This document shows positions 1-46,326 of a stretch of 46,326 nt of DNA, piece by piece. The stretch comes from a virus. A program made the translations under genes and the position numbers. Below the pieces are notes generated by a model. The model saw nothing but the letters and a program-made list of their open reading frames with translations. It did not search any database and was not told the DNA's origin. The stretch spans positions 1-46,326 of the IMG/VR virus record IMGVR_UViG_3300017963_000372; one strand, 5' to 3'. Within the stretch, counting starts at the first letter, position 1; the number at the start of each line of letters is the position of its first letter.

Positions 1-123
1 AGGGGCTGGTGGGCGTGGAACAATCCAGACCATCACCCATCCGGCATCGCACCGCTGCCCGAAGGCAAACGCAAAATGGCTCAATGGCTTGGTGAGTTTG
101 GGCGCCACACGAACACGCGCGCG
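1..123. repeat. Left copy of exact 123-bp terminal repeat
   Basis: Bases 1-123 are identical to 46204-46326. One reading frame (starting at 45646) passes through the right copy and continues in frame from the left copy to a stop at 190. The two ends are therefore the same locus seen twice. An assembler overlap of a circular or circularly permuted genome explains this better than a true terminal repeat. Confidence 0.95.
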
Positions 124-192
124 CAAGCAACGGGGGGTCTGCTCGACAGTCCCGCGCCTGGGGCGGGGGAGTGGGGGAACGAGGATGAATAA
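1..192 (+). CDS. C-terminal part of the membrane protein gene that begins at 45646
   Basis: Base 1 is in frame with the gene that starts at 45646 and runs off the right end. Joined across the 123-bp overlap it makes one protein of about 249 residues. This part encodes a Trp-rich stretch (RGWWAWNNPDHHPSG) and a Gly/Pro/acidic tail, ending with TAA at 190-192. The next gene starts inside it at 185, as is usual in this operon. I do not recognise the family; the N-terminal part, with two membrane segments, is described at the right end. Confidence 0.85.
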   Translation, partial: RGWWAWNNPDHHPSGIAPLPEGKRKMAQWLGEFGRHTNTRAQATGGLLDSPAPGAGEWGNEDE

Positions 193-352
193 CCACCGCC
201 GCACGCTACAATCGTTTCTCGTCGTCGCGATGGTGGCGGTGCTGTTCGCGTTCGCCATCAGCCGGCTGGATCTGCGCCTAGTCCACGTCGGGCTGGTGGC
301 CGCTGTGCTGCTGGCGCTGGCATTGGGCCTGGCGCTGGTGGCGAGGAGGTAG
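185..352 (+). CDS. Small two-segment membrane protein, 55 aa
   Basis: The ATG at 185 overlaps the end of the preceding gene (ATGAATAA), which couples the two. The product has a short basic N-terminus (MNNHRRTLQ), a hydrophobic segment at about residues 9-26, a short Asp/Arg-containing turn, and a second hydrophobic segment at about 33-52 ending in Arg-Arg. This is a helical-hairpin inner-membrane protein. A longer frame from 89 exists, but its extra 32 residues are Arg-rich and overlap the upstream gene fully. It could be holin-like, but nothing beyond topology supports that. It is the last gene before a 330-base noncoding stretch. Confidence 0.65.
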   Translation: MNNHRRTLQSFLVVAMVAVLFAFAISRLDLRLVHVGLVAAVLLALALGLALVARR

Positions 353-515
353 AAACCAGCGGCGATAATCGCCGTTGAGTAATCACAGGCCGACACGGCC
401 AGAAAGGAGGTTCCCCACTACCGCTTAGGTCTGGTCCAAGAGAGAGGAGGGTCGGCCAAATCGTGAGAGGCAATCCACCATATCGTATATCGGTTCATGT
501 GAGGTGAACCAACAG

Positions 516-540
516 CGCCCTGGGCTTGGCACCCAGGGCG
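516..540 (+). terminator. Weak terminator-like hairpin
   Basis: CGCCCTGGG (516-524) pairs perfectly with CCCAGGGCG (532-540) across a 7-base loop, followed by GTTTGTC. The U-tract is only three bases, so termination would be weak. Its loop side (CTGGGCTTGGCACCC) closely resembles the hairpins at 38063 and 38478. The position, just upstream of a new promoter, fits an operon end. Confidence 0.5.
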
Positions 541-622
541 TTTGTCATGGCAGATTCCGAAAACTCGCAACGTTTCAAACGATTTTATACAGTTTTTGGT
601 AGGCGAAAGAATGCCTGTTCTA

Positions 623-651
623 TTGACAAACCTAGTAGAATATGGTATACT
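623..651 (+). promoter_or_regulatory. Consensus sigma70 promoter of the 681-1258 unit
   Basis: TTGACA (623-628), a 17-base spacer and TATACT (646-651) give a near-perfect sigma70 promoter, with a predicted start near 658. An imperfect dyad (GAATA 638-642 / TATTC 653-657) straddles the -10 box and could be a repressor site. The promoter drives the gene at 681, whose SD (AAGGAGG) lies at 668-674. Confidence 0.85.
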
Positions 652-680
652 GTATTCAAGACTAGAGAAGGAGGAGCGAA

Positions 681-902
681 GTGAACTACAGGCAGACAGC
701 AAACGCGATGATTCTGAGAGACTTGAAAGGTGCTGGTTTTGAGGCAGTCGAAAACATGAACGGTGATACGAGGGTATGCCTACATCGCCCGGTCGCAACG
801 CTCGAAGTCATAACCGCCCTGCGGCAAGCTGGCTACTCAAAGAGCCAATTCACAACCAAGCGGATTCAGGACTACGTGGTAGTCAGTGCGGTTGTGAGCT
901 AA
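681..902 (+). CDS. Unknown 73-aa protein, first gene of a promoter-terminator unit
   Basis: The start is GTG at 681, chosen because AAGGAGG at 668-674 and the promoter at 623-651 fit it. The sequence suggests a small alpha/beta fold: a helix with ILRDLKGAGFEAVE, a strand containing TRVCL, a helix VITALRQAGYSKSQF, then a C-terminal strand DYVVVSAVV. The LxxxGFE pattern faintly recalls HicA-type RNA-binding toxins, but the GSH motif holding their catalytic histidine is absent, so I do not call it HicA. It is followed after one base by a DNA-binding-like gene, an arrangement that would suit a toxin-antitoxin or immunity pair. Confidence 0.6.
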   Translation: MNYRQTANAMILRDLKGAGFEAVENMNGDTRVCLHRPVATLEVITALRQAGYSKSQFTTKRIQDYVVVSAVVS

Positions 903-903
903 C

Positions 904-1107
904 ATGAATGAGCAAACGATGAGCTGGGGCGGCAAGCGTGAGGGGGCTGGCCGCCCCACAGGACCGGGCAACCGCCTGCTGAGAATCCAGGCAACCGATG
1001 AGGAGTACGAGCAGATTCTAGCGACGCTCACGACCCGAGAACGTACCACCGCCCTGCTCGACGCGGGGCAGAGAGGAGAGGATGATGGAAGAGGCATTGA
1101 GGGCTGA
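904..1107 (+). CDS. Small basic DNA-binding-like protein (KREGAGRP motif), 67 aa
   Basis: The gene starts one base after the previous stop. Residues 7-20 (SWGGKREGAGRPTG) match the glycine/arginine N-terminal arm widely seen in small plasmid and phage regulators. They are followed by a strand (LLRIQAT) and helices (DEEYEQILATL, ERTTALLDA), consistent with a ribbon-helix-helix fold. It could regulate the promoter at 623, which has a dyad over its -10 box. ATG codons at 910 and 919 are alternative starts. Its end overlaps the next gene by 26 bases. The family assignment is inference from this motif and the predicted fold. Confidence 0.6.
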   Translation: MNEQTMSWGGKREGAGRPTGPGNRLLRIQATDEEYEQILATLTTRERTTALLDAGQRGEDDGRGIEG

Positions 1108-1258
1108 TCTGGTAGAACCTACAATCGAATATGAGCGCGTGGCATGGGACAGCCGCTGCGAGAAATGCGACGAGGATCGGGTTGATTTCTTGTACTGGGA
1201 AGAGGATTTTACTCATGTCACTTGCGCAACATGCGGCCATCGGTATGAATTGTCCTAG
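1082..1258 (+). CDS. Zinc-ribbon miniprotein, 58 aa
   Basis: The ATGATG at 1082/1085 is preceded by AGAGAGGAGAGG, a good SD. The product has an acidic N-terminus, then CEKC near residues 26-29 and CATC near 48-51, a CxxC-x18-CxxC zinc ribbon ending GHRYELS. Proteins like this bind one zinc ion and often act in nucleic-acid or protein contacts; nothing more specific can be said. It is the last gene before the strong terminator at 1262 and so closes the three-gene unit. Several other CxxC miniproteins occur in the early operon (36.8, 42.8, 43.2, 44.7 and 45.4 kb). Confidence 0.7.
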   Translation: MMEEALRADLVEPTIEYERVAWDSRCEKCDEDRVDFLYWEEDFTHVTCATCGHRYELS

Positions 1259-1261
1259 CGC

Positions 1262-1294
1262 AAGCCCGAGGCTTAACGGCCTCGGGCTTTTTTT
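1262..1294 (+). terminator. Strong intrinsic terminator ending rightward transcription
   Basis: AAGCCCGAGG (1262-1271) pairs with CCTCGGGCTT (1280-1289) around an 8-base loop, and seven Ts lie at 1288-1294. It directly follows the stop at 1258 and faces the end of the late operon (1372), so it separates the two converging transcripts. On the opposite strand there is no U-tract, so the leftward late transcript gets no clear terminator here. Bases 1295-1371 hold nothing I can identify. Confidence 0.93.
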
Positions 1295-1371
1295 GCGTCC
1301 TGATTCTACGGTGTTTCTATGATGCAGATTACGGATTCGACAATGTATCTTGTGCGAACCAAAAGCCACAC

Positions 1372-1725
1372 TCACCACAGCACGGAATGCACATCCCCCC
1401 ACTGCCCAAGCTCCGCATAGACAATGCCCATCGCGAAGCCCTGCGCACGGTACAGCATGCCGTCAAAGCTGAAGTCAAACTCGCACGTCAGCGGAGCGCC
1501 CAGGCCGTGGGCTTTCGCGTACCGGGCCAGCGCCGCCTCAGGATTATAGGGAACCCGCATCTCGCTCCATGCCGCGTTGCGCAACGTGTCTACAATCGTA
1601 CCTGCCTGCATGGGCTGGGTCTCATGCCAGACCTTGATCCGGTCGCCCTCCGCCTCCATCCAGACGGTGCCCCCGACGCTGCTGTCATGCCGCCAGGTGG
1701 TAATCAGGCCAGTTTCCTCAGACAT
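1372..1725 (-). CDS. Hypothetical protein, last gene of the late operon, 117 aa
   Basis: The ATG at 1725 overlaps the end of the LamG gene upstream by 8 bases and is preceded by AGGAGG within that gene, so the pair is coupled. The product is a mixed-strand, aromatic-rich small protein without membrane segments or Cys motifs, containing TWRHDSSVGGTVWMEAEGDRI and CEFDFSFDGMLYRAQGFAMG. It looks like a compact globular beta protein. Its place at the distal end of the tail-tip genes suggests a tail fibre accessory or chaperone. I do not recognise the family. Confidence 0.6.
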   Translation of the reverse strand: MSEETGLITTWRHDSSVGGTVWMEAEGDRIKVWHETQPMQAGTIVDTLRNAAWSEMRVPYNPEAALARYAKAHGLGAPLTCEFDFSFDGMLYRAQGFAMGIVYAELGQWGDVHSVLW

Positions 1726-2506
1726 AGTAAAGCCTCCTCGTCTGCTCGTACAGAGAAAATATGGTCACATCGGGCAGAGCCGCCGCACACAGAAAGCACA
1801 TGGACGCCCGGCCATCGAGCACGTTGCCGCCTGCGTTCCCGATGGCGAGTGATGCGCCCGTGTTCCGGATGATCGTGGCCGCCGGGATAGCGGCCTGCGT
1901 CTCCACGCCATCTATGAACACGCTGATCAGGTTGTTATTCGGGTCGAAGCGCCCGCAGAGAAACTCCCAGCGCAACGTCCCAGCGCTGATGGCGTTGACA
2001 GGTCTATTCACGCCGCCGCCGTCCCAGATCTCGAACCGGATCTGGTTGGCGAGGGCTACGGAGTTCTGCAAATTGTAGGCAAACACGCCGCCGCCTGCCA
2101 TCGCCTTGCCGATGAGCCCCTGGGCCCGGTCCTGGTCTCGCCAGAACCAGCCGCCCAGCGTTAATCCTTGGATGGCCGCCGCCACGTAGGCCTCATTCCC
2201 GATGATGTCCAGGTCTGCCTCGTCCAGCCGCTCCAGGTAATCACCCGTCCCGTCTAGGTCGATATACGGCGCCAGGTCGTAGGCGTTATAGGTCGGGTTG
2301 CCGTTGTAGGTGAGCGTATGCCCGTGGCCGCTCTGGTCGTAGGCATCCGCCGCGCTGTCAAAGGTGCCCAGCGGCCAGAAGCCCCGCAAGCCCGGCAGCG
2401 CCATGAATGCGGAGCAGGCAGACTTCCAGGCAAAGTTGGCCTCGCCCCGGTGCTGGAAGTCAGGCCGCAAATTGTCAACCAGTTCTGCGTTGCGGATCTG
2501 TGCCAT
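1718..2506 (-). CDS. LamG / concanavalin-like lectin-domain tail protein, 262 aa
   Basis: A short N-terminal region (about residues 1-40) is followed by a LamG-type jelly roll. The landmarks are GLRGFWPLGTFD near 40, YIDLDGTGDYLE near 80, LTLGGWFWRD near 115, a strand with IRFEIWDGGG, and FIDGVETQA followed by SLAIGNAGG. These are the usual order of strands in LamG modules, which bind sugars or proteins. The start codon overlaps the previous stop (TAATG at 2506). As the penultimate gene after the tail-tip genes it is probably a receptor-binding or fibre protein. Related LamG modules occur in the genes at 3642 (two copies) and 24137. Confidence 0.8.
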   Translation of the reverse strand: MAQIRNAELVDNLRPDFQHRGEANFAWKSACSAFMALPGLRGFWPLGTFDSAADAYDQSGHGHTLTYNGNPTYNAYDLAPYIDLDGTGDYLERLDEADLDIIGNEAYVAAAIQGLTLGGWFWRDQDRAQGLIGKAMAGGGVFAYNLQNSVALANQIRFEIWDGGGVNRPVNAISAGTLRWEFLCGRFDPNNNLISVFIDGVETQAAIPAATIIRNTGASLAIGNAGGNVLDGRASMCFLCAAALPDVTIFSLYEQTRRLYYV

Positions 2507-3645
2507 TACATCGCCCCCATCCCGTACCGGGCCAATACCTGATAGATCTCATCGGTGTTGCCGCCCTGGAGCTGCAAGCCGAACGGTGCCCGGTATGTTA
2601 CTTTCTCCACGAACATCAGGCGCGGGTCTGCGTTGGTGGCTGTGTCCGGCACGCGGCGCCCCACCATGAAATCGACGAAAGAGAGCCAGCGCCCGGGCAG
2701 CATCCGCCAGGGCTGGATCGTGGCCTGTGAGGGCGATTGCAGCACGAGGCCTCGGTCCTGGATATAGGCTTGGTACTCGATGTCCGTGGGCGCGGGATAG
2801 TAGTAGATCCCGAGATTGTCCAGGATCATGAACAGCCAGCGGTCATTGAACGCATCGCCCCGGCTTACCACATCGTTGATAACTGTCAGCGCGGGCCGGT
2901 ACTGGTCCTCCAGCGGCAGCACCTGGAGCGTGTTGTCCTGGAAATCGTCAGGACCGAAGGCCAGCCAGGAGACGTTGGGCCCGGCAGCCAGGACGTTGGC
3001 GATCTTGAGGCTGGCATTGATGGTCGCACCCGCCGCCGCTGTATACGGGTAGTTGAGCCAGTGGTAATATCCTTTGCAGTCCAGTGTCACCGTAACGGCT
3101 CGGTCTGCCTGGCTGGTAAAGCTCTCCGTTGCCTTGGGCCAGGCATTGTTGGCGAGGTATACGTCGCGGATGTATTCTGCCTCTGTATCTGTCACCGTGC
3201 CGGCGCTGATGACCTTGGGCAGGATCCCGTAGTGGTTCTGGCTGTCAGAATCATCCGCGTTGGCAGTGATGGATTGGCCGCCGCTTGCCGCGCCTGCCGC
3301 CCCTGCGACCAGCGGCGAGTACATCACATAGGCCCGATTACAGGCGTCCAGGAGCGGGCCAAGCGTGACCGTCAGCGGTGCGACATTGACGCGGATCTGG
3401 TCGATGAACCCTTCCCAGACTACATCCAGCGCCGAGGCGTACACTTCGATGTGGCGCCCGAGCCCATCTTCTAGCCAGTTCTCCGCCTGCGTGCGCGTGG
3501 TGGATAGCGTCATCTGCGCCGTGTCATAGCCGCCGAAGGCTGTAATCGTGTGCGTGTAGGTGTCCGGCACGACGCGCCGATAGAATTGGAAATCTGACCG
3601 GCTCAGGCGGTCCCAGACGCTGACGGCGATAATTGGCGGCTTCAC
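2506..3645 (-). CDS. Tail tip/baseplate protein, 379 aa
   Basis: The GTG start at 3645 overlaps the preceding stop (GTGA). The N-terminal third is rich in beta strands (YTHTITAFGGYDTAQMTLS, GRHIEVYASALDVVWEGFID) and resembles the ring-forming N-terminal domain of siphovirus tail-associated or baseplate hub proteins. These begin with a coordinate-like domain that carries a W-x-G-F-I strand. The rest is mixed alpha/beta with long hydrophilic stretches and ends in a segment LQLQGGNTDEIYQVLARYG. No lysozyme or peptidase motif is visible. Its position after the Dit-like/LamG protein, in transcription order, matches the tail hub (Tal) slot. The function is inferred from order and strand pattern. 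Confidence 0.6.
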   Translation of the reverse strand: MKPPIIAVSVWDRLSRSDFQFYRRVVPDTYTHTITAFGGYDTAQMTLSTTRTQAENWLEDGLGRHIEVYASALDVVWEGFIDQIRVNVAPLTVTLGPLLDACNRAYVMYSPLVAGAAGAASGGQSITANADDSDSQNHYGILPKVISAGTVTDTEAEYIRDVYLANNAWPKATESFTSQADRAVTVTLDCKGYYHWLNYPYTAAAGATINASLKIANVLAAGPNVSWLAFGPDDFQDNTLQVLPLEDQYRPALTVINDVVSRGDAFNDRWLFMILDNLGIYYYPAPTDIEYQAYIQDRGLVLQSPSQATIQPWRMLPGRWLSFVDFMVGRRVPDTATNADPRLMFVEKVTYRAPFGLQLQGGNTDEIYQVLARYGMGAM

Positions 3646-6600
3646 CTGTTGCCTCTCATGCTGAGATAGTGAGACTGGCGATAGACATTGAGGCTGTGGC
3701 CCATAGCAGCATGGGCCACTTTGGTTCCGGCGTGCCTCTCCGTCAGGAACCAGAGCCGTTGGTCTGCGTTCTCCTGGAGGATGGCGGGCCGGTTGGCGAT
3801 GGTCTGCGCCAGGCCTGCGAAGTTGTCTGTAGTCCTGAGCTTGGACATGGCCCGCAGGTCATAGCGCGGATGCTCGATGCTGTCCATGTAGAAGTATCTG
3901 CCCTTGCCGCCCCACTCCAGCTCGGCCATTGAGCGGTCGCTAGACAGCGGCTCGTAGGTGCCCGGGATGCCGGTGAAATCCCCGGCCCACTCATCCACCG
4001 GAATCAGGATCAGGTCACAAATACTGATGTCTGCAACGCCCAACGTGTTTTGGGCAAAGACATAGAAGACGATCTCTGCGTTCTCGCTGAGTTTCACCAA
4101 GTCTGTAGGTGGCACAACCAGGCGCCCGAAATCAATCAGGGTAAACAGGTCAAGCTGAGGCGTCGGGATATACTCGGTCATCGCGAACGTGCTGCCGCTG
4201 CCGCCGTAGAGCATCCCGAGTGATAGCAGGATATCGCCCTCGGTGCCCAGGTCTTGCTCCATGCGCAGGAAGGCGCGGTACTCACCGAAAAATTGCCAGG
4301 TATACGCCGCGTCAATGGTCCAGCGGCAGACCCAGTTGGTTGGGCACGGATTAGCGTAGACGTTGCGGCCCGTGGGATAGATATAGCGTAAGGTAAAACT
4401 TGCACCCGCCGCAGCGTTGACCTCGCAGGTGATAAAGGGCGGATTCTGCTCGTCTGCTGCATTGAGGTAAGCCACAAAGTCTTCACCACGGCTCAGACTG
4501 CGCAGACCTGTAATGACCCGGCTGGTGTAGAGGTTCGGGTCATACACGCCGCCGTCATGGTCCGACTCGTTATACATCTGGAGCATCAGCGAGGCGGCGA
4601 TGTCGCCCGGCACGTCCTCATCCTGGATCTCGATGTAGGGCCAGGAGATCGTATAGACGTGGCGATTCTGCTGCCAGGGTGGTGTTGGCGTGCCGACAGC
4701 GGTCACGCGATAGCGCACCCACCAGGCCGTCACAACGGGCGCGGTTGGGTCTCCAGTCGCTACAGTCAAATCTTCTGGATTCCAGTCGCCGCCCCCCATG
4801 TCCTGGTCCCAGTGTACCGACTTGACATCCGTCGTGTCGAAGGCTACGCCGGTCATCAGACCGTCAGCGTTGGTATTGTCCTGCACGTCAAACGCCGTCC
4901 AGGCTGCAAGAACCGTATCATAATATTCCCACACACCCGCCGTGATGCCGGTCTGGGCCGTGGAGATGTCGAATACCACATTGGAGAACGGCCCGGAGTT
5001 GACAAGCGTATCATCGCAACCGAAATAAACTGCATCATTGGCCGCAGGGACAGGCGGCAGGAGCAGGTGAGGCAGGTTCGCGGTCTGTAGGTTGATGCTC
5101 CAATTCGGCCCGCTGTTGTCCTCGAAATAGACATGCGTCAGGCCCGCCGTCTTGAGCGCGTTGACGATGTAGGGCTGCACCAGGCAGGAGGTGGACTGGT
5201 CTACCTCGATGGTGCAGTCGCATTCCCACATATTCGGGTCGCCAATGCTCGCCGGGTCTCCGCCGGCCAGGTTCCAGGTCTTGTCGCCGTGGCCCTCATA
5301 GATCCAGATCGCCGCCGTGTTGGCGTCCACCTCGGGCAACGTGCAGCGCTCTGGCGGCGTGAAGTTCACGCCGGGCGTGTAGCGGAGATTGTCCGACAGC
5401 CGCGCCCAGCCGATGTAGCCGTCCCAGGTGCGGTCATTGTTGGCCCGGTTGCCGATGTAGAGATTATGCGTCTGGTCGTTCCCGTAGTTGCCATTTTTCT
5501 GGATCTGCGAGAAGTAGGCCGTTGTCCATACCCCATCCACGGCAATATCTAGGTCTGCGGTACTGGCGCCCTGGTCCTCCACGGCGAGAACGACGTGATG
5601 CCATTCCCCATCAGGCGTCCATTCCTGCGGTCCCGTGATGGCGATGCCGTCCACGCCCGGCCCGCCGTTGACGTAGCCATACAGGCCGCCATTGACACCA
5701 TCCACGCCAAAGAACCAGCCATCCGTATTCGTGGGATAGTTGCGCTTCCAGAAGATCATGCCGAGGCTGTTCTCACCATAGCTGTCAGCCAGCACCCACG
5801 CCTCGGCAATCATATCGTTCCCGTCAGCAGGCAGGTCTTGGATCAGCGCATAGTCGCCAGCATTGACGTAGCTGGTCAGCGCATCGAATGTCAGGTAGGC
5901 CGGGAAGCACTGCTCGAGGTCGCCGCACTGGCGGCCAAAGGATTGCTCGCAGTCGCAGGCCCAATCCGCACCGGTGATGGTCCCGTCTGCCGTCCCAGGA
6001 TTGGCGCGGTTATAGGTGGTGGCCCCTGTACCTTCTGTAATCCAGATGCCGACGCTATCCCGCTTGACCTCTGGCAGCTCGCAGCGCAGGTCGAACGATG
6101 GCCAGACGGGCTCATCGTAGAGGTGAACCCAGCCGATGTCACCTTCCCAGGTGGCGCCGATGATGCCGTGCCGGTCGCCTATAATGAGGTTGAGCGCGGC
6201 GTCCGAATTATAGGCGCCCGCGCCTGCCTGTTGTGTATGATAGGAGCTGACTTCCGTTCCGTCAATGAAAAGACGCGGGAGGCCCAGGTATGGGTAAATC
6301 ATGGCTACGTGATGCCATAGACCATCAGGAGTAAAATCATCGACCCCGCTATACGCTATGGCAGGGGTAGTAGCACGACTAATATAGATGCACAACCCAT
6401 ATGTTTCCTGAATATAGAACTGCCAACCATTCGGAGGATTGTACTTTGTCACAATCAGGCCATAATTACCAGGCCCACTAGACCCCAATCCCCACCCATC
6501 CGCCTTTACCCAGGCCTCGACCGTAAAACCGTTGCTCGATGCACCGATGGGCAGGTCATCCAGGCTCGCATCACTGCCGCAGTTCACATTGTCGCCGCTG

Positions 6601-7151
6601 ACGCCGAACTCCAGATAGCTGGGCCAGCAGTAGTAGTTTTCCGGTGCGCAGGCCTCGATACACGTCGGGATCCCCGGCGCGGTCTCCAGCCACGGGCCAC
6701 GCTCCAGGACCAGGACGGGCGTCATCAGCGCCCGGTTCGCCTTCTGGACAAAGACCTGGCCGAAGGGATTGTTGTCCTCCGGCACCGCGCCGCTGTGGAT
6801 GACCGCATAGCGCCGGTTGGACTCGCACGATGCCTGTACTGCCAGATAGACCGGCGAACTCTGCCAGTTCTCCACCCAGTAGTCCATCGCCAGCCGCAGC
6901 ATCCGCCGCAAGTCCTGCATGGCGCGGATTACATCATCCTGGCTGGACTTCTTGACGGTAAACTCTACCGTCTCCTCCGTGGTCACTTCCCGGAAATACT
7001 GGAGACGGCGGTAGTCGGCCAGGCTGGATTGGGAAAAGCTGGCATCCACGCCGCCCGCGATGGGCGTCCATTCGCCAACGTGGATCCCGGTCTCATCCAG
7101 TAGGTTGATGCGGTCTGTGGCCGTGCCTATGCTACAATGCGCCAGTGGCAT
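3642..7151 (-). CDS. Large tail-tip protein: Dit-like N-terminus with two LamG domains, 1169 aa
   Basis: The start overlaps the tape measure stop (TAATG at 7151). Residues 1-170 (INLLDETGIHVGEWTPIAGG, then VEFTVKKSSQDDVIRAMQDLRRML) resemble a distal-tail-type domain. Two successive LamG jelly rolls follow, roughly residues 175-395 and 415-610. Each opens with YLEFGVSGDNV or YLTFDALTSYV, contains WHHVAMIYP or WHHVVLAVE, and closes with an ADWACDCE / WECDCT cysteine signature. The C-terminal 500 residues are a further beta-rich region. The size and double lectin module suggest a carbohydrate-binding tail tip. The paired CxC ends of the repeats show internal duplication. Confidence 0.8.
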   Translation of the reverse strand: MPLAHCSIGTATDRINLLDETGIHVGEWTPIAGGVDASFSQSSLADYRRLQYFREVTTEETVEFTVKKSSQDDVIRAMQDLRRMLRLAMDYWVENWQSSPVYLAVQASCESNRRYAVIHSGAVPEDNNPFGQVFVQKANRALMTPVLVLERGPWLETAPGIPTCIEACAPENYYCWPSYLEFGVSGDNVNCGSDASLDDLPIGASSNGFTVEAWVKADGWGLGSSGPGNYGLIVTKYNPPNGWQFYIQETYGLCIYISRATTPAIAYSGVDDFTPDGLWHHVAMIYPYLGLPRLFIDGTEVSSYHTQQAGAGAYNSDAALNLIIGDRHGIIGATWEGDIGWVHLYDEPVWPSFDLRCELPEVKRDSVGIWITEGTGATTYNRANPGTADGTITGADWACDCEQSFGRQCGDLEQCFPAYLTFDALTSYVNAGDYALIQDLPADGNDMIAEAWVLADSYGENSLGMIFWKRNYPTNTDGWFFGVDGVNGGLYGYVNGGPGVDGIAITGPQEWTPDGEWHHVVLAVEDQGASTADLDIAVDGVWTTAYFSQIQKNGNYGNDQTHNLYIGNRANNDRTWDGYIGWARLSDNLRYTPGVNFTPPERCTLPEVDANTAAIWIYEGHGDKTWNLAGGDPASIGDPNMWECDCTIEVDQSTSCLVQPYIVNALKTAGLTHVYFEDNSGPNWSINLQTANLPHLLLPPVPAANDAVYFGCDDTLVNSGPFSNVVFDISTAQTGITAGVWEYYDTVLAAWTAFDVQDNTNADGLMTGVAFDTTDVKSVHWDQDMGGGDWNPEDLTVATGDPTAPVVTAWWVRYRVTAVGTPTPPWQQNRHVYTISWPYIEIQDEDVPGDIAASLMLQMYNESDHDGGVYDPNLYTSRVITGLRSLSRGEDFVAYLNAADEQNPPFITCEVNAAAGASFTLRYIYPTGRNVYANPCPTNWVCRWTIDAAYTWQFFGEYRAFLRMEQDLGTEGDILLSLGMLYGGSGSTFAMTEYIPTPQLDLFTLIDFGRLVVPPTDLVKLSENAEIVFYVFAQNTLGVADISICDLILIPVDEWAGDFTGIPGTYEPLSSDRSMAELEWGGKGRYFYMDSIEHPRYDLRAMSKLRTTDNFAGLAQTIANRPAILQENADQRLWFLTERHAGTKVAHAAMGHSLNVYRQSHYLSMRGNR

Positions 7152-9958
7152 TATGACCCCCTCATGGCATCGCGTACCGTCTGCCGGACGCGGCCCTCGA
7201 ATAGCGCCATATCCATCCCGCTGTTGATGGTGGTTGGCCCAAAGTGTAGATCGAAGTTGTTGACAGTGGAAGCACCAGCCCCCGCCATAGCAGGCATGGC
7301 CATTTGTGGAAACGAGAATCCAGATAGGGCAAGACCAGCAACCTCAAGATTCTGTGCCAGAATCCCCGCTGCGTCTGCTGCACCCGTGACAGATGCAGCT
7401 AGCTCATCCATCTCTGGAACGCCGCCCGACTCAACCTTGTCCTTCCAGTACCAAGCACTCTCAAGATAGCCGATCAGCTCATCAACTGCATCAATGACAG
7501 ACTGAATATCCTCTACCATATCAGTAGCCATTGTATCTACTGCATTGGTTGCGGATTCGATAGCAGAAAGCAAGCCGCCTTCCCCCAGGATTTTGTCAAT
7601 TAACTCCTGGAGCTTGCCTATCATCTCGTCCATCGCATCCTTCCAGGCGCTTTTGAGTGCGGGAATTGTCTCGTTTGTGATCTTCTGTAATGCCCTTCGC
7701 CATTCGTTTGTTTTGCTGATCATGCTATTGAGCGCCCCGATAACAGCCGCGGCCATCGTGATAAAGGCTGCCTGCAACATAGGCAGTGTGACATTGGTTA
7801 TGTATTCTAGCAACAGCTTCCACTCGTTTGTAACCCGAATCATCTCTTGAAGTTGGAAGAGGATGTACTCGCTCACGACCTGGAACATGGCTTGGAGGTC
7901 GGGCAGCGTCTCCTCTGTGATCTCAATGAGCAATTCCATCCAGGTGGTGGTCTGCTCAATCCACTGCTCAATCTCGCCTAGAAAGACCTTGGAGACTTTC
8001 TCAACAGCGCCCACCAGTCCCTTCTCCAGCGCCTTGATGATACTGCCCAGGGTCAGGTCTGCCAGCGCCCCGATAATCTTCTTGGGCAGGTCGCCAAAGA
8101 GCTTAATGATGGTGCTCACCAAGTCGGTGATAATCGAGTTGCCCACCAGCTTGTCAAAGAGCCCCTCAAACCAGCCGATGACAGAATCCACGAAATCCTG
8201 TACTGCCTGCTTGGCCGTGTCGAAAGCGCCGCTCACCGCATCGCTGATGGTATTCCATGCCTCAACCACCGTCTGGATGGCGACGGGTAGATCCTCCTGG
8301 AACCACTGCACCACATCCTTGACGAAAGGCTCAAGCGTGTTCTTCCAGAAGTCAGTTAGGAATGTGCGGATGCCGCCCCAGTCCTCCGTCCAGGCTGCGG
8401 CGAGTAGACCGATGGCCGCGATGACCAGCGTCACCGGGTTGAGTAGCGCGGAGAGCGCCGCAGCAATCGCGGCGATGGTGGCCGCGATAGCCAGGGCTGC
8501 CAGTACCGCGCCGATGGCGATGATTGCCGCCCTGAAGGCTTCCCAGTGCTCATTGACAAAGGCGAGCGCCTTGGGCAGATTCTCGCCCAACCATGCCCAG
8601 ACCTCCTTGAGAATCGGGACCACGCTTCCCTGGATAAAGGCCATCGTGTCTACCAGTGCGGGATATAGGGCATTGGTCCAGAGCTGGGCCAGGTATTCAA
8701 CCGCGATGGGCAGGTTGACGCCGATCCATTCCGCGATATTGCCAAAGACCGCAGCGATGGCCGGTCCCTTGTCAGCCACAAAGTCGCCAAACTTGCGGAT
8801 CAGGTCTGTCAGCACCGGCAAGAATGCGTCGCCAATCTGGATCTTGAGCGTTTCCAATACGCCCTGGAGGGCTTCCATCGCGCCCTCGAAGGTGTTGGTT
8901 CTGGCTGCGGCCACCTCCTGCGCGGTGCCTGCGTTGCCCGTCGCGTCGGCCATCGCATACCAGCCATCCACGCCCTCATTGAGTAGCGTGTTCATGGCCC
9001 TCATGCCGTAGGTGCCCGCAAGAGTCTGGATGGCTACGTTGCGCTGCTCCTCTGTCAGTCCAGCCATGCCATTACTCAGGGATTCGATAATCTCAGGCAT
9101 GGACTTCATAGTCCCGTCTGCATTGTAGAGCTCTACATTGAGCTCGTCCAGCGTATCCTTGACGCTCTTGGTCGGGCGCAGGAGGTTGGTCATCATGGAG
9201 CGTAGCGCGGTGCCTGCCTCTGAGCCTGAGATGCCCCGCGTGCTGAGAATGGCCAGGGCATTGTTGGTATCCTCCAGGCTGAATCCGAACTGAGCCGCAA
9301 CCGGGCCGATGTTCTTGAGTGCCGCAGTCAGGTCGCTCACCTCGGCCACCGAGGCATCCGCCGCCTGGACAAAGCTGTTGCTGATTCTGACCGCATCCTC
9401 TGAGCCCAGGCCAAAGGTCGCCATCGCCACAGCCACGGCATCGCTTGCCGCTGCCAGGTCTAGCTCAGACGCCGCTTGCAGGTCCACCGCCGCCCGGAGC
9501 GCACCGCTCAATTCAGTAGTCCCGGCAAGATAGCCTTGCATATCCCCGAAGATGTCATTGGTATCCAGGCCCGCCTTGTACAGCCCGGTCATGGCATCAG
9601 CGGCCTGGCTGGCAGAGACGCCCACCAGCGCAGTATCCGCGCCCACGGCGAGCGCCGTGTCTTTCAGGTCTTGGAGAGAGGCATCGGCCTCGCCAGCGGC
9701 CACACTCAGGATGGCGATCTGGCTTTCGAAGTCTGCCGCCGCCTTGACGCCCGTTGTCGCCACAGCGGCCATGCCCGCGCCCAGGGCAGCCACGCCGCCC
9801 GCTGCGACCTTGGCTGCCGTTGCGCCAAAGCCCAGCAGCTTGGTGCCAAAGCCACTTGTGCTCTTGGTAGCGTTGCCGATGTCGCTGTTGTACTTGGACA
9901 TGGCCTTGTTCCACTGACGCATGTCGAGTACGGCTTCGAGCCCTATCTGTTCAGGCAT
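7151..9958 (-). CDS. Tape measure protein, 935 aa
   Basis: The gene is long and helix-rich, and lies directly after the tail assembly chaperones, which identifies it. The N-terminal 350 residues match the TP901-type tape measure core: Ala/Gly-rich FGTKLLGFGATAAKVAAGG, then the block SFVQAADASVAEVSDLTAALKNIGP and the hallmark SGSEAGTALRSMMTNLLRPT. A hydrophobic stretch lies near residues 485-535, as expected for a protein ejected into the host membrane. The distal half is amphipathic helix with repeated Trp-containing motifs (NEWKLLLEYITN, NEWRRALQKITN). By the usual 1.5 angstrom per residue rule it would specify a tail of about 140 nm. This is structural and catalytic motifs are absent. Confidence 0.93.
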   Translation of the reverse strand: MPEQIGLEAVLDMRQWNKAMSKYNSDIGNATKSTSGFGTKLLGFGATAAKVAAGGVAALGAGMAAVATTGVKAAADFESQIAILSVAAGEADASLQDLKDTALAVGADTALVGVSASQAADAMTGLYKAGLDTNDIFGDMQGYLAGTTELSGALRAAVDLQAASELDLAAASDAVAVAMATFGLGSEDAVRISNSFVQAADASVAEVSDLTAALKNIGPVAAQFGFSLEDTNNALAILSTRGISGSEAGTALRSMMTNLLRPTKSVKDTLDELNVELYNADGTMKSMPEIIESLSNGMAGLTEEQRNVAIQTLAGTYGMRAMNTLLNEGVDGWYAMADATGNAGTAQEVAAARTNTFEGAMEALQGVLETLKIQIGDAFLPVLTDLIRKFGDFVADKGPAIAAVFGNIAEWIGVNLPIAVEYLAQLWTNALYPALVDTMAFIQGSVVPILKEVWAWLGENLPKALAFVNEHWEAFRAAIIAIGAVLAALAIAATIAAIAAALSALLNPVTLVIAAIGLLAAAWTEDWGGIRTFLTDFWKNTLEPFVKDVVQWFQEDLPVAIQTVVEAWNTISDAVSGAFDTAKQAVQDFVDSVIGWFEGLFDKLVGNSIITDLVSTIIKLFGDLPKKIIGALADLTLGSIIKALEKGLVGAVEKVSKVFLGEIEQWIEQTTTWMELLIEITEETLPDLQAMFQVVSEYILFQLQEMIRVTNEWKLLLEYITNVTLPMLQAAFITMAAAVIGALNSMISKTNEWRRALQKITNETIPALKSAWKDAMDEMIGKLQELIDKILGEGGLLSAIESATNAVDTMATDMVEDIQSVIDAVDELIGYLESAWYWKDKVESGGVPEMDELAASVTGAADAAGILAQNLEVAGLALSGFSFPQMAMPAMAGAGASTVNNFDLHFGPTTINSGMDMALFEGRVRQTVRDAMRGS

Positions 9959-10163
9959 GTTTGCTCTTCCTCTTGGCCTCGCGCTCCGCTTCCTGCGATT
10001 CCCAGGCAGCCATCTCTCGCTCTGCTACCACCAGCGCCATCATATACGCCTGGTCATCTTCACTAAGCGCCCAGAACTGCGACGGTGCCAGTCCGAACCT
10101 AGCCGCCGTCTGGAGCTGCGTCAACCGCTGGCTGGCCCGCCACGGACCCGGCTTGATCCGCAA
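9951..10163 (-). CDS. Tail assembly chaperone second frame (gpT-like extension)
   Basis: This frame overlaps the gpG-like gene by 65 bases and the tape measure gene by 8. Its sequence (ARFGLAPSQFWALSEDDQAYMMALVV, then a charged helix ending KRKSK) is like the C-terminal T extensions of tail chaperones. The only upstream start is a TTG without an SD, so independent initiation is unlikely. The frame is +1 (or -2) relative to gpG and stays open upstream to about 10273. The codon TTT followed by C at 10200-10197 would allow a Phe-tRNA to slip +1 from UUU to UUC. A frameshift product of about 251 residues is inferred, not shown. Confidence 0.65.
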   Translation of the reverse strand: MRIKPGPWRASQRLTQLQTAARFGLAPSQFWALSEDDQAYMMALVVAEREMAAWESQEAEREAKRKSKHA

Positions 10164-10707
10164 GTCCGAGAGCGAGGTTCCCTTGTAGGAAATCGCGAAA
10201 GGAGCTCTCGGCCCTCGCCAGCACCTCCTCGTTGACCTCCGCGCCGGATGCCAGCGCCATGATGCGGATCACATCCCTGGTGCCCCCGATGACCTCGGTC
10301 TTGACGTAGTGGACACGGCGCTGGAGCGGATTCTCTGGCGGTTCCAGGCCCAGGAATTGCTGCTCTGTGATCCAATCGCCATCCCACAGGTCAGGAATCT
10401 CCACCCGCACCGCCTTGAGTGCCACGGCGTTAAGCAGCTTCTCATTGAGCGCGGTCTCTGAAACTTCCCGCTCTGCCTGGTAGGATTCCCAGGCCTCGGC
10501 GTGCTCCTTGTACCACTCCGGGTTGTGCTGCTTGGCTGCGGCCATATCCTCCGCCGTTATCTCTACCTCGCGCTCGCCGCCGCTTGCGGTCTGCTCGGTG
10601 TAGGTCGGTGCAGGCGGGTGTTGGTGCGCGTTGCGGATCTGGTCCAGCAGCAACGGGATCGGGATAATGTCAATCTCGATCCCCCGCTCGGTCGTGTACT
10701 GTTTCAT
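10099..10707 (-). CDS. Tail assembly chaperone (gpG-like), 202 aa
   Basis: The ATG at 10707 is preceded by AAAAGGGGGCAGC. The protein lies between the tail tube and the tape measure genes, the fixed place of the tail chaperones that coat the tape measure before tube polymerisation. It is acidic and helical with a central Glu-rich segment (EREVEITAEDMAAAKQH) and a regular fold after residue 90 (AVRVEIPDLWDGDWITEQQ, TRDVIRIMALASGAEV). The last 35 residues are low-complexity and overlap the T frame. That is typical of the region where ribosomes shift frame to make the longer G-T product. Confidence 0.75.
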   Translation of the reverse strand: MKQYTTERGIEIDIIPIPLLLDQIRNAHQHPPAPTYTEQTASGGEREVEITAEDMAAAKQHNPEWYKEHAEAWESYQAEREVSETALNEKLLNAVALKAVRVEIPDLWDGDWITEQQFLGLEPPENPLQRRVHYVKTEVIGGTRDVIRIMALASGAEVNEEVLARAESSFRDFLQGNLALGLADQAGSVAGQPAVDAAPDGG

Positions 10708-10742
10708 GCTGCCCCCTTTTACCCTAGCGACAGGCAGGGCCA

Positions 10743-10771
10743 GGGCGGGGCAGATCTCCCCAGCCCCACCC
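10743..10771 (-). other. Intercistronic hairpin after the tail tube gene
   Basis: GGGCGGGGC (10743-10751) can pair with GCCCCACCC (10763-10771), 9 bp including one G-U, around an 11-base loop. It sits 20 bases after the tail tube stop on the transcript. There is no U-tract, so it is more likely an mRNA stability or processing element than a terminator. A comparable hairpin follows the capsid gene (21109-21139). Confidence 0.5.
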
Positions 10772-10790
10772 GCCGCTAGCTAGATGCTGC

Positions 10791-12296
10791 CTAGTCCTCA
10801 CCCTGGAGGATGACCGCTGTCCCGCCAAGCCCGGGCTGGTACACTTCCCCAGCCGCGAAAACCTGATTGGTATGGCAGCCATGCACAGAGTTGAGGCCAC
10901 TGTTGGCGACGTCGGTCATCAGTTCCCAGTCAGCGCCGCCGTTGCGTGTGCGGTACACAGACCCCACCGGCGTTGCGTTATCGTGCGTGAGGAAGCCCAC
11001 CAGATCGTTGACAAACTCAACATCGGTCAGGTCGCCCACCTCATCGCCCGGGAAGTCACGCCGTGTCCAGGTCGTGCCGTGGTTGTTGGAGTAGTAGAGC
11101 TCGCCGCCAGAGTCGCCTGCCCACCAGATGCCGCCCTCGTCATTCTCGGTACAGCAGAGCAGGTTGTTCCCGCCGCCGGTTGCCGTGGCCAGCGTCCAGG
11201 TATCGCCGCCGTCGCTGCTGACAAGCACCGTGTCACTGTCGCCCACGGCCATCCCGTTCTCAGCGTCGGAGAACCAGATCTCGTTGAGGTCGTTGCTGGT
11301 TGGCGCACCGGCTCCGCCTGCCTGCCGCGTCCAGGATACGCCAAAGTCCTCAGAGAAGTAGATGTAGCCGCTATCCAGGCACAGCCAGATGTGATAGGAG
11401 TCCAGGACGAAGAGCGCCCCTTCGCGGTTGGCGCCGAGGTTGTTCACCGTGCCGACTGCAACCAGCGTCCAGTTGGCACCCCAGTCGTCCGAGTAGGCGA
11501 CTTCCATCGGGTTCGCGCCGTCGGTTTCCCTGGCCACCAGCAGCCGGTAGGTAGTAGCGTCAATCTGGAAGATGGCGCAGCTCAGGATGTCCTCACCTGC
11601 CGCGAACGGATCCGCCGCGCAGACGGTCCAGGTCGTGCCGCCGTCCTGCGTATACCAGACGTTGCCGAACTCTGCCGGCGAGCCTGCCGGGCTGTCAGCC
11701 ACGGCCACGCCATAGGAGCAGGAGGGCAGCGCGGTGTTGCAGTCCGAAGCGCACAGCGCAGAGCTGATGAAGTGGATGTCATTGACCGCGCTGTACTCCG
11801 CGATCTGCTGCCGTCCCAGGGTCATCGCCCGCGCCCTGAGCAGAGGCGGCCATGCCGTGATCTCAAAGCTCTGGGTCGAGGTGGTGTCCTCTTCCCTGGC
11901 CGCCATGCCCTGCAAGCCCTCGGTCCCGATCTTGGCCCGTTCCAGGAGAAAGCTGCGGGTCGTGTTGCCGAACACGTCGAATGGCGGGCACAGCGAGCCG
12001 TTCAGGTAGAACGGAAACTCGCAGTTGCCGCTTTCGATGATGCGCTCCAACCAGTCAGCGTCCTCCTCGATGAGCGTGGTAACGGTGGTCGTTACCGGGT
12101 CTGGCGGGTTGTACGTTGCCCCTCGCACTTCCCAACCGGAGCCATCAGACTTCAGGCAGCGGATGATCTCATTGATGCTCTGTCCCGGCGCTTCTACATC
12201 GTCCACATCATGGCAGCCAAGATAGCGCATCGTGGTATTGGGGCCATCGGGTTGCACCCAAAGGCTCCATTTTCTACGGGTAAAGGGTTCTGCCAT
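10791..12296 (-). CDS. Major tail tube protein fused to a BNR/Asp-box beta-propeller, 501 aa
   Basis: The start ATG follows GGAGGTAGTAAA. Residues 1-180 look like a siphovirus tail tube subunit: RKWSLWVQPDGPN, then DPVTTTVTTLIEEDADWLERIIESG, FEITAWPPLLRARAMTL. From about 195 on there are six Asp-box repeats of the S-x-D-x-G-x-x-W type, near residues 217, 270, 316, 360, 403 and 450 (for example YTQDGGTTW, FSEDFGVSW, SSDGGDTW). Six such repeats make one complete propeller of the sialidase/Ycf48 type. The propeller would be displayed along the whole outside of the tail. At least nine cysteines are present. The tail-tube identity rests on the N-terminal pattern and on gene order. Confidence 0.8.
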   Translation of the reverse strand: MAEPFTRRKWSLWVQPDGPNTTMRYLGCHDVDDVEAPGQSINEIIRCLKSDGSGWEVRGATYNPPDPVTTTVTTLIEEDADWLERIIESGNCEFPFYLNGSLCPPFDVFGNTTRSFLLERAKIGTEGLQGMAAREEDTTSTQSFEITAWPPLLRARAMTLGRQQIAEYSAVNDIHFISSALCASDCNTALPSCSYGVAVADSPAGSPAEFGNVWYTQDGGTTWTVCAADPFAAGEDILSCAIFQIDATTYRLLVARETDGANPMEVAYSDDWGANWTLVAVGTVNNLGANREGALFVLDSYHIWLCLDSGYIYFSEDFGVSWTRQAGGAGAPTSNDLNEIWFSDAENGMAVGDSDTVLVSSDGGDTWTLATATGGGNNLLCCTENDEGGIWWAGDSGGELYYSNNHGTTWTRRDFPGDEVGDLTDVEFVNDLVGFLTHDNATPVGSVYRTRNGGADWELMTDVANSGLNSVHGCHTNQVFAAGEVYQPGLGGTAVILQGED

Positions 12297-12307
12297 TTTA
12301 CTACCTC

Positions 12308-12823
12308 CTAGATCGCATGGCCCGAAGCCTTGCGGGCGTCACTCATGGCTCGCTCCATCGCCCGCCGGAACTTGGGGCCGTGCTGCTTCTCAATCTCCTC
12401 ATCGAAGTGACGGGCCTCGGTGCCAGGATGCTGGACGTAGGGCCGGTGTACTATCGGCCCGGTCGGTCCTCCTGCCTTGCTGCCAATGACCCTCGGTGCA
12501 GTCTTTGGCCTGTAAGACCCTTTACCACCCCACTGGAACCGCAAGGCCCGCGCCCGAACAGGGAAGATCGGGTGAGGCCTGGTCCCATCGTTCACATAGC
12601 CGTAAATCTCGTCGTCGGTGCCTACAAAGACCTCCGGCCCCCGTGGCCGGTAGTCCACGAGCTTTTCAAACTTCACATCGTGTTCCCAGGTCTCCGTCGT
12701 TTTCTCAAAGTCGCGCAGGAGCTCATCACCGTACCGATCCGCCTGCTTCATAATAGCATCGCGGAAGGCTTTATCCTTGAACCGCTCCGGCTTAATCTCC
12801 TTGACAACTACTGCACCGGGCAT
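12308..12823 (-). CDS. HK97 gp10-like head-tail joining / tail completion protein, 171 aa
   Basis: The middle of the protein carries a signature common in the HK97-gp10 family: EVFVGTDDEIYGYVNDGTRP, then a charged linker and VQHPGTEARHFDEEIEKQ. Proteins of this family sit at the neck and complete or terminate the tail before it joins the head. The N-terminal 55 residues form amphipathic helices. The start overlaps the end of the upstream glycosyltransferase by 16 bases, and the tail tube gene follows after 11 bases. This is the expected order connector - gp10 - tube. I see no unusual residues or truncation. Confidence 0.8.
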   Translation of the reverse strand: MPGAVVVKEIKPERFKDKAFRDAIMKQADRYGDELLRDFEKTTETWEHDVKFEKLVDYRPRGPEVFVGTDDEIYGYVNDGTRPHPIFPVRARALRFQWGGKGSYRPKTAPRVIGSKAGGPTGPIVHRPYVQHPGTEARHFDEEIEKQHGPKFRRAMERAMSDARKASGHAI

Positions 12824-13437
12824 CCATACACCTCCGGCAGCGCGGCCATAAGCTGGTCAAACAGCCGCGCCTTGGTCTGCGGGTCGTGGTTCCCGTCGCT
12901 CCTGCCCTGGCCTTCCCTGCGGTACAGGTAGGAGGCCGGACCCTCGATGTGCTGGCCCTGGTAGCCATGCGCTGCCAGCCGCAGGGTCATGGCCCAATCC
13001 TCGCGGCCCTCCGTCAGCGTCTCCGGGTAGCCGCCAGATTCGAGCCAAGCCTGGCGCGGGAAACAGATCGCCGCGTGTGCCAAGTTCTTGGTTTTGGCCT
13101 TGTCAAAGTCCCAGGCGGGCATCTCCATCACCGCGCCCTTGTGGCCGTAGGCGTAGACGCGCAAATCCCCATACACGAACTTGCCAGGATCGGCATGTTC
13201 CATCAATAGCTCCAGGTGCCAGGGCTCTATCAGGTCATCGCCATGAACCACGGTGATGTACTCACCCTGGGCCAGTGCAATCCCCTCGTTGAGCATGGCG
13301 GGTGTGCCCTTCGCGTCCGTGTCTGTCATCACGCCGATCTCGTAGCCGTGATAGTTCTGGAACTGCACTGACTTGATGCACTCGTTCAGGTATTTGCGGT
13401 GCGCCATGCTACACGGGACAATCACTGACAGATTCAC
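12808..13437 (-). CDS. Family 2 (GT-A) glycosyltransferase, 209 aa
   Basis: The GTG at 13437 gives MNLSVIVPC, the first strand of a GT-A fold. The nucleotide-sugar diphosphate motif is HGDDLIEP near residues 65-72 (D-D metal site). The acceptor-side acidic motif is EGREDWAMTLRLAAHG near 142-157. No membrane segment is present, so it should act in the cytoplasm on a soluble acceptor or nucleotide-linked intermediate. It is shorter than typical family members but contains the whole catalytic core. It lies among neck genes, separated from the main glycan cassette by the 398-aa structural gene. That placement suggests its activity is tied to virion assembly. Confidence 0.85.
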   Translation of the reverse strand: MNLSVIVPCSMAHRKYLNECIKSVQFQNYHGYEIGVMTDTDAKGTPAMLNEGIALAQGEYITVVHGDDLIEPWHLELLMEHADPGKFVYGDLRVYAYGHKGAVMEMPAWDFDKAKTKNLAHAAICFPRQAWLESGGYPETLTEGREDWAMTLRLAAHGYQGQHIEGPASYLYRREGQGRSDGNHDPQTKARLFDQLMAALPEVYGCPVQ

Positions 13438-13467
13438 GCTATCCGCCTATTGCTCCTGCATCACTCA

Positions 13468-14664
13468 TCATGTCATCGCTCCTGCTGTTGCCAATGGACT
13501 GAGCCGCTTGACCACGCCCCAAGCAAAGATCGCGCCCTTCATGGTGCTGCCAAAACACGACATCGCCATCGCCGCATCATAGGTATTGATGTCCTGCTCC
13601 TCACGGTCTCGCTGCCAGCGGTGCCGGGTCTGGTCGCAGCCACACGGCTCGGCCACCAGATAGGTGTTGGCGAGCCGGACAATCGCCTCCGCCGTAGGCG
13701 GCCTGATCTGGAGCCGGTTGCGCAGGTCCACCAGATCGAGCCCGTGCCTGTACCACAGTCGAACTTTATCCGGTAGCCGCCCAACCTGGAACTGGGCCAG
13801 GGACCATGACCCGCTGGCATAGGTGCCGGGAATGGTGCGCACCACGCCGATCCTCTCCTCATCCACGTTGAGGCACGCGGTCTGGCACGTATCCGCACAG
13901 AGCGCCGTGTCACAGCCCGTTGTCGCGCTGCCCTGCCATACCACCTGCGCCGGTTGCGTCGGGTCGTTATAGCGCCGGTACACATCAGCCACGGTCACAA
14001 AGTTGGCATTGACCGCGAGGCTGATGTCATCGTCCACTTCCCAGAGGTTGGGATCCACGAACTGCGACCGCCTGCCGACTATGGTGATGTCGCCCGTGGC
14101 CGCGTCCTCCTCGACAAACAGATCGCGAATCATCCAGGCGTCATCCGTCTCATCGGTAAAGAATACGGCCACCTCGGCCCGGCTCGCCCCGGCTGCGGTC
14201 ATCTGCGCAGCGGTGATGTTGATTGTGGCCGTGTCCAAGACCCCATCCCCATCCTCGTCGCTGTAGACAATGGCCGCGTCCTCATCAATCATGGTGAGCG
14301 CCCGCTGGCCGCCTTCTACGATGTAGCCCCATTTGCCGTCTATGGGCGGGTAGTGCGTCTGTGCGCCGCGTGCCGGCCTGGGCCAGCGGTGCTCCTCTGC
14401 CGTGGTCCACATAGGCGCGGGCCAGAAGCCGCAGGCATAGGCGATCATCTCCTCTGCGGTATAGATGGCCTGGGCCAATTCCTCACGGCCCACAATGCGC
14501 CCGGTGTTGTGGTCCATCCAGCTATATTGAATCCAAACGCGCTCACAGGCGCCGGGATACGGATTGTTGGGATTGATGCACTGGTTGAAGGCATCCGGGT
14601 GGATCGCCATCAGCCGGGCGTAGTGGTCCAGAGGTAGCAGCGTGAACGTATCAGCTCTAGCCAT
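13468..14664 (-). CDS. Probable head-tail connector or neck structural protein, 398 aa
   Basis: The ATG at 14664 overlaps the DUF1360 stop by 8 bases. The N-terminus (LPLDHYARLMAIHPDAFNQC) and the C-terminal helices after residue 300 (RLPDKVRLWYRHGLDLVDLR, AEAIVRLANTYLVAEPC) recall head-completion connectors. A beta-rich insert lies between them. It carries a dense cysteine cluster (TGCDTALCADTCQTACLN) near residues 255-272, similar in style to clusters in the capsid and tail tube proteins. Its place between capsid and gp10-like genes supports a neck role. I do not recognise the exact family, and it is much larger than ordinary Ad1 connectors. Confidence 0.55.
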   Translation of the reverse strand: MARADTFTLLPLDHYARLMAIHPDAFNQCINPNNPYPGACERVWIQYSWMDHNTGRIVGREELAQAIYTAEEMIAYACGFWPAPMWTTAEEHRWPRPARGAQTHYPPIDGKWGYIVEGGQRALTMIDEDAAIVYSDEDGDGVLDTATINITAAQMTAAGASRAEVAVFFTDETDDAWMIRDLFVEEDAATGDITIVGRRSQFVDPNLWEVDDDISLAVNANFVTVADVYRRYNDPTQPAQVVWQGSATTGCDTALCADTCQTACLNVDEERIGVVRTIPGTYASGSWSLAQFQVGRLPDKVRLWYRHGLDLVDLRNRLQIRPPTAEAIVRLANTYLVAEPCGCDQTRHRWQRDREEQDINTYDAAMAMSCFGSTMKGAIFAWGVVKRLSPLATAGAMT

Positions 14665-14971
14665 GCTCGGATATTTCCCTCCAGAGAATCCTGCCCCCTG
14701 AACTCAACAGAACCGCCGCCCCGCTGAAGGCCAGCGGGTAGAGCGGCCACGGAAACCACAACCAGAACGGCAGCACCAGGAGCGCCGCCCAGAGCGTGCA
14801 GCACCAGAAGCAATTGAGCTGCTTCGACCAGAACGGGCTATACTCATCGGCCCAGTCCCTAAGTCCCCGGAATACATCGCCCGGCCCGTACTCGTAGTAG
14901 ACCGCCGCCGCGATGCGCCAGGTGGCTAGGCAGGCGGCTAAGAAGTCAATCAGCGTCCACTCGCCGCGCAT
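14657..14971 (-). CDS. DUF1360-like membrane protein, 104 aa
   Basis: I start it at the ATG at 14971 rather than the longer frame from 15076, whose first 35 residues are Arg/Cys/Trp-rich and antisense-like. The product opens with a hydrophobic helix (DFLAACLATWRIAAAVYYEYGP), then RGLRDWADEY, a CFWCC signature and a long hydrophobic region of about 35 residues (LWAALLVLPFWLWFPWPLYPLAF). This order is that of DUF1360 proteins, phage and Bacillus membrane proteins of unknown function. It overlaps the FkbM gene by 26 bases. A role in anchoring or partitioning the neighbouring sugar enzymes at the membrane is speculation. Confidence 0.7.
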   Translation of the reverse strand: MRGEWTLIDFLAACLATWRIAAAVYYEYGPGDVFRGLRDWADEYSPFWSKQLNCFWCCTLWAALLVLPFWLWFPWPLYPLAFSGAAVLLSSGGRILWREISEHG

Positions 14972-15719
14972 ACAAATCCCCCCATGACAGCGGCCCCTCT
15001 TTCGTGAGCCTGGGCACCATCCACTCCAGCAGCATCTTGCTATCCATCCAGAACGGAGCCACGAACTGGCCCGCATTGTTCAGGCAGTAGTTCCATTCGT
15101 ACTCCGCCAGGCTGTCTACATGCGCGATGGCCTCTCTCGGGATCCAGTCCTGGTGAAACTCCATATTAAGCCCGTTCACCGGCGTACTCAGTCCCTTGAG
15201 CGCGGTGTCTTCGTGGCCCTCCACGTCCACCTTGATAAACTTGGGAATCCCATAGATGTTTATCAATGCGTCCAGTGTCGTGGTCTCCACCTGGCGATCC
15301 ACGCAGGCCACCTTGTTATAGAATCGCTGGTGCGCGCTGGTGGTCATCCATGATGTATCCATGCTGCTCAGGTAGGGCAAGTGGCGCTGGATGCTGATGC
15401 TGGCCTTGCCCCGCCGGTCACTGATAGCCATTCCGTAAGGGATGACCATCTTGTCCTCTCCGAACTTCCAATAGAACTCGGGCACGAACTCGGGACCGAA
15501 CCGGAAGAGCGGATCGACAGCGAGCACCTTGGCCCCAAGCTGCCGGAAGATCCAGGTCTTGCGGCCCCGGTTGGCGCCGATGTCAAAGACAAAATCGCCG
15601 CCGTGAATCATCAGCCTATACGCCGGGATGCTCTGCTGCTCCGCGTCCTCTGAGAGCTGCCACCAGCGCTGCATGGTGTACTTGTCGTCGTAGGTTCTGC
15701 CCGTATTAGCCAACAGCAT
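14946..15719 (-). CDS. FkbM-family SAM-dependent methyltransferase, 257 aa
   Basis: The SAM-binding motif I is VFDIGANRGRKTWIF near residues 44-58, with the acidic residue after strand 2 in VLAVDP near 67. The FkbM hallmark comes later: TTLDALINIYGIP followed by FIKVDVEGHEDTALKG near 158-173. Members O-methylate sugars or sugar-derived groups in polysaccharides and antibiotics. The start overlaps the end of the upstream glycosyltransferase by 14 bases. With the cassette around it, the probable substrate is a sugar hydroxyl on the glycan built by the neighbouring transferases. Methylation of virion glycans is inference. Confidence 0.85.
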   Translation of the reverse strand: MLLANTGRTYDDKYTMQRWWQLSEDAEQQSIPAYRLMIHGGDFVFDIGANRGRKTWIFRQLGAKVLAVDPLFRFGPEFVPEFYWKFGEDKMVIPYGMAISDRRGKASISIQRHLPYLSSMDTSWMTTSAHQRFYNKVACVDRQVETTTLDALINIYGIPKFIKVDVEGHEDTALKGLSTPVNGLNMEFHQDWIPREAIAHVDSLAEYEWNYCLNNAGQFVAPFWMDSKMLLEWMVPRLTKEGPLSWGDLYARRVDAD

Positions 15720-17016
15720 CCCTCACATCGCTGACCAGGATGGTACCATCCTGCCCGCTGCCTTTCAGCCGTGACCAGTCCAGGCCGTGCTCCTCTGCCA
15801 GCTTCTGCGCCGGTCCCGTGATGCTGGGCACCGTCACCTCTGCGACTTCCTCAATCTCACGGTCTGGCTCTTCCATGACCTCGGGCGCCCAGGCCTCGCT
15901 ATCCCGGATGGCGGGCGCTTCCGCTGGCGGCTCTGGCGGGGCGGGTGGTGGCGGTGCAGCCGCAGGCGGTTCCACGATCTTGAAATCCCGGCCCTGGTTC
16001 ACAGACCGGAACCAAGGAACATCCTGCGGCCTCACGCCCTGGGTGCCAGTCTCGTCAAACTCCACGAGCCCACCCGCGCCCGGAATGTGATAGTGCGTCC
16101 GGGATGGCTGGGCAACTACGCGGAAATCTCCGCGCCTGCCGCCCACGTACATCATCAGCGTCCGTTCATCTTGTCCTGGCACTGGTTCCCTCACAATCTG
16201 CGCTTGCGGCACGCCGCCGTGAAGCGGGCGCCGGGCGCCTTTTGGCGATCTTCCCCCACAACAGCCCACCGGATACCTCCCATTGTATGAGTCTACGTGC
16301 AAGTCTCGCATGGCCGCATAGGCGCGGTCCCATTTGTCCTGATTCGCTTTGAGCCACTGCAGGCGGCCCGTTGGATGGCGCCGGTAGTAATAGAGCGGGT
16401 CGGGCACCCTCTGCCCGCAGACGCCCATCTCGCCCAGCGCGATCCAGTATTCCCAGTCCTCCAGGCCTTGCGTCATATCCAGCCGCCAGCCGCCTACCCG
16501 TTCCCAATCCGCCTTCTTGTGCAGGCAGCCCACAGTCATGAACGTCGCGCTGAGCAGGGTCTTGAAACTATACTCGCTGGCCTGGTAGACAAGGCCATAG
16601 TCCATGCCGAACATGACAACATCCGTATAGAGGATGTCGTTCCCCTTCTGGCGCTTGGGCCACTCCTCCAGGAGCCGCCCGACCGCCGTCCGGGCCAGCT
16701 TGTCATCCGCATCAAGCGGCAGGAGGAGCGGCGCCCGGGCCTCCTCTGCGGCCTGGTTCCTGGCAGCGCTGACGCCCTGGTGCTCCGCATCGTACCAGCG
16801 CAGCATCTGGCTTGCCGTGGCCGCCTTCCACGTCTCTCTGAGCGGCCCCAGGTCTACCGGGCTGTTGTCATTGACAATCACCATCTCGAATACATCGCGC
16901 CGCGTCTGGCCGATGACCGAGGCGATGGTCTCATGCAGCCATTCCAGCCCCTGCCGGTCTTTGACCAGCGCGGGCGTGATAATGCTCACCTGGAGATTGC
17001 GCAGCTTCTGGCTCAT
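15706..17016 (-). CDS. Family 2 glycosyltransferase with a C-terminal E3-binding-like domain, 436 aa
   Basis: Residues 1-240 are a GT-A transferase: VSIITPALVKDRQGLEWL, VNDNSP, LPLDADDKLART (metal site), GLEDWEYWIALGE (acidic motif). Residues 270-335 form a second small domain (LMMYVGGRRGDFRVVAQPS, FDETGTQGVRPQDVPWF) like short phage structural proteins. A Pro/Ala/Glu-rich linker follows to about 390. The last 40 residues (ITGPAQKLAEEHGLDW, KGSGQDGTILVSDVRDAV) match the peripheral subunit-binding domain of 2-oxoacid dehydrogenase E2 proteins, a protein-docking fold. So a transferase appears tethered by a flexible arm to a docking module. It overlaps the epimerase gene by four bases (ATGA). 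Confidence 0.85.
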   Translation of the reverse strand: MSQKLRNLQVSIITPALVKDRQGLEWLHETIASVIGQTRRDVFEMVIVNDNSPVDLGPLRETWKAATASQMLRWYDAEHQGVSAARNQAAEEARAPLLLPLDADDKLARTAVGRLLEEWPKRQKGNDILYTDVVMFGMDYGLVYQASEYSFKTLLSATFMTVGCLHKKADWERVGGWRLDMTQGLEDWEYWIALGEMGVCGQRVPDPLYYYRRHPTGRLQWLKANQDKWDRAYAAMRDLHVDSYNGRYPVGCCGGRSPKGARRPLHGGVPQAQIVREPVPGQDERTLMMYVGGRRGDFRVVAQPSRTHYHIPGAGGLVEFDETGTQGVRPQDVPWFRSVNQGRDFKIVEPPAAAPPPPAPPEPPAEAPAIRDSEAWAPEVMEEPDREIEEVAEVTVPSITGPAQKLAEEHGLDWSRLKGSGQDGTILVSDVRDAVG

Positions 17017-18032
17017 GTGTGCGCCTCCCCTGCCCGGTACTCCTCAATCATATCCTTGAGCGTGACGTGTAGCGGCGTGTCAGGCACCCAGCCCACGAGC
17101 TGCTTGAGAAGCGAGACGTCAGCGGCCCGCCTCGGATAGCCGTCTGGCTTTGACTTGTCATAGGCCACGTCAATCTGTCCCTCTCTGCCCGACAGGCTGA
17201 TAATCTCATGCACTAGCCGCCGGATGCTCATGTCCCTATCATGCCCGATGTTGACCGTCACCGGCCTGTCAGGCCAGCGGAGCAGTTCATAGCCCAGGTG
17301 CTTGTCCATCAGGAGAACGAGCACCCTGGCGATGTCTCGGGCGTCTACTAGGACGCGGGTCTGGCGGCCGGTGCCCCAGACCGTGACGGGATTCTCGCCC
17401 TCCAGCACGCGCCGGATCAGCGCCGGGGCGACGTGGCTGGTCTCCTCATCGTAGTAGTCCCGTGGCCCGAAGGCGTTGAAAAAGCGCACGATGATAGACG
17501 GTATGCCATGTTCCCGGTGCAGGTGCTTGACCATCTGCTCACCTGTCCACTTTGCCACGCCGTAGCCGTGGTTGGTTGGCTCCGGGTTGCCCACGTCGCC
17601 CGCACTCTCAGACGTCGGGACCGGCGCATCGTGCGGGTAGACACAGGCAGTTGAGACGTAGACGAAGAGCTTTGGCTTGGCGGCCTTGACCGATTCGACC
17701 ACGCCGCCGGTGATGGCCAGATTGGTCATCAGCATCTCGTAATGGTGGCCCCGGTTGTACTCGATGCCCGTCACCTTGGCCGCGAGGTGAAAGACGCAAT
17801 CCATGCCGGGTAGGATGGCGGGCTTTTGATAAGCGAGATTTTCTTGCCGTACCTTCACCCGCCCCGTTTCCATAGCCTGCGCGATATTGGCATGGCTGCC
17901 CCGGCTGAAGTTGTCAATCACGGTAATCTCTGTGTTCCGCTCTGTGAGCGCGTCCACCAGATGGCTGCCGATGAATCCGGCCCCTCCTGTGACAAGCACC
18001 CGCTCCAGCGGCCTCCTGTCAATCATAACCAT
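17013..18032 (-). CDS. NAD-dependent nucleotide-sugar epimerase/dehydratase, 339 aa
   Basis: This is an extended SDR protein with NAD motif VLVTGGAGFIGSHLVDAL near residues 12-29, the VFHLAAKVTG strand, YVSTACVYP, and the catalytic Tyr-x3-Lys in GYGVAKWTGEQ near 156-166. The Cys in STACVYP and the C-terminal KPDGYPRRAADVSLLKQLVGW are like GDP-mannose epimerases and GDP-fucose synthases. A GDP-sugar is therefore the best guess at the substrate. The enzyme would supply an activated sugar to the neighbouring transferases. It is full-length. The start is preceded by AAAGGGGGCAGA, an SD variant also used by the sulfotransferase gene. Confidence 0.85.
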   Translation of the reverse strand: MVMIDRRPLERVLVTGGAGFIGSHLVDALTERNTEITVIDNFSRGSHANIAQAMETGRVKVRQENLAYQKPAILPGMDCVFHLAAKVTGIEYNRGHHYEMLMTNLAITGGVVESVKAAKPKLFVYVSTACVYPHDAPVPTSESAGDVGNPEPTNHGYGVAKWTGEQMVKHLHREHGIPSIIVRFFNAFGPRDYYDEETSHVAPALIRRVLEGENPVTVWGTGRQTRVLVDARDIARVLVLLMDKHLGYELLRWPDRPVTVNIGHDRDMSIRRLVHEIISLSGREGQIDVAYDKSKPDGYPRRAADVSLLKQLVGWVPDTPLHVTLKDMIEEYRAGEAHT

Positions 18033-18042
18033 TCTGCCCCCT

Positions 18043-19779
18043 TTATGGTAGATCCTCCAGCATCGCCCACAGGCTCTCCAGGCGATGCGCCCAGGTGTGC
18101 CGCTCGTGGGTCATCACCCGGCCTGCGGCCCCGATGGCCTCGCGCTCCTTGGGATGCTTCAGATAGTACCGCGCCTTCTGCTCCATCTCCGCAAACGTCT
18201 CGAAGGCGATGCACGTCTGCCCGTCCACATAGCCGTGCTGCTCCATGCCCGCGAACCGCTGCACCAGCGCCGGGCAGCCCGTGGCCGTGATGTTGTAGAG
18301 CCGGTCTGACGTGTAGCCCCACAAGTCCTTGCTCTGGCTGATGCTCAGCGTCATCTTGGCCCGCGCCATGAGCGCCGCGTTGTCGGCATGTTTCTCTGAT
18401 GTGCTCTGGGTCTTGAGACCCACACGAGGCCAGCCCGGCCCGTAGAGCGCGAACTTGATGCCCTTGGCCTTGCTCATGGCCAGCACCGCATCGCGCCGGA
18501 ACTCCGCCTCTGGAAACACGCCCTCGCCGTACAGCGCCCCGGTGAAGAGTACATCCGGCCCATCCGGCTCTAGCCGCTCCTGGTCCAGATACTCCTGCTC
18601 GATGCCTATGGGCCAGTAGCCGACGCCGATCCCCTGCGCGGCGTACTCCGGGAACCACGTCGGGCTGACGATGAGTTGCAGATGTACCGCCCGGGCGATG
18701 TCGTAGTGGAACGGTGTAAGCGGATAGTGCGTATCCCCGTCCCAGTTCACATGCAGCATCCACGGGAACTCGTTGCGCAGCCTGGCGATGGTGGCGGGCA
18801 TGATGTTGTTCTCTCGCTGCGCCTGCCAGAAGATCAGGTCCGGCGTGAACTCGCGCACCTCATTCATGGCAAAGTCCTGGAACCCAGAGCGCCCGTGCTC
18901 CTTCACTGCATCCGTCTGGTTGACCTGCTTGGCCGGCCCGTAGGCTGCCAGCGCGTCTATCAGCGCCGTCCTGGTCGGTGCTCCTGGGAACATGCCCGAC
19001 TTGAACCGCATGGAGCGCAGGTTGCCCTGCATGGCCTTCCTGAGCACCCGGCGAGGCGGTGCGCTGATCCATTCGTCCCTCGTGGGAATCCTGGAACGCG
19101 GCCAGGCCCGGTTGAACTTCTCCAGGTCGGGATGGATGCGCCCACCCTCTCGGGCGTTGCGCCAGGGCGTATCTGAGTTGACCTGCCTGAGCTCATCCTC
19201 ATGTTCCCGGTCTGTGACCGAGCACCCCGGCGCGGCCACGACGGACCAGCCCATCTCCCAGATGCGCAGGCTCAGGCGCGTATCCCCGCCATAGGTATAC
19301 ATGCCGTCTTCGCCCCACCAGCCCGCCAAGTCGCCCAGCCAGCGCGGCGTCATGCAGCATTGGCCGTAGACGTAGCCGAAGGCGCCCTGTACCCGGGCCT
19401 GGTTGGGGTTGTTGCGCCGCTGGAACCTGTGCCCGAAGGCGGCCTGCCCTATCTCGGGATTGGTGCGCAGGAACCAGTAGGCCCGATGGATGGTATCATT
19501 GTCAAAGGTTATGTCATCGTTGCCTATGGTTACATAGTCACCGGAGGCGGCATAGCAGCCATCATTATAGGCCCGGATGGCGCCCTTGAGCTTGCCGTGC
19601 TCGATGAGCGTGATGTCATCCTGTTCCCGGCACCATTCGATTGTGCCGTCTGTGGATCCGCCGTCCACTAGCACGATCTCCAGGCTCAGGTCTTTGGCGC
19701 TGTTCCTGGCACTGGCGACCATCTCCTTGAGGAGCGGCAGGCGGTTGTAGGTTCCTGCGACTACTGAGACTTGAGTCAT
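18043..19779 (-). CDS. Two-domain glycosyltransferase (GT2 plus GT-B, CgeB-like), 578 aa
   Basis: Residues 1-235 are a GT-A transferase: VSVVAGTYNRLPLLKEMV, VLVDGGSTDGT, IGNDDITFD (metal site), GEDGMYTYGGDTRLSLRI (acidic motif). Residues 255-578 form a GT-B domain of the CgeB / Glyco_trans_1_2 type, seen in WPIGIEQEYLD, VLFTGALYGEG, FALYGPGWPRVG and the donor-site block DLWGYTSDRLYNITATGCPALVQR. Such proteins can add two sugars in sequence. No membrane segments are visible. The ATGA overlap with the methyltransferase at 19776 and close spacing to the epimerase show a single translational unit. Confidence 0.85.
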   Translation of the reverse strand: MTQVSVVAGTYNRLPLLKEMVASARNSAKDLSLEIVLVDGGSTDGTIEWCREQDDITLIEHGKLKGAIRAYNDGCYAASGDYVTIGNDDITFDNDTIHRAYWFLRTNPEIGQAAFGHRFQRRNNPNQARVQGAFGYVYGQCCMTPRWLGDLAGWWGEDGMYTYGGDTRLSLRIWEMGWSVVAAPGCSVTDREHEDELRQVNSDTPWRNAREGGRIHPDLEKFNRAWPRSRIPTRDEWISAPPRRVLRKAMQGNLRSMRFKSGMFPGAPTRTALIDALAAYGPAKQVNQTDAVKEHGRSGFQDFAMNEVREFTPDLIFWQAQRENNIMPATIARLRNEFPWMLHVNWDGDTHYPLTPFHYDIARAVHLQLIVSPTWFPEYAAQGIGVGYWPIGIEQEYLDQERLEPDGPDVLFTGALYGEGVFPEAEFRRDAVLAMSKAKGIKFALYGPGWPRVGLKTQSTSEKHADNAALMARAKMTLSISQSKDLWGYTSDRLYNITATGCPALVQRFAGMEQHGYVDGQTCIAFETFAEMEQKARYYLKHPKEREAIGAAGRVMTHERHTWAHRLESLWAMLEDLP

Positions 19780-20345
19780 CCCGCCGTCGCCTCCACGTTC
19801 AGGCTGATGTACCGCTGGTCAATCTTGGCCAGGCTGATGTCGTCGTAGTCCAGCGGGTGAATCTGGGACGGATGCCAGCGCCGGATGTCGTGATAGCCTG
19901 CCGTGCCCAGCATCCAGGCCAGGTATTCATAGTCGAATGAGACATAGTGCGTGTTGGCCTCGTAGTCCTGCCGCCCGTGCAGCGGCCCGGTGATGCGCCA
20001 CATGCTGACACTATCGTACAGGTACAGTTCTGCCAAGATCATAAAGTCCGGCACGGAGACCCTGAGCATACCGCCCGGCTTGAGCACCCGCCGCCACTCC
20101 TCCAGAACGGTGAGGATGTGCGGCCTGGGGATGTGCTCCAGGACGTGCGCGGCATAGATGAGATCCACGCTGCCATCCTCGAAGGCGTCCAGGTTCTCCA
20201 CGTCGGCCACCACGTCAGGCTTGACCTCTGGCCTGCTGTCAACGTGCGTGAATCCTGGCAGGCGACGGTGCCCGCAGCCCAGATGTAGCATGACTGGCTT
20301 GGCAGTCTCAAGCCAGCACGGTCCATTCAAGTAGTCACTTGTCAC
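19776..20345 (-). CDS. Class I SAM methyltransferase (Methyltransf_11 type), 189 aa
   Basis: Motif I is VMLHLGCGHRRLPGFTHVD near residues 18-36, followed by VADVENLDAFEDGSVDLIYAAHVLEHIPR and LEEWRRVLKPGGMLRVSVPD. These are the consecutive motifs of class I methyltransferases often found in sugar biosynthesis loci. The start is GTG at 20345 within GGGGGCAGAGGTGA, overlapping the sulfotransferase stop. The C-terminal part (YVSFDYEYLAWMLGTAGYHDIRRW) is the typical family ending. Substrate is unknown; the neighbours point to a sugar intermediate or glycan. Two methyltransferases in one cassette suggest two distinct methyl positions. Confidence 0.85.
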   Translation of the reverse strand: MTSDYLNGPCWLETAKPVMLHLGCGHRRLPGFTHVDSRPEVKPDVVADVENLDAFEDGSVDLIYAAHVLEHIPRPHILTVLEEWRRVLKPGGMLRVSVPDFMILAELYLYDSVSMWRITGPLHGRQDYEANTHYVSFDYEYLAWMLGTAGYHDIRRWHPSQIHPLDYDDISLAKIDQRYISLNVEATAG

Positions 20346-21091
20346 CTCTGCCCCCTTTGCTTCTGAAACAGCGCTCTGGCGTGATGGTACAGTTCCAGGT
20401 CTAGCGCGTTATGCGCGGCGATAGCGTCCAGTGTCGCCTGATCCTGCTCCTCTCGTTTCGGCCTGGGCCAGCGCGTGATGTTCTGGTTCTTGAACGCCGG
20501 GATGCGCCAGCCCAACCGTTGCCGGCACAGGTCCATTGTCGCGTCAAACTGCTCTGCCAGCCCAACCACCACGCACCGCTCCAGGTTGCGCTTGGCGGTC
20601 TCCAGGTGCTGCCGGGTCACGCCTCGGAAGGGCAGCACCATATCCTCATAGGGCTCGCGGAGAAAGGCATCCTCGCCGCAGAGCTGTCGCACCATGCCAT
20701 TATCACAGGTGCGCGTTACGCCGCTCTCCACGTACTGCTGGACGCCCATCCCCTCCACTGCATCGCTCATGTAGTGGTCAGGCAAGAACGCATATGCGTA
20801 TAGGCTCAAGACCCTCTCGGTCGGTTCTCTGAGCATGGTAAGGTACTGGTAGCCCTGGCCCCAGGCGAGCTCCTCGTGCCAGCCCCAGCACATGTGACCG
20901 AACACGACCCGGAGTGCGAGCTTGCGCTTGTCTGGCAATTCCCGCAGGCGTACCCGTTCATCTGGGATGTCATCTCCGATCTTGAACATTGACGCCTGCG
21001 GGTATTGCCGGTCCATGATCCAGCGGAGCGTCGTGCCCGCTGCCTTCGGTATATGGACGACCATCAGCGTTCTGGTCTGGCCGTCGTTCAT
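20342..21091 (-). CDS. PAPS-dependent sulfotransferase, 249 aa
   Basis: The N-terminal VVHIPKAAGTTLRWIMD (about residues 11-27) is the 5'-phosphosulfate loop, and YLTMLREPTERVLSLYAYAF (about 82-101) is the 3'-phosphate site of the Sulfotransfer_2 / heparan-sulfate 2-O type. This group moves sulfate from PAPS to hydroxyls of sugars. The length is normal and both cofactor motifs are intact. No transmembrane anchor is present, unlike the eukaryotic Golgi enzymes, so it would act in the cytoplasm. It directly follows the major capsid gene in the transcript and heads the glycan cassette. A sulfated sugar on capsid or tail proteins is the simplest inference. Confidence 0.85.
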   Translation of the reverse strand: MNDGQTRTLMVVHIPKAAGTTLRWIMDRQYPQASMFKIGDDIPDERVRLRELPDKRKLALRVVFGHMCWGWHEELAWGQGYQYLTMLREPTERVLSLYAYAFLPDHYMSDAVEGMGVQQYVESGVTRTCDNGMVRQLCGEDAFLREPYEDMVLPFRGVTRQHLETAKRNLERCVVVGLAEQFDATMDLCRQRLGWRIPAFKNQNITRWPRPKREEQDQATLDAIAAHNALDLELYHHARALFQKQRGQR

Positions 21092-21108
21092 TCTGCCCCC
21101 GTTTCCAA

Positions 21109-21139
21109 GGCCTGGGCAGGCATGGAACCTACCCAGGCC
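21109..21139 (-). other. Intercistronic hairpin after the major capsid gene
   Basis: GGCCTGGGCAGG (21109-21120) pairs with CCTACCCAGGCC (21128-21139), 12 bp with one wobble pair, around a 7-base loop. It lies between capsid gene and sulfotransferase on the transcript and lacks a U-tract. It may protect the capsid mRNA 3' end or partly attenuate expression of the cassette. Confidence 0.65.
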
Positions 21140-21147
21140 AGGTTAGA

Positions 21148-22617
21148 TTATCCAGTGCCGCCGCCAACGTGGGTCGGCCAGCAGTCGCCGTACAGGTAGT
21201 TAGGCGGTGTAGTCGTCGCGCCGCCGCTCACCTCGTACACGCCGCCGCTACCGCTAACATCCGGGTAGGTGCCAGCGGGCACGCAGCAGACGTTGGTCAG
21301 GCGTCCAGAGGTCCAGGGCATCAGCATCCTGAGCCTGGGCTTGGACAGGACTTTCAGGTCCACACAATAGCCGCCCGATTCCTGCGCAGCCACTACGTAG
21401 CGCCCGCCGTCCGTGACCTGGAGGTGGTTGAACATGTTCCCGAACTGGCGGATAGCCGCGCCGCCGGTCGCGTTCAGGTCTTGGTACTCGCCATAGGTCA
21501 CGACGCCGCCGCCTGGGCTGTCCGGTACTGGAGGAGCGCCAGGGATTACGCGGGTGATGACATAGATGGTAGAGCAGCGAGAGGTCTCGTTGCCGTATGG
21601 CCTGTTGGTCACGGCGATGCCGTTGTCCAAAACAACGTTGTAGTTGATGCCGTCGATGGGCAGCATCGCATCAGCGATAAAGCCATCCCGCAGGCGGGCC
21701 AGCGCCAGGCTATCGTTGTTCATGGTGATGTTGGCGCTGGTGCTCTGGCAGGTCAGGCCGTACTCGCAGGCCCAGGCATCGGCCACGCAGTCCCACAGGG
21801 TCGGGTGCATCACGATGTCGGTCTGCACGCCGCCCAGGTCGAAACCGGCGCGGCCGATGCGATAGCGGATGCTGCGCATGATGGCCGCGATGCTGGCTAC
21901 GATGGACGGCGATCCAGCCGCGCCCACGATGTTGTTGCTGAACGTGTCCACCACGCTATCGAGTGCGTCACAGGCGAGGCCTGTTAGCGCGTCCTGCATT
22001 CCGGTATTGATGAGCAGGTCGAAGCCCGGGAACTCGGAGTAGCCGCCCGCGTTGCTCGCCGGGTTGCCAGCCCACCAGAGCTGGCCCAGCCTGCGCCGCA
22101 GGTTGTAAGCCGCGGCTACAGCGTAGAGCGTCAGCATGTCGGTGATGGGCTCGCCCTGGCGCACCAGGACATTCCCTGCCGGGTCGGTGATGTTGCCGTA
22201 GAGCGCGAGCTGTTGGACATTGTTGTTTGCCATCAGGCCCAGCTCATCGAACAACACCTCCTCGGTCTGCTGGCAGATGCGGCCAAAGCACGCGGTCTGC
22301 GAGCACCGATAGATCCGGGGCGTACCACAATCCGCACAAGAGCTGGATTGGTCGTAGCCCGTTGAGGCGATCCGCGTCAGAGAATCCACGATGGGATTCT
22401 CTGTCTTGGTACCCACGAACTGCAAGCGAGACTCGTAGCCCATCGGCCCGACTAGGGCGTTGATGAGCACCGGGTCATTCTTGCAGCTTCCAAAGAGCCC
22501 CCCTTCCGAGTACATATAGGTGGAGACGGGGGTTCCGTCTGCCTTGCTCACGGCCCCCGACTTCAGGAACGGGGCGAGGGCTTGAGCGAGGCCTTGCATG
22601 ATCTGATTCTGATCCAT
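21148..22617 (-). CDS. Major capsid protein, HK97-fold candidate, 489 aa
   Basis: The gene follows protease/scaffold and has a strong SD (GGAGG) before the ATG at 22617. The protein has an N-terminal helix, central helices (EEVLFDELGLMANNNVQQLALYG), a P-domain-like region (SIVASIAAIMRSIRYRIGRAG, IVMHPTLWDCVADAWACEYG) and a late strand pattern (INYNVVLDNGIAV). That order fits HK97-type capsid subunits. It contains about 15 cysteines, including the cluster CADCGTPRIYRCSQTACFG near residues 93-111, which is far more than usual. Disulfide or metal stabilisation of the shell is possible. The assignment rests on gene order, length and overall pattern. Confidence 0.85.
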   Translation of the reverse strand: MDQNQIMQGLAQALAPFLKSGAVSKADGTPVSTYMYSEGGLFGSCKNDPVLINALVGPMGYESRLQFVGTKTENPIVDSLTRIASTGYDQSSSCADCGTPRIYRCSQTACFGRICQQTEEVLFDELGLMANNNVQQLALYGNITDPAGNVLVRQGEPITDMLTLYAVAAAYNLRRRLGQLWWAGNPASNAGGYSEFPGFDLLINTGMQDALTGLACDALDSVVDTFSNNIVGAAGSPSIVASIAAIMRSIRYRIGRAGFDLGGVQTDIVMHPTLWDCVADAWACEYGLTCQSTSANITMNNDSLALARLRDGFIADAMLPIDGINYNVVLDNGIAVTNRPYGNETSRCSTIYVITRVIPGAPPVPDSPGGGVVTYGEYQDLNATGGAAIRQFGNMFNHLQVTDGGRYVVAAQESGGYCVDLKVLSKPRLRMLMPWTSGRLTNVCCVPAGTYPDVSGSGGVYEVSGGATTTPPNYLYGDCWPTHVGGGTG

Positions 22618-22631
22618 GACATGCCTCCTGG

Positions 22632-24137
22632 TTATTCTTTCTTGAGGCCGCCGAACATGCGATAGAACGGGTCTGACTCGTCCCTCGCTTCCTCCGGCTC
22701 CTCAGTCCCTCCGCCCTTTACGGTGCTTTTACCACGGACAGAATTTTCACGCATCAATTCCCAGAGCCAGCCGCCATCAGACTCGATGGCTGCCTGCACC
22801 TTCTGCGTCTCGCTGGCTGCCAGCGCCTCGACCTGGCTCTTGAGCTCGCCCACGGCCTCATCAATGCTGATGAGCCGCCGGTCGATGGCGTCGGACAGCG
22901 ATTCGGTGAACGTCTTGAGAACGGCGGTCATCTCTGCCGCGCTCAGGAGCTCCGCTTCCGGTGCCTGCTCTGGCTCTTCCTCAACCTCGGGCTCCTCTAC
23001 CTCTTCGGCCTGCGGCTCCTCCGCGTCGGAATCCTCCTCCTCCGCTTTGACCACAGCGCCGTCAGGCAGGGACTTGCCCTTGGCCTCTTCCAATTCGTCA
23101 ACGAGGGTTTTTGCCTCGTCACTATCGCCCAGTACGTCCAGGGCGTCATCTTTTTGATTCATAGCTTTGACCTCCAGTAAGGTGTTAGGATCTATGGGAT
23201 GAGCCGTCATCGCTAAGTGATCCAAGTAGGCTCTGTTCCTTCCACCTTTATAGATGCGCTTGCCGTCCCGCAGCTCTACGCGGCCCCAGTCGGGCCACAC
23301 GCCGACGGATACTCGGCGTTCCGTTGCCGGACGTGTCATCGCGGCGTTTGCCGCTGCCCGGCCCAGAGGGGTATCACAGAAATACCCCAGCGCCATGAGT
23401 GCGCTTCCGTCCTGCCATAGCCGCTCAATCCAGCCCGCTTGTGCCTTGCTGCGGCTCTCTGATGGCAGCCTGAAACTGTAATGCGCCAGGTCCAAGATCG
23501 GGATGGGCATGTTGTCAGGCGGTGTCTCACCCTTGCCCCGCGCCTCTGCCTGGCGTCCAAAGTTGTGGATCACGTCGCCCCAGAAGGATGGGTCAAATCG
23601 GTCATCCTCGAGGTCAAACTCGCCCGAATTGGCGCGTGCCCGCCAGCGGATCCGGCCATCGTCCAGGCGCTCCGCCTTGGTCATCGCCATATCGAGGAGG
23701 AGCGCAGACTTGCCGCCCATGTTCTCCAGGATGCGCCGCAATCTGTTCTGGATGGACGTTGCCCGTGACTCGCTGATGGTCGAGCCGTCCTTGAGCTTAA
23801 TCTGATTGGCGCGGGCGATGGCGTTGCGGAGGTGCGGCAGATCCACCTTGCCCTCAGCGTCCTTGTATGGCAGGTGGCGGAGGCTGCGCGGCGTGGTCTT
23901 GCCCTCTCCGTCCTTGTCACCCGACTCCACAAGGGCAAAACTCGAATCAGGCAGGTCGTTGACGTATGCCGTTGTCCATGTTGCCTTGCTCACGCTCTTC
24001 TCCATACCATCCTCCCACATCGAATTGCATACCGCCACGGCCTGATCCTGGTCCTGGGCGGTGCCGTCCTCCAATACTACCGGGATGCACCGGCTCACGA
24101 AATCGCCACGGCTCTCGCCCTGCCTGGGTGTTGGCAT
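22632..24137 (-). CDS. Prohead protease fused to scaffold domain, 501 aa
   Basis: I choose the ATG at 24137, which overlaps the upstream stop (TGATG) and gives MPTPRQGESRGDFVSRCIP, the common N-terminus of such phage proteins. A TTG start at 24185 is less likely. The N-terminal 130 residues are a head-morphogenesis-like domain. Residues 150-310 resemble the serine protease core of phage prohead proteases (MPIPILDLAHYS, RRVSVGVWPDWGR, YLDHLAMTAHPID). From 330 on there is a long acidic Glu/Ala-rich stretch and coiled coil, typical of scaffolds. Such proteins fill the procapsid, then are cleaved. The capsid gene follows directly. Confidence 0.8.
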   Translation of the reverse strand: MPTPRQGESRGDFVSRCIPVVLEDGTAQDQDQAVAVCNSMWEDGMEKSVSKATWTTAYVNDLPDSSFALVESGDKDGEGKTTPRSLRHLPYKDAEGKVDLPHLRNAIARANQIKLKDGSTISESRATSIQNRLRRILENMGGKSALLLDMAMTKAERLDDGRIRWRARANSGEFDLEDDRFDPSFWGDVIHNFGRQAEARGKGETPPDNMPIPILDLAHYSFRLPSESRSKAQAGWIERLWQDGSALMALGYFCDTPLGRAAANAAMTRPATERRVSVGVWPDWGRVELRDGKRIYKGGRNRAYLDHLAMTAHPIDPNTLLEVKAMNQKDDALDVLGDSDEAKTLVDELEEAKGKSLPDGAVVKAEEEDSDAEEPQAEEVEEPEVEEEPEQAPEAELLSAAEMTAVLKTFTESLSDAIDRRLISIDEAVGELKSQVEALAASETQKVQAAIESDGGWLWELMRENSVRGKSTVKGGGTEEPEEARDESDPFYRMFGGLKKE

Positions 24138-24982
24138 CAGGTAAAATCCGCGTAAGCCAAGCCCGCGCCGCCATTCCAGAGACAAGTCCTCTGCGCCGCC
24201 GTCAGCACCCCGCCGCCACCCGCCGCGCTCTTCCAGATGGCAGTCGGGCCGATGCGGCCATTCATGTAGTGGACCGCTGCTGGATATTGCGCTGCACCAA
24301 TCCTGAACTGGGCAGAACTGGCAGCCTGTAATGCGCCACCAGTCGCGTTGCTATCCACGCCGCCATTGTTCACCTGGATGTATATTGTGTCTGCGACAGA
24401 ATCATGCCATCCCACCACAAAATACCAGGTATTTACTGATGGTTCCCCCAGCGTGTCGGCTGACACATACACCCCAGCATCTACCGGCCTGTAAACATAT
24501 AGACGGAATCGATTGAATCCGCCACCCGCAGCAGCAAACAACAGGCTATATTCTCGTTCACCTGCAACGCTATTGTCTTTTGCTACAATCCGCTGGTAAG
24601 TCGAGACAGTGTCATGATATACCCATGCCGCGATGGTAAAATCAACATCACCCGTCTGGAGTAGAGCCTCACTCGCACGACTATGATACTCACTAGTGGC
24701 CAGCGTATACTGCCTAGCCAGCGCATATACATGTCCTGGATTGCTCGTTACCGTGTTGTTATCCGTCAGATCCAGCCCGTTGGTGTGCGCGTCGAGTGCG
24801 TTACCTGCCGCCTCGTTGCCGGGCCAATAGGCGATGAGATTATCGAGCAACCCACAGGGCACAGCACCTTCACTGGGAATCAGCCCACTCGCCAGCCTGT
24901 GCGCCCTCGGCCCCCCTGGCGTGTAGGTCGGAGCGCAGCGCGGGTAGCATGGCCCTATGCGCGTCGGGATGGTCTTCCTCAT
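24137..24982 (-). CDS. LamG-domain protein in the head gene region, 281 aa
   Basis: After a basic N-terminus with two cysteines (about residues 1-40), the protein is a LamG jelly roll: LIAYWPGNEAAGNALDAH, the strand around TLATSEYHSR, VDFTIAAWVYHDT, EYSLLFAAAGGGFNRFRLYVY, NTWYFVVGWHDSV, QFRIGAAQYP, HYMNGRIGPTAIW. This is a complete domain in the usual order. It lies between capsid accessory genes and the protease, so it is probably a capsid decoration protein able to bind carbohydrate. Base composition in the middle of the gene is somewhat more AT-rich than the neighbours, hinting at recent acquisition. Start and stop are coupled to both neighbours. Confidence 0.78.
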   Translation of the reverse strand: MRKTIPTRIGPCYPRCAPTYTPGGPRAHRLASGLIPSEGAVPCGLLDNLIAYWPGNEAAGNALDAHTNGLDLTDNNTVTSNPGHVYALARQYTLATSEYHSRASEALLQTGDVDFTIAAWVYHDTVSTYQRIVAKDNSVAGEREYSLLFAAAGGGFNRFRLYVYRPVDAGVYVSADTLGEPSVNTWYFVVGWHDSVADTIYIQVNNGGVDSNATGGALQAASSAQFRIGAAQYPAAVHYMNGRIGPTAIWKSAAGGGGVLTAAQRTCLWNGGAGLAYADFT

Positions 24983-25410
24983 CAGATTGGCCTCACTACC
25001 AGGATGACCGTTCGCGCCGCCCCCTGTGCCGTGCCTGTCCCACTACTCACAGACCAGAGCCGCAGGAACCGGCAGCCTGCCAGCTTGTCCGGCCCGATGT
25101 AGGTATACTCGCCAGCGGCTACCTGGATCTCCAGATAGTCCGTGCTGTCCGGCTCATTGATGGGCTCCCAGACCGTGCCCGTAACCGGGACGTGTGGGTC
25201 ATCGCTGCCCGTGACAAGCGGGTAGGTCGTGTAAAATCCGATGTTGGCCGCTGTCCAGGCATCCGGCATGTAGATCCCCACTACCGTCCAGCAGTCCTCC
25301 AGGTCTACGTAGTCGCTGCTGATGCTCATCCCCGAAGGGATGGTCAGGCTCAGGTTCTGGCGATAGCCCTTTTTGAATCGCTCTTCTCGTTGCGGTAGAA
25401 AGACTGGCAT
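24982..25410 (-). CDS. Hypothetical virion-region protein, beta-rich, 142 aa
   Basis: The protein begins MPVFLPQREERFKKGY and then alternates short strands (NLSLTIPSGMSISSDYVDL, WTVVGIYMPDAW, YLEIQVAAGEYTYIG, RFLRLWSVSSGTG, RTVILVVRPI) with few helices. It looks like a small jelly-roll or Ig-like domain. It sits between the fibre-like and LamG genes in the head region and ends at a TGATG coupling to the LamG start. A head decoration or fibre-base role is inferred from position only. I cannot name the family. Confidence 0.6.
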   Translation of the reverse strand: MPVFLPQREERFKKGYRQNLSLTIPSGMSISSDYVDLEDCWTVVGIYMPDAWTAANIGFYTTYPLVTGSDDPHVPVTGTVWEPINEPDSTDYLEIQVAAGEYTYIGPDKLAGCRFLRLWSVSSGTGTAQGAARTVILVVRPI

Positions 25411-25412
25411 CT

Positions 25413-26030
25413 CTACTCCTCCTCATACCACTGGACCACGATGCTCATCGGCTGATTGTTGCCTGAAACATTGGTGCCCCTGATGAGATAGTTCTTGCTC
25501 TTGGCTAGAAGCCACTCCGTTGACGGCCTGCCCGTACCCCCTGCGGCCCTCGGCCCCGTGCCGCCCGGTGCCAGAAATGTGCTCAAGACCTGGCCACCGA
25601 CGACCGTTGGCGTGTGCGTCGCTGTGACCGTCACGTCTCCATCTGATGCAGTGCGGTTCAGGTTGCGCTCGGTGATGGCCGTGCCGGCCACGTTGACGGT
25701 CACATTCTGTAGCAGCTCCACATGGGCATCCCCACCCGCTGCCACGTCGAAGGTCAGGTGCGCCGTATGGGCAGCCGCTGTCACCAGTAGGATCTCGATA
25801 GTGCCAGCGTTGGCGACGGCGCCGTTGTAATAGCTGGCCTGGAACGTCTCACCCTCGTGTACCTCGTGATGCACGACCGGGATAACCACGCTGGCACCAG
25901 TGATGTCATCGCGCTCCTCGGGAACCGTGACCACGCGCCCGCCGATGATGTAGCAGGAAGTTACGAACTTCTGCCACTTGTGCCGGATGTGCTCTAGCTC
26001 GGTGTAAAACCAATCATCCAGGATAGCCAT
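25413..26030 (-). CDS. Phage head-fibre / decoration-like protein, 205 aa
   Basis: The sequence contains the recurring phage pattern VHHEVHEGETFQASYY, then TIEILLVTAAAHTAHLTFDVAAGG, an EL-x5-V strand, NLNRTASDGDVTVTATHTP, a glycine-rich turn (APGGTGPRAAGGTG), WLLAKSKNYLIRGTNVSG and a final IVVQWYEEE. This family is common next to portal and capsid genes and is thought to lie on the head surface as a fibre or decoration subunit. The start overlaps the stop of the minor head gene (TGATG). It is complete and unremarkable in length. The precise role is not established. Confidence 0.72.
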   Translation of the reverse strand: MAILDDWFYTELEHIRHKWQKFVTSCYIIGGRVVTVPEERDDITGASVVIPVVHHEVHEGETFQASYYNGAVANAGTIEILLVTAAAHTAHLTFDVAAGGDAHVELLQNVTVNVAGTAITERNLNRTASDGDVTVTATHTPTVVGGQVLSTFLAPGGTGPRAAGGTGRPSTEWLLAKSKNYLIRGTNVSGNNQPMSIVVQWYEEE

Positions 26031-26614
26031 CAGGGCAACCTCGGCAGAGGCCCAGGGCTGGCCCGATCCTCTGTGGGCTCAAGCGTGCATTGGCACTTCC
26101 ACCCGCCACACTCAAGCTGGCCGTTGGGTGGATTCTGCGGCATCACGTGCGCCTGCCAGTAGGAGCCACGCTTGACGCGGCCCGCGAGCTTGGCGCAGGT
26201 CGTGCAGTGCTCCGTTGGTCCCAGCGTCCATCTCAGCTTCTGGTCTGCGCAGGCCATCGCTTTGGCCTGGTTCACAACGTCCCGATAGCGGTTGATCCAC
26301 ACGTCCAGGCGCCCATTGATGGCGCTCAGGCTGCCGCCATTCTCGCGGCTGTTCTGCTCAATCCACGTCAGCAATCCGTCAACGTGGCCCTTCTCGCTGT
26401 TAATCGCCTGCTGTAGCGCCACGCGCTCCTCCGGGCTGTACTCGTCGGGCTGGATGCCGCACTGCGCCGCGCCCTCTGCCCAGGCCTGCGGCAAGCCCCG
26501 GTCAATGGCCAGGAAGAGCTGGTCAAAGGCGCTGTAATAGTCCACACTGCCAGACCACAAGCCACGCGCCGCCGCTCTAAGGTTGAGTTGGTAGCCGCTC
26601 AGCGTCTTAAGCAC
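26030..26614 (-). CDS. Minor head morphogenesis protein (Mu gpF-like), 194 aa
   Basis: The GTG start at 26614 lies inside the end of the portal gene. The N-terminal two thirds are helical. The C-terminal part has the cysteine signature of phage minor head proteins: HCTTCAKLAGRVKRGSYW, then LECGGWKCQCTLEP. Those cysteines often bind zinc. Proteins of this class sit inside or at the portal vertex and are injected or act in head assembly. It directly follows the portal gene, the classical order. It is shorter than full gpF (about 400 residues), so it is probably the compact SPP1 gp7-like form. Confidence 0.82.
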   Translation of the reverse strand: MLKTLSGYQLNLRAAARGLWSGSVDYYSAFDQLFLAIDRGLPQAWAEGAAQCGIQPDEYSPEERVALQQAINSEKGHVDGLLTWIEQNSRENGGSLSAINGRLDVWINRYRDVVNQAKAMACADQKLRWTLGPTEHCTTCAKLAGRVKRGSYWQAHVMPQNPPNGQLECGGWKCQCTLEPTEDRASPGPLPRLP

Positions 26615-28106
26615 GGACCGCCTCCATCGCCATCAGGTGCGCGTAGGCCCGTTCCAGGTCGGCCATCGCCGCGCTCGGTCCCGTCCAGCCTTTCCACACG
26701 CGCCGCCGCTTCTCCAGATGCACCGTGCGCCCGCTGGAATACGCCCGCACCCTCGGCCCCAGGTCCACATGGAACAGGCTCTTGGCCTCCTCCGTGTCCG
26801 TGGCCCGGCCCTCATCGTCCATCGTCATCAGGTCTTCCTCATCGAACAGCCCTTCGCGCACCAGCCAGGCCCGCGCCTCTTCCCGGCTGATAATGGCCGC
26901 TTCCTCCACCACGCCACCACGGGCTGCGAACGGCTCCGCCAGCGTGCGGATGTACTCCGCCTTGAGCTGCGCAATCTCCGCCGCCTGCCGGTCCTCCTCC
27001 ACGTCCTGGTAGTCGAACCGAAACAGGAGCGATGGCGGCAGCGTCAGCCTGTCGTTCAGGACCCGCTCAATCTCGGTGAGCAACAGGCCTGCACCCTTGC
27101 CCCTGGCCTTCAGGTGCTGGATGTTGGCCTCCGTGGCGGTGCCCAGCGGCCCGGCGCTCACGGGCCAGATCTCTCTCGGGTCTACCCGGAACGCCAGCGC
27201 GAAGGAGTAAATCGCGATCTCCGTCTGCGTGCGCTTGTCGTAGTGCTCGGGCAGAGAGGAGAAGGAGAAGAGCTCCGCCTGTAGCGGCATGGCCGGGTCG
27301 AGGCCAAATGCGACCATCAGGTTGCGCCATACCTGGTTGCCCCGCTGCTGCTGCCGCACATCGTACCGCTTCTGCACGTCCTCCCACTGGTTCTTGCTCA
27401 TGTTGTTGAGCATCAGCAGGCCTGCAGGCGGCAGGTCGGAGAGCCGCTCGCGCTCGTAGGTCACAACGTCCATCAGCACCTGGGCCGTGGCCAGCGCCCT
27501 GCTCACCGCACAGAAGCCGACGCCGAGCATCTTGGACTCAGGGCTTGGCGCGTCCACCATGCGGATGACCTGGCTGTAGTGCATCGGGATCCGGTCCTGG
27601 CTCTCCTCTGAGAAGTACGGCGCGAACTCCGCCGGATACTCCGGGTTGCCGATGACGTACATCTGGGCGTTGTCCAGGGCTGCCAGGCCGATAGCCGCGC
27701 CCTGCTTGCCGGTGCGAATACGCTCGATCCAGCCGCCTGCGTCCTGGGTCAAGTAGTCCTCTACCGCCTTCTGCACCATCATGCTCCAGCCCGCGCCGAA
27801 GTCGCTCTTGCTCTGGAGGATGTTGCGGTACAGGTTGGCCGTGCGCTCCGGTCCTTCCAGATACCAGCCCGTGGTAGCGACCTTCGCTGTAACCGTGGCG
27901 ATGGTGCCGGCGAGCAGGTCATTCCCCGGCAGCTTGCAGAAGTCTCTCAGCCATTCGTCCCGGCGCCTGGACCAGTATTGTGGCGCGGCGTCGGAGTCGG
28001 CCATGACCTGGAGCCAGTCGGTGAGGTAGTTGGTCGCCGGGCCGCCTACGCCGGTTGCGTCAGGTCTGGATTGTACGGATGCTTTCAGTTCTGTCGATTC
28101 GGCCAT
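26607..28106 (-). CDS. Portal protein, 499 aa
   Basis: The size and position after the large terminase fit a portal. The landmarks are the N-terminal LPGNDLLAGTIATVTAKVATTGWYLEGP, the wing-like QKAVEDYLTQDAGGWIERIR, a central DPREIWPVSAGPLGTATEANIQHLKARG (the characteristic block before the stem helix), and a long amphipathic helix region from residue 350. Twelve subunits would form the DNA-entry ring and bind the terminase. The last residues overlap the minor head gene by 8 bases. Nothing in the protein is unusual for the family. Confidence 0.9.
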   Translation of the reverse strand: MAESTELKASVQSRPDATGVGGPATNYLTDWLQVMADSDAAPQYWSRRRDEWLRDFCKLPGNDLLAGTIATVTAKVATTGWYLEGPERTANLYRNILQSKSDFGAGWSMMVQKAVEDYLTQDAGGWIERIRTGKQGAAIGLAALDNAQMYVIGNPEYPAEFAPYFSEESQDRIPMHYSQVIRMVDAPSPESKMLGVGFCAVSRALATAQVLMDVVTYERERLSDLPPAGLLMLNNMSKNQWEDVQKRYDVRQQQRGNQVWRNLMVAFGLDPAMPLQAELFSFSSLPEHYDKRTQTEIAIYSFALAFRVDPREIWPVSAGPLGTATEANIQHLKARGKGAGLLLTEIERVLNDRLTLPPSLLFRFDYQDVEEDRQAAEIAQLKAEYIRTLAEPFAARGGVVEEAAIISREEARAWLVREGLFDEEDLMTMDDEGRATDTEEAKSLFHVDLGPRVRAYSSGRTVHLEKRRRVWKGWTGPSAAMADLERAYAHLMAMEAVRA

Positions 28107-28149
28107 TACGCTGCCTCAGCCACTGCTGAATAATCTCTGCGCTCGTAGT

Positions 28150-29640
28150 TCATGTGAGATTCAAATACAAAGAAGCGGACGCGGCCATAGACAAACAAAC
28201 CGCCAGGTCCACCGGCAGCGCGTCCTCTCGCTTGACGATGCGCAGCTTCTTGCTCTCGCTGTCCAGCTTGCGGTCTGCGTTGGCGATGTGCTGCCTGAGC
28301 TCCTCGTTCCCGTTGTGCGCGATGCGCCGCTCCTGAATCATGCGCAGCAGGTCGGTGTCTGCCTCGATGCGCCGCTGGCCCTGTGGGAATTCCTTGAACC
28401 AGGCGAGCCCCTCCTTGCGCAGCCGGTTGCACAGGTCGTGTAGTTGGAACGGGTCATAGACCACCTGGCTTACGTTGCGGTTGGCGCACAGCCAGCGGAG
28501 CACGCGCTCCGGGCCGGGATTCAGTTCTGTGCCCTGGTAGTCTAGCTTCTGTCCAGCCCGCGCCTGCCAGGTCTGGACGAAGCGAACGGCGATGTCATCG
28601 GTTGGCCGGTGCGGGTGGCGTGAGACGGCGAGGAGGCCGAAACAGTCCGAGTCCTGGTCTGTGCGCCCGACCGCCGCATCCAGCGAGACAACCATCGCCG
28701 CCTTCGGTCCCAGCGGTGGAAGTGCCTCGCGGCATACGTCCCACCATACCATCGACGGCAGAAACCTCTGCCCCTCATCGATGTCTTCCCATGCAGCCTC
28801 CAGGAGTACGCGGCTCTCCGCCTCGGTCAACGTCTGCGACCGCTTGCCCACGAAGCCCGGTTCCAGGTTGGCCTCGTTGTCCTTGGTCAGAAGCGTGACC
28901 GTCAGCGCCTCGGCTTTGAACGGCGCCCGCGCATCGCCATCTGTGACTGGCCCGAAATACTCGAAAAGCCAGTGCTTGCGCGGCGTGGTGGTGATCCACA
29001 TCTGCGGTGCCTCGCCCTTTGGCCCAGGAATGCGCACGCGGCCATCAAAGGTCTTGAGGGCTACGGGCTTCTTGTGATGCCGCATCTCGTCCATATGGAC
29101 AAAGTTGATGTTAGGGCCCTCCCACGAGCCGATCTCGCTCTCCTTGGCACCGCCACAGATGAGCGTGGATTGGCCGCCCAGCTCGTTGTTGAAAACGAGC
29201 GTGAAGGCGCGGTTGGGTTCCCACGTCACGGCCTGCCGGTAGCGTTGGGATTCCACGACCTGATCCCACGGGCACCAGCGCCGGAACTCGGGCCACAATG
29301 ACTTCTTGAAGTGCTCGAAGTCCTTGCTCACCATCACGCCGCTCATGCCGCGCCTGAGCCTGTCCAGCGTCTTGATGATGCCTGCCACCGACTTCCCACC
29401 GCCCTCGCCGCCTTTGAACAGCACATAGCGCGGCGTGTCCGATTCGACAGCCCGCCGCTCTGCATCGTGGTGCGGTTCATACCGCTTCCCCGTCTCACTA
29501 TTCTGGTACGCTGGCCACGCAACTGCCGCACCCGCCGCAGTCCTTTGCCTCAGTCTCTCCAGCAGTTGGACCTTGGCCGGGATCGGCCAGCTTCTCCAGT
29601 TCCCGCTCAATGGCGGTGTCAAGCCCTCGGATATTGACAT
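28150..29640 (-). CDS. terL: Terminase large subunit, 496 aa
   Basis: The ATPase domain has Walker A in KGGEGGGKSVAG near residues 76-87 and Walker B in INFVHMDEM near 180-188, with the coupling motif ITTTPRKH near 216. The nuclease domain begins with VVSLDAAVGRTDQDSDCFG near 318, where Asp provides a metal ligand, and continues to VVYDPFQLHDLCNRL. This is the packaging motor that cuts and translocates DNA into the prohead. The coding region overlaps the small subunit by 143 bases in another frame. That is long but leaves no later plausible start before Walker A. Confidence 0.93.
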   Translation of the reverse strand: MSISEGLTPPLSGNWRSWPIPAKVQLLERLRQRTAAGAAVAWPAYQNSETGKRYEPHHDAERRAVESDTPRYVLFKGGEGGGKSVAGIIKTLDRLRRGMSGVMVSKDFEHFKKSLWPEFRRWCPWDQVVESQRYRQAVTWEPNRAFTLVFNNELGGQSTLICGGAKESEIGSWEGPNINFVHMDEMRHHKKPVALKTFDGRVRIPGPKGEAPQMWITTTPRKHWLFEYFGPVTDGDARAPFKAEALTVTLLTKDNEANLEPGFVGKRSQTLTEAESRVLLEAAWEDIDEGQRFLPSMVWWDVCREALPPLGPKAAMVVSLDAAVGRTDQDSDCFGLLAVSRHPHRPTDDIAVRFVQTWQARAGQKLDYQGTELNPGPERVLRWLCANRNVSQVVYDPFQLHDLCNRLRKEGLAWFKEFPQGQRRIEADTDLLRMIQERRIAHNGNEELRQHIANADRKLDSESKKLRIVKREDALPVDLAVCLSMAASASLYLNLT

Positions 29641-30082
29641 CGCTCACGTCTTTGAATAGACCATAGTGTTTGCCGATTAGCTCCAGCGCCCGCTGCGAAT
29701 CGTAGAGCTCCACCCGGACGCCGCTCTTGTTCCAGGAGATGGACTTGACGAGGTGGCCGTTCTGCTCCAAGGCCTCCAGGTCTACCATGCCGCCGGGCAC
29801 GTCGGTCCTCATGACCTGGGTGATGTCGCCCCGGGCCTGGTTGCCCAGCCGCCACAGCACCTCATTGGCTGACATCGCCTCGCCACGGAGCCGGTTCTCG
29901 ATGGCATCGCGAATGACAGGTTTTGAAAGGTTTTCTGAACCCATCTGGCGAGCCGTCTTTTCAGAGTAGCCCGCATCAAGCGCCGCCTGCGTTGCGTTCC
30001 AGCACTGCAAGTACCGCTCGATGAATAGGCTCTGCTTGTCAGTGAGCCGGTGCCCGTTGCCGTTCCCGTTGCTCGCCATCAT
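29498..30082 (-). CDS. terS: Terminase small subunit, 194 aa
   Basis: I take the first of two adjacent ATGs (30082 or 30079), which overlap the hydrolase stop. A longer frame from 30172 adds only low-complexity sequence. Residues 10-60 contain the Terminase_2 signature LTDKQSLFIERYLQCWNAT, then AALDAGYSEKTARQMGSEN, the DNA-binding helix-turn-helix. The middle (YDSQRALELIGKHYGLF) and a C-terminal acidic helix are as in the family. The final residues CGGCGSCVASVPE are an odd cysteine cluster within the overlap with terL. The subunit recognises the packaging site on concatemeric DNA. Confidence 0.88.
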   Translation of the reverse strand: MMASNGNGNGHRLTDKQSLFIERYLQCWNATQAALDAGYSEKTARQMGSENLSKPVIRDAIENRLRGEAMSANEVLWRLGNQARGDITQVMRTDVPGGMVDLEALEQNGHLVKSISWNKSGVRVELYDSQRALELIGKHYGLFKDVSDVNIRGLDTAIERELEKLADPGQGPTAGETEAKDCGGCGSCVASVPE

Positions 30083-30939
30083 CCCCTCGGCAGCAATCCC
30101 CGGTACGCCCTGCCGACTACCGAGATGGTGCCCTCCGCGTCCCAGCCGTTGGGCTTGAGGAAGAGGTTGCAATTCTCCGCAGGCTTGGCAGGCTCGAAGT
30201 AGCTCTTATACCAGAAATAGCAGTTGATGCCGTAGGCCCGGACATTGTTGACCTTGCGCATGGCATCATAGGCGAGCGCGTGGCTGCTGGGATGGCCGAA
30301 CTCCGTGAGCCACGCCCTGCAGTTGGGACCGTAGACCTGATGGATCTGATTGATAGTCTGGCGGATCCTGGCCTCGTAGTCGTAGTTCCCGAAATTGTAA
30401 GCGTGGAACCCGACGCCGAAAAAGGGCGGCAGCGTGCCGTAGTAGGACTTGTATGCCCTGGCCACCTCACCGATGGCCGTGATGCCGTCGAAGCTCACGC
30501 CATCAGCGGTGATAACCTCGTTGAGACCGATAAATTTGGCCGTGGGATTCACGCCCTGGACGGCCTGCACGAAATAGCGCAGGCGCCGAGCCTGGTAGTT
30601 GTAATCCCACATCCCGCCGCCTACCAGGTTCCACTCGTTACCGATCATGATGTAGCGGCGCCCGGCAGCCCACTCCTGGATTGTGCTGGCGTTCCAGAGA
30701 TGGGTCTCATACGCGGTTGACGCAGGCTCACCCTTCCAGCACGGGACATAGGAGATGTCATCCTTGTGGTCTACATTGTTCCACTGATACCAGAGCGTGT
30801 TGGCGCGAACCAACCGCCGCTCCTTGTCGGTACGCGGTCCCGCGATGCACTTATAGCTCTTGATGCCCACCGCTCTACCTCCAATAGCCGGCCCCAATGT
30901 AGCAGCCGCAGCCCACTTCAGAAACTGCCTACGGTCCAT
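30079..30939 (-). CDS. Tat-exported glycoside hydrolase-like protein (clan A type), 286 aa
   Basis: The N-terminus MDRRQFLKWAAAATLGPAIG is a twin-arginine signal (RRxFLK plus a hydrophobic stretch). The mature part looks like a TIM-barrel hydrolase with a catalytic GNEWN near residue 100 (acid/base Glu) and WLTEFGHPSS near 215 (nucleophile Glu). Aromatic residues line the barrel (FHAYNFGNYDYE, CYFWYKSYF). This pattern fits the Asl1/GH128 or GH39-like group of clan A. It would cut a polysaccharide outside the membrane, perhaps host cell wall or capsule. It ends in a TGATG coupling to terS. A phage enzyme with a Tat signal is unusual. Confidence 0.78.
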   Translation of the reverse strand: MDRRQFLKWAAAATLGPAIGGRAVGIKSYKCIAGPRTDKERRLVRANTLWYQWNNVDHKDDISYVPCWKGEPASTAYETHLWNASTIQEWAAGRRYIMIGNEWNLVGGGMWDYNYQARRLRYFVQAVQGVNPTAKFIGLNEVITADGVSFDGITAIGEVARAYKSYYGTLPPFFGVGFHAYNFGNYDYEARIRQTINQIHQVYGPNCRAWLTEFGHPSSHALAYDAMRKVNNVRAYGINCYFWYKSYFEPAKPAENCNLFLKPNGWDAEGTISVVGRAYRGLLPRG

Positions 30940-31039
30940 CTATGTCAACAGGCTCGCGCCTGATAATTGTCTGTGAGCGATGGATGGGTGGTCCAGTCCC
31001 ACCGCCCACAGCAAGAAAGGAAAGGAGGAACCATGAAAG

Positions 31040-31264
31040 CTATGCGCCCAGCTCGCGGTCAATCTCCGCGATGGCAAACTCGTACTCGCGCACCTTCGCT
31101 CGGTACTGCTCGCGCAATTCTTTGAGCGATGCTTCCTTGGCCCTGAATTTATGGGTGCCGGATTGCGCCTTTTCTAGCGCGTCACCTTCCGGCACGAAAT
31201 ACTCATCGAAATTCCCGCCCTCTGGCGGCACCAAAACATTCTCGCCAAACACGTCCTCACTCAT
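31040..31264 (-). CDS. Small acidic coiled-coil protein, 74 aa
   Basis: This is a hydrophilic protein with an acidic, Pro/Gly-containing first half (EDVFGENVLVPPEGGNFDEYF) and a long predicted helix (SLKELREQYRAKVREYEFAIAEID) suited to a coiled coil. It begins one base after the preceding gene's stop. I do not recognise it. It precedes the exported hydrolase gene after a 100-base gap. That gap holds no minus-strand feature, but it carries a plus-strand SD-ATG relic at 31019-31035. A packaging or regulatory accessory role is possible, but there is no direct evidence. Confidence 0.6.
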   Translation of the reverse strand: MSEDVFGENVLVPPEGGNFDEYFVPEGDALEKAQSGTHKFRAKEASLKELREQYRAKVREYEFAIAEIDRELGA

Positions 31265-31265
31265 C

Positions 31266-31553
31266 TCATCCTCCTCGCTTCAATCGGTAGGCCGGAATCA
31301 GATTTCGCCTACCTCCAATATCGATAATCGGCACCTTCCGCATCTCCAATAAATCCTCCGCGTGCAGTGTGCGCAGGTGCTCGCGCACCTTCCAAACATG
31401 CCAGCCCAGCGAGGCCGCCATCTCCTGCGTGGTCAGAAATCCCTGCCGGTCCTCGTCCAGTACGGCCTGAGCCTCGGATAGCGCCTGGATCAGCTCGCTC
31501 TCGCGGATGTCCAGACCTTCCTCGGGATCGGCTTGTACCGCTTCACCGGCCAC
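31266..31553 (-). CDS. Winged-helix DNA-binding protein
   Basis: The C-terminal half carries a winged helix-turn-helix: LIQALSEAQAVLDEDRQGFLTTQEMAASLGW, then HVWKVREHLRTLHAEDLLEMR, ending in a short wing (VPIIDIGGRRNLIPAYRL). The start is uncertain; I give a GTG at 31553 that overlaps the upstream gene, because the longer frame (to 31685) is antisense-like and lacks an SD. It could be a late regulator or a small terminase-associated DNA-binding protein, given its closeness to the terminase genes. Nothing fixes the target. Confidence 0.6.
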   Translation of the reverse strand: MAGEAVQADPEEGLDIRESELIQALSEAQAVLDEDRQGFLTTQEMAASLGWHVWKVREHLRTLHAEDLLEMRKVPIIDIGGRRNLIPAYRLKRGG

Positions 31554-32356
31554 CGCTGGCCCTCGGGCCAGGTACAGCGCCCGTCGCTGCATAGAAAGAT
31601 CAATCCCCCCACGGGCTCCACGCGCCGGTTGACGCCGAGCCGGTTCCCGTATGCCGTAGACACCTGCCACGGTGGACAGATGCAACAGAAAACCTCACGG
31701 CTCCAGCCCTTGGCCCAGTAGTGCGCGTGCGACCGGACCACCACATCAGGCGGCCTGCGGTCAATCTCATGGTACGCCTGCCAGACGCCATCCGCCTCGC
31801 GTGATGCCGCAACGTCCCGCGTTGACAGCAACATGCTCCGCCGCTGCGGATGATGCTGGATGTCGAAGGTCACGCCCTCCACCTCCAGCGGCAGATACCA
31901 CCACGAGGCCGTCAGCCCCACCTTGTCCCGCACTGCTGACAGGTCATCAGCTAGGTGCTCCTCCCACTGCGCTGACGGCCCCGTGTGCGCTTCTGTCCCA
32001 CGCACGACAAATAGATAATCGGCCAATCGCGCAACGGGCTCCAGGAGTTGGAGCGCCATATCGAGCTGCGTCTCCTCGTTGTGCGTGACAAGCTGGGTGG
32101 CCCGATGGTGCAGCCCCTCGACCAGATCCCCGTTGACCACCACGTATAGCGCAGAGCGCTCGATGGCCGCTACGTGCTGCCAATAGTCATCCCAGCAGCG
32201 CAGGATCCACCACTGCGCTTTGGACGGGTGATAGGTGCCCCCATCGTCCAGTTGCACCCTGGATGGGCACAGACCCACCGTACTGTTAATGTGCAGATCG
32301 CCCACAATTGCGACGACCGCCGGAGCGCCGGCCACGCCCGGGCCAGATGTAGGCAT
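31490..32356 (-). CDS. Metallophosphoesterase, calcineurin-like, 288 aa
   Basis: The ATG at 32356 is preferred because earlier residues of the longer frame are low-complexity and overlap the upstream gene. Metal-binding motifs in order are AIVGDLHINS (D-x-H), VVVNGDLVEGLHHR (GD), VVRGTEAHTG (a G-T-x-x-H variant of GNHD common in phage enzymes), HHPQRR, and VVRSHAHYW (H-x-H). The enzyme would hydrolyse phosphodiesters or nucleotides with two metal ions. Its role in phage late operons is not established; DNA or nucleotide processing is plausible. It sits between lysis and terminase genes. Confidence 0.82.
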   Translation of the reverse strand: MPTSGPGVAGAPAVVAIVGDLHINSTVGLCPSRVQLDDGGTYHPSKAQWWILRCWDDYWQHVAAIERSALYVVVNGDLVEGLHHRATQLVTHNEETQLDMALQLLEPVARLADYLFVVRGTEAHTGPSAQWEEHLADDLSAVRDKVGLTASWWYLPLEVEGVTFDIQHHPQRRSMLLSTRDVAASREADGVWQAYHEIDRRPPDVVVRSHAHYWAKGWSREVFCCICPPWQVSTAYGNRLGVNRRVEPVGGLIFLCSDGRCTWPEGQRWPVKRYKPIPRKVWTSARAS

Positions 32357-32367
32357 GATAATAGCGC

Positions 32368-32604
32368 CTACAACACGCCTGCCACCTTGAGCAGCGCTGC
32401 CATGACCATCAGCACGCCGCCGATAATCGCCCCAATCTTCACAGCATCCAGCCGCAAGCTCGTTGCTTTCAGGATAGCGATGTCCATCTGGTTGGCCCGG
32501 ACACATCCATTAAGCTGCTTGAGCTGTTGCTTTACCTCGCCTACATCTGCTTCGATCCTGTCTAACTGGGGCTTAAGCACCCCCACGTCTGATTCTGCCA
32601 CCAC
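32368..32604 (-). CDS. XhlA-like lysis protein with C-terminal membrane anchor, 78 aa
   Basis: A GTG at 32604 follows AAGGAG. The first 50 residues form a heptad-like helix with charged residues (VLKPQLDRIEADVGEVKQQLKQLNG), the last 25 a hydrophobic segment (VKIGAIIGGVLMVMAALLKVAGVL). This is the layout of XhlA/hemolysin-type phage proteins, which work with a holin and endolysin in lysis. The holin gene lies immediately upstream on the transcript. No endolysin is adjacent, so the muralytic partner would be the exported hydrolase or the M23-like peptidase elsewhere. Confidence 0.75.
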   Translation of the reverse strand: MVAESDVGVLKPQLDRIEADVGEVKQQLKQLNGCVRANQMDIAILKATSLRLDAVKIGAIIGGVLMVMAALLKVAGVL

Positions 32605-32664
32605 GAAAAGCTCCTTGAGGAGGCACGACCTGCATCAAGCCGGCCAAGGCAATAGAAAAGCGGC

Positions 32665-32934
32665 CTACGGATTAGGCCGCTTGAGAAACCCGGTCACAAA
32701 CTCATAACCATAAACACTGAGCGCCGCGCTCATGAAGCCCATGATGCCGCCCTGTACCATATCCTGCCCCTGGAGCCATGCCAATCCCACGCCGACAGCC
32801 ACCAGGACCGCGGCGAGAGGTAGCGGAATGTACCGGTGCCAGACCTCGGGGATGGCCTGCTTGACCGCCTGCGTGATGAACCCTGCCACGACGGCCATAA
32901 CTGCGGTGATGGTAATGTTGCCTGTTATCTCCAT
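32665..32934 (-). CDS. Holin candidate, 89 aa, first gene of the late operon
   Basis: I start at ATG 32934, preceded by AGGAGGAGAGGT, not at the longer frame from 33012, whose first 26 residues run through the terminator. Hydrophobic segments at about residues 7-23, 37-53 and 60-80 with short loops give a three-span holin topology. The protein ends GFLKRPNP. Holins time lysis by opening the inner membrane. Placing the holin first in the late transcript is unusual and would require delayed lethality by the protein itself. Confidence 0.75.
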   Translation of the reverse strand: MEITGNITITAVMAVVAGFITQAVKQAIPEVWHRYIPLPLAAVLVAVGVGLAWLQGQDMVQGGIMGFMSAALSVYGYEFVTGFLKRPNP

Positions 32935-32961
32935 ACCTCTCCTCCTCACCCTCAGGACAAC

Positions 32962-32998
32962 AAAAAAACCGACAGGCGCGAAAAATCGCGCAAGTCGG
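32962..32998 (-). terminator. Intrinsic terminator in the late leader
   Basis: On the minus strand the stem CCGAC-GCGCGA / TCGCGC-GTCGG (plus positions 32969-32998, with one 2x2 internal loop) is followed by seven Us (32968-32962). It lies 60 bases after the predicted late start and before the holin SD, so it stops both integrase read-through and unmodified late transcripts. Confidence 0.9.
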
Positions 32999-33010
32999 CC
33001 CCGTTTGACC

Positions 33011-33030
33011 ATCGCTGCGTATGCAGCGAT
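33011..33030. promoter_or_regulatory. Dyad over the late transcription start, operator candidate
   Basis: ATCGCTGC (33011-33018) and GCAGCGAT (33023-33030) are perfect inverted repeats around GTAT. The dyad overlaps the -10 box and the predicted start of the late promoter, a typical place for a repressor or activator site. No second copy is found near the early promoter. Confidence 0.55.
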
Positions 33031-33057
33031 TATACCATTTTAGTGGGAATCTGTCAA
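33029..33057 (-). promoter_or_regulatory. Perfect consensus late promoter
   Basis: Read on the minus strand: TTGACA (33057-33052), a spacer of 17 and TATAAT (33034-33029), all consensus. The predicted start is near 33022. It points at the holin and the entire structural operon. A terminator follows at once, as at lambda pR'. Confidence 0.9.
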
Positions 33058-33058
33058 G

Positions 33059-33112
33059 ATTCTACAGGCATAGGTTTTATCTCGAAAACGCGAAGGATTG
33101 TAGAAAACCGTA
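33059..33112. other. Possible attP region next to the integrase gene
   Basis: The 55 bases after the integrase stop are AT-richer than the surroundings. They contain inverted TTCTACA (33060-33066) / TGTAGAA (33099-33105) and GGTTTT (33073-33078) / AAAACC (33104-33109). Serine integrase attP sites are about 50 bp with imperfect flanking repeats and often adjoin the gene. This is a weak guess; the two repeat pairs do not share a centre. Confidence 0.3.
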
Positions 33113-34603
33113 CTATTCCAACACAATCTCCCGGACAAGCCCAGCCTCAATGTAGATGTGAAGGCCCGCCTCCTGCAGCATTGCCGCGATGGTCGCAGGT
33201 TCCTCCGAGGTGAGAAGGTCCGGCAATACCTGCACCAGTCCCAGAATCGCCTCGCGCTGCTGCTCCAGGTCAGGCATCGCCGCGATGACCTGCTCCAGAT
33301 CCTGAGCCCTCGCCTGCTCCGCAGCCAGCCGTTCAGAGAGCTCCGAATCCACCTCACGATAGATGGTCAGATCCATATCCCCAGCCGCATAAGCGTGCGC
33401 CGCCCGGCGTCTCCGTACCTCCAGGTCTGTAACCGCTCTGCGAGCCGCATCCAGTTCGCTATGCAACGCCTGCCCCTGGTGGCCCTCCTGCTGCTCTGCC
33501 AGCATGGCATCTATCGCCTCGGGCGTGCTCATCTCCTGCAGAAAATCACCCACCGCCTCCAGTACCGCATCTTCCCGTATGCTGTTGGCATGACAGGTAT
33601 ACTCCGGGTAGACCGCCTTCTGTGCGTGCCGGTTGCAGCGCAGATAATAGGGACTCGTGCGCCGTGGGCGAGCCCGGACCATGTGACCACCGCAACGAGC
33701 GCAATAGGCCACACGGGTAAGCGGTCCGGCTCCCCGCCGTGTGAACCCAGACACGGACCGCCGCTGCCGTTCTCGGACAACAGCCGCGAACGTCTCACTG
33801 TCCCAACGCGCCGGGACGTGCGGCGATGGCTCTGGCGTGCGGTACGGTCCCCAATGCGCATACCCTGCCGGCACATCGGACAGCATAACCTCATTCGCCA
33901 AGCGAGCCCACCAATGCCGCCCATCGCCAGGAGGCGGATAGCCGCTAGCATCGAGCCTGCGGCAAATCTCTGCGTAGCTATGACCCTCCAGGAAGAGCCG
34001 CGTCATCAGGTCCAGGGCCCCCACCTGGTCGCTGAAGCGGTAGCCCACGACCTCGCCCGAAACAGGATCTCGCTCCACATCGAGATAGAATGGCGGAAGG
34101 CCTGCCAACAGCCCGCGCTTGAGAATGCGGCCCTTCATGCCGCTATGATGGCGGTGCTTGCGAAGCGCTTGGTCCTCACCGACGCGCACAGACTGGATGG
34201 CGGAAACGTAGCGATGGGCCGTCGTTTTCTGCCCGAGCTGGTGCGGTGCGGATTGCAGATAGACCTCGGCGCCGGACCGCTCTACCAGGCTGATGACCTG
34301 CTGGGCCAGCGCCGGGTCTCGCCCGAGCCGGTCCACATCGAGCGCCCAAAGCACGTCGATCCGGCTTGCCTCCACATCGCGCCGCAGGTTGGCATAGGCG
34401 ACCATCTGCGATTCTGCATCAGACCAGCGCCACAGATCCCGGCTGTGGCCAGGGACCGTGTAGACCGCCACGACCTCGCCGCCGACAGCCTCGGCAAACT
34501 CGCGGCCCTGCTGCTCCTGGCTCTCCAGGCTGATCTTATCCTCTGCGGCCTGGGCAAGCGTGGAGACAGCGGCCCATACGCCGATGCGCGGGGGATGGCT
34601 CAC
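33113..34603 (-). CDS. int: Large serine recombinase (integrase), 496 aa
   Basis: The N-terminal resolvase domain has the nucleophile in AAVSTLAQ (Ser14), then SLESQEQQG and the DRLGRDP motif near residue 93. A recombinase domain follows, then a zinc ribbon (CARCGGHMV near 296, later Cys in YYLRCNRH and YTCHAN), a long coiled coil (AARRAVTDLEVRRRRAAHAY) and a C-terminal tail. This architecture is that of phage integrases that work on attP/attB without high supercoiling. The arginine that normally precedes the serine by two residues is alanine here, which is odd. It overlaps the small upstream gene (ATGA). Confidence 0.9.
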   Translation of the reverse strand: MSHPPRIGVWAAVSTLAQAAEDKISLESQEQQGREFAEAVGGEVVAVYTVPGHSRDLWRWSDAESQMVAYANLRRDVEASRIDVLWALDVDRLGRDPALAQQVISLVERSGAEVYLQSAPHQLGQKTTAHRYVSAIQSVRVGEDQALRKHRHHSGMKGRILKRGLLAGLPPFYLDVERDPVSGEVVGYRFSDQVGALDLMTRLFLEGHSYAEICRRLDASGYPPPGDGRHWWARLANEVMLSDVPAGYAHWGPYRTPEPSPHVPARWDSETFAAVVRERQRRSVSGFTRRGAGPLTRVAYCARCGGHMVRARPRRTSPYYLRCNRHAQKAVYPEYTCHANSIREDAVLEAVGDFLQEMSTPEAIDAMLAEQQEGHQGQALHSELDAARRAVTDLEVRRRRAAHAYAAGDMDLTIYREVDSELSERLAAEQARAQDLEQVIAAMPDLEQQREAILGLVQVLPDLLTSEEPATIAAMLQEAGLHIYIEAGLVREIVLE

Positions 34604-34776
34604 TCGATGACCCTGGGGGATGGATGCTGCTCTGCAAATGACCAGACGCGGGCGGCGCGCTGCCTGAGCCAGTGGCAGAAGGAGACCCGCTCCGGCGCTG
34701 GCATCGCCCGCAGTTCGCGCTCAAAGGCTAGGCGTAGCTCAAGCGCCCTCCGTGTCTGGCTGCCGTTCCTCTTCAT
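34600..34776 (-). CDS. Small basic protein coupled to the integrase, 58 aa
   Basis: The ATG at 34776 lies inside the repressor gene, and its stop overlaps the integrase start. The longer frame from 34869 is ignored because its extra residues lie wholly within the repressor. The product is basic and helical (MKRNGSQTRRALELRLAFER, VSFCHWLRQRAARVWSFAEQ). Its place just before the integrase would fit a recombination directionality factor or a control protein, but the sequence alone does not show it. Confidence 0.55.
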   Translation of the reverse strand: MKRNGSQTRRALELRLAFERELRAMPAPERVSFCHWLRQRAARVWSFAEQHPSPRVIE

Positions 34777-35266
34777 GCCGCTCCTCACCTGAGCGAGTAC
34801 GCCACAGACGCGCCATAGCGACGAGGCCCGGGCGCTCCTGCTCGCTGGCATCTTCATAGTGGCTGACAAGTTCTTGGAGAAGTGGATCGTCGGGGATGGG
34901 CAGCATAATCTCTGGAGGTTGCTCTGGTGCCAATTCTGAAGCCAGCGCCTGCAACACCGTGATCATAAGTTGGCGGTACTGCGCAGGCAGCAAGCGGATG
35001 AGTTTGGCTGCCGTCTCCTCTTCCGGCACCTTGGGCGGCCCTGGATGCGCGAGGCCAGCCAGCACAAAAACACGGGACGGATCCATCTTGAAAGCTCCTG
35101 CTACCGATGCGCAGAAATCCCATGTTGGCTTACGCTGGCCTGAGACCACATCGGAGATGGTAGTGTGCGACAAGCCTGCACGCCGGGCAAGCTCACGCTG
35201 AGACCAAGCACGCTCCTCCAGTTCACTGACAAGCCAAGACGCCAAATCGTTCTCCACGCATCCCAT
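34739..35266 (-). CDS. XRE-family HTH repressor, CI analogue, 175 aa
   Basis: Residues 10-60 contain a clear XRE helix-turn-helix: SQRELARRAGLSHTTISDVVSGQRKP. The rest is acidic and helical without a LexA-like Ser-Lys protease domain, so induction would not be by RecA-stimulated self-cleavage. The gene is transcribed away from the early promoter at 35314, the usual divergent immunity layout. A TATAAT at 35270-35265 overlaps the ATG. If it is used, the message would begin near 35258 and translation at GTG 35257, a leaderless start as in lambda cI from pRM. Confidence 0.82.
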   Translation of the reverse strand: MGCVENDLASWLVSELEERAWSQRELARRAGLSHTTISDVVSGQRKPTWDFCASVAGAFKMDPSRVFVLAGLAHPGPPKVPEEETAAKLIRLLPAQYRQLMITVLQALASELAPEQPPEIMLPIPDDPLLQELVSHYEDASEQERPGLVAMARLWRTRSGEERHEEERQPDTEGA

Positions 35267-35313
35267 TATAGCGGCCAGCGCAAAATTTTAACATTCCAGA
35301 CTGGCATTTCCTC

Positions 35314-35342
35314 TTGACAAATCTGCTATCATGTGCTATACT
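35314..35342 (+). promoter_or_regulatory. Early rightward promoter
   Basis: TTGACA (35314-35319), a 17-base spacer and TATACT (35337-35342) form a near-consensus promoter with start near 35349. It faces the early operon and lies in the 123-base gap between the divergent repressor and first early gene, like lambda pR. Confidence 0.9.
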
Positions 35343-35346
35343 GCGT

Positions 35347-35358
35347 CATGTAGACATG
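35347..35358. promoter_or_regulatory. 12-bp palindrome at the early start, operator candidate
   Basis: CATGTAGACATG has perfect CATGT/ACATG arms around AG. It covers the predicted transcription start of the early promoter, a place where the XRE repressor or the RHH-like first gene product could block initiation. Confidence 0.6.
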
Positions 35359-35389
35359 CCAATACGAGACTCAGAAAGGACAGGAACCT

Positions 35390-35596
35390 ATGAGACCAGC
35401 AGGCGGCAAGAATGACGAAAAGGTAGAGCCTCGCAACGTCACAATGTACCCCGATCACTGGGCTACTGTTGACGAATATGCCCAGGCTGAGGGATTCACC
35501 GTGTCGCTGGCCCTGCGCAAGATTGTCGTTGAATGGGCAGAGCTCAAGGAGCGGATGCTCGTTGACGCGAAACCACAGTACAGCGTGAAGTCATGA
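35390..35596 (+). CDS. Ribbon-helix-helix-like regulator, first early gene, 68 aa
   Basis: The ATG follows AAAGGACAGG. The protein has a short disordered N-terminus, a strand (EPRNVTMYP) and two helices (DHWATVDEYAQAE, TVSLALRKIVVEWAELKERM), the RHH layout of Arc/CopG proteins. As the first gene after the divergent immunity promoter it takes the place of Cro and may bind the palindrome at 35347. The next gene starts within its stop (ATGA). Regulation of its own promoter is inferred. Confidence 0.65.
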   Translation: MRPAGGKNDEKVEPRNVTMYPDHWATVDEYAQAEGFTVSLALRKIVVEWAELKERMLVDAKPQYSVKS

Positions 35597-35805
35597 ACGC
35601 CACAGACCCGACAGGCCAGATCGCATACCGCGCCCACCCAGACCGGCACATCCCCGCCATGCTCACCATCTACCGGCGCCTGTGGCCTGCCTACCTGAAG
35701 GCGTATACCACACGAATGAGCGCGGCTGAGAAGGTTGACCATCGCGTACCCCTCGATGGCCCCGAACCCTCAGCCGCGCTCATTGGCGTGGAATTGATGG
35801 ACTGA
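35593..35805 (+). CDS. Hypothetical early protein, 70 aa
   Basis: Coupled by ATGA to the preceding gene. The product is mostly helical and polar, with HIPAMLTIYRRLWPAYLKAY as a likely amphipathic helix, then KVDHRVPLDGPEPSAALIGVELMD. There are no cysteines or membrane segments. I do not recognise it. It is followed by a 137-base gap containing a palindrome and a possible weak promoter. Confidence 0.55.
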   Translation: MNATDPTGQIAYRAHPDRHIPAMLTIYRRLWPAYLKAYTTRMSAAEKVDHRVPLDGPEPSAALIGVELMD

Positions 35806-35841
35806 ACAATGATTACACTGGGACGCCGGAGAGTTGGCCGG

Positions 35842-35855
35842 CTTGCATATGCAAG
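35842..35855. promoter_or_regulatory. 14-bp perfect palindrome, operator candidate
   Basis: CTTGCATATGCAAG lies between a weak -35-like TTGGCC (35834-35839) and a -10-like TATAGT (35856-35861). A second dyad, TTGATCAA, follows at 35861-35868, and outer arms GGGACGCCGG (35820-35829) / CCGGCGCCC (35880-35888) nearly pair. This could be a controlled internal promoter or another protein-binding site. Confidence 0.45.
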
Positions 35856-35942
35856 TATAGTTGATCAAGCTCGCAATCCCCGGCGCCCGTATTCTATCAT
35901 ACCATACTTTCCCGGTTCTGTGTCATTACAGGAGGATGAATC

Positions 35943-36266
35943 TTGAAAGTCGCTCTCACGTCCGGCGCAATCGCGGCCACGTTCGCTCTAGTCATCTTCA
36001 TAGCAACCCACTACCTGAGCGAACGGCTATTCGGAGAACTGGGCAAGCTCATCTGCTACACCATCGGCCTGGCGCTCATCGGCCTGCTCTTCGGCATCTG
36101 GTGCCTGGTGCAGCCAGCGCCCATCCCCGCAATCTGGGCATTTGTCGCCTTCTGCGCCATCGTGACAGGCGCAGGACTGGGCACCCTCATCTCACACGCC
36201 ATTGACGCATGGACCGGCACGCACGCAGAGAACAAGGTACTCAAGGCACGGGTTGGCGATGAGTAA
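35943..36266 (+). CDS. Membrane protein with three or four spans, 107 aa
   Basis: A TTG at 35943 is the only start in frame near the strong SD AGGAGG (35930-35935). An overlapping ATG frame from 35936 gives an Arg-rich shadow. Hydrophobic segments lie at about residues 4-22, 36-53, 62-76 and perhaps 78-90, with a short polar C-terminus (WTGTHAENKVLKARVGDE). A small early membrane protein in a temperate phage may act in superinfection exclusion, but there is no direct motif. It overlaps the next gene by 8 bases. Confidence 0.65.
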   Translation: MKVALTSGAIAATFALVIFIATHYLSERLFGELGKLICYTIGLALIGLLFGIWCLVQPAPIPAIWAFVAFCAIVTGAGLGTLISHAIDAWTGTHAENKVLKARVGDE

Positions 36267-36486
36267 CAGGCCGCACGGACCACTAGCCATAATTGACGAT
36301 GACAAGGCCGAACTCGCAGACGCGAGACTGGCGATCCGGGTCATCTGGCAGCGGCTGGGTAGCATGGCACGGCAGAACCGCATCACCCTGGCAGACATCG
36401 ATTGTATGAGCGACGAGCTCCGCACCGTGGAGCATGGCCTGAACGTGATAGACAAGTATCTTACAGAATTGAGGTTGAGAGTATGA
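36259..36486 (+). CDS. Hypothetical helical early protein, 75 aa
   Basis: I start at ATG 36259, inside the end of the previous gene; the earlier frame start at 36202 is antisense-like to the membrane gene. The product is acidic/helical: AIIDDDKAELADARLAIRVIWQRLG, then RITLADIDCMSDELRTVEHGLNVIDKYL. The regular leucines suggest a small helical bundle. Unknown family. It is coupled by ATGA to the lipoprotein-like gene. Confidence 0.6.
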   Translation: MSNRPHGPLAIIDDDKAELADARLAIRVIWQRLGSMARQNRITLADIDCMSDELRTVEHGLNVIDKYLTELRLRV

Positions 36487-36626
36487 CCCCCAAGCTGAGG
36501 ATGATTCTGCTGATTCTGGCCGCCGCCCTGTTTATGACCCTGGGCTGTGAGAAGAAACCGACCGAGACCGGCATCTGGTATGACTGCTATTTCAGCGTCG
36601 GTGCCGGGCGATGGATCTGTGAGTGA
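36483..36626 (+). CDS. Small lipoprotein-like or signal-anchored protein, 47 aa
   Basis: The ATG at 36483 overlaps the previous stop. A short basic start (MTPKLR) is followed by a hydrophobic stretch (MILLILAAALFMTLGCEKKP) that looks like a type II signal with the cysteine at the expected site. However, the residues before it (TLG) do not match the usual L-A/S-G lipobox. The mature part is only about 27 residues and includes YDCYFSV. Such tiny exported lipoproteins in temperate phages often block superinfection; here that is only a suggestion. Confidence 0.6.
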   Translation: MTPKLRMILLILAAALFMTLGCEKKPTETGIWYDCYFSVGAGRWICE

Positions 36627-36638
36627 AAGGAGGAAACC

Positions 36639-36806
36639 ATGTATTTCGAGGATGAGTTTGAATTGACCGCAGAGAGGAACCCGAATCCAGGCCGGTACAT
36701 CCCGACCGAGGAGGAGTTGGAACAGGAGCGCATCGACCAGCAAGAGGCAGAGGACCGGCGCGAGTATAGCGAGCTCCGCCGCGCCGCGCAGAATGGGACG
36801 CTATGA
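36639..36806 (+). CDS. Small acidic protein, 55 aa
   Basis: It has an excellent SD (AAAGGAGGAAACC) before the ATG at 36639. The protein is very acidic and helical: MYFEDEFELTAERNPNPG, a turn, then EEELEQERIDQQEAEDRREY. It has no cysteines or membrane segments. Acidic early proteins of this size in phages often act as inhibitors or DNA mimics, which I mention only as a possibility. It overlaps the next gene by four bases. Confidence 0.6.
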   Translation: MYFEDEFELTAERNPNPGRYIPTEEELEQERIDQQEAEDRREYSELRRAAQNGTL

Positions 36807-36979
36807 ACGAGGCCCAGTGTCCCGAGTGCGCCCACGTCTATCTCTGCGAGGAGGACCACGCCTACATCGCAGAGCATGGCCGCTGCCGGGCCTGCCAGCT
36901 AGAGCAGCGAATCGAGAACCTTGTACGAAAGGAGAGGGACCGTGACAGACCTAGCACTAGTAGAACAGCCCAGCCGTAG
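36803..36979 (+). CDS. Zinc-ribbon miniprotein, 58 aa
   Basis: The gene starts at an ATGA overlap with the preceding stop. Cysteine pairs CPEC (residues 6-9) and CRAC (28-31) with an intervening Cys/His-rich loop (CEEDHAYIAEHG) form a treble-clef or zinc ribbon. A basic helix follows (QRIENLVRKERDRDR). Its last 38 bases overlap the start of the next gene. It may bind nucleic acid. It is one of six CxxC miniproteins in the genome. Confidence 0.6.
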   Translation: MNEAQCPECAHVYLCEEDHAYIAEHGRCRACQLEQRIENLVRKERDRDRPSTSRTAQP

Positions 36980-37820
36980 TATTGTAATCCCGCCGCCCGC
37001 AGAAGCCCGCGAAATCATGCGCAATCTGCAAGAAGTCATGCAGGCCGTTCTGGAAGATAGCGACTACGCTGTCATCCAGGGCAAGAAATGGCGCAAGCGA
37101 TCCGGTTTCACCAAATTGCGCCGCGTGTTCTCGGTCAGTATAGCAGCCCTTGATGAACAATGGGAAGAGCTGCCAGATGGTGAGTTTGGTTGCTCCGTAT
37201 CTGTCCGGGCTTCGTTCCCCGATGGCCGATATGAGGATGGTGATGGCTACTGCGACAGCATCGAGATGAAACGCGGGCGCATCGCCTGCACACGGCACAA
37301 CGTCCGAGCCAAGGCCCGCACCCGTGCCAAGAACAGGGCAACCGCTGACCTGCTCGGCACGGGCGAGGTGAGCGCAGAGGAGTTGACCGCCTACGAATAC
37401 CATGAGGAACATCGGCCAACACCCCCGCGCCGAAAAGCCAAGTCCAACGGCAACGGCAGGCCACTGAGCGCAGAGCAGATCCGCGAGGTGGTGCGCAAGA
37501 AGGCCCAATGGCAGGATGGCAGCCGTCTCCTGGACGGCGAGCCCATCACTGAAAAGCAGACGGGATTCGTCGCCGGGCTGATGGGCAAGGCGCTGCCGAA
37601 CCTGGACAGCAAGCTCAAGGACAAGGCGCGGCACGAGATCCTCAACTACCTCTGGGGCGTAGCCTCCACTAGCAAACTCATGAAAGCCGAAGCCAGCGCA
37701 ACCATCGACTGGCTATCGGAACCAGGCACCTACGAAGTCAACCAGTACGCCACCGCCGAGGTGGCCGCGATCCTCCGCGAATTGGCCATCGAGGCCGGAC
37801 AGCAGGAGATGCCGCTATGA
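36942..37820 (+). CDS. Putative Rad52-like single-strand annealing or ssDNA-binding protein, 292 aa
   Basis: I use GTG 36942 because AAGGAG lies 7 bases upstream; the frame start at 36921 would be poorly placed. Residues 40-150 resemble the Rad52/annealase core (YAVIQGKKWRKRSGFTKLRR, SVSVRASFPDGRYEDG, then RTRAKNRATADLLGTGEVS). The C-terminal region (ITEKQTGFVAGLMGK, then ILNYLWGVASTSKLMKAEAS) matches a helical tail common on phage recombination proteins. It would promote strand annealing during replication. The assignment is by pattern, and family membership needs profile comparison. Confidence 0.55.
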   Translation: MTDLALVEQPSRSIVIPPPAEAREIMRNLQEVMQAVLEDSDYAVIQGKKWRKRSGFTKLRRVFSVSIAALDEQWEELPDGEFGCSVSVRASFPDGRYEDGDGYCDSIEMKRGRIACTRHNVRAKARTRAKNRATADLLGTGEVSAEELTAYEYHEEHRPTPPRRKAKSNGNGRPLSAEQIREVVRKKAQWQDGSRLLDGEPITEKQTGFVAGLMGKALPNLDSKLKDKARHEILNYLWGVASTSKLMKAEASATIDWLSEPGTYEVNQYATAEVAAILRELAIEAGQQEMPL

Positions 37821-38056
37821 GCTACACCCACGACCGCGAGGCCGCAGCCGAAGCAGGCCGCCGCCGGTGCGAGGCAGACAGGCAGTACCGCGCCCACCTC
37901 GTAGCCGTCGCAGAGCGGGAACGCGATGCGCTGAGGGCAGAGGTTGGCGCAGAGGTGGCCAGGGCCAAGGCGGAGAACCGCACGCCACACATCGAGGGCA
38001 CGCTATGGGCGATAGGCCAGCTCAATCGGGACATCGCCATCCTAGAGCAAGACTAG
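37817..38056 (+). CDS. Small helical, charged protein, 79 aa
   Basis: Coupled by ATGA to the annealase-like gene. It is nearly all charged helix: REAAAEAGRRRCEADRQYRAH, VAERERDALRAEVGAEVARA, then IEGTLWAIGQLNRDIAILEQD. A coiled coil is likely. It may be an accessory of the neighbouring recombination protein. I do not recognise the family. Downstream, the first copy of the 49-bp hairpin repeat begins within 7 bases of the stop. Confidence 0.55.
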   Translation: MSYTHDREAAAEAGRRRCEADRQYRAHLVAVAERERDALRAEVGAEVARAKAENRTPHIEGTLWAIGQLNRDIAILEQD

Positions 38057-38062
38057 CATCAC

Positions 38063-38111
38063 GCCTGGGCTGGCACCCGTCAGCCCAGGCCATCTCAGCG
38101 CAGAGATAGGG
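38063..38111 (+). repeat. 49-bp direct repeat with hairpin, copy 1
   Basis: It matches 38478-38526 at 47 of 49 positions. The first 28 bases form a perfect hairpin, GCCTGGGCTG / CAGCCCAGGC around an 8-base loop; the rest ends GCAGAGATAGGG. It lies 12 bases before the start of the gene at 38124 and is thus a duplicated 5' leader. No U-tract follows the stem. Confidence 0.9.
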
Positions 38112-38123
38112 CATAGAGATACA

Positions 38124-38459
38124 ATGGATATTAAGAATCTAGGCGTAGAAGCTGTAAAAGCTGATGACTTTCCAACCAAAAACCTATCGTCACGAAGCAA
38201 TCTAGTGCATCATCGTTTGCGTCAAATTGCTCATGCGCTGAAGCTGGACGGTGATGGTTGTCGGGTATTATTCCCCACAAAAAAAGAGGCACAGCAGGCT
38301 GCTAGGTTCATAGCCAGCATAAATCCTACAAACTCAACTAGAATACGTGGGGATCTGAAACTGCCGGAAGGTCAAGCCATTGAAACACGCGTCAGGCTCG
38401 ACGGAACCGGCCCGACAGTATGGTTATACTTTCGCAAGATTAGCAAAGGCCGCCAGTAG
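38124..38459 (+). CDS. Hypothetical protein flanked by direct repeats, 111 aa
   Basis: The gene is clearly more AT-rich than its neighbours and lies between the two 49-bp repeats, as if inserted by duplication of a leader. The protein has an N-terminal region with NLSSRSNLVHHRLRQIAHALKL and a C-terminal strand-turn-strand part (AIETRVRLDGTGPTVWLYFRK). It might be a small nucleic-acid-binding or dsRNA-type fold (basic helices, then antiparallel strands), but I do not recognise it. Composition and flanking repeats point to recent acquisition, like a moron. Confidence 0.65.
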   Translation: MDIKNLGVEAVKADDFPTKNLSSRSNLVHHRLRQIAHALKLDGDGCRVLFPTKKEAQQAARFIASINPTNSTRIRGDLKLPEGQAIETRVRLDGTGPTVWLYFRKISKGRQ

Positions 38460-38477
38460 CTTAAGGTATTTGCTAGA

Positions 38478-38526
38478 GCCTGGGCTGGCACCCGTCAGCC
38501 CAGGCCATCTCGGGGCAGAGATAGGG
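38478..38526 (+). repeat. 49-bp direct repeat with hairpin, copy 2
   Basis: This is the second copy of the element at 38063, with mismatches only at 38512 and 38514. The hairpin stem is at 38478-38487 / 38496-38505. It ends 8 bases before the DnaD-like gene, so both copies precede a start codon. Similar stems appear at 516-540 and 21109-21139. Confidence 0.9.
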
Positions 38527-38534
38527 ACATCGTA

Positions 38535-39416
38535 ATGCCGGCATGGTTCAGATTCTACAGCGAAACCACTACAGACCGAAAGATTGAGCGCATCTGCCGC
38601 GTGCTGGAACAGCCCAAGGCGCTCGTCATCGGTGCATGGTCTATCCTGATGTCGATTGGGAATGATAGCCCTGTTCGCGGCGTCTTGCTGCTGACCGAAG
38701 ACATCGCTTTTACAGACGATGACCTGGCCGATGAGATGGGGCTCGATCTTGACGTGACCCGTCTGATCCTCGACCAGTTCCAGCACTTCCGCATGGTTCA
38801 CCGTGACAATGGCGTGATGTATCTGACCAACTGGGACAAGCGACAATTCGCCAGTGATGACAGCTCTGAGCGTGTGCGGCGTTACAGGGAACGCAAACGG
38901 GCAGAACAGGAGCAAGATTGTAACGATGATGTAACGTTACAGGACCGTGACGGTAACGCACCAGAACAGAACAGAGCAGATACAGAGACAGATACAGAGG
39001 CAGAACAGATAATAAGGACCGGCGAAAACGCCGCGCCTGATGCGCCTCCACCCAAAAAGCCAGCCCAGAAGCGGCAGAGGCCAAAAGCCAAGGATCCACC
39101 GCCGCAAGCCGTGGCTAGGTATCGGGCCGCTACGCACCTCTTTCCAGAAAAAAGCCTCTGGGATGGCATCGTGCAGGTAATTGGCGACGAGCCGAAAGAC
39201 CTGGACCGCTGGCAGAAGGTATGTACCGCCTGGGTAGCGATGGGCTGGAACAAGCGCAACGTTAAGGGCATGTTACAGCACTACGCAGAGAACCGTATCC
39301 CTGGCGAGGATGGCCGTGGCCAGAACAAGCCCAACGAGGCGAAGTCAGCCGCAGCCGTCCGGGCATTTGCAGAAGAGCAAGGAGTTGATCTGTCATGGCC
39401 TCAACAGACACGGTAA
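38535..39416 (+). CDS. Replisome organizer / DnaD-like helicase loader, 293 aa
   Basis: The N-terminus (MPAWFRFYSETTTDRKIERI) is the phage replisome organizer N-terminal motif, continued by a winged-helix region: FTDDDLADEMGLDLDVTRLILDQF, HRDNGVMYLTNWDKRQF. Next comes the charged SSERVRRYRERKR linker, a Pro/Lys-rich hinge (PPPKKPAQKRQRPKAK), and a C-terminal helical part (SLWDGIVQVIGDEPKDLDRWQ). It would bind the phage origin and recruit host helicase. No primase or polymerase is encoded, so host replication is used. The origin may lie within this gene, as in other phages. Confidence 0.75.
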   Translation: MPAWFRFYSETTTDRKIERICRVLEQPKALVIGAWSILMSIGNDSPVRGVLLLTEDIAFTDDDLADEMGLDLDVTRLILDQFQHFRMVHRDNGVMYLTNWDKRQFASDDSSERVRRYRERKRAEQEQDCNDDVTLQDRDGNAPEQNRADTETDTEAEQIIRTGENAAPDAPPPKKPAQKRQRPKAKDPPPQAVARYRAATHLFPEKSLWDGIVQVIGDEPKDLDRWQKVCTAWVAMGWNKRNVKGMLQHYAENRIPGEDGRGQNKPNEAKSAAAVRAFAEEQGVDLSWPQQTR

Positions 39417-39964
39417 CTAGAGCGCTTGCTATTCTAGCCGTGGCCTATCCCCGATTCGAGATGGCGAAGGAGACGCCGCGAGTATATGCCGAACTGCTGC
39501 AAGACATTCCCGATGAGGTACTGGTGGCCGCAGTGAAGCAACACGCGGCTAGTTCCAAGTGGTTCCCGTCTGTGGCAGAATTGCGCCAGGCCGCGATGGA
39601 GATTCGGGCGCAGGCCGCCGGCGTTCTCACGCCCGAGCAGGCCTGGGTACAGGTGCGGGAAGCTGTGCAGCGATTCGGCTGGTATGGCGAGTCCATAGAC
39701 ACGGAGAACGGCGGCGGTTGGCGCGTGCCCCGAATGCTGGACCCGCTCACGCGCCAGGCCGTTGACGGGATAGGCGGCTGGCGAATGCTGTGCCAGTCGG
39801 AGAATGCCCCGGCAGACCGCGCCCATTTCCTGCGCATCTATGGCAACCTGCTGGAGCGTGAGCAGACTAGCGCGGCGATGCTGCCCGACGTGCAGCGCAC
39901 CATCAAGAATCTAGCTGAGGCCATGACCAGGGCTCAGTTGGAAAGCGGAGACAGCGAGCCATGA
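39395..39964 (+). CDS. G39P-like helicase loader, 189 aa
   Basis: The ATG overlaps the previous gene by 22 bases. The N-terminal 70 residues (AILAVAYPRFEMAKETPRVY, LLQDIPDEVLVAAVKQHAAS, KWFPSVAELRQAAMEI) match the compact helical domain of phage helicase loaders such as SPP1 G39P. The C-terminal part (GWRMLCQSENAPADRAHFL) also occurs in such loaders. It would hold the host replicative helicase and deliver it to the site opened by the preceding protein. The two genes thus form an initiation module. Confidence 0.7.
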   Translation: MASTDTVTRALAILAVAYPRFEMAKETPRVYAELLQDIPDEVLVAAVKQHAASSKWFPSVAELRQAAMEIRAQAAGVLTPEQAWVQVREAVQRFGWYGESIDTENGGGWRVPRMLDPLTRQAVDGIGGWRMLCQSENAPADRAHFLRIYGNLLEREQTSAAMLPDVQRTIKNLAEAMTRAQLESGDSEP

Positions 39965-40104
39965 TCCGCCGCTGGCTGGTCAACCTGCCGTGGCCGCAGC
40001 CGTGGCCCGTGGAGGCGGCGCTGTACCTGATGCTCTACGCAGGCCGCCGGTTCGCGTGGAGCGATGTTTGGAGAGCGAAAGGAAAGTATCATGGAGACGT
40101 ATAA
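39961..40104 (+). CDS. Small Trp-rich protein, 47 aa
   Basis: Starts at an ATGA overlap with the loader gene and runs 14 bases into the helicase gene. The sequence is unusual for its six tryptophans in 47 residues (RRWLVNLPWPQPWPV, then FAWSDVWRAKG) around a hydrophobic middle (AALYLMLYAG). It could lie on the membrane or bind a protein groove. No family is recognised. Tight coupling on both sides argues for real translation. Confidence 0.5.
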   Translation: MIRRWLVNLPWPQPWPVEAALYLMLYAGRRFAWSDVWRAKGKYHGDV

Positions 40105-42400
40105 GGAATTTCTGGAAACGAAGATCATCCGGCACGGCCCGACCGGAAAACAAATCGACATCAGCGCAATCCACCCTCTGCTATTCGACTTCCAGCGCGA
40201 TCTAGTCCATTGGGCTGTGCGCAAGGGCAGAGCGGCCATATTCGCGGATACGGGCCTTGGCAAAACACTGATGCAACTGGAATGGGCACGCCTGATCGGT
40301 GAAAAGACTCTGATTATCGCGCCGCTATCCGTGGCCCGCCAGACGGTACGTGAGGCAAAAAAGCTAGATCTGGACGTGACATATGCCAGGTCTCAGGCCC
40401 AGGTCAATGGGCAATTATCCATCACAAACTACGAGATGATCCAGGAGTTTGACTTCAGCCAGTTTGGCGCTGTGGTTCTGGATGAATCCAGCATCCTCAA
40501 GGCTATCGGTGGTAAGACGCGCCGCCGCTTGACCAAGCTATGTGCCAATGTTCCCTATCGCCTGTGCTGCACGGCCACGCCTGCGCCAAACGACTACACC
40601 GAATTGGGGAATCACGTAGAATTTCTGGGCATCTGCAAGGCATCTGAGATGCTTGCCATGTTCTTTATCAATGCCAACAAGGAGCATACCTACTATATCG
40701 ATGGGAAAGCATACCGGCGTAAGGGCAGCAACAAGGGCGGCCAGGAATGGCGCATCAAGCACCATGCGGAGGAGGCATTCTTTCGCTGGCTCGCATCGTG
40801 GGCTATCGCCCTGATCAAGCCGTCTGATCTAGGGTATGAGGATCACGGTTTCACCCTGCCGCCGCTCAAGATCCATCCGATCTTCGTTCAGGCGGATTAT
40901 GTCCCAGAGGGTCAACTATTCTTTACGCACATCAAAGGCATCAGGCACGCCGCTGCTATCAGGCGGCAGACGATTCCCGACCGCCTCAAGGTGATGGCCG
41001 ATCTTGTGCATGATTCCAAGAAACAGTGGATCATCTGGGTCGGTCTGGACGATGAGAGCCGCCAGGTTATGGAGGCGTTGGGCGACGATGCTATCGAGGT
41101 CAAAGGCAGCCATGATGCAGAGTATAAAGCGTCTGCATTTGAGGGCTTCCAGGATAGAAAGCACCGCATCCTCGTGACCAAGCCACGTATCGGTGGATTC
41201 GGCATGAACTTCCAAAATGCGCACAAGATGATCTTCTTTGGTCTCAATTATTCATGGGAAGCGTTCTACCAGTGCATCCGTCGGGAATGGCGCTATCTGC
41301 AAGAGAATCCAGTAGACGTGTATCTGGTCATGTCGGACATAGAGAATTCCATCTACCAGAACATCATGCGCAAAGATGCGATGGCAAAGCGTCTCCGCGA
41401 GAAACTTATCGAGCAAGTCCGAGCCTATGAGGAAGGGGAATTGAGGATGGAAACCATCAACGATAATGGGTATGAGGAGGATACTGTCAACGGTGAGAAT
41501 TGGACTGCCATGTTGGGCGATGCCTGCGAGCGCATGGCAGAACTGGAGACAGATTCTATTGATCTGTCGGTCTACTCGCCGCCATTTGCTGATCTATACA
41601 CCTACACAGACACAGAACGCGATCTGGGCAACAGTCGAGATTGGGATGAGTTCTTTACCCATTATGCCTTTGTCATTCGCGAGGTGCTGCGACTGACGAA
41701 GCCTGGGCGCTTGACTTGCGTCCACACATCAGACATACCGGCGATGGCGCAGAAGGACGGCTACATTGGCGTTAAGGACTTCCCAGGCGCTGTCATCCAT
41801 GCTTATGAGCGAGAGGGATGGATCTTTGTTGGGCGTGCCTACATCCAGAAGAATCCGCAGGCCCAGGCGATTCGCACCAAGAGCAAGGCGCTGCTTTTTG
41901 TCCAGCTCGCCAAGGATTCAGCATCCAGCCGGCCAGCCCTGATTGACCAGATCCTCATCTTCCGCAAGCCAGGCGAGAACGCAGCGCCTATTACACCAGT
42001 CGCCAATGGCGAGCTGGACAATGAGCGCTGGATTGAGTGGGCGCATGGGATCTGGACAGGCATCCAGGAAACCGATACGCTACAATTCAGCCCGGCCAGA
42101 GGAGCTGATGACGAAAAGCACATCTGCCCACTCCAGCTCGGCACCATTGAGCGATGTGTCAAACTATACTCCAATCCCGGCGAGACTGTGCTAACACCAT
42201 TTGGCGGCATCGGCAGCGAGGGCTACATGGCCGTCAAGCTTGGCCGCAAGGCCATTCTGATTGAGCTAAAGCCTGAGTATTTCGATGTGATGGTCAAGAA
42301 CATGCACGGGATTGAGGCACAGAGCACGCTGCCTGATCTGTTCTCCTGGGCTGCATCGCGAGAGGAGGCGATCCATGAACCCGCAGCAGCAAGTAGCTAG
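40091..42400 (+). CDS. SNF2-like helicase fused to a DNA methyltransferase, 769 aa
   Basis: The ATG at 40091 follows AAAGGAAAG. Residues 30-450 form a superfamily 2 helicase: Walker A ADTGLGKT (about 52-59), DESS (about 131-134), TATPAPND (about 161), then a second RecA-like part (HRILVTKPRIGGFGMNFQNA, FYQCIRREWRY). From about 470 on there is an amino-methyltransferase with catalytic SPPF (about 496) and SAM-site TPFGGIGSEGYMAVKLGRK (about 701), placing it among N4/N6 enzymes. One protein would thus translocate along DNA and methylate it. It could protect phage DNA from restriction. It is complete, without frameshift. Confidence 0.85.
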   Translation: METYKEFLETKIIRHGPTGKQIDISAIHPLLFDFQRDLVHWAVRKGRAAIFADTGLGKTLMQLEWARLIGEKTLIIAPLSVARQTVREAKKLDLDVTYARSQAQVNGQLSITNYEMIQEFDFSQFGAVVLDESSILKAIGGKTRRRLTKLCANVPYRLCCTATPAPNDYTELGNHVEFLGICKASEMLAMFFINANKEHTYYIDGKAYRRKGSNKGGQEWRIKHHAEEAFFRWLASWAIALIKPSDLGYEDHGFTLPPLKIHPIFVQADYVPEGQLFFTHIKGIRHAAAIRRQTIPDRLKVMADLVHDSKKQWIIWVGLDDESRQVMEALGDDAIEVKGSHDAEYKASAFEGFQDRKHRILVTKPRIGGFGMNFQNAHKMIFFGLNYSWEAFYQCIRREWRYLQENPVDVYLVMSDIENSIYQNIMRKDAMAKRLREKLIEQVRAYEEGELRMETINDNGYEEDTVNGENWTAMLGDACERMAELETDSIDLSVYSPPFADLYTYTDTERDLGNSRDWDEFFTHYAFVIREVLRLTKPGRLTCVHTSDIPAMAQKDGYIGVKDFPGAVIHAYEREGWIFVGRAYIQKNPQAQAIRTKSKALLFVQLAKDSASSRPALIDQILIFRKPGENAAPITPVANGELDNERWIEWAHGIWTGIQETDTLQFSPARGADDEKHICPLQLGTIERCVKLYSNPGETVLTPFGGIGSEGYMAVKLGRKAILIELKPEYFDVMVKNMHGIEAQSTLPDLFSWAASREEAIHEPAAASS

Positions 42401-42761
42401 ACTGGTCAAGGGGCGCGGCTATTGGGACGGGCTAGAACCTGATGCCCTCATCTGCCGCCACGTCGCCAAACTGGCTGAGGAGCTCGCGGAGGTCTCGGAT
42501 GAACTTTACAATTCCATCGTGCCCGATGAGACCTGCTCAGAATGGTGGTGGAAGCAGTACCAGGCCGGGAAAGCAGCCCGCAGAGAGTTTGACAGTCTGG
42601 ACGCGTGGCCCGAGTACAAGATCCTGAGCCATGAACGCATGGCCGCAGAACTGGCAGACCTCCAGGTGGTCATCCTCTCCATGTCTGAGGTGATGGGCAT
42701 TGACATTCTGGCCCTGGCGCTGGAGAAAGCGCAGGCTGATGTTGAGAGGGGCGTCCGGTGA
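42375..42761 (+). CDS. MazG-like nucleotide pyrophosphohydrolase, 128 aa
   Basis: The ATG at 42375 is preceded by AGGAGGCGATCC and lies within the end of the helicase gene. The helix ICRHVAKLAEELAEVSDEL carries the EExxE metal motif, and ERMAAELADLQVVILSMSEVMG supplies the later ExxD-type residues of the MazG helical bundle. Such enzymes hydrolyse nucleoside triphosphates, including ppGpp-related or modified ones, and phages use them to clean nucleotide pools or dampen stress signals. A Trp-rich insert (CSEWWWKQYQAG) between the helices is distinctive. Confidence 0.78.
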   Translation: MNPQQQVARLVKGRGYWDGLEPDALICRHVAKLAEELAEVSDELYNSIVPDETCSEWWWKQYQAGKAARREFDSLDAWPEYKILSHERMAAELADLQVVILSMSEVMGIDILALALEKAQADVERGVR

Positions 42762-42949
42762 TGACCTGCCCCATCTGCAACGCTGACAGCATCGTGACCC
42801 GCACGCGAGGCGGAGAGCGTACCCGGCGCTGCCTGGACTGCGGCCACGAGTTCGCTACCGTCGAGATCTACGCGCACCAGTACCCACGATGGCAGCTCAA
42901 GCAGCACATCGCCGCCATCCTGAGCCGGGACAACGGAGGCCAGAAGTGA
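42758..42949 (+). CDS. NrdR-type zinc-ribbon protein, 63 aa
   Basis: The N-terminal MTCPICNADSIVTRTRGG and RRCLDCGHEFATVEIY match the zinc ribbon at the start of NrdR repressors and related phage proteins (CPxC and CxxCG-x-F-x-T-x-E). The ATP-cone domain of NrdR is missing, so it is only the DNA-binding module with a 25-residue helical tail. It could act on ribonucleotide reductase promoters of the host or on phage DNA. It is coupled to the MazG-like gene by overlap, in keeping with nucleotide metabolism. Confidence 0.72.
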   Translation: MMTCPICNADSIVTRTRGGERTRRCLDCGHEFATVEIYAHQYPRWQLKQHIAAILSRDNGGQK

Positions 42950-43212
42950 AGGAGCTATATGAAGCCCTGATGCGCGTGGCCTACCGCCTACTCCAGTCGA
43001 CCGACCCGGTAGACCACGAGGCGGCAGCGTGGATCCAGAAGGCCATCAAGGCAGACAAGGCGAGGGCTCGCAAGCCGCGCCGCCGCAAGGTGCGACTGGC
43101 AGACCACGGCAGAGCAGGCGAGTTCTATGTTGAGCCGGGCATGTTGGAGGAGACCCATGCGCAAGCCGAAGAGGTGCAGGAACTGCAAGAGCACGAAGAT
43201 CCGCGAGATTGA
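42946..43212 (+). CDS. Hypothetical basic helical protein, 88 aa
   Basis: GTG 42946 is chosen because it overlaps the previous stop (GTGA). The first 50 residues are helices (MKELYEALMRVAYRLLQSTD, EAAAWIQKAIKADKA), then a strongly basic block (ARKPRRRKVRL) and an acidic tail (EEVQELQEHEDPRD). The charge pattern suggests nucleic-acid contact. The last 56 bases overlap the next small gene. No family is recognised. Confidence 0.6.
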   Translation: MKELYEALMRVAYRLLQSTDPVDHEAAAWIQKAIKADKARARKPRRRKVRLADHGRAGEFYVEPGMLEETHAQAEEVQELQEHEDPRD

Positions 43213-43279
43213 CGGTCGATGGGTCTGCTGGTACTGCGGCGAGGTTCTAGGCCCGGCGCCGGCAGGGAAGGAGTCATGA
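43157..43279 (+). CDS. Zinc-ribbon miniprotein, 40 aa
   Basis: The ATG at 43157 follows TTGGAGGAGACCC. In 40 residues it has a complete compact ribbon: CRNC (7-10), a basic strand (KSTKIREIDGRW) and CWYC (24-27) followed by GEVLG. This resembles stand-alone zinc-ribbon modules of transcription or translation factors. Both ends overlap neighbours, one in a different frame by 56 bases. The SD and intact motif argue for expression. Confidence 0.6.
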   Translation: MRKPKRCRNCKSTKIREIDGRWVCWYCGEVLGPAPAGKES

Positions 43280-43452
43280 TGGACGAGGAGGTCATCTGGC
43301 GAACTATCACGGTGATAGTCGCCGTGAGCGGGTTCATATTCGCGCTGTTCCTGCTGTGGGCGTGCTGCAAGGTAGCCAGCCGGTGCAGCCGGGATGAGGA
43401 GCGCCGCTGGGCACGATGGGAGGAGGAGGGTCGTGGGCGACGTGAGGATTGA
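43276..43452 (+). CDS. Single-span membrane protein, 58 aa
   Basis: The ATGATG at 43276 follows GGAAGGAG and overlaps the previous stop. After MMDEEVIWR comes one hydrophobic helix (TITVIVAVSGFIFALFLLWACC), then a cytoplasmic charged tail (RCSRDEERRWARWEEEG). The orientation is probably N-out/C-in by the positive-inside rule. It lies at the head of a group of four small membrane-protein genes. Function unknown. Confidence 0.62.
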   Translation: MMDEEVIWRTITVIVAVSGFIFALFLLWACCKVASRCSRDEERRWARWEEEGRGRRED

Positions 43453-43534
43453 CGCGGCAGTGCTAATCGTGCTGTGCCTGCTCATCGTGCTGATGGTCTG
43501 GGACATGCTGCGTGCCCGAGGAGGTTGGTGGTGA
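43433..43534 (+). CDS. Tiny single-span membrane protein, 33 aa
   Basis: The GTG at 43433 is preceded by GGGAGGAGGAGGG. The peptide is MGDVRIDAAV followed by a hydrophobic helix (LIVLCLLIVLMVWDML) and ends RARGGWW. Both neighbours overlap it. At 33 residues it would be missed by length filters, but the SD and coupling are good. Tiny phage membrane peptides often modulate lysis or exclude other phages; nothing specific can be shown here. Confidence 0.55.
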   Translation: MGDVRIDAAVLIVLCLLIVLMVWDMLRARGGWW

Positions 43535-44079
43535 AATACGCCTTCGCTGCCGTCTATGTCCTGGTCCTGGCTACCCAATTGCCGCACATCTGGCACGCCT
43601 ATGCCAGCCTGGAGAATCCGGGCATCCCGCTGGCCCAATGGACGGCGCTCGGGGCTGCGGTCGCCTTCGAGGCCAGCATTGGCATATTCACCTATCGCAT
43701 CATCAAGGGCAGCCGGAGACGGTGGACGCGCTGGGGGCTGTACTTCTTTATCCTGGCTTCCATCGTGGCGAACGGCTACTATTACGAATGGTGGCCCGCT
43801 GCGTTCGCTAGGCTGATGCCCGCGTTCGCTACCCTGGCGCTGCCCGTCTCGCTGGCTCTGTTCGCTGAGGAGTTTGGAGCGGAGGTCAAGCGAGAGGAGC
43901 GGGCTGCAAAGCGGCTTGAGCGAAAGACAGCAGAACCGCCAGCCAATACAGCCACGGCGTTAGCGAATGATGCCCGCTACCGCTGCCAGCTCTGCGAGTA
44001 TGTAGCCAATAGCCAGCAAGGGCTCAACGCCCATCAGCGGGTACACAGCAACCACAAGGAGGAAATCCATGCTCGATGA
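43531..44079 (+). CDS. Multi-span membrane protein with a C-terminal C2H2 zinc finger, 182 aa
   Basis: The GTG at 43531 overlaps the previous stop. Four hydrophobic segments (starting around residues 4, 35, 68 and 90) are followed by a charged helix (AEEFGAEVKREERAAKRLER). At about residues 146-170 there is a perfect C2H2 finger, YRCQLCEYVANSQQGLNAHQ then RVH, with C-x2-C-x12-H-x3-H spacing and the usual Leu before the first His. The N-terminal part resembles DUF2637/SpdB-like membrane proteins, which often end in a DNA-binding domain. This one may tether DNA to the membrane. Confidence 0.75.
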   Translation: MKYAFAAVYVLVLATQLPHIWHAYASLENPGIPLAQWTALGAAVAFEASIGIFTYRIIKGSRRRWTRWGLYFFILASIVANGYYYEWWPAAFARLMPAFATLALPVSLALFAEEFGAEVKREERAAKRLERKTAEPPANTATALANDARYRCQLCEYVANSQQGLNAHQRVHSNHKEEIHAR

Positions 44080-44332
44080 ATATGAGGACTTTGACCCGGA
44101 CGAGCTCAAGACTATCGCCGTAGGCCTGAACGCGGAGCACCTCGGCATGTTCCAGTACGTGATGGACCATTACGGGTTTCACACGAACTCATCCGCGCTC
44201 CGGTTCCTGGTCGTGCAGGCCTACCGCGCCATCAGGGAAGCCGAACATCATGAAAGGAACTTCCGCTATGAACCTGCTATATCCGCTACATCGAGTCTTC
44301 CCAATAACCAGTACCTTTCAGGGCCATCTTGA
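44069..44332 (+). CDS. RHH-like small protein, 87 aa
   Basis: The ATG at 44069 has the SD AAGGAGGAAATCC and overlaps the zinc-finger gene end. The sequence has a strand (LKTIAVGLNAEH), then helices (LGMFQYVMDHYGF, SSALRFLVVQAYRAIREAE), close to the ribbon-helix-helix or CopG layout. A disordered tail lies over the start of the next gene. A regulatory role in the early operon is likely but unproved. Confidence 0.62.
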   Translation: MLDEYEDFDPDELKTIAVGLNAEHLGMFQYVMDHYGFHTNSSALRFLVVQAYRAIREAEHHERNFRYEPAISATSSLPNNQYLSGPS

Positions 44333-44678
44333 CCGCACGCCGCCAAGTACGGCGCCAGGCCTGGACATCGCCGCGCCGCTGGGTGAGCCGGTCTTTGCCG
44401 TGGCTGAGGGCTATGTCGAAGTCGCAGAGGGACGCGGCGCGGGCGGGCTGCGCGTCTGGGTCAACCACGGGCGCAACGCATCGGGCGAGGTGGTCAAGTC
44501 CTACTACGCGCACATGAGCAGCCTGGAGGTGGTCAAGTTGCAGGAGCTCCGCAAGGGCGAGAAGATTGGCGAGGTAGGCAGCACGGGCCACAGCACCGGG
44601 CCGCACCTGCACCTGAGCGTCAAAGTGGGCGGCCAGTGGGCAGACCCGTACCCGATGATTCTGGAGGTAGAGACGTGA
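44268..44678 (+). CDS. M23-like peptidase (LytM fold) lacking one zinc ligand, 136 aa
   Basis: ATG 44268 is preferred over 44250 because GAAAGGAAC lies upstream. The core has PGLDIAAPLGEPVFAVAEG, SYYAHMSSLEVV and GSTGHSTGPHLHLSV, the ordered motifs of M23 endopeptidases that cut peptidoglycan cross-bridges. The usual H-x-G-x-D zinc site is A-P-G-L-D here: Asp33 is kept and the His is Ala29. The catalytic His of YAH and the HxH pair remain. No signal peptide is seen, so it needs holin-type release. It may be weakly active or a structural relic. Confidence 0.8.
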   Translation: MNLLYPLHRVFPITSTFQGHLDRTPPSTAPGLDIAAPLGEPVFAVAEGYVEVAEGRGAGGLRVWVNHGRNASGEVVKSYYAHMSSLEVVKLQELRKGEKIGEVGSTGHSTGPHLHLSVKVGGQWADPYPMILEVET

Positions 44679-44842
44679 GCCAACGGTGCAGCTTCTGTGG
44701 GCGCTGGAAGCCACGCGGCAACCTCGCCTGTGACCACTGCCTGGGCCGGTGCGAGAACCGGGTCTGGCAGGCGATCTTGGTCGTGTTCAATCTGGCTGTG
44801 ATTGTCACCGTCTGGCTCGTGGCGAAGGCGGTGCGGCCATGA
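44675..44842 (+). CDS. Zinc-ribbon protein with membrane anchor, 55 aa
   Basis: GTG 44675 overlaps the peptidase stop. Cysteines CSFC (residues 5-8) and CDHC (19-22) form a zinc ribbon with a further Cys at 26, followed by one hydrophobic helix (WQAILVVFNLAVIVTVWLVA). Zinc-ribbon plus membrane helix is a layout of small bacterial membrane regulators. It follows the M23-like gene and precedes another membrane peptide, so a lysis-associated role is possible. Confidence 0.6.
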   Translation: MSQRCSFCGRWKPRGNLACDHCLGRCENRVWQAILVVFNLAVIVTVWLVAKAVRP

Positions 44843-44949
44843 GCACCCTGCGCGAGTATTGGTGGCTGGTCCTGATTGCGACCATCGCAGGCATCGCGTT
44901 CTTTTGCCCGTTCGCGTGCCTGGTGATGGCGGCGATGGGAGGAAGGTAG
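44839..44949 (+). CDS. Tiny membrane protein, 36 aa
   Basis: An ATGA overlap joins it to the previous gene. The product, after MSTLREYWW, is a long hydrophobic stretch of about 23 residues (LVLIATIAGIAFFCPFACLV) ending in MAAMGGR. It is a single-span or short hairpin peptide. The coupling and lack of intergenic space support expression; the function is unknown. Confidence 0.5.
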   Translation: MSTLREYWWLVLIATIAGIAFFCPFACLVMAAMGGR

Positions 44950-44950
44950 G

Positions 44951-45295
44951 ATGAATGCAAACGAGCCGTGGAAGATTGGACCCGGCATTTTCGAGTATTG
45001 TGGGTGGGTGTCGATACAGAATGCTGATGGTAGAACGCTGGTAACGTTGCCTGGGTGGATGGCTGAAAGGGTTGTTGCCTGCGTCAACGCCTGCACGGGA
45101 CTGAACCCGGAGGCGCTGCCCGAGGTGGTGGAGGCGTTGAGGGAATTGGCCGATCTTGTCGATTATATCGAAGAGGAGTACATGGTTGATAGCTTTACGT
45201 CACAGACTGCGCGTACCGCACTCGCCAAGCTGGAGGGTGTGCAGGATAGTCAACATCCTGACAGGTTCCGCACACATGAAAGAGGAACGAGATGA
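44951..45295 (+). CDS. Hypothetical phage protein, 114 aa
   Basis: The ATG follows GGAGGAAGGTAGG. The N-terminal half is beta-rich (WKIGPGIFEYCGWVSIQNADG, TLVTLPGW), then helices containing MAERVVACVNACTGLNPEAL and VVEALRELADLVDYIEEEY. The ERVVACVNACxGLNPE pattern is common in phage hypothetical proteins of unknown role. Composition is less GC-rich than neighbours in its second half. It overlaps the next small gene by four bases. Confidence 0.65.
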   Translation: MNANEPWKIGPGIFEYCGWVSIQNADGRTLVTLPGWMAERVVACVNACTGLNPEALPEVVEALRELADLVDYIEEEYMVDSFTSQTARTALAKLEGVQDSQHPDRFRTHERGTR

Positions 45296-45393
45296 TTGAG
45301 ATTGACGCGCCTAGCGCCTTCGCTGGCTTCGTCCTCATGCTGCTCATTCTGGGCGGCTGCTGGCTGGGGCTGGTGCTGGCGGGGCTGTGGTAG
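45292..45393 (+). CDS. Tiny membrane protein, 33 aa
   Basis: ATGA overlap with the previous gene and SD AGAGGAACG. The peptide is MIEIDAPSAF then one hydrophobic helix (AGFVLMLLILGGCWLGLVLAGLW) to the end. It is the same kind of product as the peptides at 43433 and 44839. These three are not obviously copies of one another in sequence. The function is unknown. Confidence 0.5.
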   Translation: MIEIDAPSAFAGFVLMLLILGGCWLGLVLAGLW

Positions 45394-45403
45394 AGGAGAG
45401 GAA

Positions 45404-45646
45404 ATGAGAATGGCTTATGAATCTGAAACAACGTGCGCAACCTGGCGCTGCCCATATTGTCAAAGAGATGTGCTATTTGGGGAATCGCATGTGTGTGGAT
45501 TGTTTCAAGAGGAGGCGCGTTCTGGCCTGTACGGTTGGATCTGTCCCAAGTGTGGGATGGTGATGGCCCCGCACGTTCAGACGTGCCAGTCATGCGGACC
45601 CTCAACGGCAATCACCTCAACAATGGATCTGGAAATACAGAAATAA
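45404..45646 (+). CDS. Multi-cysteine zinc-binding protein, 80 aa
   Basis: The ATG at 45404 is preceded by GAGAGGAA; a longer frame from 45296 is antisense-like over the previous gene. Cysteine pairs CPYC (about 16-19), CPKC (about 48-51) and CQSC (about 61-64) with an extra HVC near 30 indicate two zinc sites. This resembles double-ribbon adaptor proteins. Its stop overlaps the next start (TAATG). Target unknown; early transcription or replication factors are plausible partners. Confidence 0.62.
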   Translation: MRMAYESETTCATWRCPYCQRDVLFGESHVCGLFQEEARSGLYGWICPKCGMVMAPHVQTCQSCGPSTAITSTMDLEIQK

Positions 45647-46326
45647 TGAAACGCTTCGACCGGGACGCCGCGCAAATCATTGACATCCCACAGGTCAAGC
45701 CGGAGCTGCCGCCGGGCGTCGGGCGCATCCAGCGAGACGTGCCGACGCGAGCGCCGGAGGTTGGCAGCGATGTCCTGGTGCCGCTGTGCCGGGCGATTAT
45801 CTCCGGCGCGTTCCTGTTCGCAATCGTGGGCGTCCTGGTCATTGTCCTGGACTGGCTGCCGTGGTATGCGGCCTGTCTCGCGGGCGGCGTGGCGGCTATG
45901 CTGGTCTGGTTCGGCAAGGGACTGTCAGATAAACTCCTCTGGGCGACAGAGACCATCACCGGGGCAGATATTGATCGGGATGGGCAGGTCGGGCGGCCAT
46001 CGTTCGAGATTGTCGAACGGATAGAGCGCCCACACGGTCAGCAGTACAAAATGTTCGACCTACCCGGCGAGCCTGAGATGTTTGCCAAAGTGTGCTACGG
46101 CACATTGACCGGCTCACAGCGATTGACCCAGGCGGTATGGGCGGGCAAGAACAAGCCATACAGCCGGGCGGAATGGGATGACCTGTGCGACATGATGGTC
46201 GCCAGGGGCTGGTGGGCGTGGAACAATCCAGACCATCACCCATCCGGCATCGCACCGCTGCCCGAAGGCAAACGCAAAATGGCTCAATGGCTTGGTGAGT
46301 TTGGGCGCCACACGAACACGCGCGCG
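45646..46326 (+). CDS. Membrane protein gene running off the right end (continues at 1-192)
   Basis: The ATG overlaps the previous stop (TAATG). After an N-terminal cytoplasmic part (MKRFDRDAAQIIDIPQVKPE, with a DVPTRAPEV motif) there are two hydrophobic segments near residues 46-68 and 70-87 (AIISGAFLFAIVGVLVIVLDW, AACLAGGVAAMLVWFG). A soluble domain of about 160 residues follows, with LTQAVWAGKNKPYSRAEWDDLCDMM, resembling a winged-helix module. The frame is unbroken to 46326 and resumes at base 124. The whole protein has about 249 residues. Membrane anchor plus DNA-binding-like domain is inferred by pattern only. Confidence 0.8.
   Translation, partial: MKRFDRDAAQIIDIPQVKPELPPGVGRIQRDVPTRAPEVGSDVLVPLCRAIISGAFLFAIVGVLVIVLDWLPWYAACLAGGVAAMLVWFGKGLSDKLLWATETITGADIDRDGQVGRPSFEIVERIERPHGQQYKMFDLPGEPEMFAKVCYGTLTGSQRLTQAVWAGKNKPYSRAEWDDLCDMMVARGWWAWNNPDHHPSGIAPLPEGKRKMAQWLGEFGRHTNTRA
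46204..46326. repeat. Right copy of exact 123-bp terminal repeat
   Basis: Identical base for base to 1-123. It lies inside the gene beginning at 45646. See the left copy for interpretation: after removing one copy the unit length is 46203 bases. Confidence 0.95.

Follow-up and report, generated by a model that had tools for sequence, protein, structure and literature searches.

The window analysed here is the whole of IMG/VR virus record IMGVR_UViG_3300017963_000372 (positions 1 to 46,326; 46,326 nucleotides), which is classed as linear. On its minus strand, genes for the terminase, the portal, protease/scaffold-type and capsid proteins, a glycan-modifying block and two neck proteins are followed by a gene in which a tail tube domain and a β-propeller, both predicted, are encoded in a single uninterrupted open reading frame (ORF), and then by genes for a 202-aa chaperone, the tape measure and a Dit-like protein. 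The features of this region are as follows.

12308..12823, minus strand: neck/tail completion protein (weak phrog_5 match; position kept in relatives)
10791..12296, minus strand: tail tube-propeller fusion gene, 501 aa (ORF; AlphaFold2 model)
11823..12296, minus strand: predicted tail tube domain, residues 1-158, with WVQPDGPN motif (Foldseek of residues 1-164 alone)
10794..11822, minus strand: propeller of Ycf48/BNR type, predicted to be seven-bladed, residues 159-501 (Pfam, PDB sequence and fold matches to Ycf48; 28 strands = 7 x 4)
11808..11822, minus strand: strand 159-163, predicted to close blade 7 (1+3 velcro; strand count in the model)
11628..11651, minus strand: Asp-box 1, TQDGGTTW (this and the next five from the motif count in the protein)
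11469..11492, minus strand: Asp-box 2, SDDWGANW
11331..11354, minus strand: Asp-box 3, SEDFGVSW
11196..11219, minus strand: Asp-box 4, SSDGGDTW
11067..11090, minus strand: Asp-box 5, SNNHGTTW
10926..10949, minus strand: Asp-box 6, TRNGGADW
10099..10707, minus strand: tail assembly chaperone (TAC, gpG-like), 202 aa (between tube and tape measure, as in relatives)
9954..10175, minus strand: putative gpT-like chaperone extension in another frame, a probable frameshift product (open overlapping frame; in most relatives)
7151..9958, minus strand: tape measure protein (TMP), 935 aa (Pfam PhageMin_Tail 2e-40; PHROG tape measure 3.6e-90)
3642..7151, minus strand: Dit-like distal tail protein with two inserted LamG domains (Pfam LamG; counterparts in some relatives match SPP1_Dit)

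A preliminary description of this DNA had reported a 501-aa ORF at 10791-12296 with six Asp-boxes, a BNR propeller and a tube-like N-terminus, and had interpreted it as a tail tube subunit carrying a propeller. The observation was confirmed with two corrections, one for the strand, which is minus, and one for the number of blades. The interpretation is also supported, as neither of the two outcomes named as speaking against it, an N-terminal domain that is not a tube or another gene that is the tube, was obtained when the analyses below were run.

The full-length protein was modelled with AlphaFold2 as a single chain on an alignment of 16 sequences (mean pLDDT 86, pTM 0.85), and residues 1-164 were modelled and searched separately to keep the propeller from dominating the matches. 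Alone, these residues did fold as a tail tube subunit in the prediction (pLDDT 81), a β-sandwich flanked by one helix. Tubes of phages, contractile injection systems (CIS), GTA and Hcp dominate among the Foldseek matches listed, which include the 80alpha baseplate model, the PVC and AFP tubes, the NF5 tail tube, GTA, the cyanophage A-1(L) tube, the monocin tube and Hcp. Against solved tubes, the best E value was 6.4e-6 and the best TM scores were about 0.5-0.57, at 6-14% identity; a TM score in this range between two tubes is usual for the tube fold. The order of elements (strands, a helix at 78-88, one strand and two long strands) is the same as in the basic major tail protein (MTP)(PMC8718954). 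When the window ORFs were searched by hmmsearch with the tube model, which is blind to unrelated tube sequences, no second ORF matched. The record may be a fragment, yet its tail module looks complete. Across the tube family, C28, C47, C92, C103, C182 and C186 of the window protein are strongly conserved; two members (L069 and L070) have lost both C28 and C47, three (L019, L055 and L060) both C103 and C186, as though each of these two sets made up a pair.

The six Asp-boxes, at residues 216, 269, 315, 360, 403 and 450, compare with a mean of 0.19 and a maximum of 3 when the protein was shuffled 20,000 times. The BNR, PSII_BNR/Ycf48 and Sortilin families scored above the curated gathering scores in Pfam, and Ycf48 was both the best solved relative in the PDB sequence search and the top PDB fold match of the full model (E 3.5e-12, TM 0.77 on the target), so that the proposed check against Ycf48 propellers did return Ycf48 as the nearest solved fold of the C-terminal part. 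Ycf48/HCF136 and other PSII_BNR propellers therefore represent the sequence family of this domain; however, identity over the fold alignment is 15-19%, and Ycf48/HCF136 is a cellular photosystem assembly factor, not part of a virion. The earlier wording of a six-repeat propeller holds for the Asp-boxes but not for the blades. After residue 158 the model has 28 strands, namely six complete blades of four strands (an Asp-box sits at the C-D turn of every one), three C-terminal strands and strand 159-163. We infer from the model a seven-bladed propeller with 1+3 closure, in which strand 159-163, next to the tube domain, would pair with the C-terminal three to form blade 7, the one blade without an Asp-box.

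The fusion gene sits between the neck genes and the genes for TAC and TMP, and directly before these two is the usual place of a major tail protein gene. The synteny of neck, tube, TAC, TMP and Dit therefore agrees with this identity. Most relatives have kept the frame overlapping TAC (about 74 residues), at about 24-44% identity, and the arrangement resembles that of gpG/gpGT, which is a feature of long-tailed phages. No in-frame slippery site was found near the tube/propeller boundary. There is thus no sign of an undecorated short form, and a mixture of long and short tubes made by frameshifting was rejected.

Further LamG domains were matched by Pfam in the gene at 24137-24982 (minus strand), between the portal and protease-type genes, and in the gene at 1718-2506 (minus strand), at the tail-tip end of the operon. 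The glycan-modifying block (12808-13437 and 14946-21091, minus strand) lies inside the structural operon, between the capsid and neck genes; by reading the sequences, its genes were named as sulfotransferase-like, methyltransferases, three glycosyltransferases and nucleotide-sugar epimerase-like. Glycosyltransferases occur at the corresponding place in many relatives, and in distant relatives such genes follow the capsid gene. The block may serve virion glycosylation or a change of the host surface late in infection.

In 29 records, including the window, every tube that was found carried a propeller, and a tube without one was not seen. The search of IMG/VR with the tube domain, a query not biased towards propellers, gave 18 loci, all 18 with a propeller, and a search with a set of closer neck proteins added four more, again all with a propeller. 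When whole records were scanned with a tube-only profile, four more, all of them distant, proved to have a tube, each time within a frame of about 500 aa that has Asp-boxes. In some distant relatives (L045, L049, L051 and L088), a neck-type gene stands before the scaffold and capsid genes and not beside the tube gene. The capsid protein search reached four MAG contigs, and two of those genomes hold tube-propellers, on contigs binned with an Ardenticatenales bacterium and with Methanothrix, although bins may misassign the host. Scanning of MAG contigs with the tube alignment gave no match (the two tube-propeller contigs were reached via the capsid protein), and a search started from the tube domain of a divergent relative had no match beyond the query. 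Among 400 genomes searched with the full-length model, only an already known contig matched, so a prophage of this kind is not common in the sampled part of the phylum searched.

An unnamed viral protein in BFVD, A0A1P8DJ39 (497 aa), matched the fold of the window protein over its whole length (TM 0.71 and 0.72, 524 columns) and so probably has the same architecture, but it is unannotated and only 17% identical. Such proteins are therefore already in databases, apparently unrecognised as far as could be seen.

Mean pairwise identity among 20 members was 33.3% in the propeller and 29.3% in the tube, the propeller figure being inflated by the structural Gly, Trp and Asp residues of the repeats. 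Between the window and the distant group, identity was 13-17% in the tube and 26-27% in the propeller. Conserved to the same degree as the tube, the propeller is not an exchangeable appendage. The inserts at the Dit position, unlike the propeller, are swapped: the window (3642-7151, minus strand) has two LamG domains and relatives carry other domains. Rax2/Kelch-type propellers occupy this position in L030 (14038-15921) and L023 (9368-11746), the latter also with a CBM_4_9-like match just below the cut-off, and no insert was recognised in L024 (15693-17726) and L029.

Tandem tube-propeller genes were found in L024 (9001-10458 and 10486-11940; the pair is 37% identical) and likewise in L025, the matches of which are indistinguishable, so that the two are probably one virus, and also in L031 (10-1074 and 1121-2575). 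The tandem pairs suggest tails of two tube types or spare decoration.

Taken together, the protein is very probably a siphophage tail tube with a propeller on every subunit, both folds being predicted. The gene would encode the major tail protein of a long-tailed siphophage, with residues 1-158 forming the tube and residues 159-501 a propeller on its outer face. Six propellers would be displayed outwards per presumed hexameric ring, and because every copy comes from one uninterrupted ORF, they are expected on every ring. With 0.15 nm for each of the 935 tape measure residues and 4 nm for each ring, a tail could have about 35 rings and about 210 propellers. Considering all the evidence, the explanation we favour, with somewhat better than even confidence, is that the propellers form a multivalent, low-affinity surface-binding coat. 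They would provide many weak contacts that hold the tail on a conserved cell-surface ligand (a glycan or a peptide), keeping it attached until the tip finds its receptor. This is favoured because the operon carries several other lectin-type domains (LamG in the Dit-like protein and in two more genes) and because host-cell binding has been demonstrated for a tube-borne carbohydrate-binding module (CBM) of 936 phages(PMC6669499). For the adhesive function itself we would put the chances at about even. No ligand-binding residues were identified in the propeller, and a carbohydrate may be the ligand.

The conservation of the propeller can also be read differently. That it is slightly more conserved than the tube is unusual for a host-range adhesin and fits a structural role too, in which contacts among neighbouring propellers, both inside a ring and from ring to ring, would build a ligand-free outer wall that gives the tube stiffness or protection. 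We consider this possible but clearly the less likely reading. Its best argument is that loss of the propeller was never seen and that its conservation matches that of the tube; the predicted closing strand immediately behind the tube domain also suggests a short, stiff joint, and there would be little free space, as we estimate a propeller about 5 nm wide on a surface of about 8 x 4 nm per subunit. In lambda gpV the Ig domain takes part in a contact inside the ring, and activity drops 100-fold once this domain is removed, whereas the Ig domains of T5 and YSD1 stick out loosely and SPP1 can do without its FN3 domain(PMC8718954). It is rather doubtful that the propellers interlock as a regular shell, giving a double-walled non-contractile tail in which the tube protein supplies a sheath-like second wall; if so, the shell would also show hundreds of identical binding faces.

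Two further readings are very improbable. One is that the propeller is an enzyme, a sialidase or another glycan hydrolase, which clears surface polymers along the tail. Asp-box propellers do include sialidases and GH74 enzymes, and both appear lower among the fold matches, but the best of these are to the non-enzymatic Ycf48, and Pfam gave no match to a glycosidase family. The RIP motif is absent in all of 20 members, and the conserved charged residues are mostly Asp-box aspartates. As for the arginine triad of sialidases, no Arg in the propeller is fully conserved in the 20 members (Arg 251, 413 and 449 are partly so). The sialidase-type domain that had been suggested as one option was therefore rejected, with neither the RIP motif nor a glycosidase family match. 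The other reading, hardly to be expected either, is a low-copy protein with a tube fold, such as a tail terminator or tube initiator, which would place propellers on one or two rings only. Terminators and Dit proteins do share a tube-like fold, and a separate terminator gene was not recognised in the window. However, the window would then lack a major tail protein, as no other ORF matches the tube model, the gene lies where that of the major tail protein is usual, and the fold matches are dominated by tubes proper.

No description of a propeller-bearing tail tube was found in the open-access literature, most subscription papers being outside the scope of the search. Three family members used as tblastn queries against known phages either matched part of a propeller only or matched nothing, so phrog_8700 probably reflects similarity to the propeller only. 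One of the proteins matched, a podophage 'outer capsid protein', is not a tube.

The outer decorations of major tail proteins listed in a review are Ig-like and FN3 domains, in agreement with what the preliminary description had said of Ig-like domains as the usual decoration; their role is unresolved, and weak interaction with surface carbohydrates has been proposed for the Ig-like domains(PMC8718954). Lambda gpV, T5 pb6, YSD1_22 and SPP1 gp17.1*, like the window protein, belong to non-contractile tails and have an outward-facing domain C-terminal to the tube domain, but the added domain is small (about 90 residues in lambda) compared with the 340-residue, probably seven-bladed propeller here, and in SPP1 a frameshift gives it to just about a quarter of the subunits(PMC8718954), whereas here the propeller would be on every subunit, in frame. 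In the 936 lactococcal phages, MTP-TpeX carries a BppA-type CBM, so that the tube is likewise decorated by a large binding module; this CBM binds host cells specifically, and some of these phages also have an 'evolved' Dit bearing a binding insert, as in the window(PMC6669499). There, however, the BppA-like module is added by a programmed frameshift and in some members only(PMC6669499), while the propeller is in frame and family-wide. An identity of the 936 MTP-TpeX type was therefore rejected, given the single ORF, the lack of an in-frame slippery site near the boundary and a propeller that is not BppA. T7 nozzle gp12 likewise forms a hexamer in the tail and bears six propellers of seven blades, but it belongs to a short-tailed phage, its propellers gate the DNA channel and it has no MTP-type tube domain(PMC6702177).

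Decorated siphophage tubes are thus already known, and what is new here is a whole propeller as the tube decoration, in every detected member of a diverse, little-known family of uncultivated phages. The whole tail is probably coated, which may aid clinging to the host, and a visibly thick or bushy tail is predicted for electron microscopy. If so, a hexameric tube can accommodate, on each subunit, a domain of twice its own size. Being family-wide and conserved like the tube, the propeller lends itself well to studying the purpose of tail decorations.
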